Shown here piece after piece: positions 1 to 64,000 of a DNA stretch of 64,000 nucleotides (positions within the stretch are counted from its first letter, which is position 1; each line of letters starts with the position of its first letter). A program made the translations under genes and the position numbers. Under the pieces are notes generated by a model. The model was not told where the DNA came from. It searched no databases and saw only the letters and a program-made list of their open reading frames with translations. Origin of the DNA: a virus; IMG/VR virus record IMGVR_UViG_3300025941_000001, positions 1 to 64,000 of that record; one strand, written 5' to 3'.

Positions 1-1381
1 CGTCATCGACAAAGCGCTCTATCAGTACGATCAAGGCAACATCGAAGGCGTAGTCGTCCTCGCGCCGAACGGCATTCACATCAACTGGGTCCTCAACGAA
101 ATTCCCCGCTGGACGTATCCACGCAATGACGTGATGGCGTTCGCGTGGGAAGCGCCCAAGCGCGCCGACTGGGACCGCATCGAGAAGCTCCGCGCGCTCG
201 AAGCGTTCGGCGGCATGAAGTGGTTGACCATCAACATGGAGGCGCTGACCGAAACCGGCAACCACGGCAAGGACTGCATTCAAACCATCAAGCGGTTCAA
301 GGCAGCGTGCCACGGGAAATTCATGCTCGCGATCTCCGAGGCCCATCACTTCGGCCGGGCTGGAGCGAAACGCACGCGGCTCGCGCGCAACCTCGGCAAG
401 GTCGCCAAGTTCGTCACGGTCGAGACCGGAACGCCGATCTTGAACTCGCCGCTCCGAGCGTATTCGATTTACAAAATCTTGGACGATCTCGCGCTCGGCC
501 CGGAGTACGCCGGAGACACCTACGAAAAGTTCGTCCGTCATTTCGCCGAATTTGAGATCGACCCGAACGCCCCGGCCTTCCGGGCGAAGCGCCGCGCCTA
601 CAAGAAGCTCAAGTGCTACAAGAACCTCGACGAACTCCGGGACAAGATGGCCCGGTGGTCGAGCGTCGTGACCCGGGACGATGTAGAGGGCATGCCTGAC
701 CTCTTGCGCACCGAGCGAATTATCGTTATGAGTGAGACCCAGCGGCGCGCGTATCTGGAGATGGTCTCCCGGCACCTCGTCGAGATCGGCGACAGCATGG
801 TCTCTGCCAAGGACGGCGGAGCACGCGTGCAGAAGCTCCAACAAATTCTAAACGGGTACTTGAAGGATGGCGACGCTATCATCGACATCGACCCCGAGGC
901 ACCTATCTATGATGCTCTCGTCGAAGAGGTTGTTGGAACTTATCCCGAGAACAGCATCGTTTGGTGCCGTTATCGAGAAGACATCCGACGCGTCTGCGCT
1001 CGACTTCTACGCGAGAAAATCCCCTTCCTCGAATTTCACGGCGGAGTGCCAGCCGGTCAACGTGAACCCGTGCGACTACAGTTTCAAAACAGTGATCGAC
1101 CAACGGTCCTTGTCGGACATCCCGGGGCTGGAGGCGAAGGCCGAGATTTTAGCCGAGCACATGCGATCATCTTTTTCTCGTCTACTCCAAACGCAATTCA
1201 TGTCAATCAGGGAGAAGAGCGAGGAACGGAGAAGTGGGGACATCCGGTCAGCGTGGTCCGATTTCGAACGCCGGGCACAGTCGATGACCGAAACTGGGCA
1301 ATCGTCGATGGAAAAGTCACCGTGGCTGACGACCTATCCGGGCGTGGGCTACGCGATCTCTTGATGAGGACCGATGTCTAG
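1..1381 (+). CDS. SNF2-type DNA helicase/translocase (5' end outside window)
   Basis: The frame is already open at base 2 and stays open to the TAG at 1379-1381, so the first Met at 131 is internal and the gene is cut by the window edge. The upstream part encodes VVVLAPNGIHINWV, typical of SNF2 motif Ia. Motif II is degenerate: MLAISEAHHF in place of DEAH/DESH. Motif III-like GTPILNSPL follows. The C-terminal RecA lobe has EFHGGVPAGQRE, the GHPGAGGEGRD motif V and the NQGEERGTEK motif VI. Known family role: ATP-driven remodelling of DNA or protein-DNA, in phages usually linked to replication or repair. The missing Asp-Glu of motif II raises doubt about ATPase activity; that is an inference. 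Confidence 0.85.
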   Translation, partial: VIDKALYQYDQGNIEGVVVLAPNGIHINWVLNEIPRWTYPRNDVMAFAWEAPKRADWDRIEKLRALEAFGGMKWLTINMEALTETGNHGKDCIQTIKRFKAACHGKFMLAISEAHHFGRAGAKRTRLARNLGKVAKFVTVETGTPILNSPLRAYSIYKILDDLALGPEYAGDTYEKFVRHFAEFEIDPNAPAFRAKRRAYKKLKCYKNLDELRDKMARWSSVVTRDDVEGMPDLLRTERIIVMSETQRRAYLEMVSRHLVEIGDSMVSAKDGGARVQKLQQILNGYLKDGDAIIDIDPEAPIYDALVEEVVGTYPENSIVWCRYREDIRRVCARLLREKIPFLEFHGGVPAGQREPVRLQFQNSDRPTVLVGHPGAGGEGRDFSRAHAIIFFSSTPNAIHVNQGEERGTEKWGHPVSVVRFRTPGTVDDRNWAIVDGKVTVADDLSGRGLRDLLMRTDV

Positions 1382-1865
1382 GACCAAACGATACCCGGAG
1401 TTGTTGAAGGCCGATCTCCGCAACGGCGTCAGCTACGCGTGCGCGTACTTGCGGCTCGGGCTCGGCTGGCCGCTCGCGCGTGCTGTCAGTGAGCCTCCGC
1501 GCAAGATGAGGCCGAGGCTCGCGTCTGAGCAGCGAGTGATCCATAAACGGTTCACGACGCCCCCGGTGATCCATAGGCGGGTCACCGAGGACAAGTCCCC
1601 CGCTCGCATTCGCCGCCTTCGGGAAGCGTACTGCGATCACTTCATCAAGACCGGCATTCTCGACGAGAGCATGGCGGCGCAACTCAGGGCCTACGCAGAT
1701 GACAAACGAACATCTCTCACTGATCCTCAACGAGTATCGTCCCAGCATGCGTCTCGACATTATCGTGGAGCGCGAAAAGGTGATGGAGACCACGGTTCTC
1801 GATCTGATGTGCAAGTTGATCTCGGAACCGCCAAGCTCATCAGTGCATTTCTGCGGCCGAGGTGA
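1374..1865 (+). CDS. Hypothetical protein; last third overlaps the next gene
   Basis: Starts inside the helicase stop region (ATG at 1374), which suggests translational coupling. The first 110 residues are basic and read like coding sequence. From about 1699 to the stop the frame overlaps the separate gene at 1699-1953, and its C-terminal 55 residues (rich in S, R, H, Q) look like an out-of-frame shadow. Either this is a genuine 167-nt overlap, or a single-base difference removed an earlier stop. No family recognised. Confidence 0.5.
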   Translation: MSRTKRYPELLKADLRNGVSYACAYLRLGLGWPLARAVSEPPRKMRPRLASEQRVIHKRFTTPPVIHRRVTEDKSPARIRRLREAYCDHFIKTGILDESMAAQLRAYADDKRTSLTDPQRVSSQHASRHYRGARKGDGDHGSRSDVQVDLGTAKLISAFLRPR

Positions 1866-1953
1866 TTGCATCCTGCGTGAGCGCGGCGAGGCAACCGACG
1901 ATGTCGCGGGCGCTGCGCCCTATAGGACATGGCTTGAGATGGACATGAGGTGA
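1699..1953 (+). CDS. Small hypothetical protein, 84 aa
   Basis: ATG at 1699; the protein begins MTNEHLSLILNEY and reads as a compact, mostly helical domain. It ends four bases ahead of the next ATG. It overlaps the tail of the preceding frame by 167 nt, and codon use in the shared stretch favours this frame. Function unknown. Confidence 0.6.
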   Translation: MTNEHLSLILNEYRPSMRLDIIVEREKVMETTVLDLMCKLISEPPSSSVHFCGRGDCILRERGEATDDVAGAAPYRTWLEMDMR

Positions 1954-1956
1954 CCT

Positions 1957-2217
1957 ATGACAAAACATCTGCCCCTGCTTACTCGACTGACGCGTCAGCT
2001 TGCGGCTGACAACGTCCCCGATGCGCGCGACGAAGCCATTGGCATCCTGCGCGAGCGCGGACACATGAAAAAGAACTCGACTGAATTAACGGTCGAGGGC
2101 AAGAAACGTGAGGCCCTCGGCCCCGCCGGTCGCGCCATCGACCGAGCCGCGAAGCAAAGCGGCCGACCGAAGAGCGACTACAAATACATCGGTGGCAGCC
2201 GGGCGGTGCTCAAGTGA
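1957..2217 (+). CDS. Basic hypothetical protein, 86 aa
   Basis: Begins MTKHLPLLTRLTR and has a Lys/Arg-rich C-terminal half (GKKREALGPAGRAIDR, then SGRPKSDYKYIGG). The stop overlaps the GTG of the following gene (GTGA), typical of coupled phage genes. The basic tail could bind nucleic acid, but no domain is recognised. Confidence 0.6.
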   Translation: MTKHLPLLTRLTRQLAADNVPDARDEAIGILRERGHMKKNSTELTVEGKKREALGPAGRAIDRAAKQSGRPKSDYKYIGGSRAVLK

Positions 2218-2450
2218 CGCTCGACGGTCCCGACACAAGATACATGATGTTCTGGCGCGGCGCGTGGAGGCCGGTCGTTCACATGCTCATGGCGAACAAC
2301 GCGCAGACGTTCAACGTGATGCAAGCTGGCAAGGCGGTGCTTTACGTCGCCGAGGCATTCGGTTGGGTTGCAGTGAGCATCAACCCGGGCGACCTTATCG
2401 AACGTGTGGACCGAGACCCGGCGAAACGAGAATGGGCATACATTGATTAA
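2214..2450 (+). CDS. Hypothetical protein, 78 aa, GTG start
   Basis: GTG start at 2214 overlaps the upstream TGA. The protein has alternating short beta-like segments (RYMMFWRGAWRPVV, KAVLYVAEAFGWVAV). Its TAA overlaps the TTAACC element of the following promoter. No family recognised; last gene of the first transcription unit. Confidence 0.6.
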   Translation: MTLDGPDTRYMMFWRGAWRPVVHMLMANNAQTFNVMQAGKAVLYVAEAFGWVAVSINPGDLIERVDRDPAKREWAYID

Positions 2451-2497
2451 CCACTTTCATTTTTCCGCTTGACGGCGTCTTCGACCGGGCGTAATGC
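2447..2497 (+). promoter_or_regulatory. Promoter with upstream TTAACC element
   Basis: TTAACC at 2447-2452 is followed 22 nt later (start to start) by TTGACG (2469-2474), a 17-nt spacer and TAATGC (2492-2497). The geometry is one base off the 23-17 arrangement seen at 3853, 5552, 6441 and 59.1k. It sits 51 bp upstream of the next start codon. Confidence 0.6.
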
Positions 2498-2547
2498 GGA
2501 CTGGCGAAAGCGCGAAGAGCGCACCAAACCCAAACCGGAGTTGTCCC

Positions 2548-3390
2548 ATGAGAGGCCTCGAAGAGATCAAGAAGATCAACGAAAATCCGCACGCATTCCA
2601 CGGCGAGAGCAATGACCGCGAGCAGTACGGCAACGCGCCGCGCTACCTCAGCGGCGATGATCGACCGTGGGACGGCACTGCATCCCACGCGAGGGTCAAG
2701 AACGCGGAAGGCCGTGTATCGCACGAGATCATCCAGCGCATTCTTGAAGACATCACGGGCGGCCGACCGAAGGCTGCGGCCGACACGACGACTGAAATCC
2801 TTCGCACGTTTCTGGACCCCCAGCTATCCGATAAGGACTTGACCGAGATGTTCGCCGTCGCGACTGTCTTCCAAAAGCTCGGCATCCCTGCGCCGCGCGA
2901 CTACGTCAAGGCGAAAAAGATCGCGGCCACTCTCGCGGCCACGGTCGTCGAAGGCCTTGATCGCACTCTCGCTGACCGCTCGCGTCTCAACGACAAGAGC
3001 GACCGGGTCGCGCGTGGTGAGCCCCTCGGCATGGAAGGCATCCTGTCGGCTATCGACGCCGAGCCGCCCTTTCTTAAGTTCTGGCAGAAGCTCAACGACG
3101 AGCGCGCTGCCCGGGGCGAACCGGAAGCCGGATACAAGACCGCACGTGAAGCGTTCACTGGCGGACCCACTCCGGCTGGCGCGCTGACGTTCATCGGCAA
3201 GAAGTGGGATGGCTTGCGTGCCGTCCCGGCCGGTATGAACTATTACGGCGAGTTTCGACAGGTGACCGAGGATGGCACTGTCTGGCACGTCGTTTCCGAC
3301 AAGAGTGGTCCTCGCGTCTATATGACGCCGGAAGCCGCTCTCGATGGAGCCGCTATCGCCAAGCGCCATTCGGAGGAACATAAGAGCTAG
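2548..3390 (+). CDS. Hypothetical protein, 280 aa
   Basis: I use the ATG at 2548 because GGAG lies 7 nt upstream and the promoter -10 lies between this codon and the longer ATG at 2494. The protein is soluble, helical in the middle (residues about 60-150) and has a C-terminal region rich in beta-like motifs (NYYGEFRQVTEDGTVWHVVS). No family recognised. It stands alone behind its own promoter and is followed by about 210 bp of non-coding hairpins. Confidence 0.65.
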   Translation: MRGLEEIKKINENPHAFHGESNDREQYGNAPRYLSGDDRPWDGTASHARVKNAEGRVSHEIIQRILEDITGGRPKAAADTTTEILRTFLDPQLSDKDLTEMFAVATVFQKLGIPAPRDYVKAKKIAATLAATVVEGLDRTLADRSRLNDKSDRVARGEPLGMEGILSAIDAEPPFLKFWQKLNDERAARGEPEAGYKTAREAFTGGPTPAGALTFIGKKWDGLRAVPAGMNYYGEFRQVTEDGTVWHVVSDKSGPRVYMTPEAALDGAAIAKRHSEEHKS

Positions 3391-3507
3391 GCCCGAGCCG
3401 GGCATTCGCGGTCGGCTTCGTCGGTCGGCTCCTACCAAGCAGGCATCCTGTGGGCGGCTCGTGCGCCTCAACGCTTTCCCCATCTAAGGGTGCTGTAGAC
3501 GCGGAGA

Positions 3508-3572
3508 CCTCGGCCTAGCAACCGAGGGTGACGAGAAACAACGGCCCCGCTGAGCAATGGCTCGCGGGGCCG
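3508..3572 (+). terminator. Two hairpins, probable terminator or processing site
   Basis: The 3391-3602 gap has no convincing gene. It holds CCTCGG/CCGAGG (3508-3513 with 3522-3527) and a 13-bp stem built from CGGCCCCGC plus GAGC with GCTC plus GCGGGGCCG (3542-3572, AATG loop, one bulged T). There is no U-tract after it, so intrinsic termination is uncertain; it may instead protect an RNA end or insulate the next gene. Confidence 0.45.
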
Positions 3573-3602
3573 GAGTTATACTCAAATCGCGGAAGTAGTA
3601 TA

Positions 3603-3845
3603 ATGATGAGCAAGGCTCCCCAATTCGTTGCCGAAGAAGTCTGGCGCGTTGCCCAGTCGGTCGTCGAGAACGCGATCAGCGAGGTTGACTGCGGCCGAGG
3701 CGGCGCGTTCAACACGTGCCAGCACTGCTATGAGCGCGTATGGTGGCAAGAGCCATACGAGAAGATCGTGCACAAGCCCGATTGCTTGTTCCTAGTCGCC
3801 CGGGACCTTTTGACCGGAGCCCCGGACAGCATCACGAGGGGTTAA
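3603..3845 (+). CDS. Small protein with putative zinc-binding CxxC...H...C motif, 80 aa
   Basis: The ATG at 3603 has GGAAG 7 nt upstream. An in-frame codon at 3528 would force translation through the 3542-3572 hairpin. Residues CQHC followed by HKPDC give a C2HC-like zinc site, a pattern common in small phage proteins. Role unknown. Confidence 0.6.
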   Translation: MMSKAPQFVAEEVWRVAQSVVENAISEVDCGRGGAFNTCQHCYERVWWQEPYEKIVHKPDCLFLVARDLLTGAPDSITRG

Positions 3846-3852
3846 CGGTTTA

Positions 3853-3904
3853 TTAACCATCCCCCATCTTCCTGCTTGCATCCGGGATAGGCCCGCGCTA
3901 CATC
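3853..3904 (+). promoter_or_regulatory. Early-type promoter (TTAACC-23-17 family)
   Basis: TTAACC 3853-3858, -35 TTGCAT 3876-3881, 17-nt spacer, -10 TACATC 3899-3904. Start-to-start distance from TTAACC to -35 is 23 nt. The spacer carries CCGGGAT and ends GCGC, shared with the promoters at 59.1k. Drives the AAA+ gene at 3952. Confidence 0.75.
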
Positions 3905-3951
3905 GGTCTCGTCGGGGACAGAACCCCGGCCCTACAGCAACAGGACCTAAA

Positions 3952-5544
3952 ATGACCGCTCAGATTTCCAAAGGCCAAAAGACCGCGACGGACATCTCTT
4001 CCTTGCTCCGCGCTCGCAACCCGCTGATCCAAGTGATCAGCCGTGAAGAGGCTCGCGTCGAAGGTTTCCTCGCGGAAGCCGCTGCCGCCGCCGGTTACAA
4101 AATTCTCTTCTGGGATATCGCTCAGGGCGTCACCAATCTTGACGGCAAACCCGCCGCCTCGTTCCGTGACGCGCAGGACCCGGCGACCGCTTTCAGCTAC
4201 GTCCGCAATGAAGCGGACAAGGGCGAGAAGGGCGAGCGCTACGTGTGGGTCTTCCGCGACCTCTCGACTTGGCTCGAAGGCCAGTCCGGTGCTGCCCCGC
4301 GTCGTCAACTTCGCAACCTCGCGAAGTACCTGCCGAGCGTCGGCCGCAAGTCGGCTCAGGCTATCGTGATCCTGACCACCTCGGCGACCGTGCAGGACGA
4401 TCTCGCTGGCCACGCTACGGTCATCGACTTCCCGCTCCCGGACCGCTCCGAGATTGAGAAGGTGTTGCAGACTGCGCTTGACAGCCTGCCGGACGACCTC
4501 AAGGCCGACGCTGCGCCGAATGGCACGCGTGACCTCGCGATTGACGCCGCTGTCGGCCTGACCGCCGAGGAAGCCGCGTCATGCTACGCGAAGTCTCTCG
4601 TCCAGACGAAAAAGATCGACCCGGCGATTGTCGCCAACGAAAAGAAGCGCGTCATCTCTCGTGAGCGCGTGCTCGAATGGATTGAGCCGGTGAACGGTGG
4701 CCTCGACGCTGTCGGCGGGCTGGAGAACTTCAAGGCGTGGCTGTCGCCCCGCAAGAACGCCTACAGCGCGAAGGCTCGCGAGTATGGTCTCCCGGCTCCG
4801 AAGGGCGTCGTGCTGACCGGCATCCCGGGCTGCGGTAAGTCGCTCGCTGCGAAGTGCACGCCTACCTCGTGGGGCGTTCCGCTTCTCAGGCTCGACCCGG
4901 GCGCGCTCAAGGGCAAGTTCGTCGGCGACAGCGAGGGCAACGTTCGTAAAGCTCTCAAGGTCATCGAAGCTCTGGGTCGCTGCATCGTGTGGATTGACGA
5001 AATCGAGAAGGCCCTTCAAGGTTCGGATGGCAACTCGGCGGACGGTGGCGTCTCTTCGGATCAACTCGGCACGCTGTTGAATTGGTTTCAAGAGCGCAAG
5101 AGCGAGGCTTTCGTGATCGTCACGTCGAACGATCTGACCAAGCTCCCGCCGGAGCTTATCCGTAAGGGCCGGTTCGACGAAGTGTTCTTCGTTGATCTCC
5201 CGAACCACGATGAGCGCAAGTCGGTGTTGAAAGCCGCGCTCAAAGCCAACGGCCGGGGCTCGGTCTTGGTGGACTTCGAGAAGCTCGCCGACGCGACCGA
5301 GACGTTCTCGGGCGCTGAGATCGCCGAACTCGTTCCGACCGCGCTGTATGTCGCGTTCGAAGACGAGGCCCGCGAGATCACGACCGAGGACTTGATCGCC
5401 GCTGCCAAGGCTGTCACGCCGATGGCGAAGACCGATGAGAAGCGCATCGCCCTCATCCGGGAGAAAGCCGCTAACCTCCGCCCGGCGACCGCCGAGGCGA
5501 AGGTCGGGGCCTCGGGCTCCAAGGGTCGGAAGATCGACCTTTAA
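3952..5544 (+). CDS. Ycf46-like AAA+ ATPase, 530 aa
   Basis: Single C-terminal AAA+ module: Walker A GIPGCGKS at residues 290-297, pore-loop-like GKFVGDSEG around 321-329, Walker B CIVWIDEIE at 344-352, and arginine-finger region RKGRFDEVFFVDLP. The first 240 residues resemble the N-terminal region of Ycf46-type ATPases (NPLIQVISREEARVEGFL). Family members remodel protein complexes; the substrate is unknown here. It has its own promoter, and the next gene encodes a helical protein whose C-terminus shares the G-R-x-I-D-L pattern (GRKIDL here, GRAIDL there), suggesting the two act together. Start has no competing ATG nearby. Confidence 0.9.
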   Translation: MTAQISKGQKTATDISSLLRARNPLIQVISREEARVEGFLAEAAAAAGYKILFWDIAQGVTNLDGKPAASFRDAQDPATAFSYVRNEADKGEKGERYVWVFRDLSTWLEGQSGAAPRRQLRNLAKYLPSVGRKSAQAIVILTTSATVQDDLAGHATVIDFPLPDRSEIEKVLQTALDSLPDDLKADAAPNGTRDLAIDAAVGLTAEEAASCYAKSLVQTKKIDPAIVANEKKRVISRERVLEWIEPVNGGLDAVGGLENFKAWLSPRKNAYSAKAREYGLPAPKGVVLTGIPGCGKSLAAKCTPTSWGVPLLRLDPGALKGKFVGDSEGNVRKALKVIEALGRCIVWIDEIEKALQGSDGNSADGGVSSDQLGTLLNWFQERKSEAFVIVTSNDLTKLPPELIRKGRFDEVFFVDLPNHDERKSVLKAALKANGRGSVLVDFEKLADATETFSGAEIAELVPTALYVAFEDEAREITTEDLIAAAKAVTPMAKTDEKRIALIREKAANLRPATAEAKVGASGSKGRKIDL

Positions 5545-5551
5545 GACTTCG

Positions 5552-5603
5552 TTAACCATCCCCCGGGTTCGTCCGTGACAAGCCCGGGGAGATGGACTAC
5601 ATC
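5552..5603 (+). promoter_or_regulatory. Early-type promoter (TTAACC-23-17 family)
   Basis: TTAACC 5552-5557, -35 GTGACA 5575-5580, 17-nt spacer, -10 TACATC 5598-5603. A direct repeat GACAAGCCCGGGG overlaps the -35/spacer and recurs just after the -10 (5577-5589 and about 5608-5620). Drives 5653. Confidence 0.7.
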
Positions 5604-5652
5604 ACGGACAAGCCCGGGGCGGTTCTCGGGCGCAGCAACAAAGGAACGCGAA

Positions 5653-6444
5653 ATGCCCATCTCAGTATCAACCCTCCGGCCCGGCCTGCTCGTTCACGTC
5701 TCGACGAGCATCAAGGGCAACGTCTCTTACGACAAGGGCGAAGAGAAAGTCTCGATTGGCGAAGACGGTGCCGAGGTCTCCGAATGGACGACCGAGCGGA
5801 CCATCCTCGACGCGAAGGAACAGAAGCTCGCGACCGAGGTGAAGTCCAAGGCGCGCAACCTCGTCGTCGGCGTCTGCATCGCGACCGAGCACGGGCTGCT
5901 CTGCCCGATCTCCAAGCGCGATGATCTGGACGCGGCTTTCGATACCGCCCGGGGCCTCGTCGCCGCGTTCAACGCGACCTCGAAGTTCACTCGCTTGAAG
6001 TTCAACGCGCTGGCCGGTTTCATCGCCGAGGACGATGTCAAGGCTGCGAAGGCTATCCGCAGCGAGATCAGCGACCTCATCGAAGAGATGAAGGTCGGCA
6101 TTGAAAACGTCGATGTCGAGCGCGTCCGTGACGCGGCCAGCCGTGCCAAGAAAATCGGCAACATGCTGACGCCGGAGTTGCAGGCCCGCGTTGACGACGC
6201 CGTCAAGGACGTTCGTGCTCAGGCCAAGAAGCTCGTGGAAGCGGGCGAGCAGGCGGCGACCGCCATTGACGCGGCGACGATCAACAAGCTCGCTGCCGCC
6301 CGCACGGCCTTCCTTGACCTCGACGACGCGGCCGACGTGCAGGCCCCGGCCGATAGCTCCGGCCGCGCCATCGACCTCGCCCCGTGCGAGACCGAGGCTC
6401 CGGCCCCGGCCGCCGCTCAGGCTCGGGAGATCGAAATCGCTTAA
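5653..6444 (+). CDS. Predicted coiled-coil partner of the AAA+ ATPase, 263 aa
   Basis: ATG at 5653 preceded by AAGGAA; an in-frame codon at 5575 would lie inside the promoter. N-terminal about 100 residues look beta-rich (VHVSTSIKGNVSYDKG), residues about 100-220 are strongly helical with heptad-like Leu/Val/Ala spacing, and the tail is acidic and Ala/Pro-rich, ending REIEIA. In other phages proteins of this shape sit beside AAA+ genes; a role as adaptor or substrate is inferred from neighbourhood. Not recognised as an enzyme. Confidence 0.65.
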   Translation: MPISVSTLRPGLLVHVSTSIKGNVSYDKGEEKVSIGEDGAEVSEWTTERTILDAKEQKLATEVKSKARNLVVGVCIATEHGLLCPISKRDDLDAAFDTARGLVAAFNATSKFTRLKFNALAGFIAEDDVKAAKAIRSEISDLIEEMKVGIENVDVERVRDAASRAKKIGNMLTPELQARVDDAVKDVRAQAKKLVEAGEQAATAIDAATINKLAAARTAFLDLDDAADVQAPADSSGRAIDLAPCETEAPAPAAAQAREIEIA

Positions 6445-6492
6445 CCATTCCCCGGGGCGGCTCTTGCGGGTCGCCCCGGACCCTGCTACAAC
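6441..6492 (+). promoter_or_regulatory. Early-type promoter (TTAACC-23-17 family)
   Basis: TTAACC 6441-6446 overlaps the upstream TAA; -35 TTGCGG 6464-6469, 17-nt spacer, -10 TACAAC 6487-6492. CCCCGGGG and CCGGA repeats in the spacer. Start codon 31 bp downstream at 6523. Confidence 0.7.
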
Positions 6493-6522
6493 CCGGCATC
6501 CTTAGCAACGAGGAACAGGACC

Positions 6523-6870
6523 ATGGCTTGCGAGACCTACAGGCGGACCCCGAACCAAACGCTCAGCGAGCGTAAGGCCGAGGTCAAGAAAGTGATCTAT
6601 GACATCAACTCGCTGATCGCGACGGGCAAGGTGAAGCCCATCGTGGACAAGCTGACCGGCGCGATTGCGTTTCAAGGCTTCGACCCGAACCTCCGCGACG
6701 GCGTCACTGACGCGTGCGTGTATCGCCAACTGATGATCTCAGGCGGCGCGCTGACCAAGGCGAAGATCGCGCAGGCCGAAGCCATAGCTGGCCGCACGGT
6801 CAGCAAGCAGGCGCTCGGCGCAGGCGTGCACTCGCACGACGGGGGCCAGTCGTGGCACCACGGACATTGA
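6523..6870 (+). CDS. Conserved-looking small phage protein, 115 aa
   Basis: Begins MACETYRRTPNQTLSERK, with an amphipathic N-terminal helix and a His/Gly-rich C-terminus (HSHDGGQSWHHGH) that could bind metal. AGGAACAGGACC precedes the ATG. It follows the AAA+ pair, each with the same type of promoter, so it is likely co-expressed with them. Function unknown. Confidence 0.65.
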   Translation: MACETYRRTPNQTLSERKAEVKKVIYDINSLIATGKVKPIVDKLTGAIAFQGFDPNLRDGVTDACVYRQLMISGGALTKAKIAQAEAIAGRTVSKQALGAGVHSHDGGQSWHHGH

Positions 6871-7109
6871 AGATCGTCGCCGAGGATGGGCGCGAAGTCG
6901 CCCACCTCAAGCGCGTTCGCAACGGCAGCCGGATCGATGTGTCGGTCTGGTACTCCGGCGATATGTATCATCCGACCGTTCGCGGTCGGACGCCGACGAC
7001 CCCTTGGCGGCTCAATGGCGCGACGCGCTACGATGAGCGCGAGGCCGGTCGGTGGCTCGGCTCCCTGACGCGGGCCGGGTATGTCGGGTTCAAGACCGTG
7101 ACGGCTTAA
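6852..7109 (+). CDS. Hypothetical protein, 85 aa, GTG start
   Basis: Reading begins at GTG 6852, inside the previous gene, with GGGGG upstream; the longer open frame upstream is the out-of-frame shadow of the preceding gene. The protein is beta-rich (LKIVAEDGREVAHLKRV, SRIDVSVWYSGDMYHP) and basic. No family recognised. Followed by a terminator. Confidence 0.6.
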   Translation: MAPRTLKIVAEDGREVAHLKRVRNGSRIDVSVWYSGDMYHPTVRGRTPTTPWRLNGATRYDEREAGRWLGSLTRAGYVGFKTVTA

Positions 7110-7163
7110 CACGTCACGGACTACAGCTAGGTGCGGCCTTCCCCCGGGCCGTACCCTGCGCGG

Positions 7164-7200
7164 GACCGGCGGGGTGAGTTGCTGCACTCCGCCGGTCTTA
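7164..7200 (+). terminator. Hairpin terminator
   Basis: GACCGGCGG (7164-7172) pairs with CCGCCGGTC (7189-7197), with inner GTG/CAC pairs, and is followed by TTAATTCT. Ends the unit before rtcB. Confidence 0.6.
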
Positions 7201-7323
7201 ATTCTCTTCGGTGATGCGCGCGATAGCGACAGTCAGCGTTAGCCCGCTTCGTTGTGGGCAGCCCACGGACGGCGAGACCTTGCAAGGCTCGCGCGCATCT
7301 CCGAAGTGAACCGGAGAAGACCA

Positions 7324-8676
7324 ATGCCGCAACGTACCGACCCGCACCAAGCTCGCGCTCGTGAACTCTGCATCGCCGCCGGGCTCGACCCGGACGGCCG
7401 ACGCGGCGAGGGCCGAGGCCATCCCATCTGGACCGAGTACCGCGACGCGGCGCGCAAGGAAGCGAACGCGGTCGAGCAGGCTCGGCTCGCATCCGAGATA
7501 GCCGCGATGACGGTGCCGGTGCAGACGGCCGAGTTCGCCGACGCTCCGCTCACGATCATGGGCGAGCACGACGAGGGCACCATCGCCCAGATGCGCAATT
7601 GCATGAAGATCGGCAACGTGGTCGGCGGCGTGATCTGCGCTGACGGTCATCTGGGATACGCGCAGCCGGTCGGCGGCGTGATCGCCTACAAGGATCACAT
7701 CAGCGTTTCCGGTGTCGGCTTCGACATCGGCTGCGGCAACATGGCGGTACGCCTCGACGTGAAGCACGCCGAGATCGCCGAGCGTCTGCCGACGATCATC
7801 CATGACGTGCAAAAGGTGATCTCATTCGGCATCGGTCGCACGAACGACGAGAAGGTCGAGCACGCGTTGTTCGACGACGCCGCGCTCTGGGATCAATCCG
7901 ACATGCGCGACTATCGGCAGAAAGCCGCCGGGCAACTGGGCACGGTCGGCTCGGGCAACCATTATGTGGACATCCTTCGCGATCTCCACGACGATCACGT
8001 TTGGATTGGCGTGCACTTCGGTTCGCGAGGCCTCGGCCACACGTCGGCGACGAAGTACATCAAGCTGGCCGGTGGCAAGGACGGCATCAACGTCGCGCCG
8101 ACCGTGCTCGACGTGCACAGCGAGATCGGGCAACGCTATATCGCTGCCATGACGCTTGCGGGCTCCTACGCCTACGCCGGGCGCGAGTGGGTCGTCGAGC
8201 GCGTGCGCAAGATCATCGGCGGCGAGGTGACGAAGTCGGTGCACAATCATCACAACTACGCATGGCAGGAAGAGCACAACGGGCAGAAGCTCTGGGTCGT
8301 GCGCAAGGGCGCAACGCCTGCGTTCCCGGGGCAACTCGGTTTCGTCGGCGGCTCGATGGGCGACGATGCGAAGATCATCGAAGGCATCGACGGTGCCGAG
8401 GCGAAGGCCGCGCTCTACTCTACTGTCCACGGCGCGGGCCGGGTCTTCGGCCGCAACGAGGCCAAGCGTCGGTTCACGCGCGCCGAGATGGATCAGTGGT
8501 TGCAGGCTCGCAACGTGATCCTCGTGGGCGCTGACCTCGACGAAAGCCCAATGGCTTACCGACGCCTGCCCGAAGTTCTGACGCACCACGCGGGCTCTGT
8601 GCGCGTTGTGCACAACCTCCGGCCGACTGCGGTCGCCATGGCGGGCGCGGGAGAATTTGATCCGTTCAAGGACTGA
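7324..8676 (+). CDS. rtcB: RNA-splicing ligase RtcB
   Basis: Start ATG 7324 has GGAGAAG upstream; the frame is open 72 nt further but without a ribosome site. 450 aa, usual for the family. Signature GVGFDIGCGN (metal-binding Cys), GTVGSGNHYVDI, HNHHNYAW, and HGAGRVFGR containing the His that is guanylylated. RtcB joins RNA ends carrying 2',3'-cyclic phosphate (or 3'-phosphate) and 5'-OH using GTP and Mn2+, the ends left by many anticodon nucleases. The tRNA cluster begins 230 bp downstream behind a strong promoter, so repair of cleaved tRNA is the likely job. A GTGGGC-A-GCCCAC palindrome at 7254-7266 in its leader could be an operator. Confidence 0.95.
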   Translation: MPQRTDPHQARARELCIAAGLDPDGRRGEGRGHPIWTEYRDAARKEANAVEQARLASEIAAMTVPVQTAEFADAPLTIMGEHDEGTIAQMRNCMKIGNVVGGVICADGHLGYAQPVGGVIAYKDHISVSGVGFDIGCGNMAVRLDVKHAEIAERLPTIIHDVQKVISFGIGRTNDEKVEHALFDDAALWDQSDMRDYRQKAAGQLGTVGSGNHYVDILRDLHDDHVWIGVHFGSRGLGHTSATKYIKLAGGKDGINVAPTVLDVHSEIGQRYIAAMTLAGSYAYAGREWVVERVRKIIGGEVTKSVHNHHNYAWQEEHNGQKLWVVRKGATPAFPGQLGFVGGSMGDDAKIIEGIDGAEAKAALYSTVHGAGRVFGRNEAKRRFTRAEMDQWLQARNVILVGADLDESPMAYRRLPEVLTHHAGSVRVVHNLRPTAVAMAGAGEFDPFKD

Positions 8677-8681
8677 GGGCC

Positions 8682-8710
8682 TTGACAGCTTTTCGCGGCT
8701 CGTGTATAAG
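8682..8710 (+). promoter_or_regulatory. Strong sigma70 promoter for the tRNA operon
   Basis: TTGACA 8682-8687, 17-nt spacer, TATAAG 8705-8710. The best consensus promoter in the window. It starts five bases after the rtcB stop and would transcribe a structured leader and six tRNAs. Confidence 0.8.
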
Positions 8711-8716
8711 CCGCCA

Positions 8717-8906
8717 CTCAATCGACGAGAGCCTGCGGGGCTCGCGTCTCTGACGCCCCCGGCCGACTAGGCCAGCCCTTAAATGGGCAAGGGGCTGCCC
8801 GCAGGAAACGAACGAGGCGACAGTGCGCGCCTACAACGTCGAACCGGAGTATGTGCTCGTGAACCGTTCCGCTGCCCACGCATCCCCGATGAACCCTCGC
8901 CCATCT
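8717..8906 (+). ncRNA. Structured leader or small RNA upstream of the tRNAs
   Basis: An outer stem CCTGCGGG (8732-8739) with CCCGCAGG (8798-8805) encloses GCGTC/GACGC (8744-8756), GGCC/GGCC (about 8761-8773) and GCCC/GGGC (about 8775-8788). The arrangement is cloverleaf-like but lacks T-loop and anticodon-loop features, so I do not call it a tRNA. GTG at 8823 opens a short frame that runs into tRNA-Pro and is probably not a gene. Could be a processed leader or an independent RNA. Confidence 0.45.
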
Positions 8907-8985
8907 CAGGGCGTGGGGGAGTTTGGCCGTCCCCGCGTGGCCCGGACCCACGAGATCGCAGGTTCAAATCCTGTCGCCCTGACCA
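8907..8985 (+). tRNA. tRNA-Pro (CGG)
   Basis: Acceptor CAGGGCG/CGCCCTG, discriminator A and encoded CCA. D stem GGGG/CCCC, anticodon stem CGTGG/CCACG with loop CCCGGAC, T arm GCAGG-TTCAAAT-CCTGT. All stems pair. Oddity: position 33 is C rather than the nearly universal U. Confidence 0.9.
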
Positions 8986-9021
8986 TTACCATCACATCGA
9001 CGACTACCCAACGCTAAGCCT

Positions 9022-9095
9022 GCGGGCTTGGTGTAGCGGTAGCACAACGGGCTCTGAACCCGTCAGTCTGGGTTCAAATCCTAGAGCCCGTGCCA
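9022..9095 (+). tRNA. tRNA-Gln (CTG)
   Basis: Acceptor GCGGGCT/AGCCCGT (G1-U72 wobble), discriminator G, encoded CCA. Anticodon stem ACGGG/CCCGT, loop CTCTGAA with normal U33; T arm CTGGG-TTCAAAT-CCTAG. The most regular member of the cluster. Confidence 0.92.
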
Positions 9096-9098
9096 TTC

Positions 9099-9174
9099 GT
9101 CGATGTAGCTCAGTGGTAGAGCAGTCCCCTCGTAACGGACAGGTCGAAGGTTCAATTCCATTCCATCGGCACCA
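9099..9174 (+). tRNA. tRNA-Thr (CGT), irregular
   Basis: Acceptor GTCGATG/CATCGGC, D arm GCTC/GAGC, anticodon loop CTCGTAA. The anticodon stem has a C31-C39 mismatch, and the T-stem GAAGG pairs with CCTTC only if an extra A is bulged out (CCATTC). CCA is encoded. May be degraded, or may fold with the bulge. Confidence 0.8.
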
Positions 9175-9180
9175 TTTCAC

Positions 9181-9258
9181 GACAGCGTAGCTCAGCCCGG
9201 TAGAGCGCCGGGCTCATAACCCGGATGTCATAGGTTCAAATCCTATCGTCTGTCACCA
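9181..9258 (+). tRNA. tRNA-Met (CAT), bulged acceptor stem
   Basis: Anticodon loop CTCATAA on a stem CCGGG/CCCGG whose three G:C pairs resemble initiator tRNA, but position 1-72 is G-C, unlike a bacterial initiator. T arm ATAGG-TTCAAAT-CCTAT pairs fully. Acceptor GACAGCG pairs with CGTCTGTC only with one U bulged. Could also be an Ile2 tRNA read by lysidine modification. CCA encoded. Confidence 0.85.
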
Positions 9259-9260
9259 AT

Positions 9261-9337
9261 GCCCAGTGTAGCTCAGCGGGGAGAGCGCGCGACCGATAAT
9301 CGCGAGGTCGCCGGTTCGAACCCGGCCACTGGCACCA
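9261..9337 (+). tRNA. tRNA-Ile (GAT), C33 and bulged acceptor stem
   Basis: Anticodon stem CGCGA/TCGCG, loop CCGATAA, so position 33 is C. T arm GCCGG-TTCGAAC-CCGGC is perfect. The 5' acceptor reads GCCCAGTG against CACTGGC, i.e. one extra C. CCA encoded. Confidence 0.87.
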
Positions 9338-9342
9338 TTCCC

Positions 9343-9418
9343 GGGCCGCGTAGCTCAGCGGGAGAGCATCTGTTTTGCAAGCAGAGGGTCGTCGGTTCAA
9401 ATCCGACCCGGTCCACCA
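9343..9418 (+). tRNA. tRNA-Ala (TGC), bulged acceptor stem
   Basis: Anticodon stem TCTGT/GCAGA, loop TTTGCAA, T arm GTCGG-TTCAAAT-CCGAC. The 5' acceptor strand is GGGCCGCG against CCGGTCC, one extra C. CCA encoded. Followed by CTCGAC-ATG-GTCGAG (9423-9437) and GTCGGA-ATAA-TCCGAC (9454-9469) hairpins that may end or process the transcript. Confidence 0.87.
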
Positions 9419-9490
9419 TACTCTCGACATGGTCGAGTGCTAGATTGGTTTTCGTCGGAATAATCCGACACTGGAAAGGAAACTATCAAC

Positions 9491-9841
9491 ATGACACTCC
9501 CTGCAAATGTCTTGCGCGGCGCGGTTCCGTCCATTCCGACCTTCGAGATCACTGGCCTTGTAGGCTCCGGACCGAATAGGTTTGCTACATTCGATGGTGG
9601 TTTTAACGTCGGGTCTCCGGATGGAGATGTCGGTTTGGCGCTTGTATCAATCGCAATTTCCGGCTTCGTCTGGGCGAACGGAGATTTCCAACGAATGTTC
9701 TACTTCAACGGAGGCTCAAATCAGTCTCACGTGCCCGTCGTCAACACCTCGACGGACCCGGCCCTAGCGGGGGTCACTAGCATAACCATCACGCAATATA
9801 CCGCTGTGGCAGGCGTGGGGGACTTGACAACTCTCGTCTAG
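9491..9841 (+). CDS. Hypothetical beta-rich protein, 116 aa
   Basis: GGAAAGGAAACT precedes the ATG at 9491. Composition differs from its neighbours: rich in Gly, Ser, Thr, Val, poor in charge, with alternating beta-strand segments (GLALVSIAISGFVW, GVTSITITQYTAV). It resembles small virion decoration or carbohydrate-binding proteins, but no family is recognised. It is isolated between the tRNAs and a small RNA, and is less GC-rich than the region, which hints at transfer. Confidence 0.6.
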   Translation: MTLPANVLRGAVPSIPTFEITGLVGSGPNRFATFDGGFNVGSPDGDVGLALVSIAISGFVWANGDFQRMFYFNGGSNQSHVPVVNTSTDPALAGVTSITITQYTAVAGVGDLTTLV

Positions 9842-9923
9842 TATGAGACGACACTCGGACAGCGCTCGCACTGGCCTTCTTAAAGACCCACGGTGCGAGA
9901 CTAATCTTTGAGGGAGGTCCGTT

Positions 9924-9932
9924 ATGAAGTAA
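9924..9932 (+). CDS. Two-codon minigene (Met-Lys-stop)
   Basis: AGGGAGG at 9911-9917 is placed 6 nt before ATG AAG TAA. In phage lambda, comparable bar minigenes sequester peptidyl-tRNA and inhibit cells lacking enough peptidyl-tRNA hydrolase. Here only the sequence arrangement is seen; function is inferred. Confidence 0.35.
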   Translation: MK

Positions 9933-9967
9933 CCCCATCGCCGCTGTCACGCACGTTCGTCGTGCAC

Positions 9968-10009
9968 AACGCCGCCCCGGGCCGTAGGTCAGAGGCGGCG
10001 TTTTTATTT
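9968..10009 (+). terminator. Intrinsic terminator
   Basis: AACGCCGCC (9968-9976) pairs with GGCGGCGTT (9994-10002), followed by TTTTTATTT. Textbook Rho-independent form. Confidence 0.85.
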
Positions 10010-10010
10010 G

Positions 10011-10048
10011 TTAACCCTCTTGCAATCTCTCGCGGCATCATGTAGGCA
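10011..10048 (+). promoter_or_regulatory. Possible promoter with TTAACC element
   Basis: TTAACC at 10011-10016, TTGCAA at 10020-10025, 17-nt spacer and weak TAGGCA at 10043-10048. TTAACC is only 9 nt from this -35, so it does not fit the 23-nt geometry of the other members. Confidence 0.4.
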
Positions 10049-10079
10049 ACGGTCCTTGACATTCGCTCGGGAGCTTGCC

Positions 10080-10328
10080 ATGCGCCATCCGCCGATCATT
10101 CCTGCCCGTCATGCTCAGGGCCTCGCCGCGTATCGCGCAGGCCACTCCATCGCCGAGTTGATCGGGATCAACGAAGAGATCGACCGATTGCACGATCAGC
10201 CCGACCTCACGCACGAACAGCACAGCGAGATTGCGGCGGCCGGTCCCAGCCTCATCGCCGGTTTCGCTGATGGCTTGATCGAAGATATCCGTCTTCTCGC
10301 CGGAGCGCGACGCGGCCAGCGCGCGTAA
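10080..10328 (+). CDS. Hypothetical helical protein, 82 aa
   Basis: ATG 10080 with GGGAG upstream. Acidic and helical (GHSIAELIGINEEIDRL). The downstream gap holds AGAAATT/AATTTCT. No family recognised; first gene of a unit leading to the nucleotide-metabolism gene. Confidence 0.6.
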   Translation: MRHPPIIPARHAQGLAAYRAGHSIAELIGINEEIDRLHDQPDLTHEQHSEIAAAGPSLIAGFADGLIEDIRLLAGARRGQRA

Positions 10329-10376
10329 GAAATTCGTCTCAAATTTCTGACAGTCCCCAGCCCAAAAGGATCACGC

Positions 10377-10868
10377 ATGTCAACTCCCAAAGAGAAACGC
10401 TACCTCGACCGTTTCGACAGCCCCGGCCGCAAACGCGTGCCGATGTTCTCCGGAGTGATGGCATACTTCCCCGACGCCATCGCCGCTCTCGCCGAGCACT
10501 CGTTCAACGGCAATGAGAAGCACAACCCGGGCGAACCGCTTCACCATGCGCGCGGCAAGAGCATGGATCACACGGACTGCATCATGCGCCATCTGGCCAA
10601 CTACGAAGGCATGGACGGCGAAGCTCTCGAAGCTGTCGCGCTGTTCTGGCGGGCCGGTGCGCTCTGTCAGGAAGTGTTGGAGCGCAAGTACGGACTGACG
10701 CTGCCCCGGGGTGTCGTTGACCCGCGTGCGTTCCCCGAAACCAATTCGCTCGTCGGACCGAACGGCGAGCAGGCACCACTTGAAGTACCCAAGGTCAGGG
10801 TCGTCAGCGGAACAAGTCGGCCGCTGATGCCGAACTCCGCCGAACGTCGGCACGAGAGCCAAGGCTGA
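10377..10868 (+). CDS. dATP/dGTP diphosphohydrolase-like (DUF5664) protein, 163 aa
   Basis: Residues about 20-85 match the pattern of the DUF5664 / dATP-dGTP diphosphohydrolase N-terminal domain: VPMFSGVMAYFPDAIAALAE, NPGEPLHHARGKS, DHTDCIMRHL. That family contains phage enzymes that hydrolyse purine dNTPs, sometimes to deplete normal nucleotides in phages with modified DNA. The C-terminal 50 residues are Pro-rich and probably disordered. Assignment by motif only; no partner such as PurZ is in the window. Confidence 0.7.
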   Translation: MSTPKEKRYLDRFDSPGRKRVPMFSGVMAYFPDAIAALAEHSFNGNEKHNPGEPLHHARGKSMDHTDCIMRHLANYEGMDGEALEAVALFWRAGALCQEVLERKYGLTLPRGVVDPRAFPETNSLVGPNGEQAPLEVPKVRVVSGTSRPLMPNSAERRHESQG

Positions 10869-10869
10869 G

Positions 10870-11307
10870 ATGGCGCGCGAGAGTTCGCTCTGGCAACGGT
10901 GCAAGACAGGCCTCAAGCATCTCAAAGCTTGCGGCCATGTCGTGCACTTCTGTCGGCTGGAGAACTCGGCGGGCGAAGGCAACCCGGATGTCGAAGGCGT
11001 CATCAACGGGGACCAATGCTGGATTGAATTGAAGTCGAATGACCGACCGGCGCGGCCGGGCACGATCATCCGGTCGAAGACGCGGGAGAGCCAATCGATC
11101 TGGCACCGCGAGCGCACGGAAGCGGGGAGCCGCATCCATTGGGTTCTGATACAGGTTGGCGAGGCACATGCTGCAAAACTCTACCTCATACCCGGCCAGA
11201 ACTACGACGACATCCTCGTCCCCGAGGCGGAGCTTGCGCGGCTATCCCTCGTCTCGCCCGACGCCACGCTCGCCGAAGTGCTCTTACGAGCATGTGAGGG
11301 CTGGTAA
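10870..11307 (+). CDS. PD-(D/E)XK nuclease (VRR-NUC-like), 145 aa
   Basis: The core GNPDVEG...CWIELKS gives the D and ExK of the restriction-endonuclease fold, preceded by an N-terminal Glu (RLENSAGEG) and followed by Q-x-x-W in the downstream helix (SQSIWHRE). Such small phage nucleases act on branched or damaged DNA. Starts one base after the previous stop, in an operon with nucleotide metabolism. Confidence 0.75.
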   Translation: MARESSLWQRCKTGLKHLKACGHVVHFCRLENSAGEGNPDVEGVINGDQCWIELKSNDRPARPGTIIRSKTRESQSIWHRERTEAGSRIHWVLIQVGEAHAAKLYLIPGQNYDDILVPEAELARLSLVSPDATLAEVLLRACEGW

Positions 11308-11308
11308 G

Positions 11309-11710
11309 ATGCTTTCAAGGACACCACGGATGACGATCAAGCGGTTCGCGCACGACTACTTCATGCGCGTCAGCTTCGTTGACATCTATGGCCGCAACAT
11401 CGGTTACGACTACGACTTCATCCTCGCCGAGATCAGGGCCACGTTTCCGGGCGCACGAACATCCCGGCGGTGGCTCCAAGATATGGCTTACGTCCTCAAT
11501 CGCAGCGCGAAGCTCCCTGTCCGTCGCCGCTCGCGTCGTGCCCTGTCCGAGGACTACGCGATGGCATTGCTTCTGCGGCCCATCCAATACGGGTCGATCT
11601 GCAACGCGGTCCGCAACAAATTCCCCGACCACATTCAAACACTGAAATCGCTCCGGTCTCTTGAGGGTCGTCTCAAGAACCGGGGCTTTGTTGTTCCCGA
11701 GCGCAAATGA
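11309..11710 (+). CDS. Basic hypothetical protein, possible DNA-binding, 133 aa
   Basis: ATG 11309, GAGGG upstream; an alternative ATG at 11330. Strongly basic (PVRRRSRRALSEDY, RSLEGRLKNRG) and helical. The frame is open further upstream, but that part is the shadow of the nuclease gene. Likely nucleic-acid binding by composition only. Confidence 0.6.
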   Translation: MLSRTPRMTIKRFAHDYFMRVSFVDIYGRNIGYDYDFILAEIRATFPGARTSRRWLQDMAYVLNRSAKLPVRRRSRRALSEDYAMALLLRPIQYGSICNAVRNKFPDHIQTLKSLRSLEGRLKNRGFVVPERK

Positions 11711-12099
11711 CATCGCTGGAGGCAAAGAGGCACGCGCGCTACAACCGATCTCCGAAGGGCAGGGAGCGTCGGCGCAAGTATCAAAGATCGCCCAAGTACC
11801 TCGACCGAAAACGTACCTATCAATCTTCGCCGAAGGGGCGAGCAACAGACAGGGAATATCGCACATGGTATCGAAAACAAAAACGGACGCCGAACGTCTC
11901 GCTGACGCCAACGACATCATCCGAGCCAAGCAAAACCAAATCAAAGCGCTCGAAAAAGAACTGCGCAATCGCGCAGCCGTCAACGACACGGCAGAGAGCC
12001 TCCGGGAAAGCATCTTCGGCCTCGATGCCTACACGCCCGAGCCGCCGAAGTGGCTCGTCGAGCCGCACAAGAAAGGCTCCATCACGGGCGTCCCGCTGA
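11707..12099 (+). CDS. Very basic protein with SPKGR-type repeats, overlapping next gene
   Basis: Starts in an ATGA overlap at 11707. Residues 1-55 contain three copies of a roughly 15-residue unit (RYNRSPKGRERRR, KYQRSPKYLDRKR, TYQSSPKGRATDR). After residue 53 the frame overlaps the phosphoesterase gene for 235 nt and its composition (S, T, R, P) is that of a shadow. Either a long overlap or an indel removed a stop. The repeats resemble nucleic-acid-binding basic tails. Confidence 0.5.
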   Translation: MTSLEAKRHARYNRSPKGRERRRKYQRSPKYLDRKRTYQSSPKGRATDREYRTWYRKQKRTPNVSLTPTTSSEPSKTKSKRSKKNCAIAQPSTTRQRASGKASSASMPTRPSRRSGSSSRTRKAPSRASR

Positions 12100-12995
12100 T
12101 CCTCGCGTCGGACTGGCACTGGGGCGAGACCGTGGACCCCGATCAGGTTGGCGGCATGAACGCCTTCAACCGAGCCATCGCCAAGAAGCGCGTGGACATC
12201 TTCGGCAAGGCCGTGATCGATCTGTGCTTCAACCACATGACCTCGCCGACGTATCCGGGCGTCGTCTTCTGTGTCGGCGGTGACATGATCACGGGCGGCA
12301 TCCATGAGGACCTCCGGGAGACGAACGACGGTCCGGTGACGCTGTCCGTGATGGAGGTGCAAGAGAACCTCATCGGCTTCATCACGATGCTGGCCGACAG
12401 GTTCGGCAAGGTGTTCGTGCCGTGCGTGCCGGGCAATCACGGACGCACGACGCTCAAGCCTCGTGCGAAGAACCGCGTCTTCGACAGTTGGGAGTGGGTC
12501 ATCTATCAGAACCTTGAGAAGTGGTTCTCGAAGGACCCGCGCGTCACTATCCACGTCCCCAACGAGGTGGACGCCCACTTCGCGATCTATGGACACCGCT
12601 TCATGCTCACGCACGGGGACACGCTGGGCGTGAAGGGCGGCGACGGCATCATCGGTGCGCTCGGCCCCATCGCACGCGGCGCGATCAAGGTCGGCCGTTC
12701 CGAGGCGCAGTGCGGCCGAGACTTCGACACGCTGCTCATCGGGCACTATCACACGTATATCCCCCGGGGTGACGCTGTGCCGGTGCTGGCGAACGGCTCA
12801 CTCATCGGTTACAACGAGTACGCCCGGCTGTTGCTCCGTGCGGGGCCGACGCGTCCGACGCAAGCATTGGCTTTCATCCATCCCCGACGCGGGATCACGG
12901 CTCAGTGGCCGATCTATCTCGACGGCGACGAGCGCCGCAAGCCGGGCTCGACCGCGTGGTGCTCGTGGGATACGAACACTCCAAAAATCGTTTGA
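11865..12995 (+). CDS. Calcineurin-like metallophosphoesterase, 376 aa
   Basis: All metal-site motifs are present in order: SDWHWGE, GGDM, GNHGR, LTHGDTLG and GHYHT. An N-terminal 45-residue helical stretch precedes the catalytic domain. I choose ATG 11865 because the upstream open frame (to 11661) overlaps other genes and reads poorly. Related phage enzymes act on DNA ends or nucleotides (Mre11/SbcD-like or general phosphatases). Followed by a strong terminator. Confidence 0.85.
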   Translation: MVSKTKTDAERLADANDIIRAKQNQIKALEKELRNRAAVNDTAESLRESIFGLDAYTPEPPKWLVEPHKKGSITGVPLILASDWHWGETVDPDQVGGMNAFNRAIAKKRVDIFGKAVIDLCFNHMTSPTYPGVVFCVGGDMITGGIHEDLRETNDGPVTLSVMEVQENLIGFITMLADRFGKVFVPCVPGNHGRTTLKPRAKNRVFDSWEWVIYQNLEKWFSKDPRVTIHVPNEVDAHFAIYGHRFMLTHGDTLGVKGGDGIIGALGPIARGAIKVGRSEAQCGRDFDTLLIGHYHTYIPRGDAVPVLANGSLIGYNEYARLLLRAGPTRPTQALAFIHPRRGITAQWPIYLDGDERRKPGSTAWCSWDTNTPKIV

Positions 12996-13004
12996 CAAAC
13001 GCGC

Positions 13005-13034
13005 GGGCCGGGGCTACCAAGCTCCGGCCCTTTT
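13005..13034 (+). terminator. Intrinsic terminator
   Basis: GGGCCGGGGCT (13005-13015) pairs with AGCTCCGGCCC (13020-13030), loop ACCA, followed by TTTTC. It lies 17 bp before the next gene, so it may also act as an attenuator. Confidence 0.8.
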
Positions 13035-13051
13035 CATTGGAGGCAGTCCGT

Positions 13052-13180
13052 ATGAACATCTTTGATCCTCTGCTCGCGCCGTTCATCCTCTTGATGGTCG
13101 TCGTCTCGCAACCCATCGTCTACATCCCGCTCGGTGCGTTCGGCGCGTACTGGCTCGCCAAGAACTGGCGCAAGCTGTGA
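13052..13180 (+). CDS. Membrane microprotein, 42 aa
   Basis: ATG 13052 with GGAGG upstream. MNIFDPLLAPFILLMVVV is hydrophobic and a second hydrophobic stretch (YIPLGAFGAYWLA) precedes the basic end KNWRKL. Its stop overlaps the GTG of the next microprotein, so the two are coupled. Confidence 0.65.
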   Translation: MNIFDPLLAPFILLMVVVSQPIVYIPLGAFGAYWLAKNWRKL

Positions 13181-13311
13181 AGTTCGTTCTCCCATCGGTC
13201 ATGATCGCGCTCTCGCTCGGCTCCGCCGGGGTATACGCGTTCGAAGGGGATTGGCGTCGAGTGGTCTATTGGGCCGCTGCATCCGCGCTGACCGCGTCAG
13301 TGACGTTCTAG
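13177..13311 (+). CDS. Membrane microprotein, 44 aa, GTG start
   Basis: GTG 13177 overlaps the upstream TGA (GTGA). MKFVLPSVMIALSLGSAG looks like a signal or membrane segment; a second hydrophobic stretch (VVYWAAASALTASVTF) ends the protein. Ends 9 bp before the next ATG with AGGAGGG between. Function unknown; holin-like or superinfection-related roles are possible. Confidence 0.6.
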   Translation: MKFVLPSVMIALSLGSAGVYAFEGDWRRVVYWAAASALTASVTF

Positions 13312-13320
13312 GAGGGTTAT

Positions 13321-13590
13321 ATGGACGACGCCCAGATTAAGCGTATGGTGAACCGCTTTCTCGTTTGGAGGCTCCCGGAAGATTTCAGCCCGGACGGCGG
13401 CATCAGCTTCAAGAAGACTTTCAATGATCACACAGCGCATCCGATGAAGCACGAGCCGACCGGAACGAACCTGTTCGATGCTCGACAGGCCGAAGCCATG
13501 GTGCGCTACATGATCGAAGGTGAGTTCATGGAGCCCGATCAATTCGGCGGCTTCCAACGGTCCCCGAGGTATCGCCATGCAGATAAGTGA
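13321..13590 (+). CDS. Conserved phage hypothetical protein, 89 aa
   Basis: AGGAGGG upstream. The pattern MVNRFLVWRLPEDFSPDGGI ... GTNLFDARQAEAMVRYM is familiar from many tailed phages and prophages of proteobacteria, with no assigned role. Coupled to the GNAT gene. Confidence 0.75.
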   Translation: MDDAQIKRMVNRFLVWRLPEDFSPDGGISFKKTFNDHTAHPMKHEPTGTNLFDARQAEAMVRYMIEGEFMEPDQFGGFQRSPRYRHADK

Positions 13591-14047
13591 GCCCTACGTC
13601 CACATCCGCAAGCCGCATTATCACGAGATGGCGCAGTGCTGCAAACTAGCGCGCGACAACTGGGGCAACGAAGCGGCCGACCGCTGTCGCGAGCAATTCA
13701 TCGAACATTGGAAAGGCGGTCGGTACGCGCCGACCTTTGTCGTCGCGGTCACCGCCGCTGACGACGGGCCAATCCTCGGCTTCGCCGCCTATCATCGCAC
13801 GATGCTGATGAAGGGCGCGTTCGATCTGATCTGGGTCGCGGTAGACCCGGAGTACCAAGGCTCGAATGTCGGCCGTGCGCTGACCAATTCTCGCTTGACC
13901 GCCATCGACGAGGACGGCGGCCAGATGATCCAGCTTGTGACCCAGAAGCCGGACTACTTCGCGAAGTTCGGGTTCTTCAAGCTCCATCATCTGGGCAACG
14001 AATGGTATCTGATGATTAAGCTTCTCACGAACGCCGTGGAGATGTAA
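13577..14047 (+). CDS. GNAT-family N-acetyltransferase, 156 aa
   Basis: Start ATG 13577 with GAGG upstream. Acetyl-CoA-binding motif A is visible as WVAVDPEYQGSNVGRALT, preceded by the beta4 region (ILGFAAYHRTML) and followed by YFAKFGF. Family members acetylate small molecules, proteins or tRNA; the substrate is unknown. Confidence 0.8.
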   Translation: MQISEPYVHIRKPHYHEMAQCCKLARDNWGNEAADRCREQFIEHWKGGRYAPTFVVAVTAADDGPILGFAAYHRTMLMKGAFDLIWVAVDPEYQGSNVGRALTNSRLTAIDEDGGQMIQLVTQKPDYFAKFGFFKLHHLGNEWYLMIKLLTNAVEM

Positions 14048-14048
14048 C

Positions 14049-14234
14049 GTGACTACGAACGTCAAGATCGTCGCGGACGCGGAGCCGAACGCTGACGGTG
14101 AATGGATCAACGTCCCTGCCAGCGTGCCGGTCGAGTTCGGGAGTAGCTGGATCAAGTCGGCGGAGTTTCTGACGCCGTTCATTCCCGAGGGCTTTCATAT
14201 CGTCGCGCTCGGCGGACGAACGGTGGACATTTGA
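14049..14234 (+). CDS. Small hypothetical protein, 61 aa, GTG start
   Basis: GTG 14049 immediately follows the GNAT stop. Short, acidic, no recognised domain. Next gene starts one base after its stop. Confidence 0.55.
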   Translation: MTTNVKIVADAEPNADGEWINVPASVPVEFGSSWIKSAEFLTPFIPEGFHIVALGGRTVDI

Positions 14235-14235
14235 C

Positions 14236-14577
14236 ATGGCTGGAAAACCGGCGAGAGGGTTATCGCGTATGCCGACGTATGAAGGTGGCTTCGACCCCAA
14301 CGGCGATCTCGTGCAATGGCAGATGGACATCGAAACGTTCGATCAAGACCTTCGGATGATCAATGGCGAGGTAAGGACGATCCGCACGCGACAGCCCGAG
14401 GCGACGCTGACCCTGTACTCAGTCAACAGGGAAGAGAGCATCGCCGTCATCGGGCTGCTCAATCAGATGCGCGCCAACGGCACCAAGGACGATGACGGGC
14501 TCGTCGGTCAGCCGAGCACGGAAGAGGCGCGAACGCCGTCAATCGGCGACAGGTTCGGTGGACTGGAATTTGACTGA
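14236..14577 (+). CDS. Hypothetical protein with RFGGLE C-terminal tail, 113 aa
   Basis: Begins MAGKPARGLSRMPTYEGGF. Central part looks like one alpha/beta unit, then a disordered linker and the C-terminus GDRFGGLEFD. The HExxH protein at 14826 ends GRFGGLELT, so the tail is shared between two otherwise unrelated neighbours. Confidence 0.6.
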   Translation: MAGKPARGLSRMPTYEGGFDPNGDLVQWQMDIETFDQDLRMINGEVRTIRTRQPEATLTLYSVNREESIAVIGLLNQMRANGTKDDDGLVGQPSTEEARTPSIGDRFGGLEFD

Positions 14578-14682
14578 GGATCACAAAGTCGTCAGCCGAA
14601 AATCATAGCGGTTGGCGAATGTGATCTGATCGATCTACACACGTCCGCCCCTACGTTTCCCGTGGCAAGCAAAATCTTTTCT

Positions 14683-14731
14683 TGATACAAACCGCTGATA
14701 CTACTGCGGCGACGATCAGCATTTTGTATCA
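14683..14731. repeat. Long imperfect inverted repeat (candidate operator)
   Basis: Arms 14683-14699 and 14715-14731 match at 15 of 17 positions (TGATACAAA...GCTGAT against ATCAGC...TTTGTATCA), around a 15-nt centre. It lies 10 bp upstream of the -35 of the following promoter, in a 248-bp gene-free region. Placement suggests a protein-binding operator; as RNA it would form a stem-loop. Confidence 0.65.
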
Positions 14732-14740
14732 TTCGTCGAT

Positions 14741-14769
14741 TTGACGACGGGTCGATATGCTAGTATGTC
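14741..14769 (+). promoter_or_regulatory. Promoter for the HExxH gene
   Basis: TTGACG 14741-14746, 17-nt spacer ending GATATGCTAG, TATGTC 14764-14769. Start codon 57 bp downstream. Confidence 0.6.
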
Positions 14770-14825
14770 TCACGCGCTCGGGAATGGTCCCGGGAGCGGG
14801 CTGTTTGAAATTGTGGAGACTACTG

Positions 14826-15392
14826 ATGAGAGAACGTGACACTCAACGTGCGCGCGTCTACAAGTGCGATGCTGCCGTCAACAACCTCGCGAAGCCCCTG
14901 CCCTCGGTCAGGGATGTCGAGCGGTTCGTCAAGAAGGTCTTCGCCTCGAAGCGCGTGCAGGCTGCGTATCCGAAAGCCATGAGATGGACGTTGCCCCGCG
15001 TGGGCGACGGTCGCGGTCGGCGCAATGCGTGCGGCTGGCAGGGCGGGATCAAAATCCCGCTCTGGGCTCGGAACGAGGGCGTCGTCCTCCACGAACTGGC
15101 GCACACGATCTGTATGCGCGAGGGCGGGAACGAAGCCTTCCACGGCTGGCAGTTTTGTTCGATCTATCTGCGGCTCGTGCTCTACATGATGGGGCGCGAG
15201 GCGCACGACGCATTGAAGGCTGCCTTCAAAGTGAACCGGGTCCGGTTCACCAAGCCCCGGGCCTCGAAGCCGCTCGACCCGGTCCGCCGGGCTGCCATGA
15301 TCGCCCGGCTGGCCGAGTTCCGGGCCTCCCGGAGTTCATCCCGGATAGACCAAGGGGTGGCCGGGCGATTTGGCGGGCTGGAACTGACCTAA
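14826..15392 (+). CDS. HExxH (SprT-like) metalloprotein, 188 aa
   Basis: ATG 14826 with GGAG upstream; the ATG at 14757 lies within the promoter. VVLHELAHTICMREGG...FHGWQF gives HExxH plus a third His 15 residues after the motif, as in SprT-like and related zinc peptidases. C-terminal region basic, ending GRFGGLELT. Its own promoter and the palindrome upstream indicate separate control. Substrate unknown. Confidence 0.7.
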   Translation: MRERDTQRARVYKCDAAVNNLAKPLPSVRDVERFVKKVFASKRVQAAYPKAMRWTLPRVGDGRGRRNACGWQGGIKIPLWARNEGVVLHELAHTICMREGGNEAFHGWQFCSIYLRLVLYMMGREAHDALKAAFKVNRVRFTKPRASKPLDPVRRAAMIARLAEFRASRSSSRIDQGVAGRFGGLELT

Positions 15393-15398
15393 AAACGA

Positions 15399-15436
15399 CG
15401 GCCCCGGGGGTGTTCCCTCCGGGGCCGCTTCTTTGT
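15399..15436. terminator. Bidirectional terminator between converging operons
   Basis: CGGCCCCGG (15399-15407) with CCGGGGCCG (15419-15427), inner GGG/CCC, then CTTCTTTG on the + side and AAAAA upstream for the - side. Separates rightward early genes from the long leftward block. Confidence 0.75.
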
Positions 15437-15528
15437 GGCCACGCCGGGCCAGCCGTAGGCAGGGATGAGGCGGCGGCCGGAGCCGGTGCTTGGACGCCCG
15501 GGAGCCGGGAGGCCTCTCTACGGGCTCC

Positions 15529-16008
15529 CTAGCGGATGATCACGTCGGCGTTTTTCCGGACCGTGGTGTAGGTATGCCCTTCCGGGCAGAGATCGACGAC
15601 CTCGGATGCATACTTGTACTCGCCCGGGGCGACGCTGGCCGGGACGTACCGGGGCGAGGCGGGAAGCTCGAAGGTGCCGATCTGGGCGGGCGGCTGCTTG
15701 ATAGGCTCAATGATCCGGACGATCTCGACGCCGTCCCCAGCCCGGATGAGAGACCATCGGACCTCGTAGGGGCAGAGCCGGTTGAGCGTGACGTTGATGT
15801 GGGCGGTGAACGGTTTCCCGGCCAGCAAGATCGACGGCTCGACCGTGATGCTGTTGACCACGCGCGGCGGTAGCTCGGCGTCTCGGGTCGAGAACAGGTT
15901 GTAGGAGAACCACGCCGCTGCGCTGAGCAGCGCTGCGCCGGAGACGACATTGAGGATCAGCGTTCCCCACGTGCCGGTGTTGTAGAACTTGGCGAACGGA
16001 TCAGCCAT
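15529..16008 (-). CDS. Membrane-anchored protein of the lysis region, 159 aa
   Basis: Start at 16008 (TAATG overlap with the preceding stop). One N-terminal membrane segment (WGTLILNVVSGAALLSAAAW) followed by a beta-rich domain of about 110 residues (ILLAGKPFTAHINVTLNRL). Two Cys residues may form a periplasmic disulfide. Last gene of the leftward block; a spanin-like role is possible but not shown. Confidence 0.6.
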   Translation of the reverse strand: MADPFAKFYNTGTWGTLILNVVSGAALLSAAAWFSYNLFSTRDAELPPRVVNSITVEPSILLAGKPFTAHINVTLNRLCPYEVRWSLIRAGDGVEIVRIIEPIKQPPAQIGTFELPASPRYVPASVAPGEYKYASEVVDLCPEGHTYTTVRKNADVIIR

Positions 16009-16214
16009 TAGGCGTGCCCTTTGAAAATCAGGTTGGTCGCCCAGCCGATGAAGCCGCCGAGCATGATCAGAATGGTGGTTGCGCCTTTCCAGCGGTTCGT
16101 CATAGCAACGACCGCGTCGAGCTTCTTCTCCATTTCGTCTTGCTTCTTCATGATGGCTTCGATGTTCGCGCTCATCGTGCCGATCAATCGCTGGGTCTCT
16201 GCATCGCCACTCAT
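16008..16214 (-). CDS. Small membrane protein with N-terminal coiled coil, 68 aa
   Basis: MSGDAETQRLIGTMSANIEA is followed by a heptad helix and a C-terminal membrane segment (ILIMLGGFIGWATNLIF). Tail-anchored topology; typical of accessory proteins beside holins. Coupled at both ends. Confidence 0.6.
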   Translation of the reverse strand: MSGDAETQRLIGTMSANIEAIMKKQDEMEKKLDAVVAMTNRWKGATTILIMLGGFIGWATNLIFKGHA

Positions 16215-16423
16215 TTCCCATCCCCCTCTGCCGCGAGCTTGTCCAAACAGACGAGAACGCGGTGTTGCTGCTTGACGGGGAATTGGGCGACCCAGTCGTC
16301 CCGCTTCACCGAACTATCATAGCCTTTGGTGAACCGCTCGCACGTCGAGTGCTTCGTCATGCTCCGATGTGGGGGCTGACAGAAGATAAACAAAAAGCAC
16401 GCGGCAAGAGCGATCAGTTTCAT
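16211..16423 (-). CDS. Small exported protein, 70 aa
   Basis: MKLIALAACFLFIFCQ is a signal peptide, possibly a lipoprotein signal with Cys15. The mature part has two further Cys and is basic. Position between holin and membrane genes fits an outer-membrane spanin, but the sequence does not decide it. Confidence 0.5.
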   Translation of the reverse strand: MKLIALAACFLFIFCQPPHRSMTKHSTCERFTKGYDSSVKRDDWVAQFPVKQQHRVLVCLDKLAAEGDGK

Positions 16424-16878
16424 TTGCTTCCGTTCTTAACGATGCGCGTCACGCCGACTGTCACTTCGCTGACGAAGTAGAAGCCGAGGACGATGGTGAT
16501 GACGGTCCACAAATTGGCGTCAAGCGTGTCAGTGGTGAAGATGCCACACGTTCCCTTGGGGGCCTGAGAGCAACCGACCAAAGAGCCGATGACCTTGTCC
16601 CAGAGGAACAGCTTGAGGATAACGCTCGCGGGGCCGACTGCGATGGCGGTCCGCATGAACAAATTTAAGCGAGAACCGGAACCGGCCTCGGCGATCAGGA
16701 CATCCCGGCGGGCCTGCAACGTCGAGACGCGCTCGTCCGCGATGATCTTCTCTTGCGCCGTGGTCGCGTTGATCTGTGCGATCTTCGCGTCGGCCAGCGC
16801 CTTGGTGATACCGTTGATCGTGCCGAACGCGCCGGAGATCAGGCCGGGCAATCCCAAGAGGGCGGTGAGGATACCCAT
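16420..16878 (-). CDS. Holin, 3TM type, 152 aa
   Basis: Matches the layout of the 3-TM holin family: short hydrophobic N-terminus (GILTALLGLPGLISG), a charged coiled helix (residues about 25-60), then two membrane segments (IAVGPASVILKLFLW and WTVITIVLGFYFVSEV). Forms inner-membrane holes that release the muramidase. Overlaps the next gene by 4 nt. Confidence 0.7.
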   Translation of the reverse strand: MGILTALLGLPGLISGAFGTINGITKALADAKIAQINATTAQEKIIADERVSTLQARRDVLIAEAGSGSRLNLFMRTAIAVGPASVILKLFLWDKVIGSLVGCSQAPKGTCGIFTTDTLDANLWTVITIVLGFYFVSEVTVGVTRIVKNGSK

Positions 16879-16884
16879 GATGCG

Positions 16885-17391
16885 TTACTCCGTTTTCGCC
16901 GGGCCGAGAGGCGTCGGGGTCGGCGAGGGGACAGTCGAGATCGGGAGCCCGGGCGCGGGAGCGGCGAGCGGCTGACCGGCCTGCAACAGCGCGATGGCGT
17001 TCGCTTGCGCCTGCCTGTCGGCGAGGTTACGGAAATACTGCACAAGCCAAAGGATGGCGATGGTGAGCACGGGCCAAACCCATCCCGGCATCTTCGGGAG
17101 GAACTGCGACGGGTCCACGCCTGCTTGCGTCACGAGCGGTGCGATCTCGTCATGTGCCAGCACGAGCACGCTGCCCATCGAGATGATGAGCGTGACGAGC
17201 TTCTGCTTGACGCCGGAGAACTTGGCGTTGACGGCGTAGAGCCAACCGGCCTCGGCGTCGTAGACATCCTTGAAGCCGGGGGTTTGCTTCAAGATCGGGC
17301 GCAGTCCGACGAAGTAGCCGACGAACAGCGTGAAGACCACGAGAACCGGGAGAAGGTAGTTGGCGAGAACGTGAGGGTCGAGACTGGACAT
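16885..17391 (-). CDS. Membrane protein of lysis cassette, 168 aa
   Basis: Three hydrophobic segments (YLLPVLVVFTLFVGYFVG; LVTLIISMGSVLVLA; VWPVLTIAILWLVQYF) and a Pro-rich C-terminal tail. Could be a second holin or an antiholin. Lies directly downstream of the muramidase. Confidence 0.6.
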   Translation of the reverse strand: MSSLDPHVLANYLLPVLVVFTLFVGYFVGLRPILKQTPGFKDVYDAEAGWLYAVNAKFSGVKQKLVTLIISMGSVLVLAHDEIAPLVTQAGVDPSQFLPKMPGWVWPVLTIAILWLVQYFRNLADRQAQANAIALLQAGQPLAAPAPGLPISTVPSPTPTPLGPAKTE

Positions 17392-17403
17392 TGTTGCTGA
17401 TCC

Positions 17404-18228
17404 TTATGCGGTGACGGCAGCCGGGGGCAGCACGACGGTCGCGTTGAGCATCGCGGCGTGCTGGTGTTTCCAGACGGCGTACCCGATACCGCCGACGATG
17501 ATGAAGCCGAGGCCAATCGCGAGCAACTCCGGCGGCACGCCTGCGGCCCAGCCCGAGGGGCCGGTCGTGAGAACGGTGCCGGTCGTGCCCTTGATGACGT
17601 TGCTGTTCGTCTTCGGGTCACCGTGCTGCGCCTTGGGCGTCGAAACGTTCGACAGGTCCGGCGGGATGGGCTCGGCGACAGCGCCGGGGGCCGCAGTGAG
17701 ATGGTGAGCATAGGCCTTGAGATCGGCCACACGCGCGCCCCAGCCTCCGCCAAAGGTCCGCCACGCGGAGCCGCCACGGATGGCATGCATGAACGCGAGC
17801 CGCTCAGCGGACATCGCGTCGATGAACTTGTCGGGGTCGGTCTTCTTGAGGGCGTCGAGCAATGGCTGATCCATTCTCGCGCCCGGCGGGAGCTTGAGTA
17901 TCGCGCGAGCGACGCGGAGCGGACGCGAGACGCCGGAGTTGACGCCATAGTCCATCATCTCCACGTCGATGCCTGCCGGAAGATCGTTGTAGCGAATGGC
18001 CGCCGCGTACTTCTTGGCATAGATTTGCTCGGCGGTGTCGAGTGTCATCGCCTTGACGATGGGAGCCCAGCGGGACATGCTGTCCATCTTCTGGCCCATA
18101 TGCTCGGCGAGATCGAAGCACGTCACGCCATACTTCGTCGGGCCGCCAGTATCGGCTTTATCCCAGCCGTAGCCGCCCTCGTACTTCTGGATCATACGAC
18201 CCACGAATGGTTTGTAGGTGTTCAACAT
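17404..18228 (-). CDS. GH108 N-acetylmuramidase endolysin with C-terminal membrane segment, 274 aa
   Basis: The N-terminus reads IQKYEGGYGWDKADTGGPT with catalytic Glu17, followed by KYGVT; this is the GH108 signature, with a peptidoglycan-binding_3-like part to about residue 165. Residues about 230-250 (LLAIGLGFIIVGGIGYAVW) form a membrane helix at the C-terminus, unusual because SAR endolysins carry it at the N-terminus. Cleaves the glycan strand of peptidoglycan at lysis. Confidence 0.85.
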   Translation of the reverse strand: MLNTYKPFVGRMIQKYEGGYGWDKADTGGPTKYGVTCFDLAEHMGQKMDSMSRWAPIVKAMTLDTAEQIYAKKYAAAIRYNDLPAGIDVEMMDYGVNSGVSRPLRVARAILKLPPGARMDQPLLDALKKTDPDKFIDAMSAERLAFMHAIRGGSAWRTFGGGWGARVADLKAYAHHLTAAPGAVAEPIPPDLSNVSTPKAQHGDPKTNSNVIKGTTGTVLTTGPSGWAAGVPPELLAIGLGFIIVGGIGYAVWKHQHAAMLNATVVLPPAAVTA

Positions 18229-18296
18229 GGTTCGGCTCCGGGGACAGAGAGATACCCAGAGGTTGACGCCGAGGGGTCCAGCGTCAACCTACAGGT

Positions 18297-18563
18297 TTAC
18301 GCGGACGGGGCGAGCGGCTGTTCGGAAGGCTTGAGCGCAACCTTTGGCGCGGGAGCGGCCGGGGCGATCTGCGCGAGCACGTCGGCCTGAGCGCCGCGAA
18401 CCTTCGCGAGTGCATCGGCCTCAACGCTGTTGAGCGCAACGCGCAACTGCGACGGGATGCCCTTGAACCAATCCTTGATTTTGGTCGAGAACAAAACGCC
18501 TGCGATCAGCGCGACTGCGCCGACAATGATGTTGATTTCGAGATTGGTGACGAAGTCGAGCAT
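18297..18563 (-). CDS. Small membrane protein, 88 aa
   Basis: One membrane helix (IIVGAVALIAGVLFS) near the N-terminus, a short charged helix, then an Ala/Pro-rich tail. First gene of the lysis unit, behind its own promoter. Holin-like size and topology, but no family recognised. Confidence 0.6.
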   Translation of the reverse strand: MLDFVTNLEINIIVGAVALIAGVLFSTKIKDWFKGIPSQLRVALNSVEADALAKVRGAQADVLAQIAPAAPAPKVALKPSEQPLAPSA

Positions 18564-18598
18564 GGGGCGGCCTCACGGTTTTGGGGGAGTTCCCGCCA

Positions 18599-18627
18599 CC
18601 TTTAGCCGTTAACCATGTTCAAGTCAA
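18599..18627 (-). promoter_or_regulatory. Leftward promoter of the lysis unit
   Basis: On the minus strand: TTGACT (18622-18627), 17-nt spacer containing AACATGGTTAACGG, TAAAGG (18599-18604). The AACAtGGTTAA element recurs at 27.4k and 49.2k. Confidence 0.55.
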
Positions 18628-18654
18628 GCCGGTTGCATCCCGGACGGGGCCAAA

Positions 18655-19578
18655 TTATGACCGCGTGTGCCTGACCGAGTACCAATCATAAGTCGAGCGC
18701 AAGCCATCAGCGAATGAGACTTTCGGCTGCCAGCCCAGCGCATGGAGCTTCGAGAGATCGGAGTAGCACTCCGGCCGTCCAGTCGGTTTGCTCGTGTCAA
18801 AGCGAACGTCCGACCAATCCACGCCGCTGATATCCGAGAGAAGCTTGGCGATGTCCCTGATCGCGACCGTCGTGCCGCTGCCGATGTTGATCGGCCCGGT
18901 GAAGTCGTTGCCCATAAAAAGGCTGGCGATGTCCGCGAGGTCCGCGCTGTGCAGGAAGTCGCGACGAGCGGAACCATCGCCCCAGATGTCCACGGCGTTC
19001 TTCGGCGGGACGGACGCCCACCAAAACTTGTGGATCAGGGACGGCAGAACATGGCCGGTCTTCTCGTTGAAGTTGTCGCGCGGTCCATAGAGATTGCCGG
19101 AGACGAGATAGGTGTAGTTCATCCCGGATGCTTCGAGCATCGCGAGCATGTGCCGCTTCGCATGTCCATACCCGGCCTCGCCATCGTGTGGCCGACCGTC
19201 GAAAATGTTCTCTTCACGGTAGGGCAAGATCGCGGGCCACGGATAGATCGCGTTCGTGCCCATGACGACAATCTTCTTGACGCCAACCCAGTGCGAAGCG
19301 TTGATGACGTTCGTGTTGATCATCGTGTTGTTCAAGATGGCTTTGTATTGGTTATCCATGTTGCCTTGAAGGCCATAGACCGTAGCGGCGGCATGGAAGA
19401 CGTATTCAGGCTGGACGCGCCCGAAGAAACGGCCAGTCCTGTCGGCGTCCATCAGGTCGGCGTCGTCGCGCGTGAGCGGCACAACGAACGTAAACCCGCG
19501 CTCGCGCAGATGCTCCACGACAGCCGAACCCGCGAGACCGTTTGCGCCTGTCACAACGATGCAGCTATTCTGTTTCAT
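18655..19578 (-). CDS. GDP-L-fucose synthase-like SDR epimerase/reductase, 307 aa
   Basis: Extended SDR: NAD(P) motif TGANGLAG (residues 10-17), Tyr137-x3-Lys141 in GYGHAK, and the family motif GHVLPSLIHKF with the catalytic His. Family role: converts GDP-4-keto-6-deoxymannose (the product of Gmd, encoded 3.4 kb upstream) to GDP-L-fucose. Oddity: the catalytic Ser107 and Cys109 of the E. coli enzyme are Thr108 and Ala110 here (GTNAIYP instead of GSSCIYP). Loss of the epimerisation Cys could leave a 4-reductase; this is inference. Confidence 0.8.
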   Translation of the reverse strand: MKQNSCIVVTGANGLAGSAVVEHLRERGFTFVVPLTRDDADLMDADRTGRFFGRVQPEYVFHAAATVYGLQGNMDNQYKAILNNTMINTNVINASHWVGVKKIVVMGTNAIYPWPAILPYREENIFDGRPHDGEAGYGHAKRHMLAMLEASGMNYTYLVSGNLYGPRDNFNEKTGHVLPSLIHKFWWASVPPKNAVDIWGDGSARRDFLHSADLADIASLFMGNDFTGPINIGSGTTVAIRDIAKLLSDISGVDWSDVRFDTSKPTGRPECYSDLSKLHALGWQPKVSFADGLRSTYDWYSVRHTRS

Positions 19579-20450
19579 GCTTTTAGTCCTTGATTGTGCG
19601 GACCGGAGACAACGGCCCGACGTTGATTTTGCATCAGCCTGAGAGCGGCGCGATGCTGCGCGGACATCTGGCCGGGGATTTGAGGACGAAGGCGACCGCC
19701 CGGGGGAATGGCCGAGAGATAGGAGGCGATCTCTTCCGGGGTGAGAGCCGCCTCAAGCCATGGGGTCGATTTGAAGACGCTCGTGAGCTTGGTCGAGAGG
19801 TACTCGCTCTTGAGCATGATCTTCACGCGCTCGACGACCTCGTCCTTCGAAAGTACGGCATGCCAGTTGAACGCGCCATGGTATCCGAAATGATCCGGGT
19901 TGCGTGGCCCAAGCTCCCACGAGAAGGCCGACGCGAGATCGCGGTTCGGCCATTTGAAGCCTCGGGGCTCCAGAAAGCGTCGCTGCACGCGACAGAAATC
20001 CCAATCGGTAGTGACCGGGAACTGTCGGATGTTGTCCACGACGAAGTGTCCGAGCTTCTGCGACATCAGCGTGAAGCCGCCGTTGCCCACGTCGTAGGGG
20101 TCGCCGGGGCGAACTGTCCACGGTGCGCCGATGTAGTCGTAGTCGAAGAACTCGGGCTTCCACTTGGTCGCGTCGAAGATGCCGCCGTCCCATTCGAGCA
20201 TGAGCGCGAACTCGGTCTCGACGTGGCCCATGGCCCGGCCGTAGTAGAACTCGCCCGCCTGACGCTTGTCGGGGAAGTCGATGCACGGGAGCACGCGAGC
20301 GCCCGGGACCGGCAGAAGCTCCGGCTTGTCAGTGTAGAGCAGCACGTCGCCGAACGTCGCCTTGCTCAGGCAATCGTCGATGACGCGCTTGGTGATCTCG
20401 TGGGCTCGGGTTTCAACGAAGAGAAGAGTAACGCGGGACAGGTCGAGCAT
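19575..20450 (-). CDS. DUF5672-type glycosyltransferase-like protein, 291 aa
   Basis: Contains the features of DUF5672: EWDGGIFDATKWKPEFFDYD, YIGAPW, VGNGGFTLMSQK. These proteins resemble GT-A glycosyltransferases. ATGA overlap with the fcl-like gene downstream; the last residues GLKA recur in two other cluster proteins. Confidence 0.7.
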   Translation of the reverse strand: MLDLSRVTLLFVETRAHEITKRVIDDCLSKATFGDVLLYTDKPELLPVPGARVLPCIDFPDKRQAGEFYYGRAMGHVETEFALMLEWDGGIFDATKWKPEFFDYDYIGAPWTVRPGDPYDVGNGGFTLMSQKLGHFVVDNIRQFPVTTDWDFCRVQRRFLEPRGFKWPNRDLASAFSWELGPRNPDHFGYHGAFNWHAVLSKDEVVERVKIMLKSEYLSTKLTSVFKSTPWLEAALTPEEIASYLSAIPPGGRLRPQIPGQMSAQHRAALRLMQNQRRAVVSGPHNQGLKA

Positions 20451-20453
20451 GGG

Positions 20454-21407
20454 TCAGGCTTTCAATCCGGGATGAGTGAGACGCTGTTGCTGGACGAGCA
20501 GAGCCCGGCGCTGCCGTTCGGCCGCGATGCGGTTTCCGGCCGCTGCCGCCGGGTGCCGGTTGTTCATGACCCGGCCGCGATTTTCGGGATTGCCGCCGAC
20601 CCACGGGGCCTCGGTCTCCGCCGGGACCCAGTTGGGATGGCCCGCGACGTAGTTGCGGCGAAGCGTGATGAGCTTCTCCATGGTCTCGCCGTCCTTGACG
20701 GAGTGCACGATGTTGGAGCCGCCGAGGCCGACCGCGCGCTGCGCCAGAGCGAAGCCGTGAGCATACATCTTGCGCTGATCGGCGTGCGGGTTCGGGTATT
20801 GCTTTTGGTTTATCGAGATCGGCCAACTGATCGCGTCCATCATCCGTTTCCACGGGAGCCCGCCAACCATCGTCAACTGCACCATGTAGAAGTCGATGAA
20901 GGGTCGAGACCCGGTCGCCTTGACGAGCGGATGATCGCTCTCGCCTACGGCAACCATTCTCTGCATCATGCTGCGCGACAGAAAGTAGGGCGGCTGGAAC
21001 GCGACCGGCGGCCAACCCTCGGGGAACGGCTCACGGTTCGGAACGCCGTCGAAAACCTGATTAGACCATACGACATCCTCATCGTAGAGGTACGCCGGAA
21101 TGATGGGGTCGAGCACAGCACTGTCGGCGTCGTTGAGAAGAAAGAAACCGTGGTCAGGATACGCTTCGAGCAGCGCCTTCATCTGCGCCAGTTGTCGGTC
21201 GAGCGAAACCTGCCCGGTGTAGCCGACGAGGCCCGCATGGATGTTGTCAACGCCCTCGACCACGACGGCGCTATCGGTCGGCGAGACGACGACGACCTTG
21301 CTCCCGGCATGATGGAGGTACGCGGGAAGGTTCCCTTGAACCTGATGGAGGTCGCCAGCGTAACAGTGGATGGCGACGACGGTCTCCCGATTGCGATCAT
21401 GTGCCAT
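20454..21407 (-). CDS. Glycosyltransferase-like protein (paralogue of next), 317 aa
   Basis: GT-A-like N-terminal half: VAIHCYAGDLHQV, and FFLLNDADSAVLD with a D-x-D metal site. Clearly homologous to 21397-22089 ([13 protein letters not shown]), with an extra C-terminal extension of about 90 residues that is Ala/Arg/Gln-rich. Tandem duplication. Confidence 0.65.
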   Translation of the reverse strand: MAHDRNRETVVAIHCYAGDLHQVQGNLPAYLHHAGSKVVVVSPTDSAVVVEGVDNIHAGLVGYTGQVSLDRQLAQMKALLEAYPDHGFFLLNDADSAVLDPIIPAYLYDEDVVWSNQVFDGVPNREPFPEGWPPVAFQPPYFLSRSMMQRMVAVGESDHPLVKATGSRPFIDFYMVQLTMVGGLPWKRMMDAISWPISINQKQYPNPHADQRKMYAHGFALAQRAVGLGGSNIVHSVKDGETMEKLITLRRNYVAGHPNWVPAETEAPWVGGNPENRGRVMNNRHPAAAAGNRIAAERQRRALLVQQQRLTHPGLKA

Positions 21408-22089
21408 TGAACTGTTTCCTCGCTGTTCTCAAAAGGTCGCACGTCTCGTTCGTCTTGACCGAGTGGACGAACGTGGTGCCGTGATAGCGGACGGCATTCC
21501 ATGCCGCTCCGGCCCAGAAAGGATCATACGTGGGATAGCTGATCGCCCCCTCGACGTGCTTCCACGGTACGTCGGCCGCGATAGCCGCCTGCACGAACCA
21601 ATGGTCGATGAAGAGCATATCCGGATTGAAGGGGACATCGGTCGCGAGAAGCTTCTCGATCACTGAGCGAGATGTGAACCACGGGGGCTGGAACGCGACA
21701 TGCGGCATTCCCTCGGGATAGAAGGCTTGCTGCTGTGGTATCTCGTCGATGACGACGTTCGACCAAAGCACATCGGGCTCGACGTAGAGGTAGCCCGGGA
21801 GTTTGGCATCGAGCACGATGCTGTCGGCGTCGTGGATCAGAAAGAAAGTTTCGGGGGTCTCGTCGAGCAGGATGCGAAGCTGACGCTGCATCCGTAGGAT
21901 TGCGTCCTCGCCGATATAGCAGCGCTTGCCGCCTGCGCGGCAGTCGAGCCCGGGGATAAGTACCGGGCTGTCCTCGGGGGAGAGAATGGTGATCGGACAC
22001 TCGTGATGACGATAGATGTCCATCATGGAGACGACTTGATTGGCGTCTCCCTGATAGCAACAAATCGCGACCCGAGTGTCAATGTTCAT
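21397..22089 (-). CDS. Glycosyltransferase-like protein, 230 aa
   Basis: [21 protein letters not shown] (putative D-x-D) and [14 protein letters not shown] align throughout with the neighbouring gene. Lies between gmd and its paralogue with short overlaps on both sides, so probably uses a nucleotide-sugar made by this cluster. Confidence 0.65.
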
Positions 22090-23101
22090 CCGCCAATTCC
22101 TTCACGTCGGCCGAAACCATTTCCTTCACGAGCGCCCGAAACGTCGTCTTGGGTCGCCAGCCGAGCCGCTCCATAGCCTTCTTTGGGTCGCCGCGCAAGA
22201 CGTTTACCTCAGTTGGCCGAAAGTATTTTCGGTCGATCAGGACGACCTCTTCCCCGGTCTTCCGGTCGTACCCGGCCTCGACCTCGCCGCTGCCGCGCCA
22301 CGCGATGTCCATGCCGACCTCGTCAAAGGCGAGTTCGACGAACTCGCGCACGGTATGCGCTTCGCCGGTCGCGACGACGTAGTCATCGGGTTTGTCTTGC
22401 TGGAGCGCGAGCCACATCGCCTCGACGTAGTCCTTGGCGTGGCCCCAATCCCGGAGGGCGTCGAGGTTGCCGAGGTAGAGGCAGTCCTGCTTGCCCGCCG
22501 CTATCGCGGCGACAGCCTTGGTGATCTTGCGCGTGACGAACGTCGGGCCGCGCCGAGGGCTCTCATGATTGAAGAGAATGCCGTTGCTCGCGTGGATGCC
22601 ATAGGCTTCGCGGTAGTTCACCGTGATCCAGTACGCATAGAGCTTCGCAGCCGCATACGGGCTGCGCGGCATGAACGGCGTCTGCTCGTTCCGAAGATAA
22701 CCGCCGGAGTTGCCATAGAGTTCCGAGGTCGAGGCCTGATAGAAGGTCGGGGTGTGGCCCTTCTCATACTGTGCTTTCACCGCTTCAAGCAGCCGCATGG
22801 TGCCGAGCGCGTCCGAGTTCGCGGTGTACTCCGGCGTCTCGAAGCTGACTTGGACGTGCGACTGAGCGGCGAGATTGTAGACCTCGTGCGGGTCCACGGC
22901 ACTGACGATGCGCGAGAGGCTCGACCCGTCCGTCATGTCGCCGTAGTGCAGCTTGAGGGCGGAGAGGTGATCGACGCGCGAAGTGTTGTAGCTGGAGGCC
23001 CGGCGTTTGATACCGTGCACCTCGTAGCCCTTGCTGAGCAGAAGCTCCGCGAGGTAGCTGCCGTCTTGTCCGGTGACCCCGGTGATCAATGCTCTTTTCA
23101 T
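22079..23101 (-). CDS. gmd: GDP-mannose 4,6-dehydratase
   Basis: Start at 23101 ([20 protein letters not shown]) with GGAGAAG upstream; the longer frame is noncoding. 340 aa, normal for Gmd. NADP motif GVTGQDG (8-14), catalytic STSELYG and Y-x3-K in SPYAAAK. Converts GDP-mannose to GDP-4-keto-6-deoxymannose for the downstream fcl-like enzyme. ATGA overlap with the preceding gene. Confidence 0.93.
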
Positions 23102-23394
23102 AAACACTTCTCCGCTTTCCTGATGACCCAGCGTGGGAGCTTCAACTCCACGGCCTTGGCGCGAGCCTCGGCTTCGGAGTGCGATTGCAGATATGCCTTG
23201 AGCATCCCGCACATCTCGTTGCACGGAGGCCACGCGGAGGACATGGCTTCATATCGGCCGGAGCCGTAGCAAGCCCAGATGTCTTCCTCGGCGTGAACCT
23301 TCGTCGCCGCAAACGCGAGCAGCGCAGCGAGCACAAGAAAAAGCGCCCACGGGAAGAGCGCTTTGATCTTCGGGTCGATGTCGCGATGGTTCAT
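23098..23394 (-). CDS. Exported/membrane-anchored small protein, 98 aa
   Basis: Hydrophobic N-terminal segment ([19 protein letters not shown]) then a Cys-containing domain ([22 protein letters not shown]) with five Cys in all. GGAGG just before ATG 23394. Coupled to gmd; role unknown. Confidence 0.65.
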
Positions 23395-24023
23395 GCCTTC
23401 AATCCTCCAATACGTCCGTTGCGGTGCCTGTCCGTGATCTCTTCTCGAAGCCAATCTTCCGTGGGCTCTGTGAACTGTTCCTTCGTCCATCCGTTGAAGC
23501 TTCGAACGTAGGGCTTGAGTTCCTTGAGGCGCGGCGTCCATCCCCGACGAAACGCGAGCGCTGCGTTCCACGGCTCGTTGCGGACGAAGTGATTGGCCTC
23601 CACTGTCATCGGAACTCCGCACAGAATGATGTGGACGTATCCATTCTCCCTCGCAACCTTGACGCAAAAGAGGCCGGTCGAGCCGGACCAATCCCGGGTC
23701 CAGTTGGTGATCGACGAGGTCGAGCGATGAGCCCATACCTTCGGCGGGTCGTTGAAGCCATTGGCCCGACGACGGGGCATCCATAGCTGGAGTTTTTCCG
23801 GATGAAGCGTGAGCGCGTGGTCAATGTCATGCGGGAAGCGTTCTATCATATCGTTCCCGGCAAAAACACTAGCATGTTTGCCCGCTCGCTCGACGAGTGC
23901 ACGGGCCTGCTCGTACTCGGCGAACGGGTCGCCGCCGCCGCAGACAATGATCGCAATGTCTTGAGTGGTCGGGGCTTCAACGATGAGGGGCGCGACAGGG
24001 GGACGCATCACGTAAGCGATCAT
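23391..24023 (-). CDS. Hypothetical protein of the glycan cluster, 210 aa
   Basis: Begins with a Rossmann-like strand-loop (IAIIVCGGGDPFAEYEQARAL), as in DUF115-type proteins, which lends weak support for a sugar-related role. Middle contains VHIILCGVPM. Ends GGLKA, where the codons also supply the ribosome site for the next gene. Confidence 0.55.
   Translation of the reverse strand: MIAYVMRPPVAPLIVEAPTTQDIAIIVCGGGDPFAEYEQARALVERAGKHASVFAGNDMIERFPHDIDHALTLHPEKLQLWMPRRRANGFNDPPKVWAHRSTSSITNWTRDWSGSTGLFCVKVARENGYVHIILCGVPMTVEANHFVRNEPWNAALAFRRGWTPRLKELKPYVRSFNGWTKEQFTEPTEDWLREEITDRHRNGRIGGLKA
23840..23868 (-). promoter_or_regulatory. Possible intragenic promoter of the GCTAG family
   Basis: Minus strand: AAACATGCTAG immediately followed by TGTTTT (23863-23868), 17-nt spacer, TAGAAC (23840-23845). 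Lies in the coding sequence of 23391-24023; would transcribe gmd and the downstream glycan genes. Confidence 0.4.
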
Positions 24024-24976
24024 GGAGTGTCCCCAATTTGTATACAGTTTTGGGACACGAAATCGGCGACGGCGAGCTTCGCCGCGTCGAGGTCGAGCGA
24101 TTTATCACAGACTTTCCGACACGCCGAGGTCCAGCATGAGCATGGAGCCCTCGGCCCAATTGCGAGGTAGGGGGCGAACCGGATGCCGCTGTCGTGGCAG
24201 CGCGGGTCCTCGTAGCCGCCGACGATGGACAGCGTGGGCGTGCCGACCGCTGGGCCGAGGATAGCCGGAAATCCGCTGGAGGTGTAGACGAGGCTCGCGC
24301 GCTTGAACAGGGCGGCCAGAGCTTCGAAGACGAGTTCGCCCTTGTGAAAAGTCAGGTCGGGTTTAGGGTCCGGTCCGACGATCCACTCTTTACCCGCTTC
24401 AAGGTCCGCGACCGACACGACGAAGAACTTATCCCGGATACTTTCGAATAGCGCTTCGTATGCCGCCGGGTCCGCGTTGCGAGCGCTGCCGCCGCTCCAC
24501 TCAGGTCGGGTGCAAAGCGGACGATACACGAGCCACGGCCTTCCCCTCGCGCCATCCGCGTTAGCTCCCAGCGCGGCGTCGAGCTTTTCATTCCAACTAT
24601 CAGGGACAGGGAGGCGATAATCCGCCTCCGCAAATGACGTGCGCGTCGCATTACACATAGCCTCTAAAATCGTTTTGCTCGGCGACGCGAGAACTTGCTG
24701 TCCCGTGTACGCCACGCGCATGTTCGCGCGCATGAGCGGATGAACTGGAGTGAACATGACGCTCTCGCTTTCGCGAGCCGCGTTCTTCGCTTGCGTCCGG
24801 AGGCCCGTGGGCCGCCGACAAACCATAAGACCTTCGGCGATGAGATCGTGATACATCGAAGGCCACGGGGTCTCTAACGTCACGGTGTAGCGTTCCATCA
24901 ACTGCCGAAGGACCGCTCGCTGATGCAAGCAGTCCCCCATGCCGAACATTCCCATGACGCGCAGAGCAGGCTTCAT
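24020..24976 (-). CDS. GT9-like glycosyltransferase (heptosyltransferase fold), 318 aa
   Basis: N-terminal GMFGMGDCLHQRAVLRQL resembles the G-x-G-D start of GT9 enzymes. The C-terminal donor site region reads YTSSGFPAILGPAVGTPT then SIVGGYEDPRC, as in heptosyltransferases where the acceptance loop precedes a conserved Gly-Pro. Cys-rich end (CSCWTSACRKVC). First gene of the glycan cluster after the tail genes. Confidence 0.65.
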   Translation of the reverse strand: MKPALRVMGMFGMGDCLHQRAVLRQLMERYTVTLETPWPSMYHDLIAEGLMVCRRPTGLRTQAKNAARESESVMFTPVHPLMRANMRVAYTGQQVLASPSKTILEAMCNATRTSFAEADYRLPVPDSWNEKLDAALGANADGARGRPWLVYRPLCTRPEWSGGSARNADPAAYEALFESIRDKFFVVSVADLEAGKEWIVGPDPKPDLTFHKGELVFEALAALFKRASLVYTSSGFPAILGPAVGTPTLSIVGGYEDPRCHDSGIRFAPYLAIGPRAPCSCWTSACRKVCDKSLDLDAAKLAVADFVSQNCIQIGDTP

Positions 24977-24981
24977 TCGCC

Positions 24982-25350
24982 TTAGCCGTGCGTGATCGAC
25001 GCCGTGGTGATCGTGACCGGCTGCCCGGCGACGATGTTGGTGGACGACAGGACGATGTCGCCCGAGGTGCTCGACACGGTCAAGCCGGAGACGATCACGG
25101 TGCCGCCGCTGTCCGTGAGCGTGGCCGCCGCTGCCGTGCCGCTGGCAGCCGCCGAGCTATCGGTCAGCGGAGTGCCGGAGAACGTCAGCACGCCGCCAGA
25201 GACCGTGCCCGCCGGGTTGGCGAGGTTGATGGTCGAGAGCAGCGTCGCGAGCGCGGCGGTATAAATCTTGAGCTTACCGGCCGAACCGAGCGCCGTGACC
25301 ACGTCGGTCATACGGGTATTTTTCAGTGTGGTGTTGTAGACGACGGACAT
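24982..25350 (-). CDS. Virion-type beta protein, 122 aa
   Basis: Thr/Ser/Ala/Gly-rich, beta-prone; LKIYTAALATLLSTINL ... IVAGQPVTITTASITHG matches the plan of 41598-42041 (HIKIFSGSMP, STLTLS, IVQHATVAITSWVVTLP). Likely a minor virion or fibre-associated protein. Confidence 0.6.
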   Translation of the reverse strand: MSVVYNTTLKNTRMTDVVTALGSAGKLKIYTAALATLLSTINLANPAGTVSGGVLTFSGTPLTDSSAAASGTAAAATLTDSGGTVIVSGLTVSSTSGDIVLSSTNIVAGQPVTITTASITHG

Positions 25351-25369
25351 GGTCTGTCCCTCCCTTCGA

Positions 25370-26548
25370 TCAGGTTACAAAACGACGACGACGGCGGCGA
25401 ACCTGAGTAACGCCTGCGCCGATGAACCGTGCACGATCAGCCGCCCCAGTGGCGGCCAATGTTCCTTGTGGAGGCACTGCGCCTACGGCCGAGAATATGT
25501 CCGGAGTGCCGACTGTAATGAGGACGCCGTCCTCGCCCAGCCCGATGCCGGTCGCGTGGAATTGGTCAGCGGCTCCGGTGGTGACAAACGTTCCGGTGAT
25601 GGGTTGGAAGCCGAATGCGGAGAAAGTGTCTACAGCTTCAACCGAGAATATAACGCCCGACGCCGCGACATGGCCCGCCGCCGCTAATGTATCTGGATTT
25701 TCGGTCGCTGTCAAATCCCCTCTAACCCCAGAGAAGAGATACCCAACCATGTGGGCGGTGTCTGCGGTCTCGGTAGCGGCGAGCGTGCCGGACGGGGAAG
25801 AGGCATCCGAAGTCAGGGCGAAACCGATGGCGTACCAATTGGTGCAGGACGTAGGCGCGGAATACGTGACGTTCGAATACGGCCCCGTGACGGCCGGACC
25901 GCCGCTGCCGATGCCAGACGCGTACTCCGCGTCGATAAACTCAGACGCGTTCTTCTGTTGAATAACCTGTTGGTTACGCGACACGCCGTTGAACGACACG
26001 TTCTGGGTAGCCCGGGTCGTTCCCCACGTTCCGAAAATCCAAATCGGATAGATGTGCGTCTGAGTGGTCGAAATACCCGTGATGGTCTCAGCGGTCGAAG
26101 TGGACGCTTGGACGATCTTCGGCAGTGACGCGTTGCCGTCGAACGGGTTGGCCGCGTCATACCCAAGAAGTTTCGGGCTTATGACCATAGCGGCGGCGTC
26201 AATTGTGCCGCTGTGGTTCACGGTTATATCAATCGAAGTTGCGGGAACGGTCGCCCCTTTAGTGTACCATACTTCTACCGCAAACGATTTCTGGGCTCCG
26301 TTAACCGTTGGTCCCGTGCTCCAGCCCGAATGCGCTTCGACGGCTGTATATTTAGACCACGTGTTACCTTGATTGTCCGTGATGGACGTGATTGGTTGTG
26401 GCGTTGTCGAAGTGGTCGTATAGATGATACCCATGACCAGCATGGCATTCGACTGGCTCGCGCCGCCGATAGCCAGCGTCTTCGCACCAGACGAGGATAC
26501 GCCATTGTACGTTGCCGATGCAGCGCTGCCAACTTCGGTAATGGCCAT
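25370..26548 (-). CDS. Tail appendage protein with about 21-residue repeats, 392 aa
   Basis: Residues 1-250 form a beta domain similar to the N-terminus of 42072-44174 (ITDNQGNTWSKY against SITDASGGTWNLRK). From residue 254, six tandem units of 21-23 residues share the pattern G-x-L-x-A-T-E-x-x-D-x-x-x-x-x-G. Ends in a run of Arg. Probable fibre or decoration protein. Confidence 0.7.
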   Translation of the reverse strand: MAITEVGSAASATYNGVSSSGAKTLAIGGASQSNAMLVMGIIYTTTSTTPQPITSITDNQGNTWSKYTAVEAHSGWSTGPTVNGAQKSFAVEVWYTKGATVPATSIDITVNHSGTIDAAAMVISPKLLGYDAANPFDGNASLPKIVQASTSTAETITGISTTQTHIYPIWIFGTWGTTRATQNVSFNGVSRNQQVIQQKNASEFIDAEYASGIGSGGPAVTGPYSNVTYSAPTSCTNWYAIGFALTSDASSPSGTLAATETADTAHMVGYLFSGVRGDLTATENPDTLAAAGHVAASGVIFSVEAVDTFSAFGFQPITGTFVTTGAADQFHATGIGLGEDGVLITVGTPDIFSAVGAVPPQGTLAATGAADRARFIGAGVTQVRRRRRRFVT

Positions 26549-26555
26549 TTCAGGT

Positions 26556-27410
26556 TTATTCCGTCAGAAGAGTGACGATGGAGAACGAGATGTCCGATTG
26601 ATTGATGTCCGGCGTAGTCGGACCCACCATCGACAAAACGTCTCCGGGGAAGAGAACGGTCTCGGCCAGCGTGACCGTGATCGTCTCCGGCGAGCCGCCT
26701 GAGAAATTGATGCTGCCGATAGCGTCCCCATTCAAGAGAAGGTTGTAGGTGGTCGCGGAGTTCGCCGGGGTGCCCTCGAAGAACGCCGACCCGGTCAGGC
26801 TGACCGGCAGAACCGAATGATCGACGACCGCGTACTGCAACAGAAGCTCGCTCGGATCAGGATGCCCGTTGACTTGCACGAACAGCACGCGCTTGTCGCT
26901 GACCCACTCCGTCGTGAACGGGCTCGCGCGGGAGCGCACGAGACGCTGACCGATGGTGCCGTCAGCCGGGAGAGAGTTCGCGGGCGTCTCCAAGAGCAGC
27001 ATGTAGAGCGGATGACCGAGGCCGTCCGTTGCCAGCGGAGAGAACGTCGCCGCGCTCGTGTGAGCAATCGAGACGAGATACGTCGAGCCGTTATCACTCA
27101 CGACATCGAACGCCGCGTAGGCGGTGAGCGGCTTCCACTGGCCCTTGGGGTTCCACTGCGAAGTCGGAATGGTGAAAGGACCGAGCACGCGATGATCGGT
27201 CAAGTGGATGAAGAACTGATTTCCGCCGGTCACTTGCGAGATGAAATCGATGCCAGCGGCAGCGCCCGCGAGCAATTGATCTTCGAGCGCGGCGACCGCG
27301 ATGAACAGGCTCCAGAAGTTGAGATCGACGGTCGCGGCAGCGAGCGGCGAGCCTTGTCCGCCGCCCCAGCGCGTGCCGTCGTCTGTGCGGTACGTGAGAT
27401 TGTCAACCAT
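26556..27410 (-). CDS. Tail fibre/structural protein, 284 aa
   Basis: Central module WKPLTAYAAFDVVSDNGSTY with SIAHTSAATF resembles the small carbohydrate-binding-like units found in tail proteins (x-Y-x-x-x-D-x-V-x-x-x-G-x-x-Y). C-terminal beta-rich domain (SINFSGGSPETITVTLAETV). First gene after the 27.4k promoter. Confidence 0.7.
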   Translation of the reverse strand: MVDNLTYRTDDGTRWGGGQGSPLAAATVDLNFWSLFIAVAALEDQLLAGAAAGIDFISQVTGGNQFFIHLTDHRVLGPFTIPTSQWNPKGQWKPLTAYAAFDVVSDNGSTYLVSIAHTSAATFSPLATDGLGHPLYMLLLETPANSLPADGTIGQRLVRSRASPFTTEWVSDKRVLFVQVNGHPDPSELLLQYAVVDHSVLPVSLTGSAFFEGTPANSATTYNLLLNGDAIGSINFSGGSPETITVTLAETVLFPGDVLSMVGPTTPDINQSDISFSIVTLLTE

Positions 27411-27436
27411 GGAGGTGTCCTTTAAGGCTGGAGGGT

Positions 27437-27465
27437 CTATTAACCATGTTTTAGTGTGGCGTCAA
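27437..27465 (-). promoter_or_regulatory. Leftward promoter of the fibre/glycan unit
   Basis: Minus strand: TTGACG (27460-27465), 17-nt spacer ending AAAACATGGT, TAATAG (27437-27442). Shares AACCGGCTTGAC and ACATGGTTAA with the 18.6k site. Confidence 0.55.
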
Positions 27466-27470
27466 GCCGG

Positions 27471-29033
27471 TTAGAAGGGGGCGAAGTCGATAAGCAACAG
27501 CTTCGTCGTGCGAGGCGGGACAGGATCATCGGTGTCACGTGTGAGCGTCCACGTGAAGTGGCCCCCAGAGTTGGTTGTGGCCTCGCTGTCGAACGTGCCA
27601 TTGGTCCCGAGAATGGTCGGCGTGATCTGACCCGAGAATGGTTTCACCTTGCTGTAGACAATGCCGGTGCACGCCTTGGTCTCCCCGGTCAGGCCGATTT
27701 GGGTTTCCAATTTCATGCCCATTTTGACGATCACGTCTCGTATCCAAACCGTCGCGGGCTCGCCGCCTACAAGTTGATCGATATGCGGCCCCATGTCCCG
27801 CATAAAGAACGGGGGACACGGGTGAAGCGGATCAGTCGAACCCGAAAAGGTCTGATCATTGCTGATGAACGCCTGATATGCCTGTGCCTCGGTCAGAGTA
27901 CCGAACGTGAGTGAGGCCCGGTCAGTGTGATCGGCTGGGCTGTAGGGCGGCCAAAATTCGCCCTGTTGATTGATGACTTCACTAGTCCGACCGCCGCCGA
28001 ACGTGAGGCCTTTTTGAAACCCGTCCGGAAGGAGCGTGAGAGCATCTTGAAGAGACGAGATAGCGGGGACGATGGTCGGGCAGTCAAACTGATGCGGTCC
28101 GGAAGACGGCGGCGATTGGACAGCGTTGCTATACCATAAAATATAGTTTCCCGAGGTCGGCGGCAATCGGACGGTCGTCTGATCATAAAGAGGGACCAGC
28201 CCACTTGGAAAAGAGATCACGGGCGGAGAGCCATCCGACGAAAGACGAAAGTACACATAGAATGAACTCGCAACCTTCCTGATCCACCAAAGCGGTCCCA
28301 TCTTGATCTTGGTATCGCCGGTCAGGAAGTCGTCTGCACCCTTGACCGGCTTGACGTAGTTGTGTCCGTCCTTCGTTTCCGACAGAAGTGGCGGAGTGAC
28401 CGCATCATCACTGTCGTCGGTCGGATCATAGTCCGCTGGGGTCGTGAACGTCGAAGCTCGTCCAAAATTTACATTAACGGCCTTGGGGTCGTCACACGAC
28501 GGGATACTGAGGATGACTTCCTCATTGCGCACGCGACGGAAGGCAATGTTGTCGCTACGCTGAATTGTCAGGTAGTCAGTACCAGCCTCTTCCTTCGTTT
28601 TCCCGAACGGGACCGAGACGATTTCGTCGTGCGCCTTTCGCGTCGAAGACCTATCGCCAGTGCCGTCACTGATATCGAACTCGCTACTCCCTTGCATATC
28701 CAAAATCCACTCTTCACCACGTTGATCACGCGCGGCCCAGCTATCGACGACTTCGACATCGAGCTTGCCATTCGGTCCTTTGACCCGTTCCATGTGCGAG
28801 CGTTGGGTCGGCGTTGATGGTTTCTTCTCATGGCCGCCGCCCGTGTCGTCAACAATGAACGGCGACGCGCTGGCCGCTTCCAAACTCAGAATAACCTCTT
28901 TGTTGCCCTCGGTGCGAAACGCGATGGCATCGAGAACTTCCAAATCGATATACAGGCTCGGTTTCTCGCCCTTGGCGACCGGCGGGTCGTCCATCGGGAC
29001 ACGAACAATGTGAGTGCGTCGCGTGAAAGCCAT
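27471..29033 (-). CDS. Virion-associated protein, 520 aa
   Basis: No family recognised. Sequence is beta-rich with several repeats of a strand pattern ending EVILSL/EVILSI and SDNIAFRR, and a C-terminal region predicted globular (GETKACTGIVYSKVKPF). Position directly downstream of the baseplate hub gene suggests a baseplate or tail-tip protein. Confidence 0.6.
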   Translation of the reverse strand: MAFTRRTHIVRVPMDDPPVAKGEKPSLYIDLEVLDAIAFRTEGNKEVILSLEAASASPFIVDDTGGGHEKKPSTPTQRSHMERVKGPNGKLDVEVVDSWAARDQRGEEWILDMQGSSEFDISDGTGDRSSTRKAHDEIVSVPFGKTKEEAGTDYLTIQRSDNIAFRRVRNEEVILSIPSCDDPKAVNVNFGRASTFTTPADYDPTDDSDDAVTPPLLSETKDGHNYVKPVKGADDFLTGDTKIKMGPLWWIRKVASSFYVYFRLSSDGSPPVISFPSGLVPLYDQTTVRLPPTSGNYILWYSNAVQSPPSSGPHQFDCPTIVPAISSLQDALTLLPDGFQKGLTFGGGRTSEVINQQGEFWPPYSPADHTDRASLTFGTLTEAQAYQAFISNDQTFSGSTDPLHPCPPFFMRDMGPHIDQLVGGEPATVWIRDVIVKMGMKLETQIGLTGETKACTGIVYSKVKPFSGQITPTILGTNGTFDSEATTNSGGHFTWTLTRDTDDPVPPRTTKLLLIDFAPF

Positions 29034-29266
29034 TATCGCAACTTTCCGGTGGTCATGTCGAATGCGTCCGAAGCCTTTTCAGTGTGCACGGCGGCCATAT
29101 AGGATGACAGCGACGTGCTATAGCTCCACGCAAACGTCTTGTTGCCGCCGACGAGGCCGACAGACAGACGCGCGGGCGCGACGCCCGCCGTGCCCGGTTG
29201 AAAGAACTGCTTGGCGGTGACGCCCTCGCCCGCGAATGGGCGAATGATGCCCTCAAGGCCTGCCAT
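29033..29266 (-). CDS. Small tail protein, 77 aa
   Basis: ATG 29266 with GGAGAAG upstream. MAGLEGIIRPFAGEGVTAKQ suggests a short beta protein. Stop overlaps the next start. Found between hub and tail-tip genes in a clear structural block; function unknown. Confidence 0.6.
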   Translation of the reverse strand: MAGLEGIIRPFAGEGVTAKQFFQPGTAGVAPARLSVGLVGGNKTFAWSYSTSLSSYMAAVHTEKASDAFDMTTGKLR

Positions 29267-29277
29267 GGTCTTCTCCG

Positions 29278-31830
29278 TTAGTTGTTTGAAGGTGCCGCGA
29301 GATCGATGCCGAGCGGCAGATGCATCGTGGATACGACGAGCGAATACGAACCGTTGAATGGCCCGTTGCCCGCGCACGGCTTCAAGACAGCCGTCGCCGA
29401 GATCGGATTGGCCGCCATGACCGCCGGGGTCGTTTGGTTCACAAGCGCAAGCTGGGCCTTCTCCAGCGTCCATGCAACATCCGGCGGCACTCCCGACTGT
29501 TGAATGCTGCCGTTGCCGCCGATGGAGCTACCGACCGATTGGAGATACTGCAACTGGACTTGCACGGCGAAACTGCTCTGGATTTTCGCTTTCTGTTCGG
29601 CGACCGTGCCCGTTTGAATGAACCCGTTCGTGATCTGCCTCCACGAGAGCGGGAAGCTGAGACCGTCGTCGAACGCGCTGTAGAGCGGGAGCGAATAGGT
29701 GAGATCGTTGCTGCCGTGCGCGACCATCTGTCCGATATAGCGCTGATAGTCGCTGCCGGTGTAGTCGGCGACACAATACTCCGGCGTCCCCTCGACCGGG
29801 TCAACATTATCCCCGAGGCCGACCGCAACGCCGATCTCGACCTTGCCGATGATCTTTCCGTCACCGCCCGCGATGAGCGAATACGAAATGATCTTGCCCG
29901 TGGCGGTGCCGCCGGGCAAGCGCTGATCGTTGAGCGTCGCGTTCTTGCGACACGAGAGACCGACCGCCTGTTCGAACGGGCAACTCCAACCAATCGTGAC
30001 AGCCCGAGCGCGGTAGCGCAGCCGGGCACGTGCCTTGCTGATGAGGTACTCAATCGAGCGCAGGCCCCGGGGCGTCGGAAAGAACGAGCGCGCCCGAACG
30101 TCATCGGCGGTGCCGCCAGCCGGAATAGACAGGCCCGGAGGATTGGGGCCGAGCACGGTCCATACCACGGACCCGTCGCTGATGTGCGAGCCGACGCTCG
30201 TCGAGAACGCGGGCGCGCGGATCAGCGCGACCTTACGCGGAGCCGGAGGTGCTTCAACGTTCGTCGTAGCCGGAGGCGTATACGTGATGACCTCGTAGGT
30301 ATCGTTCGTTCGGCCTTGTTGCGTGCAGATGTAGTAACTGACTTGCGTCGGCACGGGCTCGAAGTCGCCGATGTTGTCGTTGAAGACTTGGTTTTGCATG
30401 AGCACGATCTGCCCGAGCGGAATGGCCGACGCTGCCGACCAGCGCGGCGCAATCGTCGGCAAGCTCGTGCCCAAGCTGGCCCAATGCACGGTGCCGTCAA
30501 TCGTAACTGTGCCCGGGATGTCGCTGAATACCGGCTCGGTCGCGCCCGCCGTCCCTGCCTGAACGCAAATCTGGAAAGCCAAACCGCCCGGCGTCGTCGG
30601 GTTGTTCGGCGTGATGATCTGGGTCAGGCCGACCGGCTGGCTCGCGAAGTTCGTCCACGCCGAGATTTCGAGAAGAGGTTGCCCCACTTCCACGGCTTGG
30701 ATGGAGAGCAACTCGGTGTTCTGACTGACGGTCGGAGCCGCGAGGACCGACTGAGTATTCGCGATGAGATCGAACGCTAGCAACTCGGTGAAGTCGCGCT
30801 CGGCGTCGAAGCGGATTGTCATGTCCATGCTGACCGACCAAAGCGGCACAACGATGCCGCTGCTCGTCAGCGTCATCGGAATGTTCTGCGGCGGGTCGGA
30901 AGTCGGGAAGCAAAGCCCGCTCTGGAAATACCCGGCGAGCGCAACCGTCATCGGGTTCGGCGACATGAGCGCCGGGCCGCTGGAGTTGGTCGTCGCGGAC
31001 GAGTTCGAACACTGGCCCGGGTTCGGGTCGGTGTTCGTCCACGAGTAGCTATACGACGCGGTCGGGGTTTGCGTGACGAAGAACACGTCGGTCGTGAAGC
31101 TCGACTGGCACTTGTAGCCCGCGCCGATGCTCGTGCCCGGCTTTGGCCAATCGCTGAGCAGGCTGTCGCCCGTATAGCTCTGCATGTTGAGCGTCGGGAC
31201 TTCAAACGTCCCGGACGAGCGCTGGGTCCAGTGCGCGCCGGTCTCGACGCGGACGTTCGTCAGCGGCGGTTGTCCGAGATTGAGCGAGACGCTTTCGTAG
31301 AGCGCGTCCAGCACATCGAATACGACGGTGCCGTCTTCGCCGTTGAGCACATCCGACGCGGTGATGTCCAGCGTCGTGCGGTCAATATGCCAGAGCGCCG
31401 ACCAGCCTTCGAGAACCGTGTCCGGATCATCGCGCTTGGTCGCGTCGATCCAGAGCGGATCATAATAGGGCGCAGTCTTCATGGTTTCGGCGAGCCGCTG
31501 CTTGTTCGCGATGAACTGCGGCGAGCGCGCAACGAGTTGGATACTGACCTTCTCCCGGAACAGGTTCGTCGGCACGCCGACGAGGATGCCGAAGAAGAGC
31601 GGGACCAAGGTGCCGTTGTTGTCCCACGCAAGCCATGCCCACACATTGCGGCCGGGATTGAGCAGGCCGATGCGCGGGTTCCTGATGACCATGTCCAGCG
31701 ACGGGACTTGACCTTCCTCGTGCTTCAATTCGAACGAGACGATGTCCTCGTCGAACACGTTCATCGTGCTCGGGTTGAACGTCGTCGCGTTCTCAGGGAC
31801 CCACGCGAAGGTGAATGGGAGATTGGACAT
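29278..31830 (-). CDS. Baseplate hub / tail-tip protein, 850 aa
   Basis: Largest gene of the tail block, placed after the tape measure and one small tail protein. N-terminal region IVSFELKHEEGQVPSLDMVI and FFGILVGVP resembles the first domain of hub proteins (gp27/gpD fold). Residues about 400-580 contain two insertions with WSAASAIPLGQIVLMQNQVF-like modules. Role: nucleates the tail tube around the tape measure. Confidence 0.7.
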   Translation of the reverse strand: MSNLPFTFAWVPENATTFNPSTMNVFDEDIVSFELKHEEGQVPSLDMVIRNPRIGLLNPGRNVWAWLAWDNNGTLVPLFFGILVGVPTNLFREKVSIQLVARSPQFIANKQRLAETMKTAPYYDPLWIDATKRDDPDTVLEGWSALWHIDRTTLDITASDVLNGEDGTVVFDVLDALYESVSLNLGQPPLTNVRVETGAHWTQRSSGTFEVPTLNMQSYTGDSLLSDWPKPGTSIGAGYKCQSSFTTDVFFVTQTPTASYSYSWTNTDPNPGQCSNSSATTNSSGPALMSPNPMTVALAGYFQSGLCFPTSDPPQNIPMTLTSSGIVVPLWSVSMDMTIRFDAERDFTELLAFDLIANTQSVLAAPTVSQNTELLSIQAVEVGQPLLEISAWTNFASQPVGLTQIITPNNPTTPGGLAFQICVQAGTAGATEPVFSDIPGTVTIDGTVHWASLGTSLPTIAPRWSAASAIPLGQIVLMQNQVFNDNIGDFEPVPTQVSYYICTQQGRTNDTYEVITYTPPATTNVEAPPAPRKVALIRAPAFSTSVGSHISDGSVVWTVLGPNPPGLSIPAGGTADDVRARSFFPTPRGLRSIEYLISKARARLRYRARAVTIGWSCPFEQAVGLSCRKNATLNDQRLPGGTATGKIISYSLIAGGDGKIIGKVEIGVAVGLGDNVDPVEGTPEYCVADYTGSDYQRYIGQMVAHGSNDLTYSLPLYSAFDDGLSFPLSWRQITNGFIQTGTVAEQKAKIQSSFAVQVQLQYLQSVGSSIGGNGSIQQSGVPPDVAWTLEKAQLALVNQTTPAVMAANPISATAVLKPCAGNGPFNGSYSLVVSTMHLPLGIDLAAPSNN

Positions 31831-32300
31831 TAGATTTCCTCGGCGTCAAGCGTCCAGCCAATGACGTTCTTCCATTCGTCGAAATGCTGTTCGTGTGTGA
31901 CGACACGCATCTCAAGAACCGGCCGGTAGAACGTATAGCCGCCCTCGACGTACTGAGAGCCGGAGACGGGGTTGCGTCCGTGCGGACCATTGCCGCCGGA
32001 CGTGAGGTAGCAGAACACGAGCGCGCACTCGACGGTGATGTGCATGCCGGGCCAAACGTTGTCGAGCGGCGGGGCGGTCGAGTTGTCCGGCGCGCTGATC
32101 TTCGTAGAATACTTTCGGAACTGCGGAGCCGACAGGTCAATGAGCGTGCCGTTGATCGTGCGCTCCAATTGCGACGCCGCGCCGATCACTTCGGCGGTCT
32201 GCGACAACCCGCGCGCCTGATAGAGCATGTTGCCAAAGCTGGAGATCGTCAACAGCGTGTCGCTGTCAGCCGGGAGAATGTTATGGAATTGCGCTGGCAT
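31830..32300 (-). CDS. Distal tail / tail-tip assembly protein, 156 aa
   Basis: Mixed alpha/beta; residues about 1-55 helical (ISSFGNMLYQARGLSQTAEV), then strands (MHITVECALVFCYLTSGG). Lies between tape measure and hub, the usual place of a distal tail protein. No direct family match seen. Confidence 0.55.
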   Translation of the reverse strand: MPAQFHNILPADSDTLLTISSFGNMLYQARGLSQTAEVIGAASQLERTINGTLIDLSAPQFRKYSTKISAPDNSTAPPLDNVWPGMHITVECALVFCYLTSGGNGPHGRNPVSGSQYVEGGYTFYRPVLEMRVVTHEQHFDEWKNVIGWTLDAEEI

Positions 32301-32301
32301 G

Positions 32302-34596
32302 TTACCCTACCCATGAAGGCTTGGAGCCTGCGGCCGAAGTCTGGCGCGAGACTGCATAGTTGGCGAGGTCGTCAATCGTGCTCTTCGGCCCACGCAAACC
32401 ATTGAAGGTGCGCTCGCCGATTGTCAGGTTAAGCGTGCTCGTCGGCCCGTTGCTCAGGCCGCCCGTGAGGCGCGACGGCGCAGCGACGCCGCCGCCCTGC
32501 GCGAAGCCGGGAAGCTGCATGTTGTTCAAGGCATGGAACAGCCCGGTGCCGTACTGTTGGACCGCCGCCGCCTTGATGACGAACTCGCCGCGCGACAGAC
32601 GCGCGAGAATGCTGTCGCTCGTGGTCGTGCCCGGCCCGTCGATGGGACCGCCGGTCGCATGCCCCTTGACATCGCCGCCTTCGCTGGGCGTGTTCGCCTG
32701 CCCGCTGCTCGGCAGTTTGATCGCGGTCGCGCGATCAATTGCCGCGAGGCCCTTGATGATCTGCCCGATGATCTCGACCACGGTGGTCAGGAATTTGATG
32801 ATCGCGTTGTCCTTGACCTTCTCCCACGCCTTACCCGCGATATCGACGATCTTTTCCCAGTTGGCGCGAAGAAGACCGACAGCGGTGATGACGAGACCGA
32901 CAGCCACAACCATAACGCCGATTGGCCCGGTCGCGAGAGTGATGGCGACGCCAATGCCGATGATGATGCCCTTGAGGATCGTAGCCTGCTCTACGACGCC
33001 GCCGCCGAACAGCTTCGCGAACCACGTCGCGGTATCTGCCAATGCCTTGACAGCCGCAGACAGTCCGGCTCCGAGGGCCGAGAGGCCGTCGATGAAGCCG
33101 TGAAGCAACCCGGTGTTACTCTCTATGCTATCGCGGAGCCCGTTCAAGAACACGGTGAATGCGGGGGCGATAGCGAGCGCGAACCTCTGCGACAGGATGC
33201 TTATGGTCAAGTTGAGATTGGCCAGCGCGCCCCGGAAATGTTCTAGGTCATCGCGGGCTTTCTTGGTATCGAGTTCTTTGGTCGCGGCGTTGAGGTGCTC
33301 CAGCGCCCCGGTGTTGTGCTCCAACACGTGCAGAATTTCAGATGCCGAAGCTCCGAGCGCCTGCATCGACGTGCCAGCGAGACGATTGACGATGGCCAAT
33401 CGCTGTTGCCGAGTGATCAGGTGGTCGGTGTCCGCCGCAAAAGTGCGGCTCAGTTGGATGAGCGTCTCGTACCCAAGCTTGTCTGGGTTCTTGTTGCCCT
33501 CTTTTGCCTGAGCGATGATCGCGTTGGTCAAGTGCTGGACGGAAACCTCAGCCAGATTGACAGACTTGGCGGCCTCCTTGTTGCCCGCGACGATACCATC
33601 AAGCGCATCACGGATGCTGGCAATATTGGAAAGAGCGACCTTCTCCGCCCTTTGCTCCGCCTCAGCGCGTTGAATGATCGCTTCCTTGACGGCGTTCTGA
33701 TCTTTGATACGCTGCTCGATGTCTTCGCGCGCATTCTTCGCGGCGCGACGAGCGAGGTCCTCCACGTCTTGTTCAAGCTGACGCTGCTTGAGTGAAGCCT
33801 GCGCGGCCTTCTCTTGCTGGGCCAGACGAGCGTCGGCCTCGGCCTTGCGCGCGGTATCGACCGCTTGCTGGGCCTGAGCGATGGCGAGACTTTCCTTCTC
33901 GGAAGCCGAGGGAGGCGTGCCCTTGGCAGTGGCGAGAGCCTGCACGGCAGACAACACGCCCAACTCCGCGCCGCGCACGGACTGGGCCGCGCCGAGTTGT
34001 TCGGACGCGGCGTGCTGGGCGGCGAAGGTCAGCTTGATGTACGCGGCTTCGAGCGCGTTGCTGTCGCGCGACATCTGCGCGAAACGTTCGGACGAGTTCT
34101 CGCTCAGGGCGGTTTGCGCCTCGCGCACACGCTGGATAGCGGTCGAGACGCGCAGCGTCGCCGCGTCATTCTCGGTCGCGTAGGTCTTGATGCTCTCGGC
34201 GATCTGTGGCCACTCACGCGCGATGGTGATCGTGAGACGATTGGCGAACCGCTCAAACTGCTCGACCTTGACGCCTGCGCCTGCGAACGTGGCTTCGATA
34301 TCTTGAAGCTGGCCAGCGGTCACGCCGAATGCGTCGGCGAGCAACGCGGTCTTCTGGGTCAATTCGGTTTGCTCTTCGATGAACTGGGTCGTCGCGGCGG
34401 TCACGCCAGAGATGACTTTCTCCAGCCCACTAAGAGCAAGTCCGGCGAGCGCGAACGAGGTCGCGCCCTTCTCGAATGCCGAGGTGAGCTTCTCAAAGCT
34501 CTCAGCGCCTTCCTCGCCAATCTTCTTGATCGACGAGATGAACTCGGTGTCGCCTTTGAGCAGAATTTCTGCGATAAGTGGATCAAGCTCAGCCAT
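32302..34596 (-). CDS. Tape measure protein, 764 aa
   Basis: Long helical protein with central coiled coil (Ala/Glu/Lys/Gln-rich, residues about 170-320), hydrophobic stretches (ILKGIIIGIGVAITLATGPI, VMVVAVGLVITAVGLL) and the typical C-terminus GGPIDGPGTTTSDSILARLS, GEFVIKAAAV. Length sets the tail at roughly 110-115 nm by the usual 1.5 A per residue. Follows the tail-assembly chaperones with one gene between. Confidence 0.9.
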   Translation of the reverse strand: MAELDPLIAEILLKGDTEFISSIKKIGEEGAESFEKLTSAFEKGATSFALAGLALSGLEKVISGVTAATTQFIEEQTELTQKTALLADAFGVTAGQLQDIEATFAGAGVKVEQFERFANRLTITIAREWPQIAESIKTYATENDAATLRVSTAIQRVREAQTALSENSSERFAQMSRDSNALEAAYIKLTFAAQHAASEQLGAAQSVRGAELGVLSAVQALATAKGTPPSASEKESLAIAQAQQAVDTARKAEADARLAQQEKAAQASLKQRQLEQDVEDLARRAAKNAREDIEQRIKDQNAVKEAIIQRAEAEQRAEKVALSNIASIRDALDGIVAGNKEAAKSVNLAEVSVQHLTNAIIAQAKEGNKNPDKLGYETLIQLSRTFAADTDHLITRQQRLAIVNRLAGTSMQALGASASEILHVLEHNTGALEHLNAATKELDTKKARDDLEHFRGALANLNLTISILSQRFALAIAPAFTVFLNGLRDSIESNTGLLHGFIDGLSALGAGLSAAVKALADTATWFAKLFGGGVVEQATILKGIIIGIGVAITLATGPIGVMVVAVGLVITAVGLLRANWEKIVDIAGKAWEKVKDNAIIKFLTTVVEIIGQIIKGLAAIDRATAIKLPSSGQANTPSEGGDVKGHATGGPIDGPGTTTSDSILARLSRGEFVIKAAAVQQYGTGLFHALNNMQLPGFAQGGGVAAPSRLTGGLSNGPTSTLNLTIGERTFNGLRGPKSTIDDLANYAVSRQTSAAGSKPSWVG

Positions 34597-35122
34597 TGCC
34601 GCCGCCCTTCAACTGCGCGTTCAAGATGTCCGGAAATTCCTCCATCACTCGCTTCTCGATTTCCGCGATGTGGAATTTCTTCGGAATGTTCACGCTGGGG
34701 ACGCCGAAGTATTTCGGTGCGCGATCTTTGATGGCAAACAAGAGCGGAGGTCCGCCCGCGTGCCGGTTGACAGAGAACAGTTTGTCGCCGTAGTCCTTCG
34801 GCTCGATGCCGACTGCATCGGTGCCGCTGATCGGAAGCCATAGGAGGGGCTTGCCGTGGATGGTGCCGCCGCTTTCGAAGATGTCCGCGCCGGGCGCATC
34901 GATCTTGGTCGTGATCGTGTGATCGCTGACCGTGACGCTCAAGCTGTTGAGGTACTGAGACCCGAAGTTGCCAGCGCCCGCGATGTCCGCCGAAATCTGT
35001 TGTTTCAGCATGGACGCGATCATGTTCTCCGCAGTCTTGAGCGCCGCGCTATACTTCTCGGCAGTCTCGTTGAGCCCCTTCTTGAACTCTTCGGTGTTGA
35101 TGCGGAATGAAAGCTCCACCAC
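34589..35122 (-). CDS. Minor tail protein, 177 aa, GTG start
   Basis: Starts GTG 35122 (a second GTG is the next codon). N-terminal helices (FKKGLNETAEKYSAALKTAE) and a C-terminal domain (GIEPKDYGDKLFSVNRHAGG). Overlaps the tape measure start by 8 nt. Resembles minor tail proteins located between chaperone and tape measure genes. Confidence 0.6.
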   Translation of the reverse strand: MVELSFRINTEEFKKGLNETAEKYSAALKTAENMIASMLKQQISADIAGAGNFGSQYLNSLSVTVSDHTITTKIDAPGADIFESGGTIHGKPLLWLPISGTDAVGIEPKDYGDKLFSVNRHAGGPPLLFAIKDRAPKYFGVPSVNIPKKFHIAEIEKRVMEEFPDILNAQLKGGGNG

Positions 35123-35125
35123 GGT

Positions 35126-35754
35126 TCACAATTCCTTGTCCCATGTATCGAACTGTTTCTTGAGCGCCTTGTCATCCCCGCTGCTACCGAGGTTGAGCAG
35201 GCCGAGCATGTAGTAGAGATCTCGGAGCGCTCGCTTCTCAGCGAGGAAGGCATACGCCGCCATCTGTCGCGGCGTGTAGCCCCAGACTACGGCTGGGGGG
35301 TGACCGGCGGCGATGAGGGCCTCGATGTTTGCTGCAATTTCATATCCGGCACCTTTGAAGAGAGGTCGGAGTTTGCTGCGTTGGCGAGGGTCATAATCCT
35401 CTGGGCGAAAGGGGCGAAGCCTTTCGTGAAGGTCATACCTCCCACGGCTTCGAGAAGGTCCATCTGGTATTCGAACCCGATCTCGCTCGCGCGCTCTTCG
35501 GCTTCCTTATCGCCGAGTTGCCCGACCGCTGCCGCGATGATCGCGGCGACGGCGTCGGGGGCGACGGTGATGAATACGCCGAGGTCGAACTTTTCCCCGG
35601 TGACCATGCCCAAAATCTTCGGGAAGCGCTTGATGATTTCGAGGCCGGTCTTGGCACTGATGCCTTGAACGGTGAGGTAACTGTCCCCGACCGGGATATC
35701 CTTGGACATCGGGACGAGGTCGGTCAGGTTGAGACCGGGCTTCTTCTTGCTCAT
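35126..35754 (-). CDS. Tail assembly chaperone, frameshift fusion (gpG-T type)
   Basis: The second reading frame has no start of its own; it is reached by a -1 shift in the upstream chaperone gene at CCCTTTC (35407-35413). After the slip the frame reads PFRPEDYDPRQRSKLRPLF, then GYEIAANIEALIAAGH, and ends WDKEL at 35126. About 209 residues. The downstream part is helical, as in T-domain chaperones that bind the tape measure. Confidence 0.75.
35287..35754 (-). CDS. Tail assembly chaperone, short form (gpG type), 155 aa
   Basis: ATG 35754 has AAGGAA 6 nt upstream; the ATG at 35760 abuts the same sequence. Helical, with VGDSYLTVQGISAKTGLEI near the start. Ends in a Pro/Ser-rich tail (RPSSPPVTPQP) translated only when no shift occurs. 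Positioned between the major tail protein and the tape measure. Confidence 0.75.
   Translation of the reverse strand: MSKKKPGLNLTDLVPMSKDIPVGDSYLTVQGISAKTGLEIIKRFPKILGMVTGEKFDLGVFITVAPDAVAAIIAAAVGQLGDKEAEERASEIGFEYQMDLLEAVGGMTFTKGFAPFAQRIMTLANAANSDLSSKVPDMKLQQTSRPSSPPVTPQP
35407..35413 (-). other. Slippery heptamer for -1 frameshift
   Basis: Minus strand C-CCT-TTC, the X-XXY-YYZ form: codons CCT-TTC slip to CCC-TTT. Both frames are open around it and the -1 frame continues into the T domain. Confidence 0.75.
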
Positions 35755-35799
35755 GATCATTTCCTTGTATCAGCGGGGGAGACTGATGCGGTACGCTTA

Positions 35800-36054
35800 T
35801 CAGACGGTCCGAGGGTGCGGGGGCGGCCCGGCGGCGACGCCGCGCAGGGCGTTCGGATTGGTGACAGCGGCCTCGTCGTCGAACTCTTCTGCGGCGGCCT
35901 CGGGGGCGTCCTGCGGGGCCTCTGGAGCGGGGTCTTCCTCCGGGGCGACTTCCGGTGCCTTTTCCTGCGGCTCGCTCTGGACGCCTGCGCCAGCGTCGGC
36001 GGGGGCGGTTTCAGGGGCGATATCTTCCGGGGGCATTTCGGGGGCGTCGGTCAT
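35800..36054 (-). CDS. Acidic Pro/Glu/Ala-rich disordered protein, 84 aa
   Basis: Nearly entirely Pro, Glu, Ala and Asp (EDIAPETAPADAGAGVQSEP). No fold expected. Lies between the major tail protein and the chaperones. Low-complexity, so confidence that it is translated rests on its frame and position. Confidence 0.5.
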   Translation of the reverse strand: MTDAPEMPPEDIAPETAPADAGAGVQSEPQEKAPEVAPEEDPAPEAPQDAPEAAAEEFDDEAAVTNPNALRGVAAGPPPHPRTV

Positions 36055-36086
36055 GGGGGGTATCCTTTTTCAGGGGGCGGGTTTAT

Positions 36087-36182
36087 CCGTGATAGGTTTT
36101 CACGGTGCGGAACGGTATTTCACGTTCCCGGGGGACAAAACCATAAGGCCGGGGCCTGATCTCCCGGGCGGGAAATCAGGCC
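36087..36182 (-). terminator. Terminator after the major tail protein, plus second hairpin
   Basis: Minus-strand GGCCTGAT/ATCAGGCC (36153-36160 with 36175-36182) with inner TCCCG/CGGGA; followed after a few bases by GGTTTTG. A CCGTGA/TCACGG pair lies at 36087-36105. Likely reduces read-through from the abundant tail gene. Confidence 0.55.
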
Positions 36183-36188
36183 AGAGGC

Positions 36189-36758
36189 TTAGAAGGCAAC
36201 CGAGGGCGAGTTCGGCAGCGAGACGGTCGCCGTGCCGAAGGTTCCGGCCGCTTGGTCGAACAGAACGTCACCTTCGAGTTCGATGACGCCCCACGTGTTG
36301 GCGATCAGGCCGAGGGCCTTCGAGGGCGACAGCTTGACGAGCGGGAACTCCACGGTCCAGATGGGGCCGATGTCGTTGGTGCCGACGAACTTGACCGCCC
36401 CGTAAATGACCGGGTTGGAGAAGATGTCGATCACGTCCGGGGTCGGAGACGGCCCGCCGGTCGGAAGACCGAGCAGCGCGAAGCCCATGTTGCGCGCGGT
36501 CATCTCTTCGAGTTGCATGTTGAGCGTACCAGCGAGTTCGATGACGGCGGTGAAGTCCTTCACGCGCACGCCGGTCCGGCTGGAGAAGTGGTCGAGTTGC
36601 GTGACCTTCGCCAAGAACTCAAACTGCGGGACGTTGCCGCAATCGACGAAGGCGGTCTCGCCGAGCAACTTGATGCTGACGATGCCCTTGCCGATGTAAT
36701 AGTTGCCGATGTTCGGGCTAACAAGGGAGCCGGGGATGTGTTCGTTTCCAATGGGCAT
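36189..36758 (-). CDS. Major tail (tube) protein, 189 aa
   Basis: Beta-rich, Gly/Thr/Val-rich, no long helices except LEEMTARNMGFALLG. Order with connectors upstream and chaperones and tape measure downstream is the standard place for the tail tube protein. Starts with GGAGAG before ATG. Confidence 0.75.
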   Translation of the reverse strand: MPIGNEHIPGSLVSPNIGNYYIGKGIVSIKLLGETAFVDCGNVPQFEFLAKVTQLDHFSSRTGVRVKDFTAVIELAGTLNMQLEEMTARNMGFALLGLPTGGPSPTPDVIDIFSNPVIYGAVKFVGTNDIGPIWTVEFPLVKLSPSKALGLIANTWGVIELEGDVLFDQAAGTFGTATVSLPNSPSVAF

Positions 36759-36769
36759 GGTTCTCTCCG

Positions 36770-37276
36770 TTAGGCATTCACGAGTTCATCGGGTATAAAC
36801 GGATAGCCGAACGTGATCGACAAACCCATCTGCCCTTTCATCTGGCGATTGCGCGCCAAGTCGGTGTAGCAACCGTCGAAAACAATTGACCCTGCGGAGC
36901 CGGTGAAGGTCGCGAGGTCCGGATCATGAAGGATCAAATTCAAGATCGCTGCACGAGCCAAATTCAAATCTTCTCCTACGTTCGTGTTCTGCGGCTTGCG
37001 CACATCGAGCACGACGTAAATCTCTGGCGTCATCTTCATCATGCCGGGTCCGGAGCGTTCGCTTCGTCCCGACATCTGGGGGAAGCGTGGGTCCTTGACT
37101 TCGTCGGCATCCAAGAGGATGATACCCGGAACCTTCTCTTTCGGAAGCTCATCGCGATTGTGCACGATGTTGCCCGCCGCGATATGGGTCCCGTCCGTAA
37201 GCGTAACGTCGAGGTTCGACAAAATCTCGAAGAGCCTCGCCAAGATCAGTGCTCGCCTATCCGCCTTTGCCGTCAT
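36770..37276 (-). CDS. Tail completion/terminator-like protein, 168 aa
   Basis: Start 37276 (MTAKADRRALILARLFEIL). N-terminal helix then strands, with VPGIILLDADEV and PEIYVVLDVRKP; plan resembles tail terminator proteins that cap the tube. Overlaps the preceding gene by 4 nt. Confidence 0.6.
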   Translation of the reverse strand: MTAKADRRALILARLFEILSNLDVTLTDGTHIAAGNIVHNRDELPKEKVPGIILLDADEVKDPRFPQMSGRSERSGPGMMKMTPEIYVVLDVRKPQNTNVGEDLNLARAAILNLILHDPDLATFTGSAGSIVFDGCYTDLARNRQMKGQMGLSITFGYPFIPDELVNA

Positions 37277-37650
37277 TGACGCACCGTAAATTCCCAGAGT
37301 GCCGTTATCCCGGCGGGCGCAGTCTTCTTCGGCTTGCACGTCATCGGCAAGATTTCGTCGATCACTGGCGGGTCCGCTGGGGGTTGAACGAACGTCACCA
37401 ATTGATCCTGCTCGTTGTCAGGCGGCATCAGTTGCACTTCCGAGTTTTTCGCCGACATGATGACCTTGCGGTCGGTCGGGTTGGCGAGATCGGAAGGCTT
37501 CTCACGCGGGATGTACTCGATGATGACAACCCGACATGGGCGGTCCTCGGGGCTACTTCCTGCGCGACGGAGTACGGCGTCCATACCAAAGAAAGTGATA
37601 AGTTCGTCCGCGTCCGTAATCGCCTGATCATAGTCAAATTTCGTGGCCAT
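37273..37650 (-). CDS. Head-tail joining protein, 125 aa
   Basis: Start 37650 (MATKFDYDQAITDADELITF). Contains strand pairs (CRVVIIEYIPREK, KVIMSAKNSEVQLM). In connector region between DnaT-like connector and tail terminator. A GCTAG-family promoter overlaps its first codon, so translation must come from an upstream transcript. Confidence 0.55.
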   Translation of the reverse strand: MATKFDYDQAITDADELITFFGMDAVLRRAGSSPEDRPCRVVIIEYIPREKPSDLANPTDRKVIMSAKNSEVQLMPPDNEQDQLVTFVQPPADPPVIDEILPMTCKPKKTAPAGITALWEFTVRQ

Positions 37651-37677
37651 TCTATGTGATCCTATGGTGCCGAACAA
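37649..37677 (-). promoter_or_regulatory. GCTAG-family promoter-like sequence
   Basis: Minus strand GAAGTTGCTAG abutting TTGTTC (37672-37677), 17-nt spacer, TAGAAT (37649-37654). The -10 overlaps the ATG of the downstream gene, so any transcript would start inside it; possibly serves genes further down. Confidence 0.45.
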
Positions 37678-37692
37678 CTAGCAACTTCGGGC

Positions 37693-38598
37693 TTACCGGA
37701 TGACCGTCCGGCTGCCGCCCTGACTGAGCAGTCCGGCCTTCGAGAGGATGCGGTCCACGTGCGGGAACGAAGCGAAGAAGCCGAGCCCGAACTTCGTATC
37801 GTAGGAGACGATGGTTTCGAGAGGGCCGACTTTCTTGGTGACAGACGAGGCCACGCCGCCATTGCCGACGAGGGCCGGGTCGTAGTCAGGCTGGAGATTG
37901 ACGCCGTTGAGCACGCGAATGGCAAGCTCCGAACACGCGGCTTTGAGCGCCCTCGGAATGCCGTTGACCGTGTTCCCGTTGAGGTCCACGAGACCCTGAC
38001 GCGGAAACTCGGTGCTCTGATTTGTCGTGCTGGAAACGAGGAACGGGCTGGAGATCAGCGCGTAGGGCGTAAGCCATCCTTCGAGGAAGTAGGCGTTCGC
38101 GCCGGGCAACACGCTGCCCATGCTCTGGAGACGCTTGACGCCGCCGAACCGATACTTCTGATCAAGGTAGTCGGTGCTTTGCACGATGGCGGCTTGGATG
38201 GCCGTGTCGGTCACAGCCGGGATGGAGTTGCCCCGGCTATCGTGATACTGCCGAAACTCGTCGATGGTCTCGTAGGCGTTGGCCGCGTTGATCTCGATGA
38301 CGAGCGACTGCTCGCCGACGTTCGCGCCGGTCTGCCATGTGATCGTGCCGTTCGCAGGCCAATCGGCCATATTGGCGTTCGGGGCTGTGACGGAAAATTC
38401 GCTCGCGCTGAGAACCTGACAGACGGTGAACGTCAACGACTGAAACGTCTCGTTGGAGAAGCCATCTTGATTGTTGAAGACGCCCTCATAGAGCCCGGTG
38501 TCTCCGACTTCAATGGGCGCGATGACCGGCGACGGCGACGGCAACAACGTGAGTTGCGCCACGGTGCCGGTTTCGTTTTGGACGGAGAAGACGGCCAT
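37693..38598 (-). CDS. Head-tail connector with DnaT_2-like domain, 301 aa
   Basis: C-terminal 190 residues match the pattern of the phage DnaT_2-like family: AYETIDEFRQYHDSRG, STDYLDQKYRFGG, FPRQGLVDLNG, GIPRALKAACSELA. The N-terminal 105 residues are an extra beta domain. In many phages this gene lies right after the capsid gene and acts in head completion rather than DNA binding. Confidence 0.7.
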   Translation of the reverse strand: MAVFSVQNETGTVAQLTLLPSPSPVIAPIEVGDTGLYEGVFNNQDGFSNETFQSLTFTVCQVLSASEFSVTAPNANMADWPANGTITWQTGANVGEQSLVIEINAANAYETIDEFRQYHDSRGNSIPAVTDTAIQAAIVQSTDYLDQKYRFGGVKRLQSMGSVLPGANAYFLEGWLTPYALISSPFLVSSTTNQSTEFPRQGLVDLNGNTVNGIPRALKAACSELAIRVLNGVNLQPDYDPALVGNGGVASSVTKKVGPLETIVSYDTKFGLGFFASFPHVDRILSKAGLLSQGGSRTVIR

Positions 38599-38618
38599 TG
38601 AATATTCCCCAGCGTTAA

Positions 38619-38647
38619 AGCGCCGCCTGCACTATGCGGGCGGCGCT
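38619..38647 (-). terminator. Hairpin between head genes
   Basis: Minus-strand AGCGCCGCC/GGCGGCGCT (38639-38647 with 38619-38627) with inner GCA/TGC, followed by TTTAACG. Weak U-run, so partial termination is likely. Confidence 0.5.
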
Positions 38648-38653
38648 CTGTGA

Positions 38654-39373
38654 TCAGTAGTTGACCGCTGCTTTGCGGGGGAGGAACGCGGGAGCCGGAG
38701 TGTGGCCCCGGCCGTTTCGACCGTTGTCCCGCTTGCGGTCCATCAGCGTCGCATCGACCGGGTTCTGAGCCATGTTCGGCTCAAAGCGGCTGCCGGTGAT
38801 CCGCTCGCGCAGAACCTCTTGCTGACGCTCAAGATGCTGCTTGATGTTGGCGGCGACCGAGATCGCCGGATACTTCGAAGCGTAGAGCGTGAGCGCCCGG
38901 TTCAACCGAGCCTCGGCCGCGACGAGCAAACGCTGCGCGTCCGCGATCTTGTTCTTCGCATCAGTGACGCCAGCCTCGGCGTCATCGACACGGCCCTTGG
39001 CGATAAGTCGGAGCCGTTCGTATTCGTCCTTTGCGTCGAGCGGATCATCGCGGTCTTCATCCGGGTCCGGAGGTCCCATGATCTTCGCGGCTACAACTGC
39101 CGCCGGAGACACGCCGTTGGCCGCAGCCTCGGCATTGATGGCATCGAGCCCGCCGGTTTCATCGCCGGGTTGTTCGTCCTCGGCGACACTATCCGAGGTC
39201 TTGCGCGCGAAGCCCGGGAGGGCGTCGTTGATCTGCGCTCGGGTGATGTCCTTGTCGTTGCAGAGCCGTTGCACTTCGGCGACGAGCGGAGCGCCGTCAT
39301 CAGTCCAGAGCTTGTCGTCCTTGTGATCGAAAGATTGCAGGGCCTCTGCGATAGCTGCTTTGGGGGTCGTCAT
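38654..39373 (-). CDS. Hypothetical head-region protein, 239 aa
   Basis: Acidic N-terminal half, helical middle (residues about 115-190: DDAEAGVTDAKNKIADAQRL) and basic end (RNGRGHTPAPAFLPRK). Located between repeat protein and connector. No family recognised; possibly a scaffolding or head accessory factor. Confidence 0.5.
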   Translation of the reverse strand: MTTPKAAIAEALQSFDHKDDKLWTDDGAPLVAEVQRLCNDKDITRAQINDALPGFARKTSDSVAEDEQPGDETGGLDAINAEAAANGVSPAAVVAAKIMGPPDPDEDRDDPLDAKDEYERLRLIAKGRVDDAEAGVTDAKNKIADAQRLLVAAEARLNRALTLYASKYPAISVAANIKQHLERQQEVLRERITGSRFEPNMAQNPVDATLMDRKRDNGRNGRGHTPAPAFLPRKAAVNY

Positions 39374-39493
39374 AGTTTCACCTCATGGTGCGGGGGACAA
39401 ATCGATGCCCGGGGCTCGAAAGCCCCGGGCCGGGAAGCGACAGCGCGAGCCGAAAGTGTCCCCCTCTTAGCCCGCTGCCGTCGCCGTCCCGTT

Positions 39494-40189
39494 TCACGGA
39501 ATGGCAGCGAGACTGGCGGCGGCGGAGACCGTTCGCGCGCCATACTTGGTGACCTTCGCGAAGATGACTGCGGCGGTGCTCGACAGGCGCGTTGCCTGCG
39601 CATCGAGATACGCGCCAAGCTGACCGCCGGTCGCGCCGCTGGAATTGCGCCTCTTCGCAAGCGAGGCATAACGCTGATGGAGGTTGTACTCGCGGGGCGA
39701 GGGACCAGTCTGACCGGATACGTTGCTTGGCATTGGAACAGTCTCCCTACTTTGCTGCGGCGAGAGCTTCCCGCCGGTCTTGAAACTCGCTCTGTCTTCG
39801 ACTTCGACCGAAACCCACTGACCCCAAAGACCGCGCACGGCCCTCGCAACCATTTGGTCCCGTGTCCCGGTTACCCGGAGCGGTCCCCACGAACCGCTGT
39901 ATCCTTTTCCTTTGGCCCTATCCGGCTTCTCCGTCGAAGCGAACTGGCCCGAGGTGCCGACTGATCCTTGAGCCGCTGCGGCGTCGCGCAACTCAGTGAC
40001 CTTGAGCGGTCCCCAAATCCCTGCCGAGCCTTTGAGCCTCGCAATGTCTGCCCGCTCGACTGGGCCGACACTTCCTTGCGCGCCGTCGTATCCGCGAAGC
40101 GCGGCCTGATCTCGCGTCTCGGTGACCTTGAGCGGTCCCCAGATGCCGACCGAGCCCCTGAGCCGCGCGATGTCGGCTCTCTCCGACAC
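39494..40189 (-). CDS. Repeat-containing virion protein, 231 aa, GTG start
   Basis: GTG at 40189. Six consecutive units of exactly 21 residues begin at residues 3, 24, 45, 66, 87 and 108: E-x-x-D near the start, then G-x-W-G-x-L-x-V-T. The same repeat type is in the tail appendage protein at 25370-26548. The C-terminal 90 residues are Ser/Ala-rich with LHQRYASLAKRRN. Just downstream of a strong terminator, so expressed by read-through or from its own start. Possible head fibre or decoration protein. Confidence 0.6.
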   Translation of the reverse strand: MSERADIARLRGSVGIWGPLKVTETRDQAALRGYDGAQGSVGPVERADIARLKGSAGIWGPLKVTELRDAAAAQGSVGTSGQFASTEKPDRAKGKGYSGSWGPLRVTGTRDQMVARAVRGLWGQWVSVEVEDRASFKTGGKLSPQQSRETVPMPSNVSGQTGPSPREYNLHQRYASLAKRRNSSGATGGQLGAYLDAQATRLSSTAAVIFAKVTKYGARTVSAAASLAAIP

Positions 40190-40202
40190 GACATTCGACG
40201 CC

Positions 40203-40241
40203 TCAAAAAGAAAAGAGGCGGCGGTTTGTCCGCCGCCTCTT
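40203..40241 (-). terminator. Strong terminator after major capsid gene
   Basis: Minus strand AAGAGGCGGCGG/CCGCCGCCTCTT (12 bp), loop ACAAA, then TTCTTTTT. The strongest leftward terminator in the window. Confidence 0.85.
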
Positions 40242-40274
40242 GGTTCACGCTAATTCACGCTATTCGCGGGAGCC

Positions 40275-41372
40275 TTAGCTCTCGCGGGTGATCAGGCGAG
40301 CCAGCTTGATCTGCTTGCGCTCCGGGAACACTCGGACCCACGAGTTGGAATGGGCGAGGTTGTTCGTGGTCGCGGCGTTGGTCGGGCCACCTTCGGTCGC
40401 CGGGCTGCCGACGTAGGCATGACCGACCGGATGGATACACCACTCGACGCGGTTGTAGAGCGTATCGCTGCCCGCGCCGTTACCACGGTCCGGGTTGCGG
40501 AAGACTTCGGTCGGGACGATGGGCGTACCCACGCCGAGACGGAACGAGGCAGGGCCGACCAGCCACGTATGGTAGATGCCTGCGGCGGTCTGCGCGCCGT
40601 TGGAAGCATCGCCCGCCGGGTTGGGCATACCGTCGTCCACGATCACGCGGCGGCCGAGGAAGGTCGGAATGTTGACCTTGCCTTCGCTATCCGGGATGAA
40701 GTCGATCAGGTTGTTCTTCTGGGCGGTGGAGTACACGATGGAGTGCATGAACACTGCCGTCACGTCCTCGGCCGCGTCGCCGAGCAGGGTCGCGGTGTCG
40801 ATGAACGCCGACGCCGAGAAGTTGGTCACGCCAGCCGTGAAGCTGGAGCCCTTGATATCGTGGGTCAGGTCGTTCTGATGACCGTAGGCGGCATTGATGC
40901 CAAGCTGGCCGGAGCGACCGAGGGTCGGGTCGGCAAGCGCGTTGTTGGCGAAGATGCCGTTGGCGACCGCGACGAACGCACGCTGCAACCGGCGGACCCA
41001 GTAGTCGGACACGCGGCTCGCGATGCTCTGCATCGGGTCGGACCCGGCCAGAGCGGTCGCCAGACGCATCGTGCTCCACGAGGCGTTACGGCTCAGACGA
41101 ACCGCGACTTCGGCGGAGGTCTGGGTGATGTTCGGGGTCGAAGACGTGTTCGGGTCATCGCTCGACACGTTCTCGGCGGGGTCGCCGATGTCCTGCCAAG
41201 ACGGGACCGTGAAGGTCAGGCCGCCGCCAGCGAGCAGGTTGTCGAGGAAGTCATCACGCGCGGCGACGCCGCTCTGGATGATCGCGGTCTTCTCCATCGT
41301 CAACTGTTGGGTATACGGCGTGAAGACGGCGGGGACGATAACGTCGCTGATCTGGGTGGACACGTTGACCAT
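40275..41372 (-). CDS. Major capsid (coat) protein, 365 aa
   Basis: Start 41372 (MVNVSTQISDVIVPAVFTPY) with GGAG upstream. Matches a coat-protein family of tailed phages by LLAGGGLTFTVPSW, ENVSSDDPNTSSTP, VRLSRNASWSTM and SRVSDYWVRR. Own promoter 130 bp upstream and a strong terminator behind it give it an independent, high-level transcript, as expected for the shell protein. Confidence 0.88.
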   Translation of the reverse strand: MVNVSTQISDVIVPAVFTPYTQQLTMEKTAIIQSGVAARDDFLDNLLAGGGLTFTVPSWQDIGDPAENVSSDDPNTSSTPNITQTSAEVAVRLSRNASWSTMRLATALAGSDPMQSIASRVSDYWVRRLQRAFVAVANGIFANNALADPTLGRSGQLGINAAYGHQNDLTHDIKGSSFTAGVTNFSASAFIDTATLLGDAAEDVTAVFMHSIVYSTAQKNNLIDFIPDSEGKVNIPTFLGRRVIVDDGMPNPAGDASNGAQTAAGIYHTWLVGPASFRLGVGTPIVPTEVFRNPDRGNGAGSDTLYNRVEWCIHPVGHAYVGSPATEGGPTNAATTNNLAHSNSWVRVFPERKQIKLARLITRES

Positions 41373-41500
41373 GATAATCTCCGATGGCTTGTGGGGTGGA
41401 AGCTTTTTCAAGCACCTCCCCATGGAGGTATCTTGGCTGATGCTGATGGGGTCACGACTGCCCTGCATAGGGGCGCGAAGCCATTGCAAATTCTGGCGTG

Positions 41501-41529
41501 AGATTATCGCACTAAATTCCGGAAAACAA
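41501..41529 (-). promoter_or_regulatory. GCTAG-family promoter of the capsid gene
   Basis: Minus strand GAACTTACTAG abutting TTGTTT (41524-41529), 17-nt spacer, TAATCT (41501-41506). Directly downstream of a terminator, leaving a 130-nt leader before the capsid ATG. Confidence 0.7.
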
Positions 41530-41545
41530 CTAGTAAGTTCTCGCG

Positions 41546-41576
41546 CAAAAACGCGCCCCGTTTTTGACAGGGCGCG
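41546..41576 (-). terminator. Intrinsic terminator
   Basis: Minus-strand CGCGCCC/GGGCGCG (41570-41576 with 41552-41558), followed by TTTTTG. Ends the transcript from 42-45k before the capsid promoter. Confidence 0.8.
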
Positions 41577-41597
41577 CTCTCATTCGTGAGGCAGATT

Positions 41598-42041
41598 TTA
41601 GTCTGCGCCGGAGCCGTCAGGCAGCGTCACAACCCAGCTTGTGATCGCAACAGTAGCGTGCTGCACGATGGAAGTCGTGTTGAGGATCATGTCGGCGGCA
41701 GAGGTGCCGACCGTACCCTGCACGATGCAGACGCCCGCACTGTCGTAAGCGCGGAAGTAGCCTGCGGTGCCGGTCGCCGCCGCATCGGTGTCCGACGTGA
41801 TGGCATTGGCCGTAGCAGTCGCGAGGCCATTCGAACCCGGATCAGTTGAGGCGGGAAACGCCGTTGTGCTGAGCGTGAGCGTCGAAAGCAGCGTGCCGCT
41901 GTCGGCGGTCTCGCACGTTGCTGGCATGGAGCCCGAGAAGATTTTGATGTGACCGGGGGTGCCGCCCACATTCAACTTCGCCAGCAACGCGTCCAGCGCA
42001 GCGCGAGCCGAAAGCATAGAGACCATAGGATTAGCAGCCAT
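41598..42041 (-). CDS. Virion protein, paralogue of 24982-25350, 147 aa
   Basis: Helical N-terminus (MLSARAALDALLAKLNVGG) then a Thr/Ala-rich beta domain (GHIKIFSGSMP, LSTLTLSTTAFP, YFRAYDSAGVCIVQGTVG). The same plan occurs next to the tail appendage gene at 25k. Each lies beside a large repeat-bearing fibre-like gene, so the pair may be chaperone or adaptor units. Confidence 0.6.
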   Translation of the reverse strand: MAANPMVSMLSARAALDALLAKLNVGGTPGHIKIFSGSMPATCETADSGTLLSTLTLSTTAFPASTDPGSNGLATATANAITSDTDAAATGTAGYFRAYDSAGVCIVQGTVGTSAADMILNTTSIVQHATVAITSWVVTLPDGSGAD

Positions 42042-42071
42042 AGTTTTTCTCCCTCCTAGTAAGCTGGGCGT

Positions 42072-44174
42072 TTAACTGTCGAGGTAGCGGTACGAGTACC
42101 ACTTACCGCTACCCGGCGTGCCCAGTAAGCCGCCGAGAATTGATTGACCGAAGCCTTGAAGGTTCATCACGATTGGCCCTTCGATAATAAGCTCGGCGTC
42201 CACGATATTTCCGAAGCCGCCTTGCTCGGTCTGGCCGAGGTTCGTGACGATGGTGCCGGAGAAAGTCTCTTCTCCGACCGCCGCAAAACTGGCGGGCGAC
42301 AGGTTTGTGACAATAGGTCCGAAGATAGCTGCCTCAAACGCGTCCACGCGTTGCGAGATGCCGCTGAGCACGGTGTTGACCGAGCCGACGATGATCTCCG
42401 CTTCAACGGCCAACTGACTGATGCCGGACAACGCTGTCGTTACATTGCCCGAGACCGAATAGATCGACGAGCCGTTGAGCGTTTGACCGATACCCGACAG
42501 CGTAGTTTGGATCGTGCCAGTGAAACTCAGACTTGTCGATGAACCCGAAAGGCTTTGACTGATCTTGGTCAAGTTCGTCGCGATGGTGCCACTCGCGCCA
42601 GCCGTTTGCGTCCCGGACAGCGATTGACTTGCGCCTGTCAGTGTCGTCGTGATTGTGCCCGACGAGTTCTGCGAGAAGTTGGCCGTGCCATTGGTGTCGC
42701 CCGACAGCGCGTCCGTGGACAACGTCCATTCGAGCGTGCTGTTCGTAGCCCACGTTTGCGTGCCAGAGCCCGATTGCGGGGCGGTCGTCCAAGCCAGTGC
42801 GTTCTGGCATGGCCCCGTCGTGCTGTTGCCAGTGGTGATGTGAGCGCTGCCGAACGTGTACCCGGCCGGTGCGCTACTGACATTCGTATTGCCCGTGGCC
42901 CCGTATTGACAGAGAAGGCCGAGCACAAGATCGCTCGCCGACGAGAGCGCCCATGTCTTGCTCGGGAGCGTCGGAGTGAAGGCGTTGTCGTAGGTCGAAT
43001 AGAGCCCGAGCGCCGTGTTCACGTCCCATGGTGCAGTCGGGGTCATCGACCCGATGAACGTGGCCCATGTAGTAAGCGTTCCGGAGGCTTGGTTCGCGGT
43101 GTTGGACAGCGCGATGCTGACCGTCACGTTGGAGCCGTGCGCGGCAGTTACGTTGGCCCACCAAACTTCTTGCGTGACGAACTCGACCCCGTTGCTCAAA
43201 CCTTGGAATGGCGTGGCATCAAATTGGAGTGCGCTGCGCCTGTGCCACGTATGGCCCGCGCTATCTGTGACGCCCGTGATCGGAACGTAGCCGAGGCCCA
43301 CGCCGCCTTGCGTCAGGATATTAGCGACGATGATGCACGGGGCCGTATTCGTGAACGTGAACGTGGCGGGCGAGCCGGTGCCCGAGTTATTGTTGCCTGA
43401 CGACAGGTTGCGAAGGTTCGCGAGATCAATTGTCCCTGCGCTGGCCGACGAGCCGGTCGAAGTGCCGGAAAGCGCATCGCCCGTGAAGATGAACGATTGC
43501 TTCGTCTGAGTAGCCGCCAGCGTCGCAGTGCCCGCCGTGGCCTGCGTTTTGCTTTCGAAAAACATATGGAATTGGTTCGGCGACGTGCCGTTTGTTTGGT
43601 TGTTTTGCGCTGTCATACCCGTGCCAGCGGCGGATAAGGTCGAGTTGTTCGTCGAAGTCACTTCCGAGAGTAGCGCAATGAACTCGGAGTTGTTCTGAGA
43701 CGTAGTCGCGCTCAGCGTGATCGCCGCCAGTGTAGACACTGGGTCGCCATAAGTCTGAGCCGAAGTGAGCAGGCCGGAGTTCGTATCCCATGGCGCGGAG
43801 GGCGTCGTGCTGCCCGTGATGCATTGATAGAGGAACTGATACTCGACGCAAGCGCCATTGTTCGTGAGATTGAACGTGAGATTGCGGTTGGTCGAAGACA
43901 CATCGTTCTTCCACCAAATTTCCTGCACGATGTAGTTCGCGTTCGCCGTGCTGCCAGCGCCCAGCCATGCCGATTGGAAGCGCACGCGCTTGCGGAGGTT
44001 CCACGTGCCGCCCGACGCATCCGTGATGCTGGACGTAGACGTGAACGAGCCGTTCGAATAGTACGAGATGAACATGATCGACACGCCGTTGGCATTGTTG
44101 ACAATGCCTGCGGTGATCGTTGAGCCCGGAGTTGCGCCGGAGCCGTTCGAACTATTTGCATACGCGAGTGCCAT
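42072..44174 (-). CDS. Large fibre-like repeat protein, 700 aa
   Basis: Two similar N-terminal beta modules (ITDASGGTWNLRKRVRFQS and VTDSAGHTWHRRSALQF, each followed by QEIWW/QEVWW) and from about residue 500 a series of units G-T-I-x-T-x-L-x-x-I-x-Q-x-L-x-G. N-terminal modules are related to 25370-26548. Probably a head or tail fibre. Ser/Thr/Gly/Asn-rich. Confidence 0.65.
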   Translation of the reverse strand: MALAYANSSNGSGATPGSTITAGIVNNANGVSIMFISYYSNGSFTSTSSITDASGGTWNLRKRVRFQSAWLGAGSTANANYIVQEIWWKNDVSSTNRNLTFNLTNNGACVEYQFLYQCITGSTTPSAPWDTNSGLLTSAQTYGDPVSTLAAITLSATTSQNNSEFIALLSEVTSTNNSTLSAAGTGMTAQNNQTNGTSPNQFHMFFESKTQATAGTATLAATQTKQSFIFTGDALSGTSTGSSASAGTIDLANLRNLSSGNNNSGTGSPATFTFTNTAPCIIVANILTQGGVGLGYVPITGVTDSAGHTWHRRSALQFDATPFQGLSNGVEFVTQEVWWANVTAAHGSNVTVSIALSNTANQASGTLTTWATFIGSMTPTAPWDVNTALGLYSTYDNAFTPTLPSKTWALSSASDLVLGLLCQYGATGNTNVSSAPAGYTFGSAHITTGNSTTGPCQNALAWTTAPQSGSGTQTWATNSTLEWTLSTDALSGDTNGTANFSQNSSGTITTTLTGASQSLSGTQTAGASGTIATNLTKISQSLSGSSTSLSFTGTIQTTLSGIGQTLNGSSIYSVSGNVTTALSGISQLAVEAEIIVGSVNTVLSGISQRVDAFEAAIFGPIVTNLSPASFAAVGEETFSGTIVTNLGQTEQGGFGNIVDAELIIEGPIVMNLQGFGQSILGGLLGTPGSGKWYSYRYLDS

Positions 44175-44638
44175 TACACGGGCTCACTGACAAAGAGACA
44201 TCGAAGACCGGCCATAGCCGCGTCTGGCACTTCGGGCATCACAAGCCATAGGGGCGTGTGAGCAGGGATGGTTCGGTCGGCAAAGTCCAGCGTCGCATGT
44301 TGAGTGACGCCTTCGAAGTGCGCGGTGCCGATCACGTTGGCTCCGGTGCCGAGAAAGCCCGCGAGATTGTCCGTGAGGACGATGTCGCATGACCCGGCCG
44401 TTGGAAACGTGCACGAGACCGAACTCAAGAGATCGCTCAGGCCGTTGAAGTAGTGCTCTCCGGTTTCGTTGAGCGCCAACTCGAAAGACTGAAACGACGT
44501 GAACGGGAACAGCGCCTCACTGTTGAGCCCGAGCACATGATATCGAACGAGCTTCCCCTTCTTGTTCCAGATATCGCTCTGGCGCAAATAGAAATCGTCG
44601 TTCAAGTCGTTGATGTAGAACTCGCCATTGACTGTCAT
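44174..44638 (-). CDS. Virion protein, 154 aa
   Basis: Beta-rich (GEFYINDLNDDFYLRQSDIW, FTSFQSFELALNE). Overlaps the following gene's start by 1 nt and the preceding stop by 4. In the head-fibre unit between scaffold and capsid genes. No family recognised. Confidence 0.55.
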   Translation of the reverse strand: MTVNGEFYINDLNDDFYLRQSDIWNKKGKLVRYHVLGLNSEALFPFTSFQSFELALNETGEHYFNGLSDLLSSVSCTFPTAGSCDIVLTDNLAGFLGTGANVIGTAHFEGVTQHATLDFADRTIPAHTPLWLVMPEVPDAAMAGLRCLFVSEPV

Positions 44639-44880
44639 TCTGGGGGTCCGTCTCCGCTTGAGCCCGCTCCGATAATACTCCCGCCGCCGCCTCCGCCCTT
44701 TTGGATGATCCAGTGACGTTCAAGGACGGTCGAGACGGGACGAGGTTTGAGCGCGCCGAGCGTAGCGCCCGCCTGTCGCGCCTTGCGCGCGGCGACAGAG
44801 ACGCCGTACTTTTTGACGTATTCGCCTTGCGCGGTGAGGTTCCAATTCTCCGGAGCCCAAGGATTGGCAACGTTCGTCAT
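44635..44880 (-). CDS. Free-standing scaffold C-terminal domain homologue, 81 aa
   Basis: Residues 6-46 align with the last 45 residues of the predicted scaffold (44957-45820): NPWAPENWNLTAQGEYV against NPWSKAGWNMTKQGALV, and QAGATLGALKP against QAGSFIGATKP. The remaining half is Gly/Ser-rich. Own promoter upstream. May compete with or replace the scaffold at its capsid-binding site. Confidence 0.65.
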   Translation of the reverse strand: MTNVANPWAPENWNLTAQGEYVKKYGVSVAARKARQAGATLGALKPRPVSTVLERHWIIQKGGGGGGSIIGAGSSGDGPPE

Positions 44881-44914
44881 CGGTGACTACCTCGCAAAGA
44901 AAAAGCGTGCCGCG

Positions 44915-44943
44915 ATATTACTCGCGACACGCCGGGATTGATA
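44915..44943 (-). promoter_or_regulatory. GCTAG-family promoter
   Basis: Minus strand GAAGTTGCTAG abutting TATCAA (44938-44943), 17-nt spacer, TAATAT (44915-44920). Sits between scaffold and its small homologue. Confidence 0.55.
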
Positions 44944-44956
44944 CTAGCAACTTCGC

Positions 44957-45820
44957 TTACGCCGCGTCAGCGGCGGGCTTAGTTGCGCCGATAAACGACC
45001 CGGCTTGCGCCGCGATCTCGCCAGCTTTCACTTCGCCAAGCTGACGCACGAGCGCGCCCTGCTTGGTCATGTTCCAGCCTGCCTTCGACCATGGGTTGTT
45101 CGACCCGCCGTAAGTGCCCTTCGGTCCGCCGCCTCCGCCGGAGCCGCCGCCGACCGATGCAGGCCACCAATGCGGTGCCTTCTCGACCATGTCGCGGAGC
45201 CATTCCTTGGGGGTCAGGCCCGGGACGGTGCCGGGGACATCCTTGGTGATGATGCGCCCGTCCTCGGTCTTCTCGAAGATGCGGGAGCCGCGCAGAACCA
45301 CGTCGTCGAGGGCGGTGACTTGCACCTTCTCGGCCACGGCAGCATCACGGACAGTGCGCTCGATGCTGTCCATGGTGATGGAGCCTTTGAGGTTGGTGAC
45401 TTCGCCATCCTTCTCCATGACGAGCTTTTTCTGTGCGTCGAGTTGACGCTCCAGATTGGACTTGTCGCGCTCCAGCGGAGCGACAGCCTGCTTGACGCGG
45501 GCCGCGATGATCGGCTCAAGCTTCTCTTGGTCGAGGTGACCATCCTTGTTGATGGCTTCGAGTTGAGCCTTCACAGTTTCAAGCTCGTTGGCCTGAGCGT
45601 GGAAAGCCTCGGCGTCAACGCCATCGAACGAAGCGAGTGCGGTCTTCGTCGCCTTGTGGTCGGCCTTTTCCTTGCGGAGGGCTTCCTGCACGCGCTCGAC
45701 ATCCGCTTGCGTCTTCACGCCTTGGATGCCGGTCAACTCCCACTTGCCGTTGCGTTCCGTATAGAGGTCCGCATAGCCCTCCGGAATGTCTTCGGCGGTA
45801 TCATAGATTGTCTTCAACAT
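44957..45820 (-). CDS. Scaffolding-like protein, 287 aa
   Basis: Residues about 35-150 form a charged coiled coil (VERVQEALRKEKADHKATK), followed by a Gly-rich linker and a C-terminal helix-turn-helix-like unit beginning NPWSKAGWN. Location just upstream of the capsid gene fits a scaffold that binds the coat protein through its C-terminus. No protease is obvious nearby. Confidence 0.65.
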   Translation of the reverse strand: MLKTIYDTAEDIPEGYADLYTERNGKWELTGIQGVKTQADVERVQEALRKEKADHKATKTALASFDGVDAEAFHAQANELETVKAQLEAINKDGHLDQEKLEPIIAARVKQAVAPLERDKSNLERQLDAQKKLVMEKDGEVTNLKGSITMDSIERTVRDAAVAEKVQVTALDDVVLRGSRIFEKTEDGRIITKDVPGTVPGLTPKEWLRDMVEKAPHWWPASVGGGSGGGGGPKGTYGGSNNPWSKAGWNMTKQGALVRQLGEVKAGEIAAQAGSFIGATKPAADAA

Positions 45821-45849
45821 AGGATTTCTCCATTACTGCCAACATCGGA

Positions 45850-46191
45850 TCATTCCGATGAGGACCCGGCCATCCGGGATTTGCGTTTGTGGAGCAATCC
45901 TTTGCCGAGGCGAAGGATATGCTGCCGGGTGATCTCCGTCGCGCCGTTGGCTCCGTTCAAGCGACGAGAACCGATGACGCGATGGGCGATATCAGTGTTG
46001 TCCTCGCCAGCGGTGAGGCCAACACTAATTGCGGTATGGATGCGCTCGGCATCCTGAGCAGCGATGTTGCGCGCCCAGTGCGCAAGCTCGTGCCCGTGTA
46101 TCTTGAGCACCTTCTTTTTGCCGGTGCGGAAGCGATGCTTGTCCCACGCGCCGCCGTCGTGCTCGTGATCTCCAATCTCTGGGTCGCTCAT
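45850..46191 (-). CDS. MuF/gp7-like head morphogenesis domain, 113 aa
   Basis: AAQDAERIHTAISVGLTAGE, then IAHRVIGSRRLNG and TRQHILRLGKG match the C-terminal part of SPP1 gp7/Mu gpF-type minor head proteins. Much shorter than the usual 250+ residues, so probably a stand-alone domain. It also contains HGHELAHWAR, an HExxH-like motif that may be chance. ATGA overlap with 46188-47177. Confidence 0.55.
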   Translation of the reverse strand: MSDPEIGDHEHDGGAWDKHRFRTGKKKVLKIHGHELAHWARNIAAQDAERIHTAISVGLTAGEDNTDIAHRVIGSRRLNGANGATEITRQHILRLGKGLLHKRKSRMAGSSSE

Positions 46192-47177
46192 TTGCGTCCC
46201 TCATTCTCGGTCCAGTCCGGCATCAGCCCGATCTTCTGCGGCGCGAAGACCGTGTGCTCGGCGTCGGCGGTTCGGTTAGTTGCGCCGTGCGGGCCGTAGT
46301 TGACCCATGAGTTCTGTCCGCGCGTCTCCGATGTCATCGCTTTGCGCGCGAGGTCCGAATACATCGAGGCGTGAGAGCGCCAAGCGTTCTCTTCTCCCTC
46401 GGCGCGAAAACCATTGCCTTCTTTCAAGTGCCCCATCATGTCGTGCACGATGCGGAAAACGTCGTTGACGACCACGTGCCTGCCGTCGATCACTTCGCCG
46501 GTCGGCCGGAGCATCGGGTTCGTCTCGGCCTTGTCGTTGCTCTTGTCGGTCTTGTTGCCGTAGCCGAGGTCCGTGGGAAAGCCCCACCAATGATTGTTCT
46601 CGCTCACATCCATCGCCGCGAGACGCGGCGAGAGCGCATAGGGGTCCTTCTGTCCGGGCTTGACCCACTCGACCTTGAGCCCGGTCTGCTTGATCACGTC
46701 CCACTGAGCGAGCGTCTCTTTCGCCATCGCCTCGTAGCTGGCCTTGACCTCGGGGTTGTTCGGGTCATCCTTCATCTTGTCGTATTCGTCGGCGATCTTC
46801 GCGGCGCGCTCTTTGTCGAGCTTCGCGTACTCGGTCGGCGGCGAGTACGGCATCCCGGCCTTGTCCATGTAGGCCTTCGCCGCGTCGCGGAGCCGACCGA
46901 TGGGACCGGGGACGTACCACTGATCGCCCAGTTGAATAGGCTTTTGCGGCAGTCCGACGAGCGGCTTCGCGCCCGCTGCAACTTTCTCCGCCTGCGCCTG
47001 CGCTTCCTCGGGCGTGCTCGCGCCCGCGTGCGCGGCCGGACCGATGGGTCGCTGTTCCGGCGGGTGCATCGGCTGTTGCGTGACAGCCGCGCTCGCTGCC
47101 GCTACGCCCTTGAGCGGAACGTCTTGCGTGCCGAACTCGCCGTGGTTGTTGCGAGCCTGTGCGGGGTTATATGTCAC
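46188..47177 (-). CDS. Head-region protein with polyvalent-type conserved domain, 329 aa
   Basis: From residue about 100 the protein has a conserved set FRIVHDMMGHLKEGNGF, GEENAWRSHASM and TETRGQNSWVNYG, with His, Asp and Glu that look like an active or metal site. I have the impression of this pattern in phage head-operon and polyvalent proteins, with no known activity. N-terminal 90 residues disordered, Ala/Pro/Gln-rich. Between portal and scaffold: candidate injected or internal head protein. Confidence 0.55.
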   Translation of the reverse strand: MTYNPAQARNNHGEFGTQDVPLKGVAAASAAVTQQPMHPPEQRPIGPAAHAGASTPEEAQAQAEKVAAGAKPLVGLPQKPIQLGDQWYVPGPIGRLRDAAKAYMDKAGMPYSPPTEYAKLDKERAAKIADEYDKMKDDPNNPEVKASYEAMAKETLAQWDVIKQTGLKVEWVKPGQKDPYALSPRLAAMDVSENNHWWGFPTDLGYGNKTDKSNDKAETNPMLRPTGEVIDGRHVVVNDVFRIVHDMMGHLKEGNGFRAEGEENAWRSHASMYSDLARKAMTSETRGQNSWVNYGPHGATNRTADAEHTVFAPQKIGLMPDWTENEGRK

Positions 47178-47418
47178 TGGGCAGATGCTCTCTCAAATGG
47201 CGAAACGCCGCCTTGATGTGATGATGGCGGAGCGCAACGATCTTTTTCGTCAACTCGTCTCGGGTCAGCATGGCATCGCTGACCTTTGTTCGATTGACGC
47301 CCGCCACGTCCATCAAGTTCGTCTCGATGAGGTCGCGAATTTGCGGTTCGCAACCATCAAGGATGTCGATGGCCTCGTGAAAGGTCTTTACGATGTGCGC
47401 TCCGGCCGGATCACTCAT
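47167..47418 (-). CDS. Small helical protein, 83 aa
   Basis: Helical throughout (IVKTFHEAIDILDGCEPQIRDL). ATGA overlap with the portal stop and 11-nt overlap with the next gene. Often such small helical proteins sit between portal and head genes; role unknown. Confidence 0.55.
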   Translation of the reverse strand: MSDPAGAHIVKTFHEAIDILDGCEPQIRDLIETNLMDVAGVNRTKVSDAMLTRDELTKKIVALRHHHIKAAFRHLREHLPSDI

Positions 47419-49130
47419 GCGCCGCCTTTGGTCTTCCCGGCCGACGCGCCCTTCTTGCCGACCTTGCGCTTCAACGGAACAGGTGACCCACGCGTATGGC
47501 CCTTTGGACTTTGACTGTTCGGTTTGATCGGAACGTTCGAATTGGGAGGCGCAGTCGATGCAGGCCCAGCCGGAGGTGCAGTACCGGCGGGAGGTGCAGT
47601 GGCTCCGGGCGTGCCCGCAGCCGGATCAGAGATAGGGTCGTTGCCCTCATCCAAGAATGTATCATCGGTGACAGACTGTTGGAACGGCCCAACCATCGTG
47701 CCGAGCATCGACGCGGCTTCCTCTTCGATCTGTGCGTTCTCTTCTTCAAAATCCATCTCCGTCATGTCGTTAAGCTTCATCATGCGGTGCATAGAACGAA
47801 GAGACAGGGGCAGGCCCAGTTGCTTCGCTTGCATGAAGGCAAGCAGAGCAGCGCCAGCGACAGTCTGATCGGCGAAGTCGGTCGTCGGTTTGACACTGAC
47901 TTCATCCGGGTCTTCTCCAACCCACTCGGCCGCGTACTTGAGCGCTCGCTCAAGCCCGGCTCCGGCGGCCTTCGCCACGGACGAGATCGTGGTCGTGCGC
48001 GCCGCCAGTCGAATGCGGAGCGCCTCGCCGCTCTGGCCAGTGTCAGTGCCGACATCCAAAAACGCGTTGCCCTCTTGGGCCGCGCGCATCTTGTCGTTCT
48101 CCAGCGATTGACGCATCTCGCCGAGACCGGCGGCCGAAACGCCGATGTACTTCGCGTCGCCGCCGATGCGGAGGTCGATCACGCCCTTGTTGCCGACGCG
48201 CAGAGTGTTGGGCGCGGCTTCATCGACGTTGCCGCCGATGATGACGAGGGTGTTCTGGCCCTGCAAGTAGAGCGTCTGCCGGTAGTCGGCTTCGCCGCGA
48301 TAGATCGCGAGCGACAGGTTCGACAGGCCGAGCAATGGGGAAATCTCGGGCTCGGGCACGAGATCGTTCGCGCCGATGAAGACGAACGGGATTTCGTCGA
48401 GCGTCTTGCCCGCGATGCTAGGATAGATGAAATCCGTGAGTTGCGGCATGTTCGTGTCATTGACCTTTACGGCGACGCCGAACGGCGCGCCCGGGGGCGG
48501 ACGCTCCCATCCGCTATCAAGCTCCGCCTGTCCGCCACGAGTGAGGACGCGGTACTTGCGCTCGGTCTTCCACGTGAAGCCCTCACGCCGATAGCCGCTC
48601 TCGTCGAGCACGACGAGTTCAAGCTCTTGCATGCCTTCGTCCAGTTTCCCCGCGTCCCAGTTGATGATGCGCTCGGGATTGTAGAACGAAATGTAGGGAG
48701 TTGCCTTGTCGGCATCGACGCCCTGCGGCGTATCGACAAGCAGGCCGCAGCGCCCGTAGACGAGTTGCGCGACGTTGATCCTGCGGAGCAACGCTTGCAA
48801 ACCTTCGCCCTGCACGGTCGCCTTCGTCATCATGTCTTCGAGTTTCTTCGGCAGCACGATCTCGGCGGGCTTGTTGTGCATGATGCCGACCATGGCTTTG
48901 ACGGCATCCTTGACCACGTCATGGTAGTAGGCGCGCAACAGATACGCCTCGTAGTCTTTCCAGCCGGGGGAGGTCGGCGTCGTCATCCCGTCCTGCACCA
49001 TGCCCTCGGTCGCCGGGAGATAATCGAGACGCTTCGATTTCACCGCGCGCTCGCCCGCGTAGGTGTCGCTCATCTGTATCCATTCGCCGAGCCGCTCGAC
49101 GTATTCGGGATGCTTGTCCGGGAGTGCCAT
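47415..49130 (-). CDS. Portal protein (DUF4055), 571 aa
   Basis: Matches DUF4055 portals by overall plan: N-terminal LRAYYHDVVKDAVKAMVGIM, YGRCGLLVDTP, EIPFVFIGANDLV, SPLLGLSNLSLAIYRGEADY, and the C-terminal helix with AGAALLAFMQAKQLGLP. Pro/Ala/Gly-rich disordered tail. Forms the dodecameric DNA channel. Follows terminase. Confidence 0.88.
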   Translation of the reverse strand: MALPDKHPEYVERLGEWIQMSDTYAGERAVKSKRLDYLPATEGMVQDGMTTPTSPGWKDYEAYLLRAYYHDVVKDAVKAMVGIMHNKPAEIVLPKKLEDMMTKATVQGEGLQALLRRINVAQLVYGRCGLLVDTPQGVDADKATPYISFYNPERIINWDAGKLDEGMQELELVVLDESGYRREGFTWKTERKYRVLTRGGQAELDSGWERPPPGAPFGVAVKVNDTNMPQLTDFIYPSIAGKTLDEIPFVFIGANDLVPEPEISPLLGLSNLSLAIYRGEADYRQTLYLQGQNTLVIIGGNVDEAAPNTLRVGNKGVIDLRIGGDAKYIGVSAAGLGEMRQSLENDKMRAAQEGNAFLDVGTDTGQSGEALRIRLAARTTTISSVAKAAGAGLERALKYAAEWVGEDPDEVSVKPTTDFADQTVAGAALLAFMQAKQLGLPLSLRSMHRMMKLNDMTEMDFEEENAQIEEEAASMLGTMVGPFQQSVTDDTFLDEGNDPISDPAAGTPGATAPPAGTAPPAGPASTAPPNSNVPIKPNSQSPKGHTRGSPVPLKRKVGKKGASAGKTKGGA

Positions 49131-49155
49131 GGTTGATCCTATCTGGGGGCGATGC

Positions 49156-49184
49156 GGTCTAGCACCGTTAACCCTGTTTGTAAA
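49156..49184 (-). promoter_or_regulatory. Leftward promoter of the portal unit
   Basis: Minus strand TTTACA (49179-49184), 17-nt spacer AACAGGGTTAACGG..., TAGACC (49156-49161). The + strand here also reads TTAACC with TTGACA 23 nt on (49168-49196), but no -10 follows. Confidence 0.5.
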
Positions 49185-49199
49185 TAGCCCTTGACAGAA

Positions 49200-50795
49200 T
49201 TAAGCGCCTGTGCGTCCGGACTTCATAGTCCGAACCTCGAAGCGGAGCATGTATCGCGTTTCGTCGCCGTTATGATCTTCGCTCTCGTCGTCAACGTCGT
49301 CGATCTTCAACTCGTCACGCGGGAGGACAGGGACGCAACGAAGCCATTGAGGGCATTCGGTGGTGATGAACAGGCCGGGCGTTTCCCGGAAGCCGCCCGG
49401 GGGCCGCTTGGTCGCCTTGAGGGCTTTACGGATTTGCTCCCATCCCTGCTCACGCGAGCCCGCGCCCTTGTCGGCGCGTTCCCAGAAAATGCCGCGATGC
49501 TTGACGCCGTTGATCGTGACCGGCTTCTCGAAGTCGTTCGCGATGGTGACCTCGGAGCCGTTCGTGTTGTCGTCGAAGATTTGCGTGTCGGCCGGGCCGC
49601 GCGAGACGCGGGTCCACGATGCATCGGCTGCGCGCAGGCCCCACTTGATCTCGCGCTCGATGATGCCCTTCGCGATGTCGGGGATGAGCATGCGCGAGCC
49701 TTCGTTCGCGACGCCGCGCCAGCCGTACCATTCCTTGAACCGAAACTTGTCGCCGCGCAGGGTCGAGCGCACGCGTCCATCGCGAAGCTTGAGATCGGTG
49801 CCGTCGCTGACAGCGTACCAGCCGACCGAGAACGGCTTCGACGAACCGTGGTCGTATGCGCGATAGATTTTCCAGCCCGCCGGAATGTCGAACGGCTCCA
49901 TGACGACCGTGTCGCGATATTCATACCAGATGTCGTCGAACATGCCGCCCGCGACGATGTCCCACGACCCATCGAGCCACGCTGCCTTTTCCGATGCGTT
50001 GCGCGCAGCGGCGGCGATACGGCCTTTGTACTCGGGGTCGGCGTGCAAGAGCAATTGGTTCTCGTCGAGATACCCGTGGATGGCGCGACGCGGCGGTTCC
50101 TTGTTGCCCTCGGCGTCAATATCTCCGACGATGAGCGGACCGACGCACGGACGCGTGCCGTTCGGCCCCATCTCGCCGTTGATCGGCAGCCGCCAGCGCG
50201 CCTTGACCCAGTTGTGGCCGACGCCGTATGGGTTCGTCGTCGCACGGATTTTGCGCGGCATGCCCTTGATGGTCGAACGCGAGCACGAGAACATGCTCTT
50301 GTAGCAATCCGGGTTCGGCCAGTTGGTCAACTCTTCCCAACCAATCCACGGATAAGCGTGGCCGTGGTAGTTGTCGTAGTCGCTGCGAACGTTGAAGTGC
50401 GCGAAGTAGAGACGCTCGCCCGTGGGCCACTCCCACATCGTCTTCACTTCGTTGTAAATCGCATCGGGCCAGATGCGCTTGATCCATTTCTTCGACTTCT
50501 CGATGATGTCGCGCAACTGCGGATGGGTCTGACGGAAGAGGATGCCTTTCCATTCCGCGCCGTGGCCTTTACCGATCTCTTGACAGAAATCCATGATGAG
50601 CGCGTCGGTCTTGCCCGGGCCGCGCGTACCCTCGTAGAGAACCTCGACAGTCGGATCAGCGAGAAAGAACGTTTGCGAGCCGGGTTGGGGAGCCCAAGCG
50701 ACTTGCTTCAACACGCCGTTAGCGTCCCGCACATACGGGACGTACTCGCCGTTGATCGACTTGAAAGTCTCGACTGATCCGGTAAGCTCAAACAT
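49200..50795 (-). CDS. Terminase large subunit, 531 aa
   Basis: Walker A GTRGPGKT (residues 56-63), Walker B region WIGWEELTNW (150-159), coupling segment, and an RNase H-like nuclease domain with IYRAYDHGSSKPFSVGW in which Asp is metal-binding. Packages DNA with the small subunit encoded just upstream (8-nt overlap). Confidence 0.92.
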   Translation of the reverse strand: MFELTGSVETFKSINGEYVPYVRDANGVLKQVAWAPQPGSQTFFLADPTVEVLYEGTRGPGKTDALIMDFCQEIGKGHGAEWKGILFRQTHPQLRDIIEKSKKWIKRIWPDAIYNEVKTMWEWPTGERLYFAHFNVRSDYDNYHGHAYPWIGWEELTNWPNPDCYKSMFSCSRSTIKGMPRKIRATTNPYGVGHNWVKARWRLPINGEMGPNGTRPCVGPLIVGDIDAEGNKEPPRRAIHGYLDENQLLLHADPEYKGRIAAAARNASEKAAWLDGSWDIVAGGMFDDIWYEYRDTVVMEPFDIPAGWKIYRAYDHGSSKPFSVGWYAVSDGTDLKLRDGRVRSTLRGDKFRFKEWYGWRGVANEGSRMLIPDIAKGIIEREIKWGLRAADASWTRVSRGPADTQIFDDNTNGSEVTIANDFEKPVTINGVKHRGIFWERADKGAGSREQGWEQIRKALKATKRPPGGFRETPGLFITTECPQWLRCVPVLPRDELKIDDVDDESEDHNGDETRYMLRFEVRTMKSGRTGA

Positions 50796-51588
50796 CGTCG
50801 TCGCCGCCCTCTTCGAATGTCACGGTCGGACGCCCGGTCTTGCGGTAGTTGCTCTCGATTTCGTTGAGGTCGGTAGCCGCAATCGTTCGCATCGGGACCA
50901 CGAGCACGCCGCCGCGCACGTTGACATCGACGCTGGCCTTGTTGCCATAGGTCTTCGACATGCGGGTCTTGAGGATGAACATCGCAAGGTCCGGGTCCAT
51001 CTTGTAGACAGTCTCCGGAACGGGAGCGCCGAACTCGTCGGTGAGATAGTTATCCGGGACAAGCTCGGGCAAGCCGAGATCGCGCGCATCCGCGAGCTTC
51101 TTTGGGTCGTACTTGTATTGCACACGTCCCTGATAGACGAGCGTCTCGTCGTAGCCGGTCGCGCGCTTGATCGTCGCAGCCTCGACCTTCTGGACGCCCG
51201 CCTCCATGGCGATGTCCCACGCTTCATGGAAGCGCACGGTGTTGTCGTCGGTGCCATTCTCGTCGTCGTCGCCCATGACGATGTCGAAGCCATCCCCCGG
51301 TGCGCCTTCGAATGATTTCTGGAGCCAATATTTCAACGTCGTGTAGTTGATGCCGAGCCGACGCGCGACATCAGCGCCGACCGGCATTTCGGTCGCGTAG
51401 CTCAGCGCACGGTTGAGGCGTTCGGGGGTGTTCTTGCGGGCTGCGCGATTGACAGGGTAAGATCGCGAGCGCTCTAGGACGGCTTTGCCTGATCGGTCGA
51501 GGGGCACTGCGCCGTCAAGTAGGTTCTCTTCGGGCTCGGCGACCGGGTCGGGGCCAAGCATCTCATCAAGCTCTTTGTCGCCGCTCAT
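50788..51588 (-). CDS. Terminase small subunit, 266 aa
   Basis: Start 51588 (MSGDKELDEMLGPDPVAEPE) with GAGAGGAA upstream. N-terminal HTH: GADVARRLGINYTTLKYWLQ. Then a helical oligomerisation region (HEAWDIAMEAGVQKVEAATI) and a tail ending EEGGDDDV that may contact the large subunit. Recognises the packaging site; palindromes 40-97 bp upstream are candidates. Confidence 0.8.
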   Translation of the reverse strand: MSGDKELDEMLGPDPVAEPEENLLDGAVPLDRSGKAVLERSRSYPVNRAARKNTPERLNRALSYATEMPVGADVARRLGINYTTLKYWLQKSFEGAPGDGFDIVMGDDDENGTDDNTVRFHEAWDIAMEAGVQKVEAATIKRATGYDETLVYQGRVQYKYDPKKLADARDLGLPELVPDNYLTDEFGAPVPETVYKMDPDLAMFILKTRMSKTYGNKASVDVNVRGGVLVVPMRTIAATDLNEIESNYRKTGRPTVTFEEGGDDDV

Positions 51589-51627
51589 GCGGTGGTTCCT
51601 CTCAGTATTCACCGCACAAGCGATGGA

Positions 51628-51685
51628 GCGCGCACATGCGCGCCTCGTCCTATACGGGTTCGCGCATAATCTCAGATTATGCGCG
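51628..51685. repeat. Tandem palindromes upstream of small terminase
   Basis: GCGCGCA-CA-TGCGCGC (51628-51643) and CGCGCATAATCT-C-AGATTATGCGCG (51661-51685, perfect 12-bp arms). In the 116-bp gap before the small terminase gene. May be cos/pac, a terminator or an operator. Confidence 0.7.
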
Positions 51686-51704
51686 TTCGCGTATCATTCG
51701 GTCG

Positions 51705-52082
51705 TCAGATTGATCCGTCTTCGAGAATGGACGGATAGAGGCGGGCCGGAAGCGCGCCGTAGTTCATCGCGCAGCCTTTGACAAAGCGCACGACCAAAAT
51801 CATCGGGCTGTCTTCTTTCATGCGATAGAACATGAAGGTCGTATCGTCGGGCAACTTGAAGTCCGCGCCCATATAGTTCTTGGCGAAGTTCTTGGCCTCG
51901 TCGCCCTCGACTTTCTTGAGAGCGATGCCCTGTTTGCCGACCTTGTCTTCGAGCGACTTGGTGACGCTCTCATACGAGAAGCATGTAGCCTCCGCCGGTT
52001 TCGCCGCCGACTTGGGCGGGGTCTTGGCGAAGGCTGGAGTGATGGCGAGCAGCGCAACGAGGGACAACGATGCGAGCTTCAT
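51705..52082 (-). CDS. Exported protein, 125 aa
   Basis: Signal peptide MKLASLSLVALLAITPAFA followed by a small alpha/beta domain with two Cys (ATCFSYESVTK, VKGCAMNYG) that may form a disulfide. Secreted or periplasmic; unusual among head genes. A role in superinfection control or host envelope is conjecture. Confidence 0.65.
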   Translation of the reverse strand: MKLASLSLVALLAITPAFAKTPPKSAAKPAEATCFSYESVTKSLEDKVGKQGIALKKVEGDEAKNFAKNYMGADFKLPDDTTFMFYRMKEDSPMILVVRFVKGCAMNYGALPARLYPSILEDGSI

Positions 52083-52085
52083 GGT

Positions 52086-52406
52086 TCACCTCTGATAGTT
52101 GCCGCCCATGGCGCGCTTGGTCGCGGCCCTGACGTTGTTCGTCGGGAAACTGATCTTGCTGTCGCGCGCCTTCATGCCGGGGTGCGTCGTGATCGGCGTC
52201 TGATCGACCTTGCGGGTCTGCCAGTCGCCAGCATCGGCACTCGGGTCCGCCGGGAGACCATAGTCGCGATCCATGCGCGTGCTCTGGCCGGGAAGGTCGC
52301 TCGACGGTCCCTGATAGCCGTTCTGGCCGTAGCCATTCTTGGCCTTCTGCTTGGAACCTATGAGGGCGTCGGAGCCCGCAGCTTGAGCGTCAATTGGGTC
52401 GGTCAT
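52086..52406 (-). CDS. Disordered hypothetical protein, 106 aa
   Basis: Rich in Gly, Asp, Gln, Ser; MTDPIDAQAAGSDALIG then GYGQNGYQGPSSDLPG. Basic end (RAATKRAMGGNYQR). No fold expected. Part of the pre-terminase array. Confidence 0.55.
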   Translation of the reverse strand: MTDPIDAQAAGSDALIGSKQKAKNGYGQNGYQGPSSDLPGQSTRMDRDYGLPADPSADAGDWQTRKVDQTPITTHPGMKARDSKISFPTNNVRAATKRAMGGNYQR

Positions 52407-52424
52407 TGGTCAAATCCTTCGGGG

Positions 52425-52769
52425 TTAGCGGCCGAGGTTCGACGCCTCGGTGAGCACAGCATGGCCGAGGTTGCCGTTGACCGACTGGCCGTTGGCGTCC
52501 TTCATGCCCCACTTCGCGGGCGCGTCCGGAAACTTCTTGAGCTTCGGCGACGGGCTCAGCGGGTTCGCCGGGTCCGCGTCGGGGCCGACGCCGGGATTGG
52601 CCGGGCTCACGCCCGCCATCTCAGCGGTGCGGTCGCGCATGCCATACGTGGTCGGGAATTTCGTCTGGGGCCGCTTTGCAGCGCCATCGCGCGCAATGTT
52701 GGTGTTGGTCAGGTCCTTCATGCCTTGCTTGGCAGGGGCCGCAGTGCCGCCGTTCGTCTGATACGCCAT
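52425..52769 (-). CDS. Disordered hypothetical protein, 114 aa
   Basis: Ala/Pro/Gly/Asn-rich. Contains GMKDLTNTNIARDG and GMKDANGQSVNGN; the GMKD segments echo the MKDALGHGS tag only loosely. First gene after the 52.8k promoter. Confidence 0.55.
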   Translation of the reverse strand: MAYQTNGGTAAPAKQGMKDLTNTNIARDGAAKRPQTKFPTTYGMRDRTAEMAGVSPANPGVGPDADPANPLSPSPKLKKFPDAPAKWGMKDANGQSVNGNLGHAVLTEASNLGR

Positions 52770-52808
52770 GATGAGGTCCTCGCGTGCGCAGATGTGATTT
52801 CGCCGCCA

Positions 52809-52837
52809 AGCTTACTAGGCTTGACGGCGACAAACAA
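52809..52837 (-). promoter_or_regulatory. GCTAG-family promoter
   Basis: Minus strand GAACATGCTAG abutting TTGTTT (52832-52837), 17-nt spacer, TAAGCT (52809-52814). Drives 52425-52769 and on into terminase. Confidence 0.65.
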
Positions 52838-52848
52838 CTAGCATGTTC

Positions 52849-53046
52849 TCAGCACGCGCTTATCGGGGATGTCGGCCCCATCGGGCCTGTCGTAGGCGGT
52901 CCGTTCGCTCCCGGAGCCGCTCCCGTGCCCGGGCTGCCCGGAAGGACCGGAGCAGGGTCGCGAAGGGGCGCACGCTGGCTTTTAGGATGGCCATTGGCCA
53001 GCGCTCGCGCCGCGTCGTCGTTGTCAACAGTGATCGGGTTTGCCAT
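52849..53046 (-). CDS. Pro/Gly-rich small protein, 65 aa
   Basis: Begins MANPITVDNDDAARAL and continues as Pro/Gly/Ala collagen-like low complexity (GSPGTGAAPGANGPP). Ends before the 52.8k promoter. Disordered; unknown role. Confidence 0.5.
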   Translation of the reverse strand: MANPITVDNDDAARALANGHPKSQRAPLRDPAPVLPGSPGTGAAPGANGPPTTGPMGPTSPISAC

Positions 53047-53049
53047 CGG

Positions 53050-53499
53050 TTACTCCCCCGTGCCGCCTGTCCGGATTTCTTTTCCATGCTTGACATCCCA
53101 GATGGCGATTTGGTTGTGCTTGCGGCCAGTGTTGACGGCCTCACGCTTGCTTCTGATGTTGTGGGATACGTCGAGATATGTTTTGCCGGTTTCCTTGTCG
53201 GTCCAGCCGCCGATGTGCGCTCGTGGATCACGCAACACGTCGGCGTGCGCGTTGGCATATTGCGAGATGATTTCGTGGCCCTGCGGACCGCTCAGCGCCT
53301 TCTCGGAAACGATTTGCGTGTGGCCGGGTATCGAAACCATAAAGCCGTTCGACGGCATGCGCCCGTTCGTCGGTCGAACCGAGAAGCCGCCGGGGTTGCC
53401 GGTGACAGTCTTGATCACGCTGGGATGGAGCGGGAGCTTGCCGATTTTGGCGACGCCCGAGTTGTGGGCGTTGGAGCCGTGGCCGAGTGCGTCTTTCAT
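53050..53499 (-). CDS. MKDALGHGSN-tagged protein 8 (polyvalent-type domain), 149 aa
   Basis: N-terminal tag MKDALGHGSNAH, then a distinct domain: GGFSVRPTNGRMPSNGFMVS, ADVLRDPRAHIGGW, GKTYLDVSHNI, NQIAIWDVKHGKEI. I recall similar segments in phage polyvalent proteins, with no known activity. Last of the eight tagged genes in transcription order. Confidence 0.75.
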   Translation of the reverse strand: MKDALGHGSNAHNSGVAKIGKLPLHPSVIKTVTGNPGGFSVRPTNGRMPSNGFMVSIPGHTQIVSEKALSGPQGHEIISQYANAHADVLRDPRAHIGGWTDKETGKTYLDVSHNIRSKREAVNTGRKHNQIAIWDVKHGKEIRTGGTGE

Positions 53500-53500
53500 G

Positions 53501-53833
53501 TCAGAGCCATTTCGATTTCTTGATGGGATGTTCGTTGCCTTGGTAACGTTTGCGCGCCTCGCGCTCGTCGATCAGCGAGCGGAGGTGCGCGGTATTGGCG
53601 CGATACTCATCGAAGATCGGATGGCCGGTCATTTGCATGATCTCGTTGCCCTTGACCATGCCGTGACCCATGTCGATGAGCTTGCTGTTGATCTCGCTGC
53701 TCTTCGCCTGCGCCTTCTCATACGCCTTGAGCAGGGCAGCACGCGGCAACTCCGAAATAGGTTTCGGCTTGCGCGGCAACGTCTCGATGCCAGTGTTGTG
53801 CGCGTTGGAGCCGTGACCGAGCGCGTCCTTCAT
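53501..53833 (-). CDS. MKDALGHGSN-tagged protein 7, 110 aa
   Basis: Tag MKDALGHGSNAHNTG, Pro/Lys-rich linker, then helices (RAALLKAYEKAQAKSSEINS). Ends in basic residues (HPIKKSKWL). ATGA overlap with its upstream neighbour. Body unrelated to the other tagged proteins. Confidence 0.75.
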   Translation of the reverse strand: MKDALGHGSNAHNTGIETLPRKPKPISELPRAALLKAYEKAQAKSSEINSKLIDMGHGMVKGNEIMQMTGHPIFDEYRANTAHLRSLIDEREARKRYQGNEHPIKKSKWL

Positions 53834-54120
53834 TTGAACCCCCGACGAGCGTCGCGATCTGTCTTCATCTCTTTCTTGAAATTCTTGACCATGAACCCAT
53901 TGTGATCTCGGAGCGCGGAGACAGCCCGATCAAGATTGGCCTTCTCCATCCGGTATTCGGTTGAGGTTCTGATGTGCTCCGGCGGCAGCCCCAAGGGGCC
54001 TCTTGGGTACTTATCCATGGCACGAGCATGCTGCTCAACGGTCGCGGTCAGGCCCGCGTTGTGCGCGCGATGGAATGCATAGTCATGGGCATTGCTGCCG
54101 TGGCCGAGAGCGTCCTTCAT
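53830..54120 (-). CDS. MKDALGHGSN-tagged protein 6, 96 aa
   Basis: Tag MKDALGHGSNAHDYAFHRAH, then helices (TATVEQHARAMDKY, MEKANLDRAVSALRDHNGFM) and a basic end (KEMKTDRDARRGFK). Overlaps its neighbours by 4 nt at both ends. Confidence 0.75.
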   Translation of the reverse strand: MKDALGHGSNAHDYAFHRAHNAGLTATVEQHARAMDKYPRGPLGLPPEHIRTSTEYRMEKANLDRAVSALRDHNGFMVKNFKKEMKTDRDARRGFK

Positions 54121-54353
54121 TTGATCCTCACACGCGAGTTGGGATTGTCAACGCGATGAAACTGGGCGATCTTCTCGGCGACAGCGCGACGGCGCGAGCC
54201 GCCGACCTTCTGCCAGATGTTGCCCGAGGTCGTGACCTTCTGCCCGGCCGCCGTGACGCCGTGGAAAGCGATGTGCTTCTCGACCTTGAACTGATGGCGC
54301 GGCGACTTGAAAGCTCCGCGTCCGTTGCTGCCGTGTCCGAGTGGGTCTTTCAT
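54117..54353 (-). CDS. MKDALGHGSN-tagged protein 5, 78 aa
   Basis: Tag variant MKDPLGHGSNGRG, then a beta-then-helix unit (FKVEKHIAFHGVTAAGQKVT; SRRRAVAEKIAQFHRV). Very basic. Coupled both ways. Confidence 0.75.
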   Translation of the reverse strand: MKDPLGHGSNGRGAFKSPRHQFKVEKHIAFHGVTAAGQKVTTSGNIWQKVGGSRRRAVAEKIAQFHRVDNPNSRVRIK

Positions 54354-54589
54354 GGCGTCCTCTTCATGCTGTTATAGCCCCGCTCCCACTCCGCCGCAAG
54401 TGCCCCGTCATTTGGGGTTAACAATTCGTTGTGCGGGTTCTCCGCCGGACGCCCGAGCCGCCGGGCCTCGCGTCCCTTGTAGAAGGCGATCTCCAGCGGG
54501 GACATGGACGGCGTCGGCGTGAACTTCGAATGCGGCACCAAAATGGAAACGCCGACCGAGTGGGTCGGCTTTGGAAATCGTTGGGCCAT
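54350..54589 (-). CDS. Untagged protein within the tagged array, 79 aa
   Basis: MAQRFPKPTHSVGVSILVPH, followed by IAFYKGREARRLGRPAENPH and AAEWERGYNSM. The pattern YxxGxExxxxG...N-P...W..GY resembles ribosome-modulation-factor-like phage proteins; weak. Coupled by one-base overlap to 54589-55077. Confidence 0.6.
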   Translation of the reverse strand: MAQRFPKPTHSVGVSILVPHSKFTPTPSMSPLEIAFYKGREARRLGRPAENPHNELLTPNDGALAAEWERGYNSMKRTP

Positions 54590-55077
54590 TAGCGCCCCTT
54601 GAGCAGCCGGTGGATTGCACTTGCTTCCTTACCGCCGATACGCCGCCCGCTGCGGTTCGACGAAGCAATGGCCTTGTTGACCGCGTCGGGGCTGTAACCA
54701 TGACGACCGAGCGTGCTGTCCGGAGACGGGTTGCTCGGCCGCATGGTCGGGCCTGTGCCCTTCGACGCACCGTAATCGTGCATGCTGTCGTGGATTGGGG
54801 CCGGTGCCGACTTCGGTCCGCTCGCGAGCGAGGCCTTTGCGTCCTGATCGGCGTAGCGCTGCAACTGGAACTGGGCGGTCGCGTGAGCGTCGGCGATGTC
54901 GTCCGTGTGACTGTCGGCCTTCGATTGATAGACGCCGTTGTGGAAAAATTTAACGACCTTCTCGCCCCACTCCGGGTTGTTGTAGACCTTCGCCGAGTGC
55001 GGTCCGTTGACATGCGTCTTGATCAGACGCATTCCCCTCGTGCCCGTGTCGCTGCCGTGGCCCTTTGCGTCCTTCAT
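54589..55077 (-). CDS. MKDALGHGSN-tagged protein 4, 162 aa
   Basis: Tag variant MKDAKGHGSDTG. Body has a small beta region (RLIKTHVNGPHSAKVYNNPE), a middle linker, and the C-terminal helix GYSPDAVNKAIASSNRSGRR. Ends HRLLKGR. Confidence 0.75.
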   Translation of the reverse strand: MKDAKGHGSDTGTRGMRLIKTHVNGPHSAKVYNNPEWGEKVVKFFHNGVYQSKADSHTDDIADAHATAQFQLQRYADQDAKASLASGPKSAPAPIHDSMHDYGASKGTGPTMRPSNPSPDSTLGRHGYSPDAVNKAIASSNRSGRRIGGKEASAIHRLLKGR

Positions 55078-55146
55078 GATCAGTCCTCGTTGTTGAGATC
55101 GCCCGCAGACAACGAGCCATGGTAGCGTGTAGCCGCTGCGCTCTTG

Positions 55147-55620
55147 TCACTTGTTGTGATACCGGATATCGAACCCGTGTTGGTATGAGGTGGACACGCT
55201 CCGAGCTTTTGGATGCTTCGCGAAAGCCTCGGCTGCCGCCGCTTCGCGAGTGGCGTGCGGGCCGTACTCGCCGAGCTTGGAGCCGTTCTTCGACGAGACC
55301 CGAGCATATAGCGGGCGAACGCCGCTCGCTACCATGCTGTCGTGCGTCGGAGCCGGGTCCGATTTCGGGGTGCCGCTGTGAAGCTGATCCGCTGGCGCGT
55401 CCGACTTGCCGCCGCGCGCCCGATACGCGAGCACGGTCGAGGCGTCGTTGACTTGGTCCGCGTACTTGTTGATGCCGCGCTGATCGCCCATCTCTTGCGC
55501 GTTGCGACCGGCCTCGTGAGCATCCCGTTGGATGTAACGAAGCTCATCGTTCGTCTTCGCGTGATAGGCGTGACCCGGAATTGGTCGCGCGTTGGAGCCG
55601 TGTCCCAGTGCGTCCTTCAT
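55147..55620 (-). CDS. MKDAL tag protein 3, 157 aa
   Basis: Tag MKDALGHGSNARPIPGH. Residues about 25-70 form a helical domain (DELRYIQRDAHEAGRNAQEM, NKYADQVNDASTVL) seen in other phage or bacterial proteins of unknown function. The C-terminal 60 residues are a beta domain (RPLYARVSSKNGSKLGEYGP). A 66-bp gap to 55077 has no clear gene. Confidence 0.75.
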   Translation of the reverse strand: MKDALGHGSNARPIPGHAYHAKTNDELRYIQRDAHEAGRNAQEMGDQRGINKYADQVNDASTVLAYRARGGKSDAPADQLHSGTPKSDPAPTHDSMVASGVRPLYARVSSKNGSKLGEYGPHATREAAAAEAFAKHPKARSVSTSYQHGFDIRYHNK

Positions 55621-56027
55621 GACTTGAACTTTCCAAGACCGCCTGCGAAGTGTCCGCCATTGAACCGAGGCGCGGGCGACTTCTTGGTGCTCATGGTCAT
55701 CCCGGTGTTGGATGACGCTGCACGATACTTGCCCAGTTGCTTCGAGGTGTTGATTTTGGTGATCTCGCGCGTGGACTTGTTCTTGTAGCTCGTGTTCGGC
55801 TGCGATGCCTTCACGAACAGGTCGCGTCGAAATCCCGGATTGGTCGTTGCAAGGTGATTGGCCATGGCCTCGACGCGAGCGTCGTGCCCGGCCGGATCAT
55901 TGACAGCCTTGGAGCGGAGGTCGGCGGCGATCTGCTCGAAGTGACGCCGACCGAGCTTGGCCGGGAGCGCCTTGATCATCGCCGAATGAACTCCGGCGTC
56001 GGAGCCGTGGCCGAGTGCGTCTTTCAT
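55617..56027 (-). CDS. MKDAL tag protein 2, 136 aa
   Basis: Tag MKDALGHGSDAGVH, a helical domain (RRHFEQIAADLRSKAVND, ARVEAMANHLATTNPG) and a basic disordered tail (KSPAPRFNGGHFAGGLGKFK). 4-nt overlap with protein 3. Confidence 0.75.
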   Translation of the reverse strand: MKDALGHGSDAGVHSAMIKALPAKLGRRHFEQIAADLRSKAVNDPAGHDARVEAMANHLATTNPGFRRDLFVKASQPNTSYKNKSTREITKINTSKQLGKYRAASSNTGMTMSTKKSPAPRFNGGHFAGGLGKFKS

Positions 56028-56030
56028 GGT

Positions 56031-56306
56031 TCACATTCCTTTGCGGCCGACTTCGCCATTGCGAATGCGCGTGACGAGGTTGCGATTGTACTCGCGTTCT
56101 GGAGATCGATCATTCCACGTCTGGAGCGGGGCCTTGATCATCGTTTTGCCCATCGCGCTCATGAGCGCTGCGCTTGCCGAGGCGTTCGACGACTGCGGGA
56201 TGCCGCCGCCCTTGAGCGAGGTCACGTGCGTCAATCGCGCCCTGAGCGCATCGAGCATTGCGCCGTCGCCGGAGCCGTTGCTCCCGTGGCCGAGTGCATC
56301 CTTCAT
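56031..56306 (-). CDS. MKDAL tag protein 1, 91 aa
   Basis: Tag MKDALGHGSNGSGDG, then helices (AMLDALRARLTHVTSLKGGG; SASAALMSAMGKTMIKA) and a basic end (LVTRIRNGEVGRKGM). First of the tagged set in transcription order. Confidence 0.75.
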   Translation of the reverse strand: MKDALGHGSNGSGDGAMLDALRARLTHVTSLKGGGIPQSSNASASAALMSAMGKTMIKAPLQTWNDRSPEREYNRNLVTRIRNGEVGRKGM

Positions 56307-56318
56307 CGGAGGGCTCCG

Positions 56319-56558
56319 TCAGACGTTGTGGTAGGTGCTGTCGTGCTTGCCGAGAACGGCGTCGGCCTTGTGCCTGATCTTCGCGGCCTGCTCGGGGGAC
56401 AGCTTGCCTTTCGCGACCATCTGGGTCGCACGGGCCTTGGCGTTCGCGGCATGCGATGGGTCGTTGACCGGGTACTTCCCGGGCTGGCCCTTCTTGCCGG
56501 GCAGCGCGAATTTTCCCTTGGGCAGCGCGTTGCGTTTCTTGGCTGTGAGTTTGGCCAT
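56319..56558 (-). CDS. DUF6582-like basic protein, 79 aa
   Basis: Start 56558. RNALPKGKFALPGKKGQPGK then YPVNDPSHAANAKARATQM matches the family pattern lP...FAlPg..KYPi.D..HA.nA.aR. Found in many phages and bacteria without known function. Preceded by a GCTAG-family promoter. Confidence 0.7.
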   Translation of the reverse strand: MAKLTAKKRNALPKGKFALPGKKGQPGKYPVNDPSHAANAKARATQMVAKGKLSPEQAAKIRHKADAVLGKHDSTYHNV

Positions 56559-56590
56559 GGCGGCCTCCGGATGTCTCGATCTGGGGCGAG

Positions 56591-56619
56591 AGATTATCCC
56601 AGACGAGACCCCGGGGCAA
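56591..56619 (-). promoter_or_regulatory. GCTAG-family promoter
   Basis: Minus strand GTAATTGCTAG abutting TTGCCC (56614-56619), 17-nt spacer, TAATCT (56591-56596). Opens the unit holding the tagged array. Confidence 0.7.
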
Positions 56620-56626
56620 CTAGCAA

Positions 56627-56944
56627 TTACATCAGGTCCGCGAACTCGTCGGTCGCCGGGTTGGCGTCGGCTGTCTCTTGCGGGATGGAGCCGGTGCTCC
56701 GAGCCTCGGCCGCATCGGTGTCCCGCTTCGTCGGGGGCCGAGCTTTCACGCTGCCGGTCGTCATCGCGAGCATCAATGCCTTGACCGGGTCCACGTCTTC
56801 GGCGAACGAGACGCCGAACTTCGAGGACATCGCGTAGGAGCCGCGCCACTTCGTTCCGTTCTGCGATGGCGTCAGACTGATGTGGCTGATCTCGCCGCGC
56901 GCAGCGAGGTTGCGGATTGCATCTTCAAGCGTGAGGGTCGTCAT
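56627..56944 (-). CDS. Hypothetical protein, 105 aa
   Basis: Start 56944 (MTTLTLEDAIRNLAARGEIS). Small alpha/beta domain (SHISLTPSQNGTKWRGSYAM) with an acidic disordered tail ending DEFADLM. Overlaps the next small gene's stop by 20 nt. Confidence 0.6.
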   Translation of the reverse strand: MTTLTLEDAIRNLAARGEISHISLTPSQNGTKWRGSYAMSSKFGVSFAEDVDPVKALMLAMTTGSVKARPPTKRDTDAAEARSTGSIPQETADANPATDEFADLM

Positions 56945-57092
56945 CGGGCGCGTCTCCAGTGATGGGCCGGTAGGGCTTCGGCTCAGGGGTTGCAGGTTTG
57001 GGCTTGGCACGGAAGTCCTCCCACGCCTTCCGACGTTCCTCTTGCGAGATGATCAGGAACGTCGGGATGCCGTCATTTGTTGCGTTCGGCAT
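56925..57092 (-). CDS. Small hypothetical protein, 55 aa
   Basis: ATG 57092; reads MPNATNDGIPTFLIISQEER, then basic and Pro-rich (AKPKPATPEPKPYRP). Stop at 56925. Fills an otherwise empty gap in a tightly packed operon. Unknown. Confidence 0.55.
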   Translation of the reverse strand: MPNATNDGIPTFLIISQEERRKAWEDFRAKPKPATPEPKPYRPITGDAPDDDPHA

Positions 57093-57345
57093 ACTCGCGT
57101 GCCTTCTGTTGTCGCTCGCGACGGAGATCGGAAAACTTCGCGAGCAAATCGCTTAACAGGTCGAGCGCCTCGTCTTCTGAGAAGTGCGCGACGTAGTCAG
57201 CGATGGTGACCGTGATCTCAGTCCCTATCGCCTTGACGAAGCCGCCTTGCGGCGGAGCCCAGACGATGTGAGTGCCGACCGAAGGTTGACCCTCGGCGAT
57301 GACACGCTTGACCGTTCGAATAGACCGTTTGCGGATTTCAGCCAT
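57073..57345 (-). CDS. Hypothetical protein, 90 aa
   Basis: Start 57345 (MAEIRKRSIRTVKRVIAEGQ). Beta-rich middle (VGTHIVWAPPQGGFVKAIGT) and a charged C-terminal helix (SDLLAKFSDLRRERQQKARE). Overlaps the preceding gene by 8 nt. Confidence 0.6.
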   Translation of the reverse strand: MAEIRKRSIRTVKRVIAEGQPSVGTHIVWAPPQGGFVKAIGTEITVTIADYVAHFSEDEALDLLSDLLAKFSDLRRERQQKAREYAERNK

Positions 57346-57649
57346 TGCCGTCTGTCTCCGGGTTGTAGTTTTGCCAGCCCGCGTCATACGCGCATTTGAC
57401 GTACTCGTCAAACACTTCGTCGGCCTCGGGCTTGAACTTGCACAGTCGGTGAAACTCCGGCCATGTCTTCGGCGTGTCGCCGGGCGAGCACTCTTCGACG
57501 CCCGGAACGAACATGCAAACCTTGACCGCTCGGTCGCTCAGCCATTGGATGCGAACGTCGCCAAGCTCCATCGCCTTCCCGTGCCCACGCTTGAGCATCA
57601 GTATGCGAACGGCGTCGCCCGGGTACTGTGGCTCGGTCCACAAACTCAT
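57338..57649 (-). CDS. Hypothetical protein, 103 aa
   Basis: Start 57649 (MSLWTEPQYPGDAVRILMLK). Contains Cys-rich spots (VCMFVPGVEECSPGD) and Trp/Tyr near the end. No family. ATGA overlap with the preceding gene. Confidence 0.6.
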   Translation of the reverse strand: MSLWTEPQYPGDAVRILMLKRGHGKAMELGDVRIQWLSDRAVKVCMFVPGVEECSPGDTPKTWPEFHRLCKFKPEADEVFDEYVKCAYDAGWQNYNPETDGNG

Positions 57650-57933
57650 TTGTTCGCCTCGGTGTTGATCCACTCTCGCGCTATTTCGAGGGTGTCAGCT
57701 TTCAATTCAGCATCGCCTCCACCATGAACGAAAAACGGTCCAGTGTAAACTCCGTCTACGGTTCGCCCGTTCTCGAAGGTCGAGATCGTGAAGCCGCGAT
57801 AGAGAAGCTGATCGTAGTCGCCCGGGTATTGATGCGTTGCGGTGTATAGGATCATGTCGGCGGGTTTTTGGACCCGCCAACCATTGACGCTGACTAGGTC
57901 CGTGTCGATCTTCACGCGGCCATCTGCACTCAT
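57646..57933 (-). CDS. Hypothetical protein, 95 aa
   Basis: ATG 57933 overlaps the upstream TGA (ATGA). YPGDYDQLLYRGFTISTFEN and VDGVYTGPFFVHGG give a small beta domain, then a helix (LEIAREWINTE). Unknown role. Confidence 0.6.
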   Translation of the reverse strand: MSADGRVKIDTDLVSVNGWRVQKPADMILYTATHQYPGDYDQLLYRGFTISTFENGRTVDGVYTGPFFVHGGGDAELKADTLEIAREWINTEANK

Positions 57934-58199
57934 CGCCGACATCCCATGGCAGGATGCACGATGCGGCCTTCGTCGGTCCACATGACGACCGGCGAGCAGA
58001 CGCGCTGCTCGTGGCGGGCTTTGCCGATCTCCGATTGCGTCGCCGGAGGTCCGACGATAATCATCCCGGAGTTGGTGCCGAGGTTCCAGCCGTAGTAGTG
58101 GTGATTGACGCTAAAGCCGGAACGGTTCCAGTCGTCGTATGCCTTCGCGGGGGACACGACGCTGACCGCGACGAGCGCGGCCAATATCAACTTCTTCAT
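57930..58199 (-). CDS. Exported small protein, 89 aa
   Basis: Signal peptide MKKLILAALVAVSVVSPAKA with a likely cleavage before YDD. The mature 69 residues contain two Cys. Periplasmic by inference. Overlaps the next gene by 4 nt. Confidence 0.65.
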   Translation of the reverse strand: MKKLILAALVAVSVVSPAKAYDDWNRSGFSVNHHYYGWNLGTNSGMIIVGPPATQSEIGKARHEQRVCSPVVMWTDEGRIVHPAMGCRR

Positions 58200-58471
58200 T
58201 TGAGGTCCTTTCGTTGCCAGACTTTGAATTTGTAGTGTCCCTTCGTGCTGGCGAGAAGGTACTTGCAAACTTCGTTGCCGACAGAGTACGGGACGCCGCC
58301 GGTGTAACTGAAATCTCCCGTCACGCCGTAGGGGCGATGCGTGATGACTTCGGTGTCGGTGATCTGGGTCACGACGGCGGTGCCGAACGGACCATCGAAA
58401 ACTTCGATGACATCCGCGAGCCGAAGCTCAGTGAGATCGACCGTGATCGGAAACTTGATCTTGTCAGCCAT
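58196..58471 (-). CDS. Hypothetical protein, 91 aa
   Basis: Start 58471 with GGGAG upstream. Beta-rich (KFPITVDLTELRLADVIEVF, AVVTQITDTEVITHRPYG), resembling small SH3-like beta proteins. Unknown. Confidence 0.6.
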   Translation of the reverse strand: MADKIKFPITVDLTELRLADVIEVFDGPFGTAVVTQITDTEVITHRPYGVTGDFSYTGGVPYSVGNEVCKYLLASTKGHYKFKVWQRKDLK

Positions 58472-58679
58472 GTTCAACTCCCATCATGCGCGCGGCGAAT
58501 TGCTTGCCCTCATCGACCCATTGCGCGAGCGAAAGGTCGTTGAGCCTCGCCACCATGACTGACAGCGTATCATAACGCTTGCCGTCATCGAAGACGAAGT
58601 AGAGATAGCCCTTGCCCTTGACAAGCTCCAAAGGGAGCTTGCTGGCGGAGAACACGTTGTTGACGGTTCGCAGTTGCAC
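58464..58679 (-). CDS. Hypothetical protein, 71 aa, GTG start
   Basis: GTG 58679 with GAGG upstream. YLYFVFDDGKRYDTLSVMVA and QWVDEGKQFAARM form a small alpha/beta unit. The longer open frame upstream overlaps the next gene and is noncoding. Confidence 0.55.
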   Translation of the reverse strand: MQLRTVNNVFSASKLPLELVKGKGYLYFVFDDGKRYDTLSVMVARLNDLSLAQWVDEGKQFAARMMGVEHG

Positions 58680-58680
58680 G

Positions 58681-59037
58681 TCACGCCTCGGCTTTCGCTT
58701 TGCCGCAGTATTTCTGAGAAGCGACCGCCTCGGCGACGCTCCAGCTAAACGCATCCGGCGCGACGAGCTTGCGCCATTCGAAGTTGTCCGGCCCGAACCA
58801 AATCTTGACGGCGACCGGATGGTCGAAGTCGGCAGCGGTGACCCGCTTCTCGCCGACGACCTTCGAGAGCGAACCGTAAGAGCAGAAGCCGACTTCGGTG
58901 GTCGTGCCCTGCACATACTTGCGGTTCTTGTTGAGAACCATGCCGCCGGTTCCGAGCCATGTTTTGCCGTTGCCCTCGTAGTCGGTCATTTCCTTGCGGG
59001 TTTCAAGGTTGAAAAAGTAAACGCGAAATTGTGACAT
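58681..59037 (-). CDS. First gene of the leftward block, hypothetical, 118 aa
   Basis: Start 59037 (MSQFRVYFFNLETRKEMTDY). Beta-rich with two Cys (EVGFCSYGS, QKYCGKAK). Directly behind the early-type promoter at 59.1k, so probably expressed early. Unknown. Confidence 0.6.
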   Translation of the reverse strand: MSQFRVYFFNLETRKEMTDYEGNGKTWLGTGGMVLNKNRKYVQGTTTEVGFCSYGSLSKVVGEKRVTAADFDHPVAVKIWFGPDNFEWRKLVAPDAFSWSVAEAVASQKYCGKAKAEA

Positions 59038-59066
59038 CTGTCTGGCCTCTCGTTGCTGATGACCCG

Positions 59067-59118
59067 GATGTAGCGCATCCCGGATGAGCCCGCAAGCCGA
59101 ACCGTGTGACGTGGTTAA
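59067..59118 (-). promoter_or_regulatory. Early-type leftward promoter (TTAACC-23-17 family)
   Basis: Minus strand: TTAACC (59113-59118), -35 TTGCGG (59090-59095) exactly 23 nt on, 17-nt spacer with CATCCGGGATGCGC, -10 TACATC (59067-59072). Mirror image of the promoter at 59160. Confidence 0.75.
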
Positions 59119-59159
59119 CACTTCGATAACGCCCGGCTGGCCGGGGTTTTAACCGTGCG

Positions 59160-59211
59160 TAAACCATAGGCCGAGGTGTCGCTTGCGGGTCCATCCGGGA
59201 TGCGCTACGTC
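59160..59211 (+). promoter_or_regulatory. Early-type rightward promoter (TTAACC-23-17 family)
   Basis: TAAACC (59160-59165), -35 TTGCGG (59183-59188) 23 nt on, 17-nt spacer CATCCGGGATGCGC, -10 TACGTC (59206-59211). Divergent partner of the promoter at 59067; core sequences are nearly identical. Confidence 0.75.
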
Positions 59212-59246
59212 ATGGTCATGCCCAATCCCGGGCTGGAGCGCAAGCG

Positions 59247-59513
59247 ATGCCGAAATTCTCTGCCACTTCTATCGCCGACCTCTTCACCGCTGAGCGCGAC
59301 GCGGGTCGCGTCGCTCGCCGGGTCGAGTACATCGTCGCCTGCGAAGCGAGCGATGGCTCTTGGTGCGAGTTCGATGGCGACGACTACTTCCATGCGAAGC
59401 GTCTCGCCGACAACGCGGTCGATGTTCTCGGCGCGCGTGGCTGCTCGGTCTGGCGCGTGCGCCTGATGGACGGCGAAGTCGTGAAGCCGAAATGCTATGA
59501 GGTGTTCGCGTGA
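59247..59513 (+). CDS. Hypothetical protein, 88 aa
   Basis: Starts 36 bp after the -10. MPKFSATSIADLFTAERDAG then YIVACEASDGSWCEFDGDDY, ending CYEVFA; three Cys. Small alpha/beta. Unknown early protein. Confidence 0.6.
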   Translation: MPKFSATSIADLFTAERDAGRVARRVEYIVACEASDGSWCEFDGDDYFHAKRLADNAVDVLGARGCSVWRVRLMDGEVVKPKCYEVFA

Positions 59514-59683
59514 CACAAGCTGTTCCTTTCTGTGCCGACCGTTGGCTCGCCTTCTACGTCGGCCGTGATGGCAAGATGCGCGTCGCTCGCGACGCGCGTG
59601 GCCTGCCAATCGAATGTGAAACCGAGCAACTCGCGCTCTCGGTCGCACGATATCGCCGCAAGCGCATGAGGATTTGGAAATGA
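59510..59683 (+). CDS. Small hypothetical protein, 57 aa, GTG start
   Basis: GTG 59510 overlaps the upstream TGA (GTGA); stop TGA overlaps the next ATG (ATGA at 59680). MTQAVPFCADRWLAFYVGRD, basic end RRKRMRIWK. Perfect coupling at both ends supports translation. Confidence 0.6.
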   Translation: MTQAVPFCADRWLAFYVGRDGKMRVARDARGLPIECETEQLALSVARYRRKRMRIWK

Positions 59684-60018
59684 CCACGTATCCGGCCCTC
59701 TGTCGGCGCAAGCCAAAGGCCCATTGGGAGGTCGTCGCCGGGCTGGAGTGGACGCGCAAGCGCGACGGCTTCGACAACTCAGGGCGGCCGATGTATGACT
59801 ACGAGGCCCACCACGGAAGCGTGCACTTCCACATCACGCGCGCCACGGACGCGGGCTTCGGTATCAGCGTGCACGATAGCGACGCGAAGCAATATCTGAC
59901 CCATCACTTCGGCTTCGAGTGGCGACGCACGCTCAAAGCCTGCCATGCTCGCGCCGTCGAGATCATGGACGCAATTCGAAGGAAAGAACATGACGCACGT
60001 GGAAAAGCTGGTAGCTGA
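59680..60018 (+). CDS. Hypothetical protein, 112 aa
   Basis: ATG 59680 (MTTYPALCRRKPKAHWEVVA). Beta-rich middle (HGSVHFHITRATDAGFGISV) and a helix near the end. Overlaps the next gene by 29 nt. Unknown. Confidence 0.6.
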   Translation: MTTYPALCRRKPKAHWEVVAGLEWTRKRDGFDNSGRPMYDYEAHHGSVHFHITRATDAGFGISVHDSDAKQYLTHHFGFEWRRTLKACHARAVEIMDAIRRKEHDARGKAGS

Positions 60019-60307
60019 CGGCGTCGTCGAGGTTCGCGACGGCAGGGTCTATCTGACCCGACAAGCGTGGAACGATGCAGTGAAGGGCACGCCCTACGAA
60101 GAGCGCGGTCTGTATCACTTCGTCGGCTTCAAGGATGATCGATACCTGACGGCGGTGAAGACATTCGGCAAGCCGGATTTCGTTCACCGCTTTTGGGACC
60201 GAAGAGCCCGGGACGAGGTCGCCCCGGGAGACGTGGTCTTCTTCGCCGAGGGAGACGAGACCCAGCCCGTGCGCGAGTTCGCGTTCGACGACAGCGCCAA
60301 CTTTTGA
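59990..60307 (+). CDS. Hypothetical protein, 105 aa
   Basis: ATG 59990 with AAGGAAAGA upstream. MTHVEKLVADGVVEVRDGRV, an alpha/beta protein with an acidic tail (FDDSANF). Unknown. Confidence 0.6.
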   Translation: MTHVEKLVADGVVEVRDGRVYLTRQAWNDAVKGTPYEERGLYHFVGFKDDRYLTAVKTFGKPDFVHRFWDRRARDEVAPGDVVFFAEGDETQPVREFAFDDSANF

Positions 60308-60315
60308 GGACCGTC

Positions 60316-60498
60316 ATGGAAAACGAGATGTTCACGTTCGTCGTGCTCACGACCGAAAGTCATCGGGTCGAGCATCGTTATCACTCACGCGAACAGGCCG
60401 ACCGGCTCTTCGACCGGCTGACCCTTGAGCCCGGCGCAATCTCCGTCGCGTTCTACTGCGCGTCGGTCGGGGGTTGCGTCAATGCTTGGCACGCTTGA
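60316..60498 (+). CDS. Small hypothetical protein, 60 aa
   Basis: ATG 60316 with TGAGGA upstream. MENEMFTFVVLTTESHRVEH; beta then helix (SREQADRLFDRLTLE). Overlaps the next gene by 17 nt. Confidence 0.55.
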   Translation: MENEMFTFVVLTTESHRVEHRYHSREQADRLFDRLTLEPGAISVAFYCASVGGCVNAWHA

Positions 60499-60685
60499 AG
60501 ACGAGATCACGCTGGAGCTTGCTAGGCTCCGGCGTGCGGCCCTCGCGCGAGCGCGCGAGCGCGCAGCTTCCCAGCAACTGGGCGAGGCATGGATTGGGCT
60601 CGAAGCGCCTTCCGCGCCGCCTCCAGAGACCGCCGGTAGTCGGCGAGCATCTGATCGAACATCATGTTCGACGGAGCGGCCCTAG
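60482..60685 (+). CDS. Small protein overlapping a leftward gene, 67 aa
   Basis: ATG 60482: MLGTLEDEITLELARLRRAA is a good helix, but the second half is low complexity and lies antisense to 60522-60914 for 164 nt. Only one of the two may be real beyond 60600. Confidence 0.4.
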   Translation: MLGTLEDEITLELARLRRAALARARERAASQQLGEAWIGLEAPSAPPPETAGSRRASDRTSCSTERP

Positions 60686-60914
60686 CTGCGCCCGGGGTCC
60701 GCTCCAGAAGCGAGATCGCCGCAGCTAGACTAGCTGTCACCGCGACGAACGGGTCCCGTGTCTTTTCGCGGGTCTTATTTTCGGAATTTACGAAATGTGT
60801 CATCTCGGTCCGGAACCGGCGGAGACGCCGGGCTTGACCGAGCAAGCCCGAGACTGTGATGTCTCGGGCTATCTCGTCCATCGAGCGCAGGATTTGCTCG
60901 GGGGTCCGTCTCAC
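60522..60914 (-). CDS. Helical hypothetical protein, 130 aa
   Basis: ATG overlaps the preceding stop (60911-60914). Helical and basic (RSMDEIARDITVSGLLGQAR; AVTASLAAAISLLERTP). Converges tail-to-tail with the rightward operon. Confidence 0.55.
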   Translation of the reverse strand: MRRTPEQILRSMDEIARDITVSGLLGQARRLRRFRTEMTHFVNSENKTREKTRDPFVAVTASLAAAISLLERTPGAARAAPSNMMFDQMLADYRRSLEAARKALRAQSMPRPVAGKLRARALARGPHAGA

Positions 60915-61309
60915 GCCGACTGTTCCCCGGTTACCACCTTCTTGAGCCGTTTGCCGACGCTGGCGAGCCCGCCCAGAAGCCCGACAGGGGCCGGGGCCGG
61001 GACAGCGCCCCGCTTGACCGAGCGATACGGGTAGGGCTTGCTGCGCGGCACGCCGGTATACTGGCGGCCGACGAAGATCGGGGTCGGCCTCCGGTCGCCG
61101 ACCGGCTTCGCCGGAACCTGCGGCAGCGTCTCGGTGAGCCGCACGGTGTTGAGCCGCTTGCCGCTCTCATCCGTGATGCGCTTGACGAGGGTCCGGCCTC
61201 GGACGCCCTTGGTCGTGATCATGTCGCCCTTATCCGCGACGAACGCCTTGGCGTTGCGGTACGGCCTGAGCGGCGACTTGTTGATTTTCTTCCGACGTGT
61301 CTTGGCCAT
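60911..61309 (-). CDS. Basic hypothetical protein, 132 aa
   Basis: N-terminal MAKTRRKKINKSPLRPYR strongly basic; middle beta-like (VRGRTLVKRITDESGKRLNT). Possibly nucleic-acid binding. ATGA coupling downstream. Confidence 0.55.
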   Translation of the reverse strand: MAKTRRKKINKSPLRPYRNAKAFVADKGDMITTKGVRGRTLVKRITDESGKRLNTVRLTETLPQVPAKPVGDRRPTPIFVGRQYTGVPRSKPYPYRSVKRGAVPAPAPVGLLGGLASVGKRLKKVVTGEQSA

Positions 61310-61336
61310 TGGCCGACCCTCCGTTGCTGATGAAGC

Positions 61337-61567
61337 TTACTGTTGAATGCCGCCCGACCCGTGATCCGGCGTCTCCGGCGGCAGCGTGAGCGTGAAGTCC
61401 ACTGCGGGCTTCGCGATCTCGTCGGCGTAGTCCTTCAACCATGGGCCGACTGCGTTCTGGAGCGCCATGAAATGCTTCGCTTGCGCCGCCGGTTCATTCG
61501 GCGAAAAGCTCGCGAGGATCATCAGGTGAAGTCCGCGCAGGATCAGTTGTTCGGCTGACGTGGCCAT
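61337..61567 (-). CDS. Small helical protein, 76 aa
   Basis: AAGGAAG precedes ATG 61567. ILRGLHLMILASFSPNEPAA then QNAVGPWLKDYADE; helical with disordered end. Unknown. Confidence 0.55.
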   Translation of the reverse strand: MATSAEQLILRGLHLMILASFSPNEPAAQAKHFMALQNAVGPWLKDYADEIAKPAVDFTLTLPPETPDHGSGGIQQ

Positions 61568-61700
61568 GTGGGTTCTTCCTTCGTTGGACGGTGCAATAGA
61601 TTGAGCCGGGCTCGACGCGAGCGTAGGTGATCTCTACTAGACCCGCATCGACGATGAGGTCAAGAAGTTTTTCACGGTCGCTCGCGTCGAGGCATTTCAT
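61494..61700 (-). CDS. Small hypothetical protein, 68 aa
   Basis: ATG 61700 overlaps the upstream stop (ATGA). MKCLDASDREKLLDLIVDAG resembles an N-terminal helix of a DNA-binding protein. Overlaps the next gene for 74 nt, where its composition is poor, so the true end is doubtful. Confidence 0.45.
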   Translation of the reverse strand: MKCLDASDREKLLDLIVDAGLVEITYARVEPGSIYCTVQRRKNPHGHVSRTTDPARTSPDDPRELFAE

Positions 61701-61984
61701 AGGTCGTCGTACTTTCCCTGTTCGATCTCTGTGACGCGCCCGGAGCCGATGTTGTGTCGGCGTCCCATCTTCGCGCGGCTCAGCCCTGCGTATCGCGGGT
61801 CGGCGAGATCGCGTAGAACCGCGTCTCGAATTTCCTTGTTGACCCGATTGCACTCGACACGGGCATGACGAATAGACTTGTCTCGCTTCATCAGCACGAG
61901 TGCTTCCGCTAGATCATCTAGCGGCCGGAGACCGGTGAGAACTTCGTCAACGATCTCCCGCGCTTTGGGGACATCACTGGGCAT
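61697..61984 (-). CDS. Putative HTH DNA-binding protein, 95 aa
   Basis: The C-terminal half has a helix-turn-helix-like stretch GLSRAKMGRRHNIGSGRVTE, in which the second helix would read DNA. N-terminal half helical and acidic. Coupled to the membrane gene upstream and a small gene downstream. A regulator of this small operon is possible. Confidence 0.55.
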   Translation of the reverse strand: MPSDVPKAREIVDEVLTGLRPLDDLAEALVLMKRDKSIRHARVECNRVNKEIRDAVLRDLADPRYAGLSRAKMGRRHNIGSGRVTEIEQGKYDDL

Positions 61985-62811
61985 CAGTCGCCTCCGCCTC
62001 CGCCGCCGCCGCCGCCGCTGTCGCCTCCGCCGGAGGACGATGAGCCGCTGTCGTAGCTCGATGAGCTATAGGACGACGAGCTATCGCTCACGCTCGGTGC
62101 GCTCGGGGCCGTGTAACTCGGTGCAGGCTCCGGCATCGGTTCACTGCGCGCGGCATAGCCGCCGACCGTGTCGCCGGGCTGATACTTCGGGTCCTGATCC
62201 GACGAACCCTTAAAGCTCGCCGGATCACTGAGCGGATCAGCACTCGCGCTGGCCACGATACCGACAGCAACAGCCGTGGCGACCGGGTCGTTCGTCCACG
62301 AGCCCGAGGCTCCAGCGCCCGCATACTCGCCGCCCTGTCCGTTGTAGGGCTTCTCGGGGTCGATGGCGATGCCGCTGGAGACGTGACAGTACGACGACTG
62401 ATGGTCAGCAAAAAGGACCTCGTAAAGGATCAGGTACGTGATCCAATCCGTGCCATTGTCCGGCTGCTTGCGGGGTTGGTCCCACGCATGAGCAACTGCG
62501 TTCTGGATACCCGCGATGTTGAGCGCGGGCTTACCGAGCCATCGGCGTTCGATGTTGACGCGCTCCAGTTGACGCGGCGTCAGATAGATGGTCGATGGCA
62601 CATACGGCGCGGCAAGCGTCGGGCTCTTGCGCATCGGACGCATCCTGCGACGATGACCAAACGTTCCGGGGCTCCGCTCTTCGCGCTTGATCTGGGCGAA
62701 GGTGGTGACGTGTCCGTCAACCTTCGGCTTGGCGAGCGGCGACCGAGGGCGCGTCAAGACCATGATCACGATGGCGACAGCGAAAACTAAGAACACGAGA
62801 AGTAACTCCAT
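61984..62811 (-). CDS. Membrane-anchored protein with Ser/Gly-rich tail, 275 aa
   Basis: Start 62811: MELLLVFLVFAVAIVIMVLT is a membrane anchor. A domain of about 130 residues follows (YLTPRQLERVNIERRWLGKP; SSYCHVSSGIAIDPEKPYNG), then about 90 residues of low complexity ending in a run of Ser then Gly. Gly/Ser tails of this form occur on many bacterial membrane proteins. Function unknown. Confidence 0.6.
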   Translation of the reverse strand: MELLLVFLVFAVAIVIMVLTRPRSPLAKPKVDGHVTTFAQIKREERSPGTFGHRRRMRPMRKSPTLAAPYVPSTIYLTPRQLERVNIERRWLGKPALNIAGIQNAVAHAWDQPRKQPDNGTDWITYLILYEVLFADHQSSYCHVSSGIAIDPEKPYNGQGGEYAGAGASGSWTNDPVATAVAVGIVASASADPLSDPASFKGSSDQDPKYQPGDTVGGYAARSEPMPEPAPSYTAPSAPSVSDSSSSYSSSSYDSGSSSSGGGDSGGGGGGGGGD

Positions 62812-62813
62812 AG

Positions 62814-63020
62814 CTAGGTCCCTTCGATGATCTTCCATTGATAGGATGCGCGCTGAGCGTCGTGAAACGCAACCCGATGTGCGCGCTCGCCCTTCGGGTT
62901 GAAGTAGTAGAGCAGTTTGTCTTCCTTCACATACCGCATTGTCCAGCCGACCGTCATCGTCGCGTCGTCACGGACGGCGACGCCACTCTCGGCCGCTTTG
63001 ATCGCCGCGTTCAAGTCCAT
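62814..63020 (-). CDS. Small hypothetical protein, 68 aa
   Basis: MDLNAAIKAAESGVAVRDDA, then MRYVKEDKLLYYFNPKGERA. Looks like a compact alpha/beta domain common in phage hypothetical proteins. Overlaps the next microprotein by 10 nt. Confidence 0.6.
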   Translation of the reverse strand: MDLNAAIKAAESGVAVRDDATMTVGWTMRYVKEDKLLYYFNPKGERAHRVAFHDAQRASYQWKIIEGT

Positions 63021-63100
63021 GAGTGCACAAGGCTCCAGACAAGCAAGATCGTCGGGCCGACGATGGTCACGGCGTAGGTTCGTAGCTGCATTTCGGTCAT
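63011..63100 (-). CDS. Membrane microprotein, 29 aa
   Basis: ATG 63100: MTEMQLRTYAVTIVGPTILL then VWSLVHSWT. One membrane segment. ATGA overlap with the next microprotein. Coupling supports translation. Confidence 0.5.
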   Translation of the reverse strand: MTEMQLRTYAVTIVGPTILLVWSLVHSWT

Positions 63101-63177
63101 CGGATCATCCAGTATGAGACCGCACCGCCGACGATGACGAGCGCGAAGATGATCGCGATAGCTGTTTCAAATGGCAT
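63097..63177 (-). CDS. Membrane microprotein, 26 aa
   Basis: ATG 63177: MPFETAIAIIFALVIVGGAV then SYWMIR. A single hydrophobic helix. Stop overlaps the next start. Overlaps 63167-63412 by 11 nt. Confidence 0.5.
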   Translation of the reverse strand: MPFETAIAIIFALVIVGGAVSYWMIR

Positions 63178-63412
63178 CGTCAAGTCCTTTCGCGCGAGCG
63201 TCCCATCCGGCCGCGAAGCCATCCTTGATCGCTGCGACCACGACCGAGTTGTATCGGTTGGCGTAGTGAGCCTCGACGATGAACCGGCTACAGGCCTCGT
63301 CCCGAGCGCTACGCACGGGGACGGGAGTGCGGCCGGGCTGTTCGGGGAGCGGCGGCACGGGCATGCGCCACGGTTCGTTTCTGGGGGCTGGCGGGCCTAC
63401 TCGGTCTGACAT
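63167..63412 (-). CDS. Hypothetical protein, 81 aa
   Basis: Start 63412 (MSDRVGPPAPRNEPWRMPVP). Pro-rich N-terminus then YNSVVVAAIKDGFAAGWDAR, a helical end. Unknown. Confidence 0.55.
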   Translation of the reverse strand: MSDRVGPPAPRNEPWRMPVPPLPEQPGRTPVPVRSARDEACSRFIVEAHYANRYNSVVVAAIKDGFAAGWDARAKGLDDAI

Positions 63413-63629
63413 GGTTTGCATCCACGGTTAGGAGGTGACGACACTTGACGCACGTGATCATGTCCGACTGCGTCGAGCAGAAAAATTGATTTCCGTTTCG
63501 CGCGATGAGATCGTAGCGCGTCGGACCGGCGGCCGAGACTACGGGATGATCGATGGTCCGGCCGCAGCGTGTTCGTACCGTTGGCACCTCGCCAGTCGGG
63601 ACTGGGTCGATGACCATGTGCACGATCAT
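63309..63629 (-). CDS. Zinc-finger-like protein, 106 aa
   Basis: ATG 63629 (MIVHMVIDPVPTGEVPTVRT). Cys pattern TRCGRTI ... FFCSTQ ... TCVKCRHLL suggests a zinc-binding domain. The C-terminal 35 residues overlap the next gene and are Arg/Ala-rich, likely shadow; true end uncertain. Confidence 0.5.
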   Translation of the reverse strand: MIVHMVIDPVPTGEVPTVRTRCGRTIDHPVVSAAGPTRYDLIARNGNQFFCSTQSDMITCVKCRHLLTVDANHVRPSRPASPQKRTVAHARAAAPRTARPHSRPRA

Positions 63630-63642
63630 GGCGCGCTTAGGT

Positions 63643-63927
63643 TTATTCGGGTGCGTTGTCACGATGACACTCCTGACATTCCCACTGAGCGCCGTCAGGC
63701 GTCGCGTTCTCGCGTTGGCGTTTCCACCAATTGCAAGTGACGCAACAGAAGACCATGCTGTCGAGCGCCTGCAAAAATCTTTGATCGTCCACGACAGCGG
63801 CGACGGTCTCGTCGTTGTCGGCGAGGTCCTCAAGGCTGTCGGTAGTGTATTCGAGCTTCTGCGCCGCCTTAGCCGCGAGCGCGATCACGTCGGACACGTC
63901 GAGCCTCCGATGTTCATGCACGTGCAC
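63643..63927 (-). CDS. Zinc-ribbon protein, 94 aa
   Basis: Start 63927 (MHVHEHRRLDVSDVIALAAK). Two CxxC pairs (CVTC and CQEC) separated by 22 residues form a zinc ribbon. Helical N-terminal half. Unknown role. Confidence 0.6.
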   Translation of the reverse strand: MHVHEHRRLDVSDVIALAAKAAQKLEYTTDSLEDLADNDETVAAVVDDQRFLQALDSMVFCCVTCNWWKRQRENATPDGAQWECQECHRDNAPE

Positions 63928-64000
63928 TTGGGATAGCGACAGGGATCATTCGTGTTGCGCTCTCCGCACTTCGAGACGTTCGGCGGGATGACCCGGCCGT
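63895..64000 (-). CDS. Cys-rich protein, 5' end outside window
   Basis: Open frame enters from the right edge and ends at 63895: GRVIPPNVSKCGERNTNDPC then RYPKCTCMNIGG. Cys spacing suggests metal binding. Overlaps the next gene's start by 33 nt. Partial, so tentative. Confidence 0.4.

Follow-up and report, generated by a model that had tools for sequence, protein, structure and literature searches.

The window, by which we mean the whole 64,000-nucleotide stretch of viral DNA analyzed here, carries on its minus strand between positions 53050 and 56306 a run of nine consecutive genes, eight of which encode proteins starting with MKDALGHGS[ND] or a near variant. A first-pass annotation of this DNA had described eight tagged genes out of nine, and all eight open reading frames were recovered, while the ninth gene (54350-54589) proved untagged. 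The run and its surroundings are listed below in the direction of the minus strand.

56620..56624, minus strand: GCTAG site, promoter-like by sequence, in the gap upstream of 56319-56558
56319..56558, minus strand: untagged conserved gene ahead of the run, 79 aa, net charge +16.5 per 100 aa
56031..56306, minus strand: tagged gene 8, 91 aa, where the tagged run begins
55617..56027, minus strand: tagged gene 7, 136 aa, net charge +14, MKDALGHGSD
55147..55620, minus strand: tagged gene 6, 157 aa, with an internal KS motif (see below)
54589..55077, minus strand: tagged gene 5, 162 aa, MKDAKGHGSD, phrog_7884 (E 2.6e-14)
54350..54589, minus strand: untagged RMF-like gene within the run, 79 aa, PF04957 RMF at 29.3 bits, above the gathering score
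54117..54353, minus strand: tagged gene 4, 78 aa, net charge +12, body cluster of 15 tagged proteins
53830..54120, minus strand: tagged gene 3, 96 aa, phrog_7560 (E 1.1e-9)
53501..53833, minus strand: tagged gene 2, 110 aa, no convincing relatives for its body, DUF2852 only below threshold
53050..53499, minus strand: tagged gene 1, 149 aa, MKDALGHGSN followed by the "X domain" body
52849..53046, minus strand: small untagged gene with the second shared motif, the KS motif, ALANGHPKSQRAPLRD
50788..51588, minus strand: small-terminase candidate adjoining TerL, downstream of the tagged run, with weak HTH matches only
49200..50795, minus strand: large terminase, by sequence and position; the homologues in relatives adjoin the portal gene
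47415..49130, minus strand: portal protein, phrog_145 (E 2e-108)
46188..47177, minus strand: post-portal protein with N-terminal tag-2, VTYNPAQARNNHGEFGT, matching phrog_3170 positions 112-257
44957..45820, minus strand: head scaffolding protein, phrog_206 (E 1.7e-37), candidate partner of the tag
40275..41411, minus strand: major capsid protein, phrog_247 (E 1.4e-100)
32302..34596, minus strand: tape measure protein, phrog_3547 and others

Mean pairwise amino acid identity among the eight tagged proteins is 0.91 over residues 1-10 and 0.12 over residues 11-20, and a six-frame scan allowing up to three substitutions found no further genuine copy of the tag in the window. The previously noted ATGA coupling was confirmed at four junctions of the run (53830-53833, 54117-54120, 54350-54353, and 55617-55620), and the GCTAG sequence placed near 56.6 kb lies at 56624 on the minus strand. 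The untagged genes of this region recur in relatives, with homologues of the RMF-like gene in 21 loci and of the very basic gene at 56319-56558 in 32 loci.

The tag was found in 79 stretches from 63 IMG/VR contigs, on 232 distinct proteins and nearly always at the N-terminus. Its consensus in these relatives, M-[x]-K-D-A-[KL]-G-H-G-S-[NDE]-x-[RH]-G-G, extends to about residue 13 before conservation falls to background, so that the ten-residue tag first described captured the shared start and stopped short of its end. The earlier description of complete divergence past the tag also needs correction: a second short motif, the KS motif (AAxALAxGxxKSxPxPxHxxM), occurs in 51 of the 232 proteins. 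Because codons differ between copies, the tag is conserved as protein and not as DNA, as had been proposed earlier: the serine codon is AGC or TCC in the window, while the relatives use both AGY and TCN for serine, several leucine codons, and all four glycine codons, and some copies tolerate an additional codon after the ATG.

Pattern counts against controls exclude a chance origin of the tag. Across 1.28 Mb of contigs that carry the tag, the relaxed pattern M(x)[KR][DEN]xxGxx[ST] gave 230 GHGS, 3 GRGS, and 2 other matches, compared to zero in 0.70 Mb of control contigs, and the DNA pattern of the tag matched 130 times in 25 whole records compared to 0 for the reversed control. No match to the tag was found in the 50,697 INPHARED records of isolated phages, a search for which a T4 capsid-targeting sequence (CTS) query of like kind, run as a control, matches 310 phage records. 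The carriers are a group of uncultivated soil phages that place the tag on many unrelated small proteins, some recognizable as anti-host enzymes. An HNH protein starting MKDRLGHGSD (L067) was set aside as a probable coincidence, being a single copy on a contig without the portal of this group. The tag also occurs in two contigs from Hyphomicrobiales MAGs (L083 and L084), in whose genomes no relatives of the window terminase were found.

The bodies that follow the tag form 50 BLAST clusters among the 232 proteins. Most bodies, among them those of all eight tagged proteins in the window, carry no functional assignment. Recognizable enzyme bodies (ART, GNAT) occur on other tagged proteins: ART-PolyVal (PF18760) exceeds its gathering score in three tagged proteins, and further types include an Arr-like ART, GNAT, a weak ParB_N match, and a HEIGH motif. 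Tagged proteins are about 60-205 aa long, and none of those scanned singly contains two unrelated domains. Tagged gene 5 combines the tag with a phrog_7884-type body, the KS motif, and a C-terminal IHRLL module. Neither its body (at E 1e-3) nor the ART body of L023 (at E 1e-2) has cultured relatives, while RB43 and Stenotrophomonas phage RAS14 both encode untagged relatives of the tagged gene 3 body. Those in RB43 are surrounded by small genes of unknown function and not by head genes; the RB43 relative starts MLTFEQYKTQ, which is possibly T4-CTS-like, and one pattern search with it returned only scattered matches.

The X domain of 53050-53499 matches phrog_3170 positions 299-398 (E 5.8e-11) and has relatives at 32-35% identity (tblastn/blastp) in Synechococcus phage P60 gp34, mycobacteriophage ErnieJ gp101, and Rhodococcus phage E3 gp68. 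Within P60 gp34, a 1,639-residue internal virion protein, it lies downstream of an ART-like YHAT segment. The X domain and the body of the post-portal protein at 46188-47177 are joined in a single protein encoded among head genes, ErnieJ gp101, a Rosetta-stone arrangement; the post-portal body is also part of the Pag-Yong1 "large polyvalent protein." BFVD relatives of both bodies are parts of proteins named Zeta toxin, XkdF, ART-PolyVal-like, or head morphogenesis, although the PDB holds no solved structure for the X domain (best E 0.38). A literature search found no P60 or mycobacteriophage Bxz1 virion proteome that places homologues in virions. When the one tagged protein modeled with AF2, that of 53050-53499, was examined, residues 1-18 were disordered and the body reached a pLDDT of about 90.

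Tagged proteins are 94% net positive, with a median of +4.65 per 100 aa and 0.04% cysteine, compared to 55% net positive, +1.34 per 100 aa, and 0.74% cysteine for conserved untagged small genes; within the conserved tagged subset the contrasts have p values of 1e-12 and 2e-17. T4 IPII and IPIII, measured alongside, have +4.0 and +4.7 and no cysteine. Since some untagged neighbors are likewise basic and cysteine-poor, and the scaffold is also low in cysteine, this composition is not specific to the tag.

The tagged genes share the strand of the head genes and take their place within the head/tail gene order. In a set of 27 contigs with enough flanking sequence, picked by a portal protein search blind to the tag, the tag stood upstream of the terminase in 25, and the remaining two contigs end too early. 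Elsewhere in the group a tagged gene directly follows the portal (L004:3997-4410, with a GRGS variant in L231), and tagged ART genes lie immediately after the tape measure gene or one gene further on (L052 11427-12035 and 12496-12933; L063; L033). No prohead protease family was found among the head genes scanned.

These properties invite comparison with known delivered proteins. Like T4 IPI, IPII, and IPIII, the eight tagged proteins share an N-terminal stretch of about ten residues starting with MK on otherwise divergent small, basic, cysteine-free proteins. The T-even internal proteins are a varied defense set in which the CTS is the sole conserved part (PMC3012670), and their bodies counter host defenses (PMC3012670, PMC9391042). 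However, KDAxGHGS is unrelated in sequence to the T4 CTS (MKTYQEFIAE; KTYQEF), more tagged genes occur per genome than in T4, polyvalent-type enzymes appear among the bodies, and the prohead protease of T4 has no counterpart among the scanned head genes; whereas the T4 proteins are internal head proteins, those of this distinct, uncultivated phage group are predicted to be so. The ART-PolyVal, GNAT, ParB-like, and peptidase-like domains and the proximity to virion genes recall the polyvalent proteins that phages and conjugative elements encode, for which packaging and injection have been predicted (Iyer et al. 2017, PMC5512222). According to the accessible text of that study, where no tag of this kind appears, polyvalent proteins are multidomain (2-15 domains), in contrast with the separate small proteins joined by a tag here. 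MuF polymorphic toxins and portal/MuF-effector fusions, which deliver C-terminal effectors with the head, are a further parallel and have a junction, NPxQPRDxxGRW, that resembles the tag core, but the tagged proteins have the short tag alone in place of a fused MuF or portal domain, and no MuF family appeared in a Pfam tally of 131 of them. The X domain is common to 53050-53499 and the T7-like ejection protein P60 gp34, although the former is only 149 residues long and its phage encodes a major tail protein as well as a tape measure.

We consider it probable that the tag is an encapsidation or ejection address, a functional analogue of the T4 CTS. The effector-type bodies, the Rosetta-stone fusions to virion proteins, the head and tape-measure neighborhoods, the composition, and the disordered tag on a folded body give independent, indirect support to three proposals of the first-pass annotation: a shared address, the comparison with T4 internal proteins, and a polyvalent-type body at 53050-53499. 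We infer that the eight small, basic, cysteine-free proteins share a flexible N-terminal address with the core K-D-A-[KL]-G-H-G-S-[NDE] and that, late in expression, this address would dock onto part of the head while it is being built, with the scaffold and the portal's inner face as the likeliest partners. Binding would load each tagged protein into the procapsid, from which it would be ejected along with the DNA and act immediately on the next host. The bodies would be swappable anti-host modules (ADP-ribosyltransferase, acetyltransferase, ParB-like, peptidase-like, and others of unknown activity), and the short tag would substitute for the covalent fusion by which other phages join such modules together or to head proteins.

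Injected proteins are usually learned of only through purified virions, so a sequence address would list them even for phages that have not been grown and would flag many new candidate anti-defense proteins. It would also mean that CTS-like delivery has more than one evolutionary origin and that small interchangeable tagged proteins can stand in for giant fused polyvalent effectors in a phage, and the ~13-residue tag could be transferred to other proteins to bring them into phage heads.

That the tag is instead a docking motif for an intracellular partner (an adaptor, chaperone, host protease, or membrane site), with the proteins acting where they are made and never packaged, seems unlikely to us. 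A short, disordered, conserved N-terminus on unrelated folded bodies would suit intracellular docking equally well, and the RMF-like neighbor could target host ribosomes; however, the gene order and strand suit late over early action, the bodies elsewhere occur within virion or head-fused proteins, and the composition resembles that of internal proteins. It is quite unlikely that the tag is left over from a junction or serves as a processing site, with effector modules having recombined at a conserved [KR]DxxG[RH] motif that marks a boundary or protease site rather than an address. While the similar NPxQPRDxxGRW is internal in most of its carriers, the tag itself is essentially always N-terminal and never clearly internal in 304 occurrences, its conservation as protein with free codons speaks against a DNA recombination site, and the head genes tested lack a prohead protease family. 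Very improbable, and largely refuted, is the idea that the eight genes are diverged paralogues whose tag is the last conserved remnant of one domain: the genes are tandem in one operon and some bodies have short secondary motifs in common, but the body families (ART, GNAT, ParB-like, X domain) are unrelated, some body relatives lack the tag, identity is at background directly past it, and the AF2 boundary separates tag from body. Finally, although every gene has the tag at its very 5' terminus, a feature acting on translation or on the mRNA (a start-region enhancer or regulator site) is scarcely credible, since the free codon variation and the tolerated extra codon refute it, the codon variation likewise rejecting an RNA element or recent DNA duplication as the source.

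A second N-terminal motif, RDxxGRW, is present in genes just past the portal gene, such as 46188-47177 with its tag-2, and is found elsewhere at MuF/portal-effector junctions, where the carriers of NPxQPRDxxGRW join MuF or portal domains to others that include ART, Zeta-toxin, and PBECR. It is possible, if somewhat doubtful, that the tag and RDxxGRW are two forms of one widespread, hitherto unrecognized address, [KR]-D-x-x-G-[RH]-[WFG]-[ST], which sends phage proteins into the virion interior for injection; if so, this pattern would reveal, in tailed phages generally, the effectors that the head delivers, irrespective of their bodies.

The ~13-residue N-terminal tag (core K-D-A-[KL]-G-H-G-S-[NDE]) opened all eight ORFs for which the first-pass annotation had claimed it in the nine-gene run at 53050-56306 (minus strand), while the ninth gene (54350-54589) was untagged and RMF-like. 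Pairwise identity among the eight proteins was 91% at residues 1-10 and only 12% at residues 11-20. In the window and in 232 relatives, both classes of serine codon and several glycine and leucine codons specified the tag, indicating, as previously proposed from codon differences between copies, that it is kept at the protein-sequence level. The tag was not a piece of one homologous domain: information content was high from the methionine to ~residue 13 and fell to background from ~residue 16, and the bodies that follow formed 50 clusters. An AlphaFold model of the 53050-53499 protein with 19 relatives gave pLDDT <50 at residues 1-18, whereas most remaining residues scored ~90 or higher; thus, the tag of this protein is predicted to be a flexible extension outside the body fold.

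The tag is not restricted to this contig, since 79 stretches on 63 IMG/VR contigs matched a DNA pattern for MKDxxGHGS[ND], with 304 occurrences upon six-frame translation. M-K or M-x-K immediately preceded 295 of these and an alternative start nearly all others, the M-K class being imposed by the search pattern and the M-x-K and alternative-start copies not; no clearly internal copy was found among the 304. Searching for the tag without a start codon gave 130 matches in 25 whole records and 0 in the reversed control. GTDB matches were limited to two Hyphomicrobiales MAG contigs, and a 28-residue tag query matched 0 INPHARED records, compared with 310 for a 22-residue control query, the T4 capsid-targeting sequence (CTS).

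The tagged run lies directly upstream of both terminase genes and is transcribed the same way. The window covers bases 1-64000 of a 93,824-base virus record in IMG/VR and contains the following genes.

Virion genes of the window
47415-49130, minus strand, portal
44957-45820, minus strand, scaffold
40275-41411, minus strand, major capsid
37693-38598, minus strand, head-tail adaptor
36189-36758, minus strand, major tail protein
32302-34596, minus strand, tape measure

The adaptor, major tail protein, tape measure and scaffold genes indicate a phage with a real tail and a scaffold. A tag-blind search with the portal protein retrieved 38 loci, 27 of which have at least 4.5 kb upstream of portal; the tag was present in 25 of these and the other two stop short of its usual place. 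Tags were on the portal strand in 18/18 records containing the group's portal. Tagged genes also occurred directly 3' of portal (L004:3997-4410; L231, a GRGS variant) and 3' of tape measure or the gene after it (L052, L063, L033).

GCTAG, infrequent elsewhere in this window (61% GC), occurs on the minus strand at 56624, 52842, 49163, 44948 and 37682, each time close 5' of a minus-strand gene; these sites may be parts of phage promoters. Large terminase ORFs reached 877 aa (L219:2826-5459) and 874 aa (L233:1700-4324) versus 531 aa in the window. The added sequence in L233, possibly an intein, starts at a Walker A-like motif (GTRGPGK).

Some tagged bodies resemble effectors. Pfam placed L023:9086-9550, L052:12496-12930 and L063:9732-10187 above the gathering score for ART-PolyVal (ART, ADP-ribosyltransferase) and identified L048:3181-3627 as an Arr-type ART; GNATs and, weakly, ParB_N were also matched, and one additional group carried a HEIGH motif. 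According to the polyvalent-protein catalogue (PMC5512222), which includes ART-PolyVal, GNAT and ParB-type bodies among others, such proteins are predicted to be packaged and injected. The motif AAxALAxGxxKSxPxPxHxxM occurred in 51/232 tagged proteins and also in very small proteins that lack the tag but are encoded in the operons of tagged genes; its sites include 52849-53046, 54589-55077 and 55147-55620 in the window and many related loci. RB43 ORF171c (L198) is an untagged relative of the 53830-54120 body, and its N-terminus, MLTFEQYKTQ, faintly resembles the T4 CTS MKTYQEFIAE.

The 53050-53499 body (X domain) and the protein of the post-portal gene 46188-47177 aligned with the C-terminal and middle parts, respectively, of phrog_3170. 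Both domains are joined in mycobacteriophage ErnieJ gp101, whose gene is flanked by major capsid and head-decoration genes; a Pag-Yong1 "large polyvalent protein" contains the 46188 domain. In Synechococcus phage P60 gp34, an internal virion protein, the X domain lies downstream of an ART-like segment. BFVD structure matches of the two domains lay in proteins whose names refer to Zeta toxin, XkdF, ART-PolyVal or head morphogenesis, and no solved structure resembling the X domain was found. The polyvalent-type character first suggested for 53050-53499 is indirectly supported by these relationships.

Relative to small genes that lack the tag but are conserved on these contigs, tagged proteins were basic and almost devoid of cysteine, and T4 internal proteins IPII and IPIII scored similarly. 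Low cysteine extended to the scaffold, the 46188 protein and some untagged neighbors, less so to portal, capsid and terminase; this make-up fits residence inside the head and is not unique to the tag.

Taken together, we infer packaging, with the tag most likely an encapsidation address. Through it, small effectors would dock on scaffold or portal while the head assembles, to be ejected later together with the DNA. The proposed action resembles that of the T4 CTS (PMC3012670, PMC9391042). The earlier analogy with T4 internal proteins is indirectly supported by effector-type bodies, head-gene setting, composition and the flexible tag, but does not extend to sequence, by which the tag is no member of the CTS family.

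Genes directly 3' of portal, with at least 5 unrelated bodies, start with a second motif, M-x-[FY]-[ND]-P-x-x-x-R-[DN]-x-x-G-[RKQE]-[WF] or a near form (46188-47177; L206, L214, L226, L227, L230 and others). Cysteine occurred once altogether in 26 such proteins. In a pattern-only IMG/VR search, NPx[QE]PRDxxGRW was internal to the protein in 67/82 copies, and among 58 ORFs carrying it the Pfam families counted most often were MuF (10), ADP-ribosyltransferase (7) and Zeta toxin (5), followed closely by portal families. In unrelated phages (L093-L172), NPxQPRDxxGRW lies in proteins joining MuF/portal to ART, Zeta toxin, PBECR2, Acb1-like or InPase domains. The tag and this motif share the core [KR]DxxG[RH], and GRGS forms of the tag occur; the two motifs are possibly related.

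Between the 46188 gene and scaffold, 45850-46191 encodes a basic, cysteine-free 113-aa protein that had no match in a Pfam search and faintly resembles the MuF core. A cluster of putative sugar-nucleotide and glycosyl-type genes spans 18655-24976, within which 22079-23101 has a GDP-mannose dehydratase-like start (28 residues).
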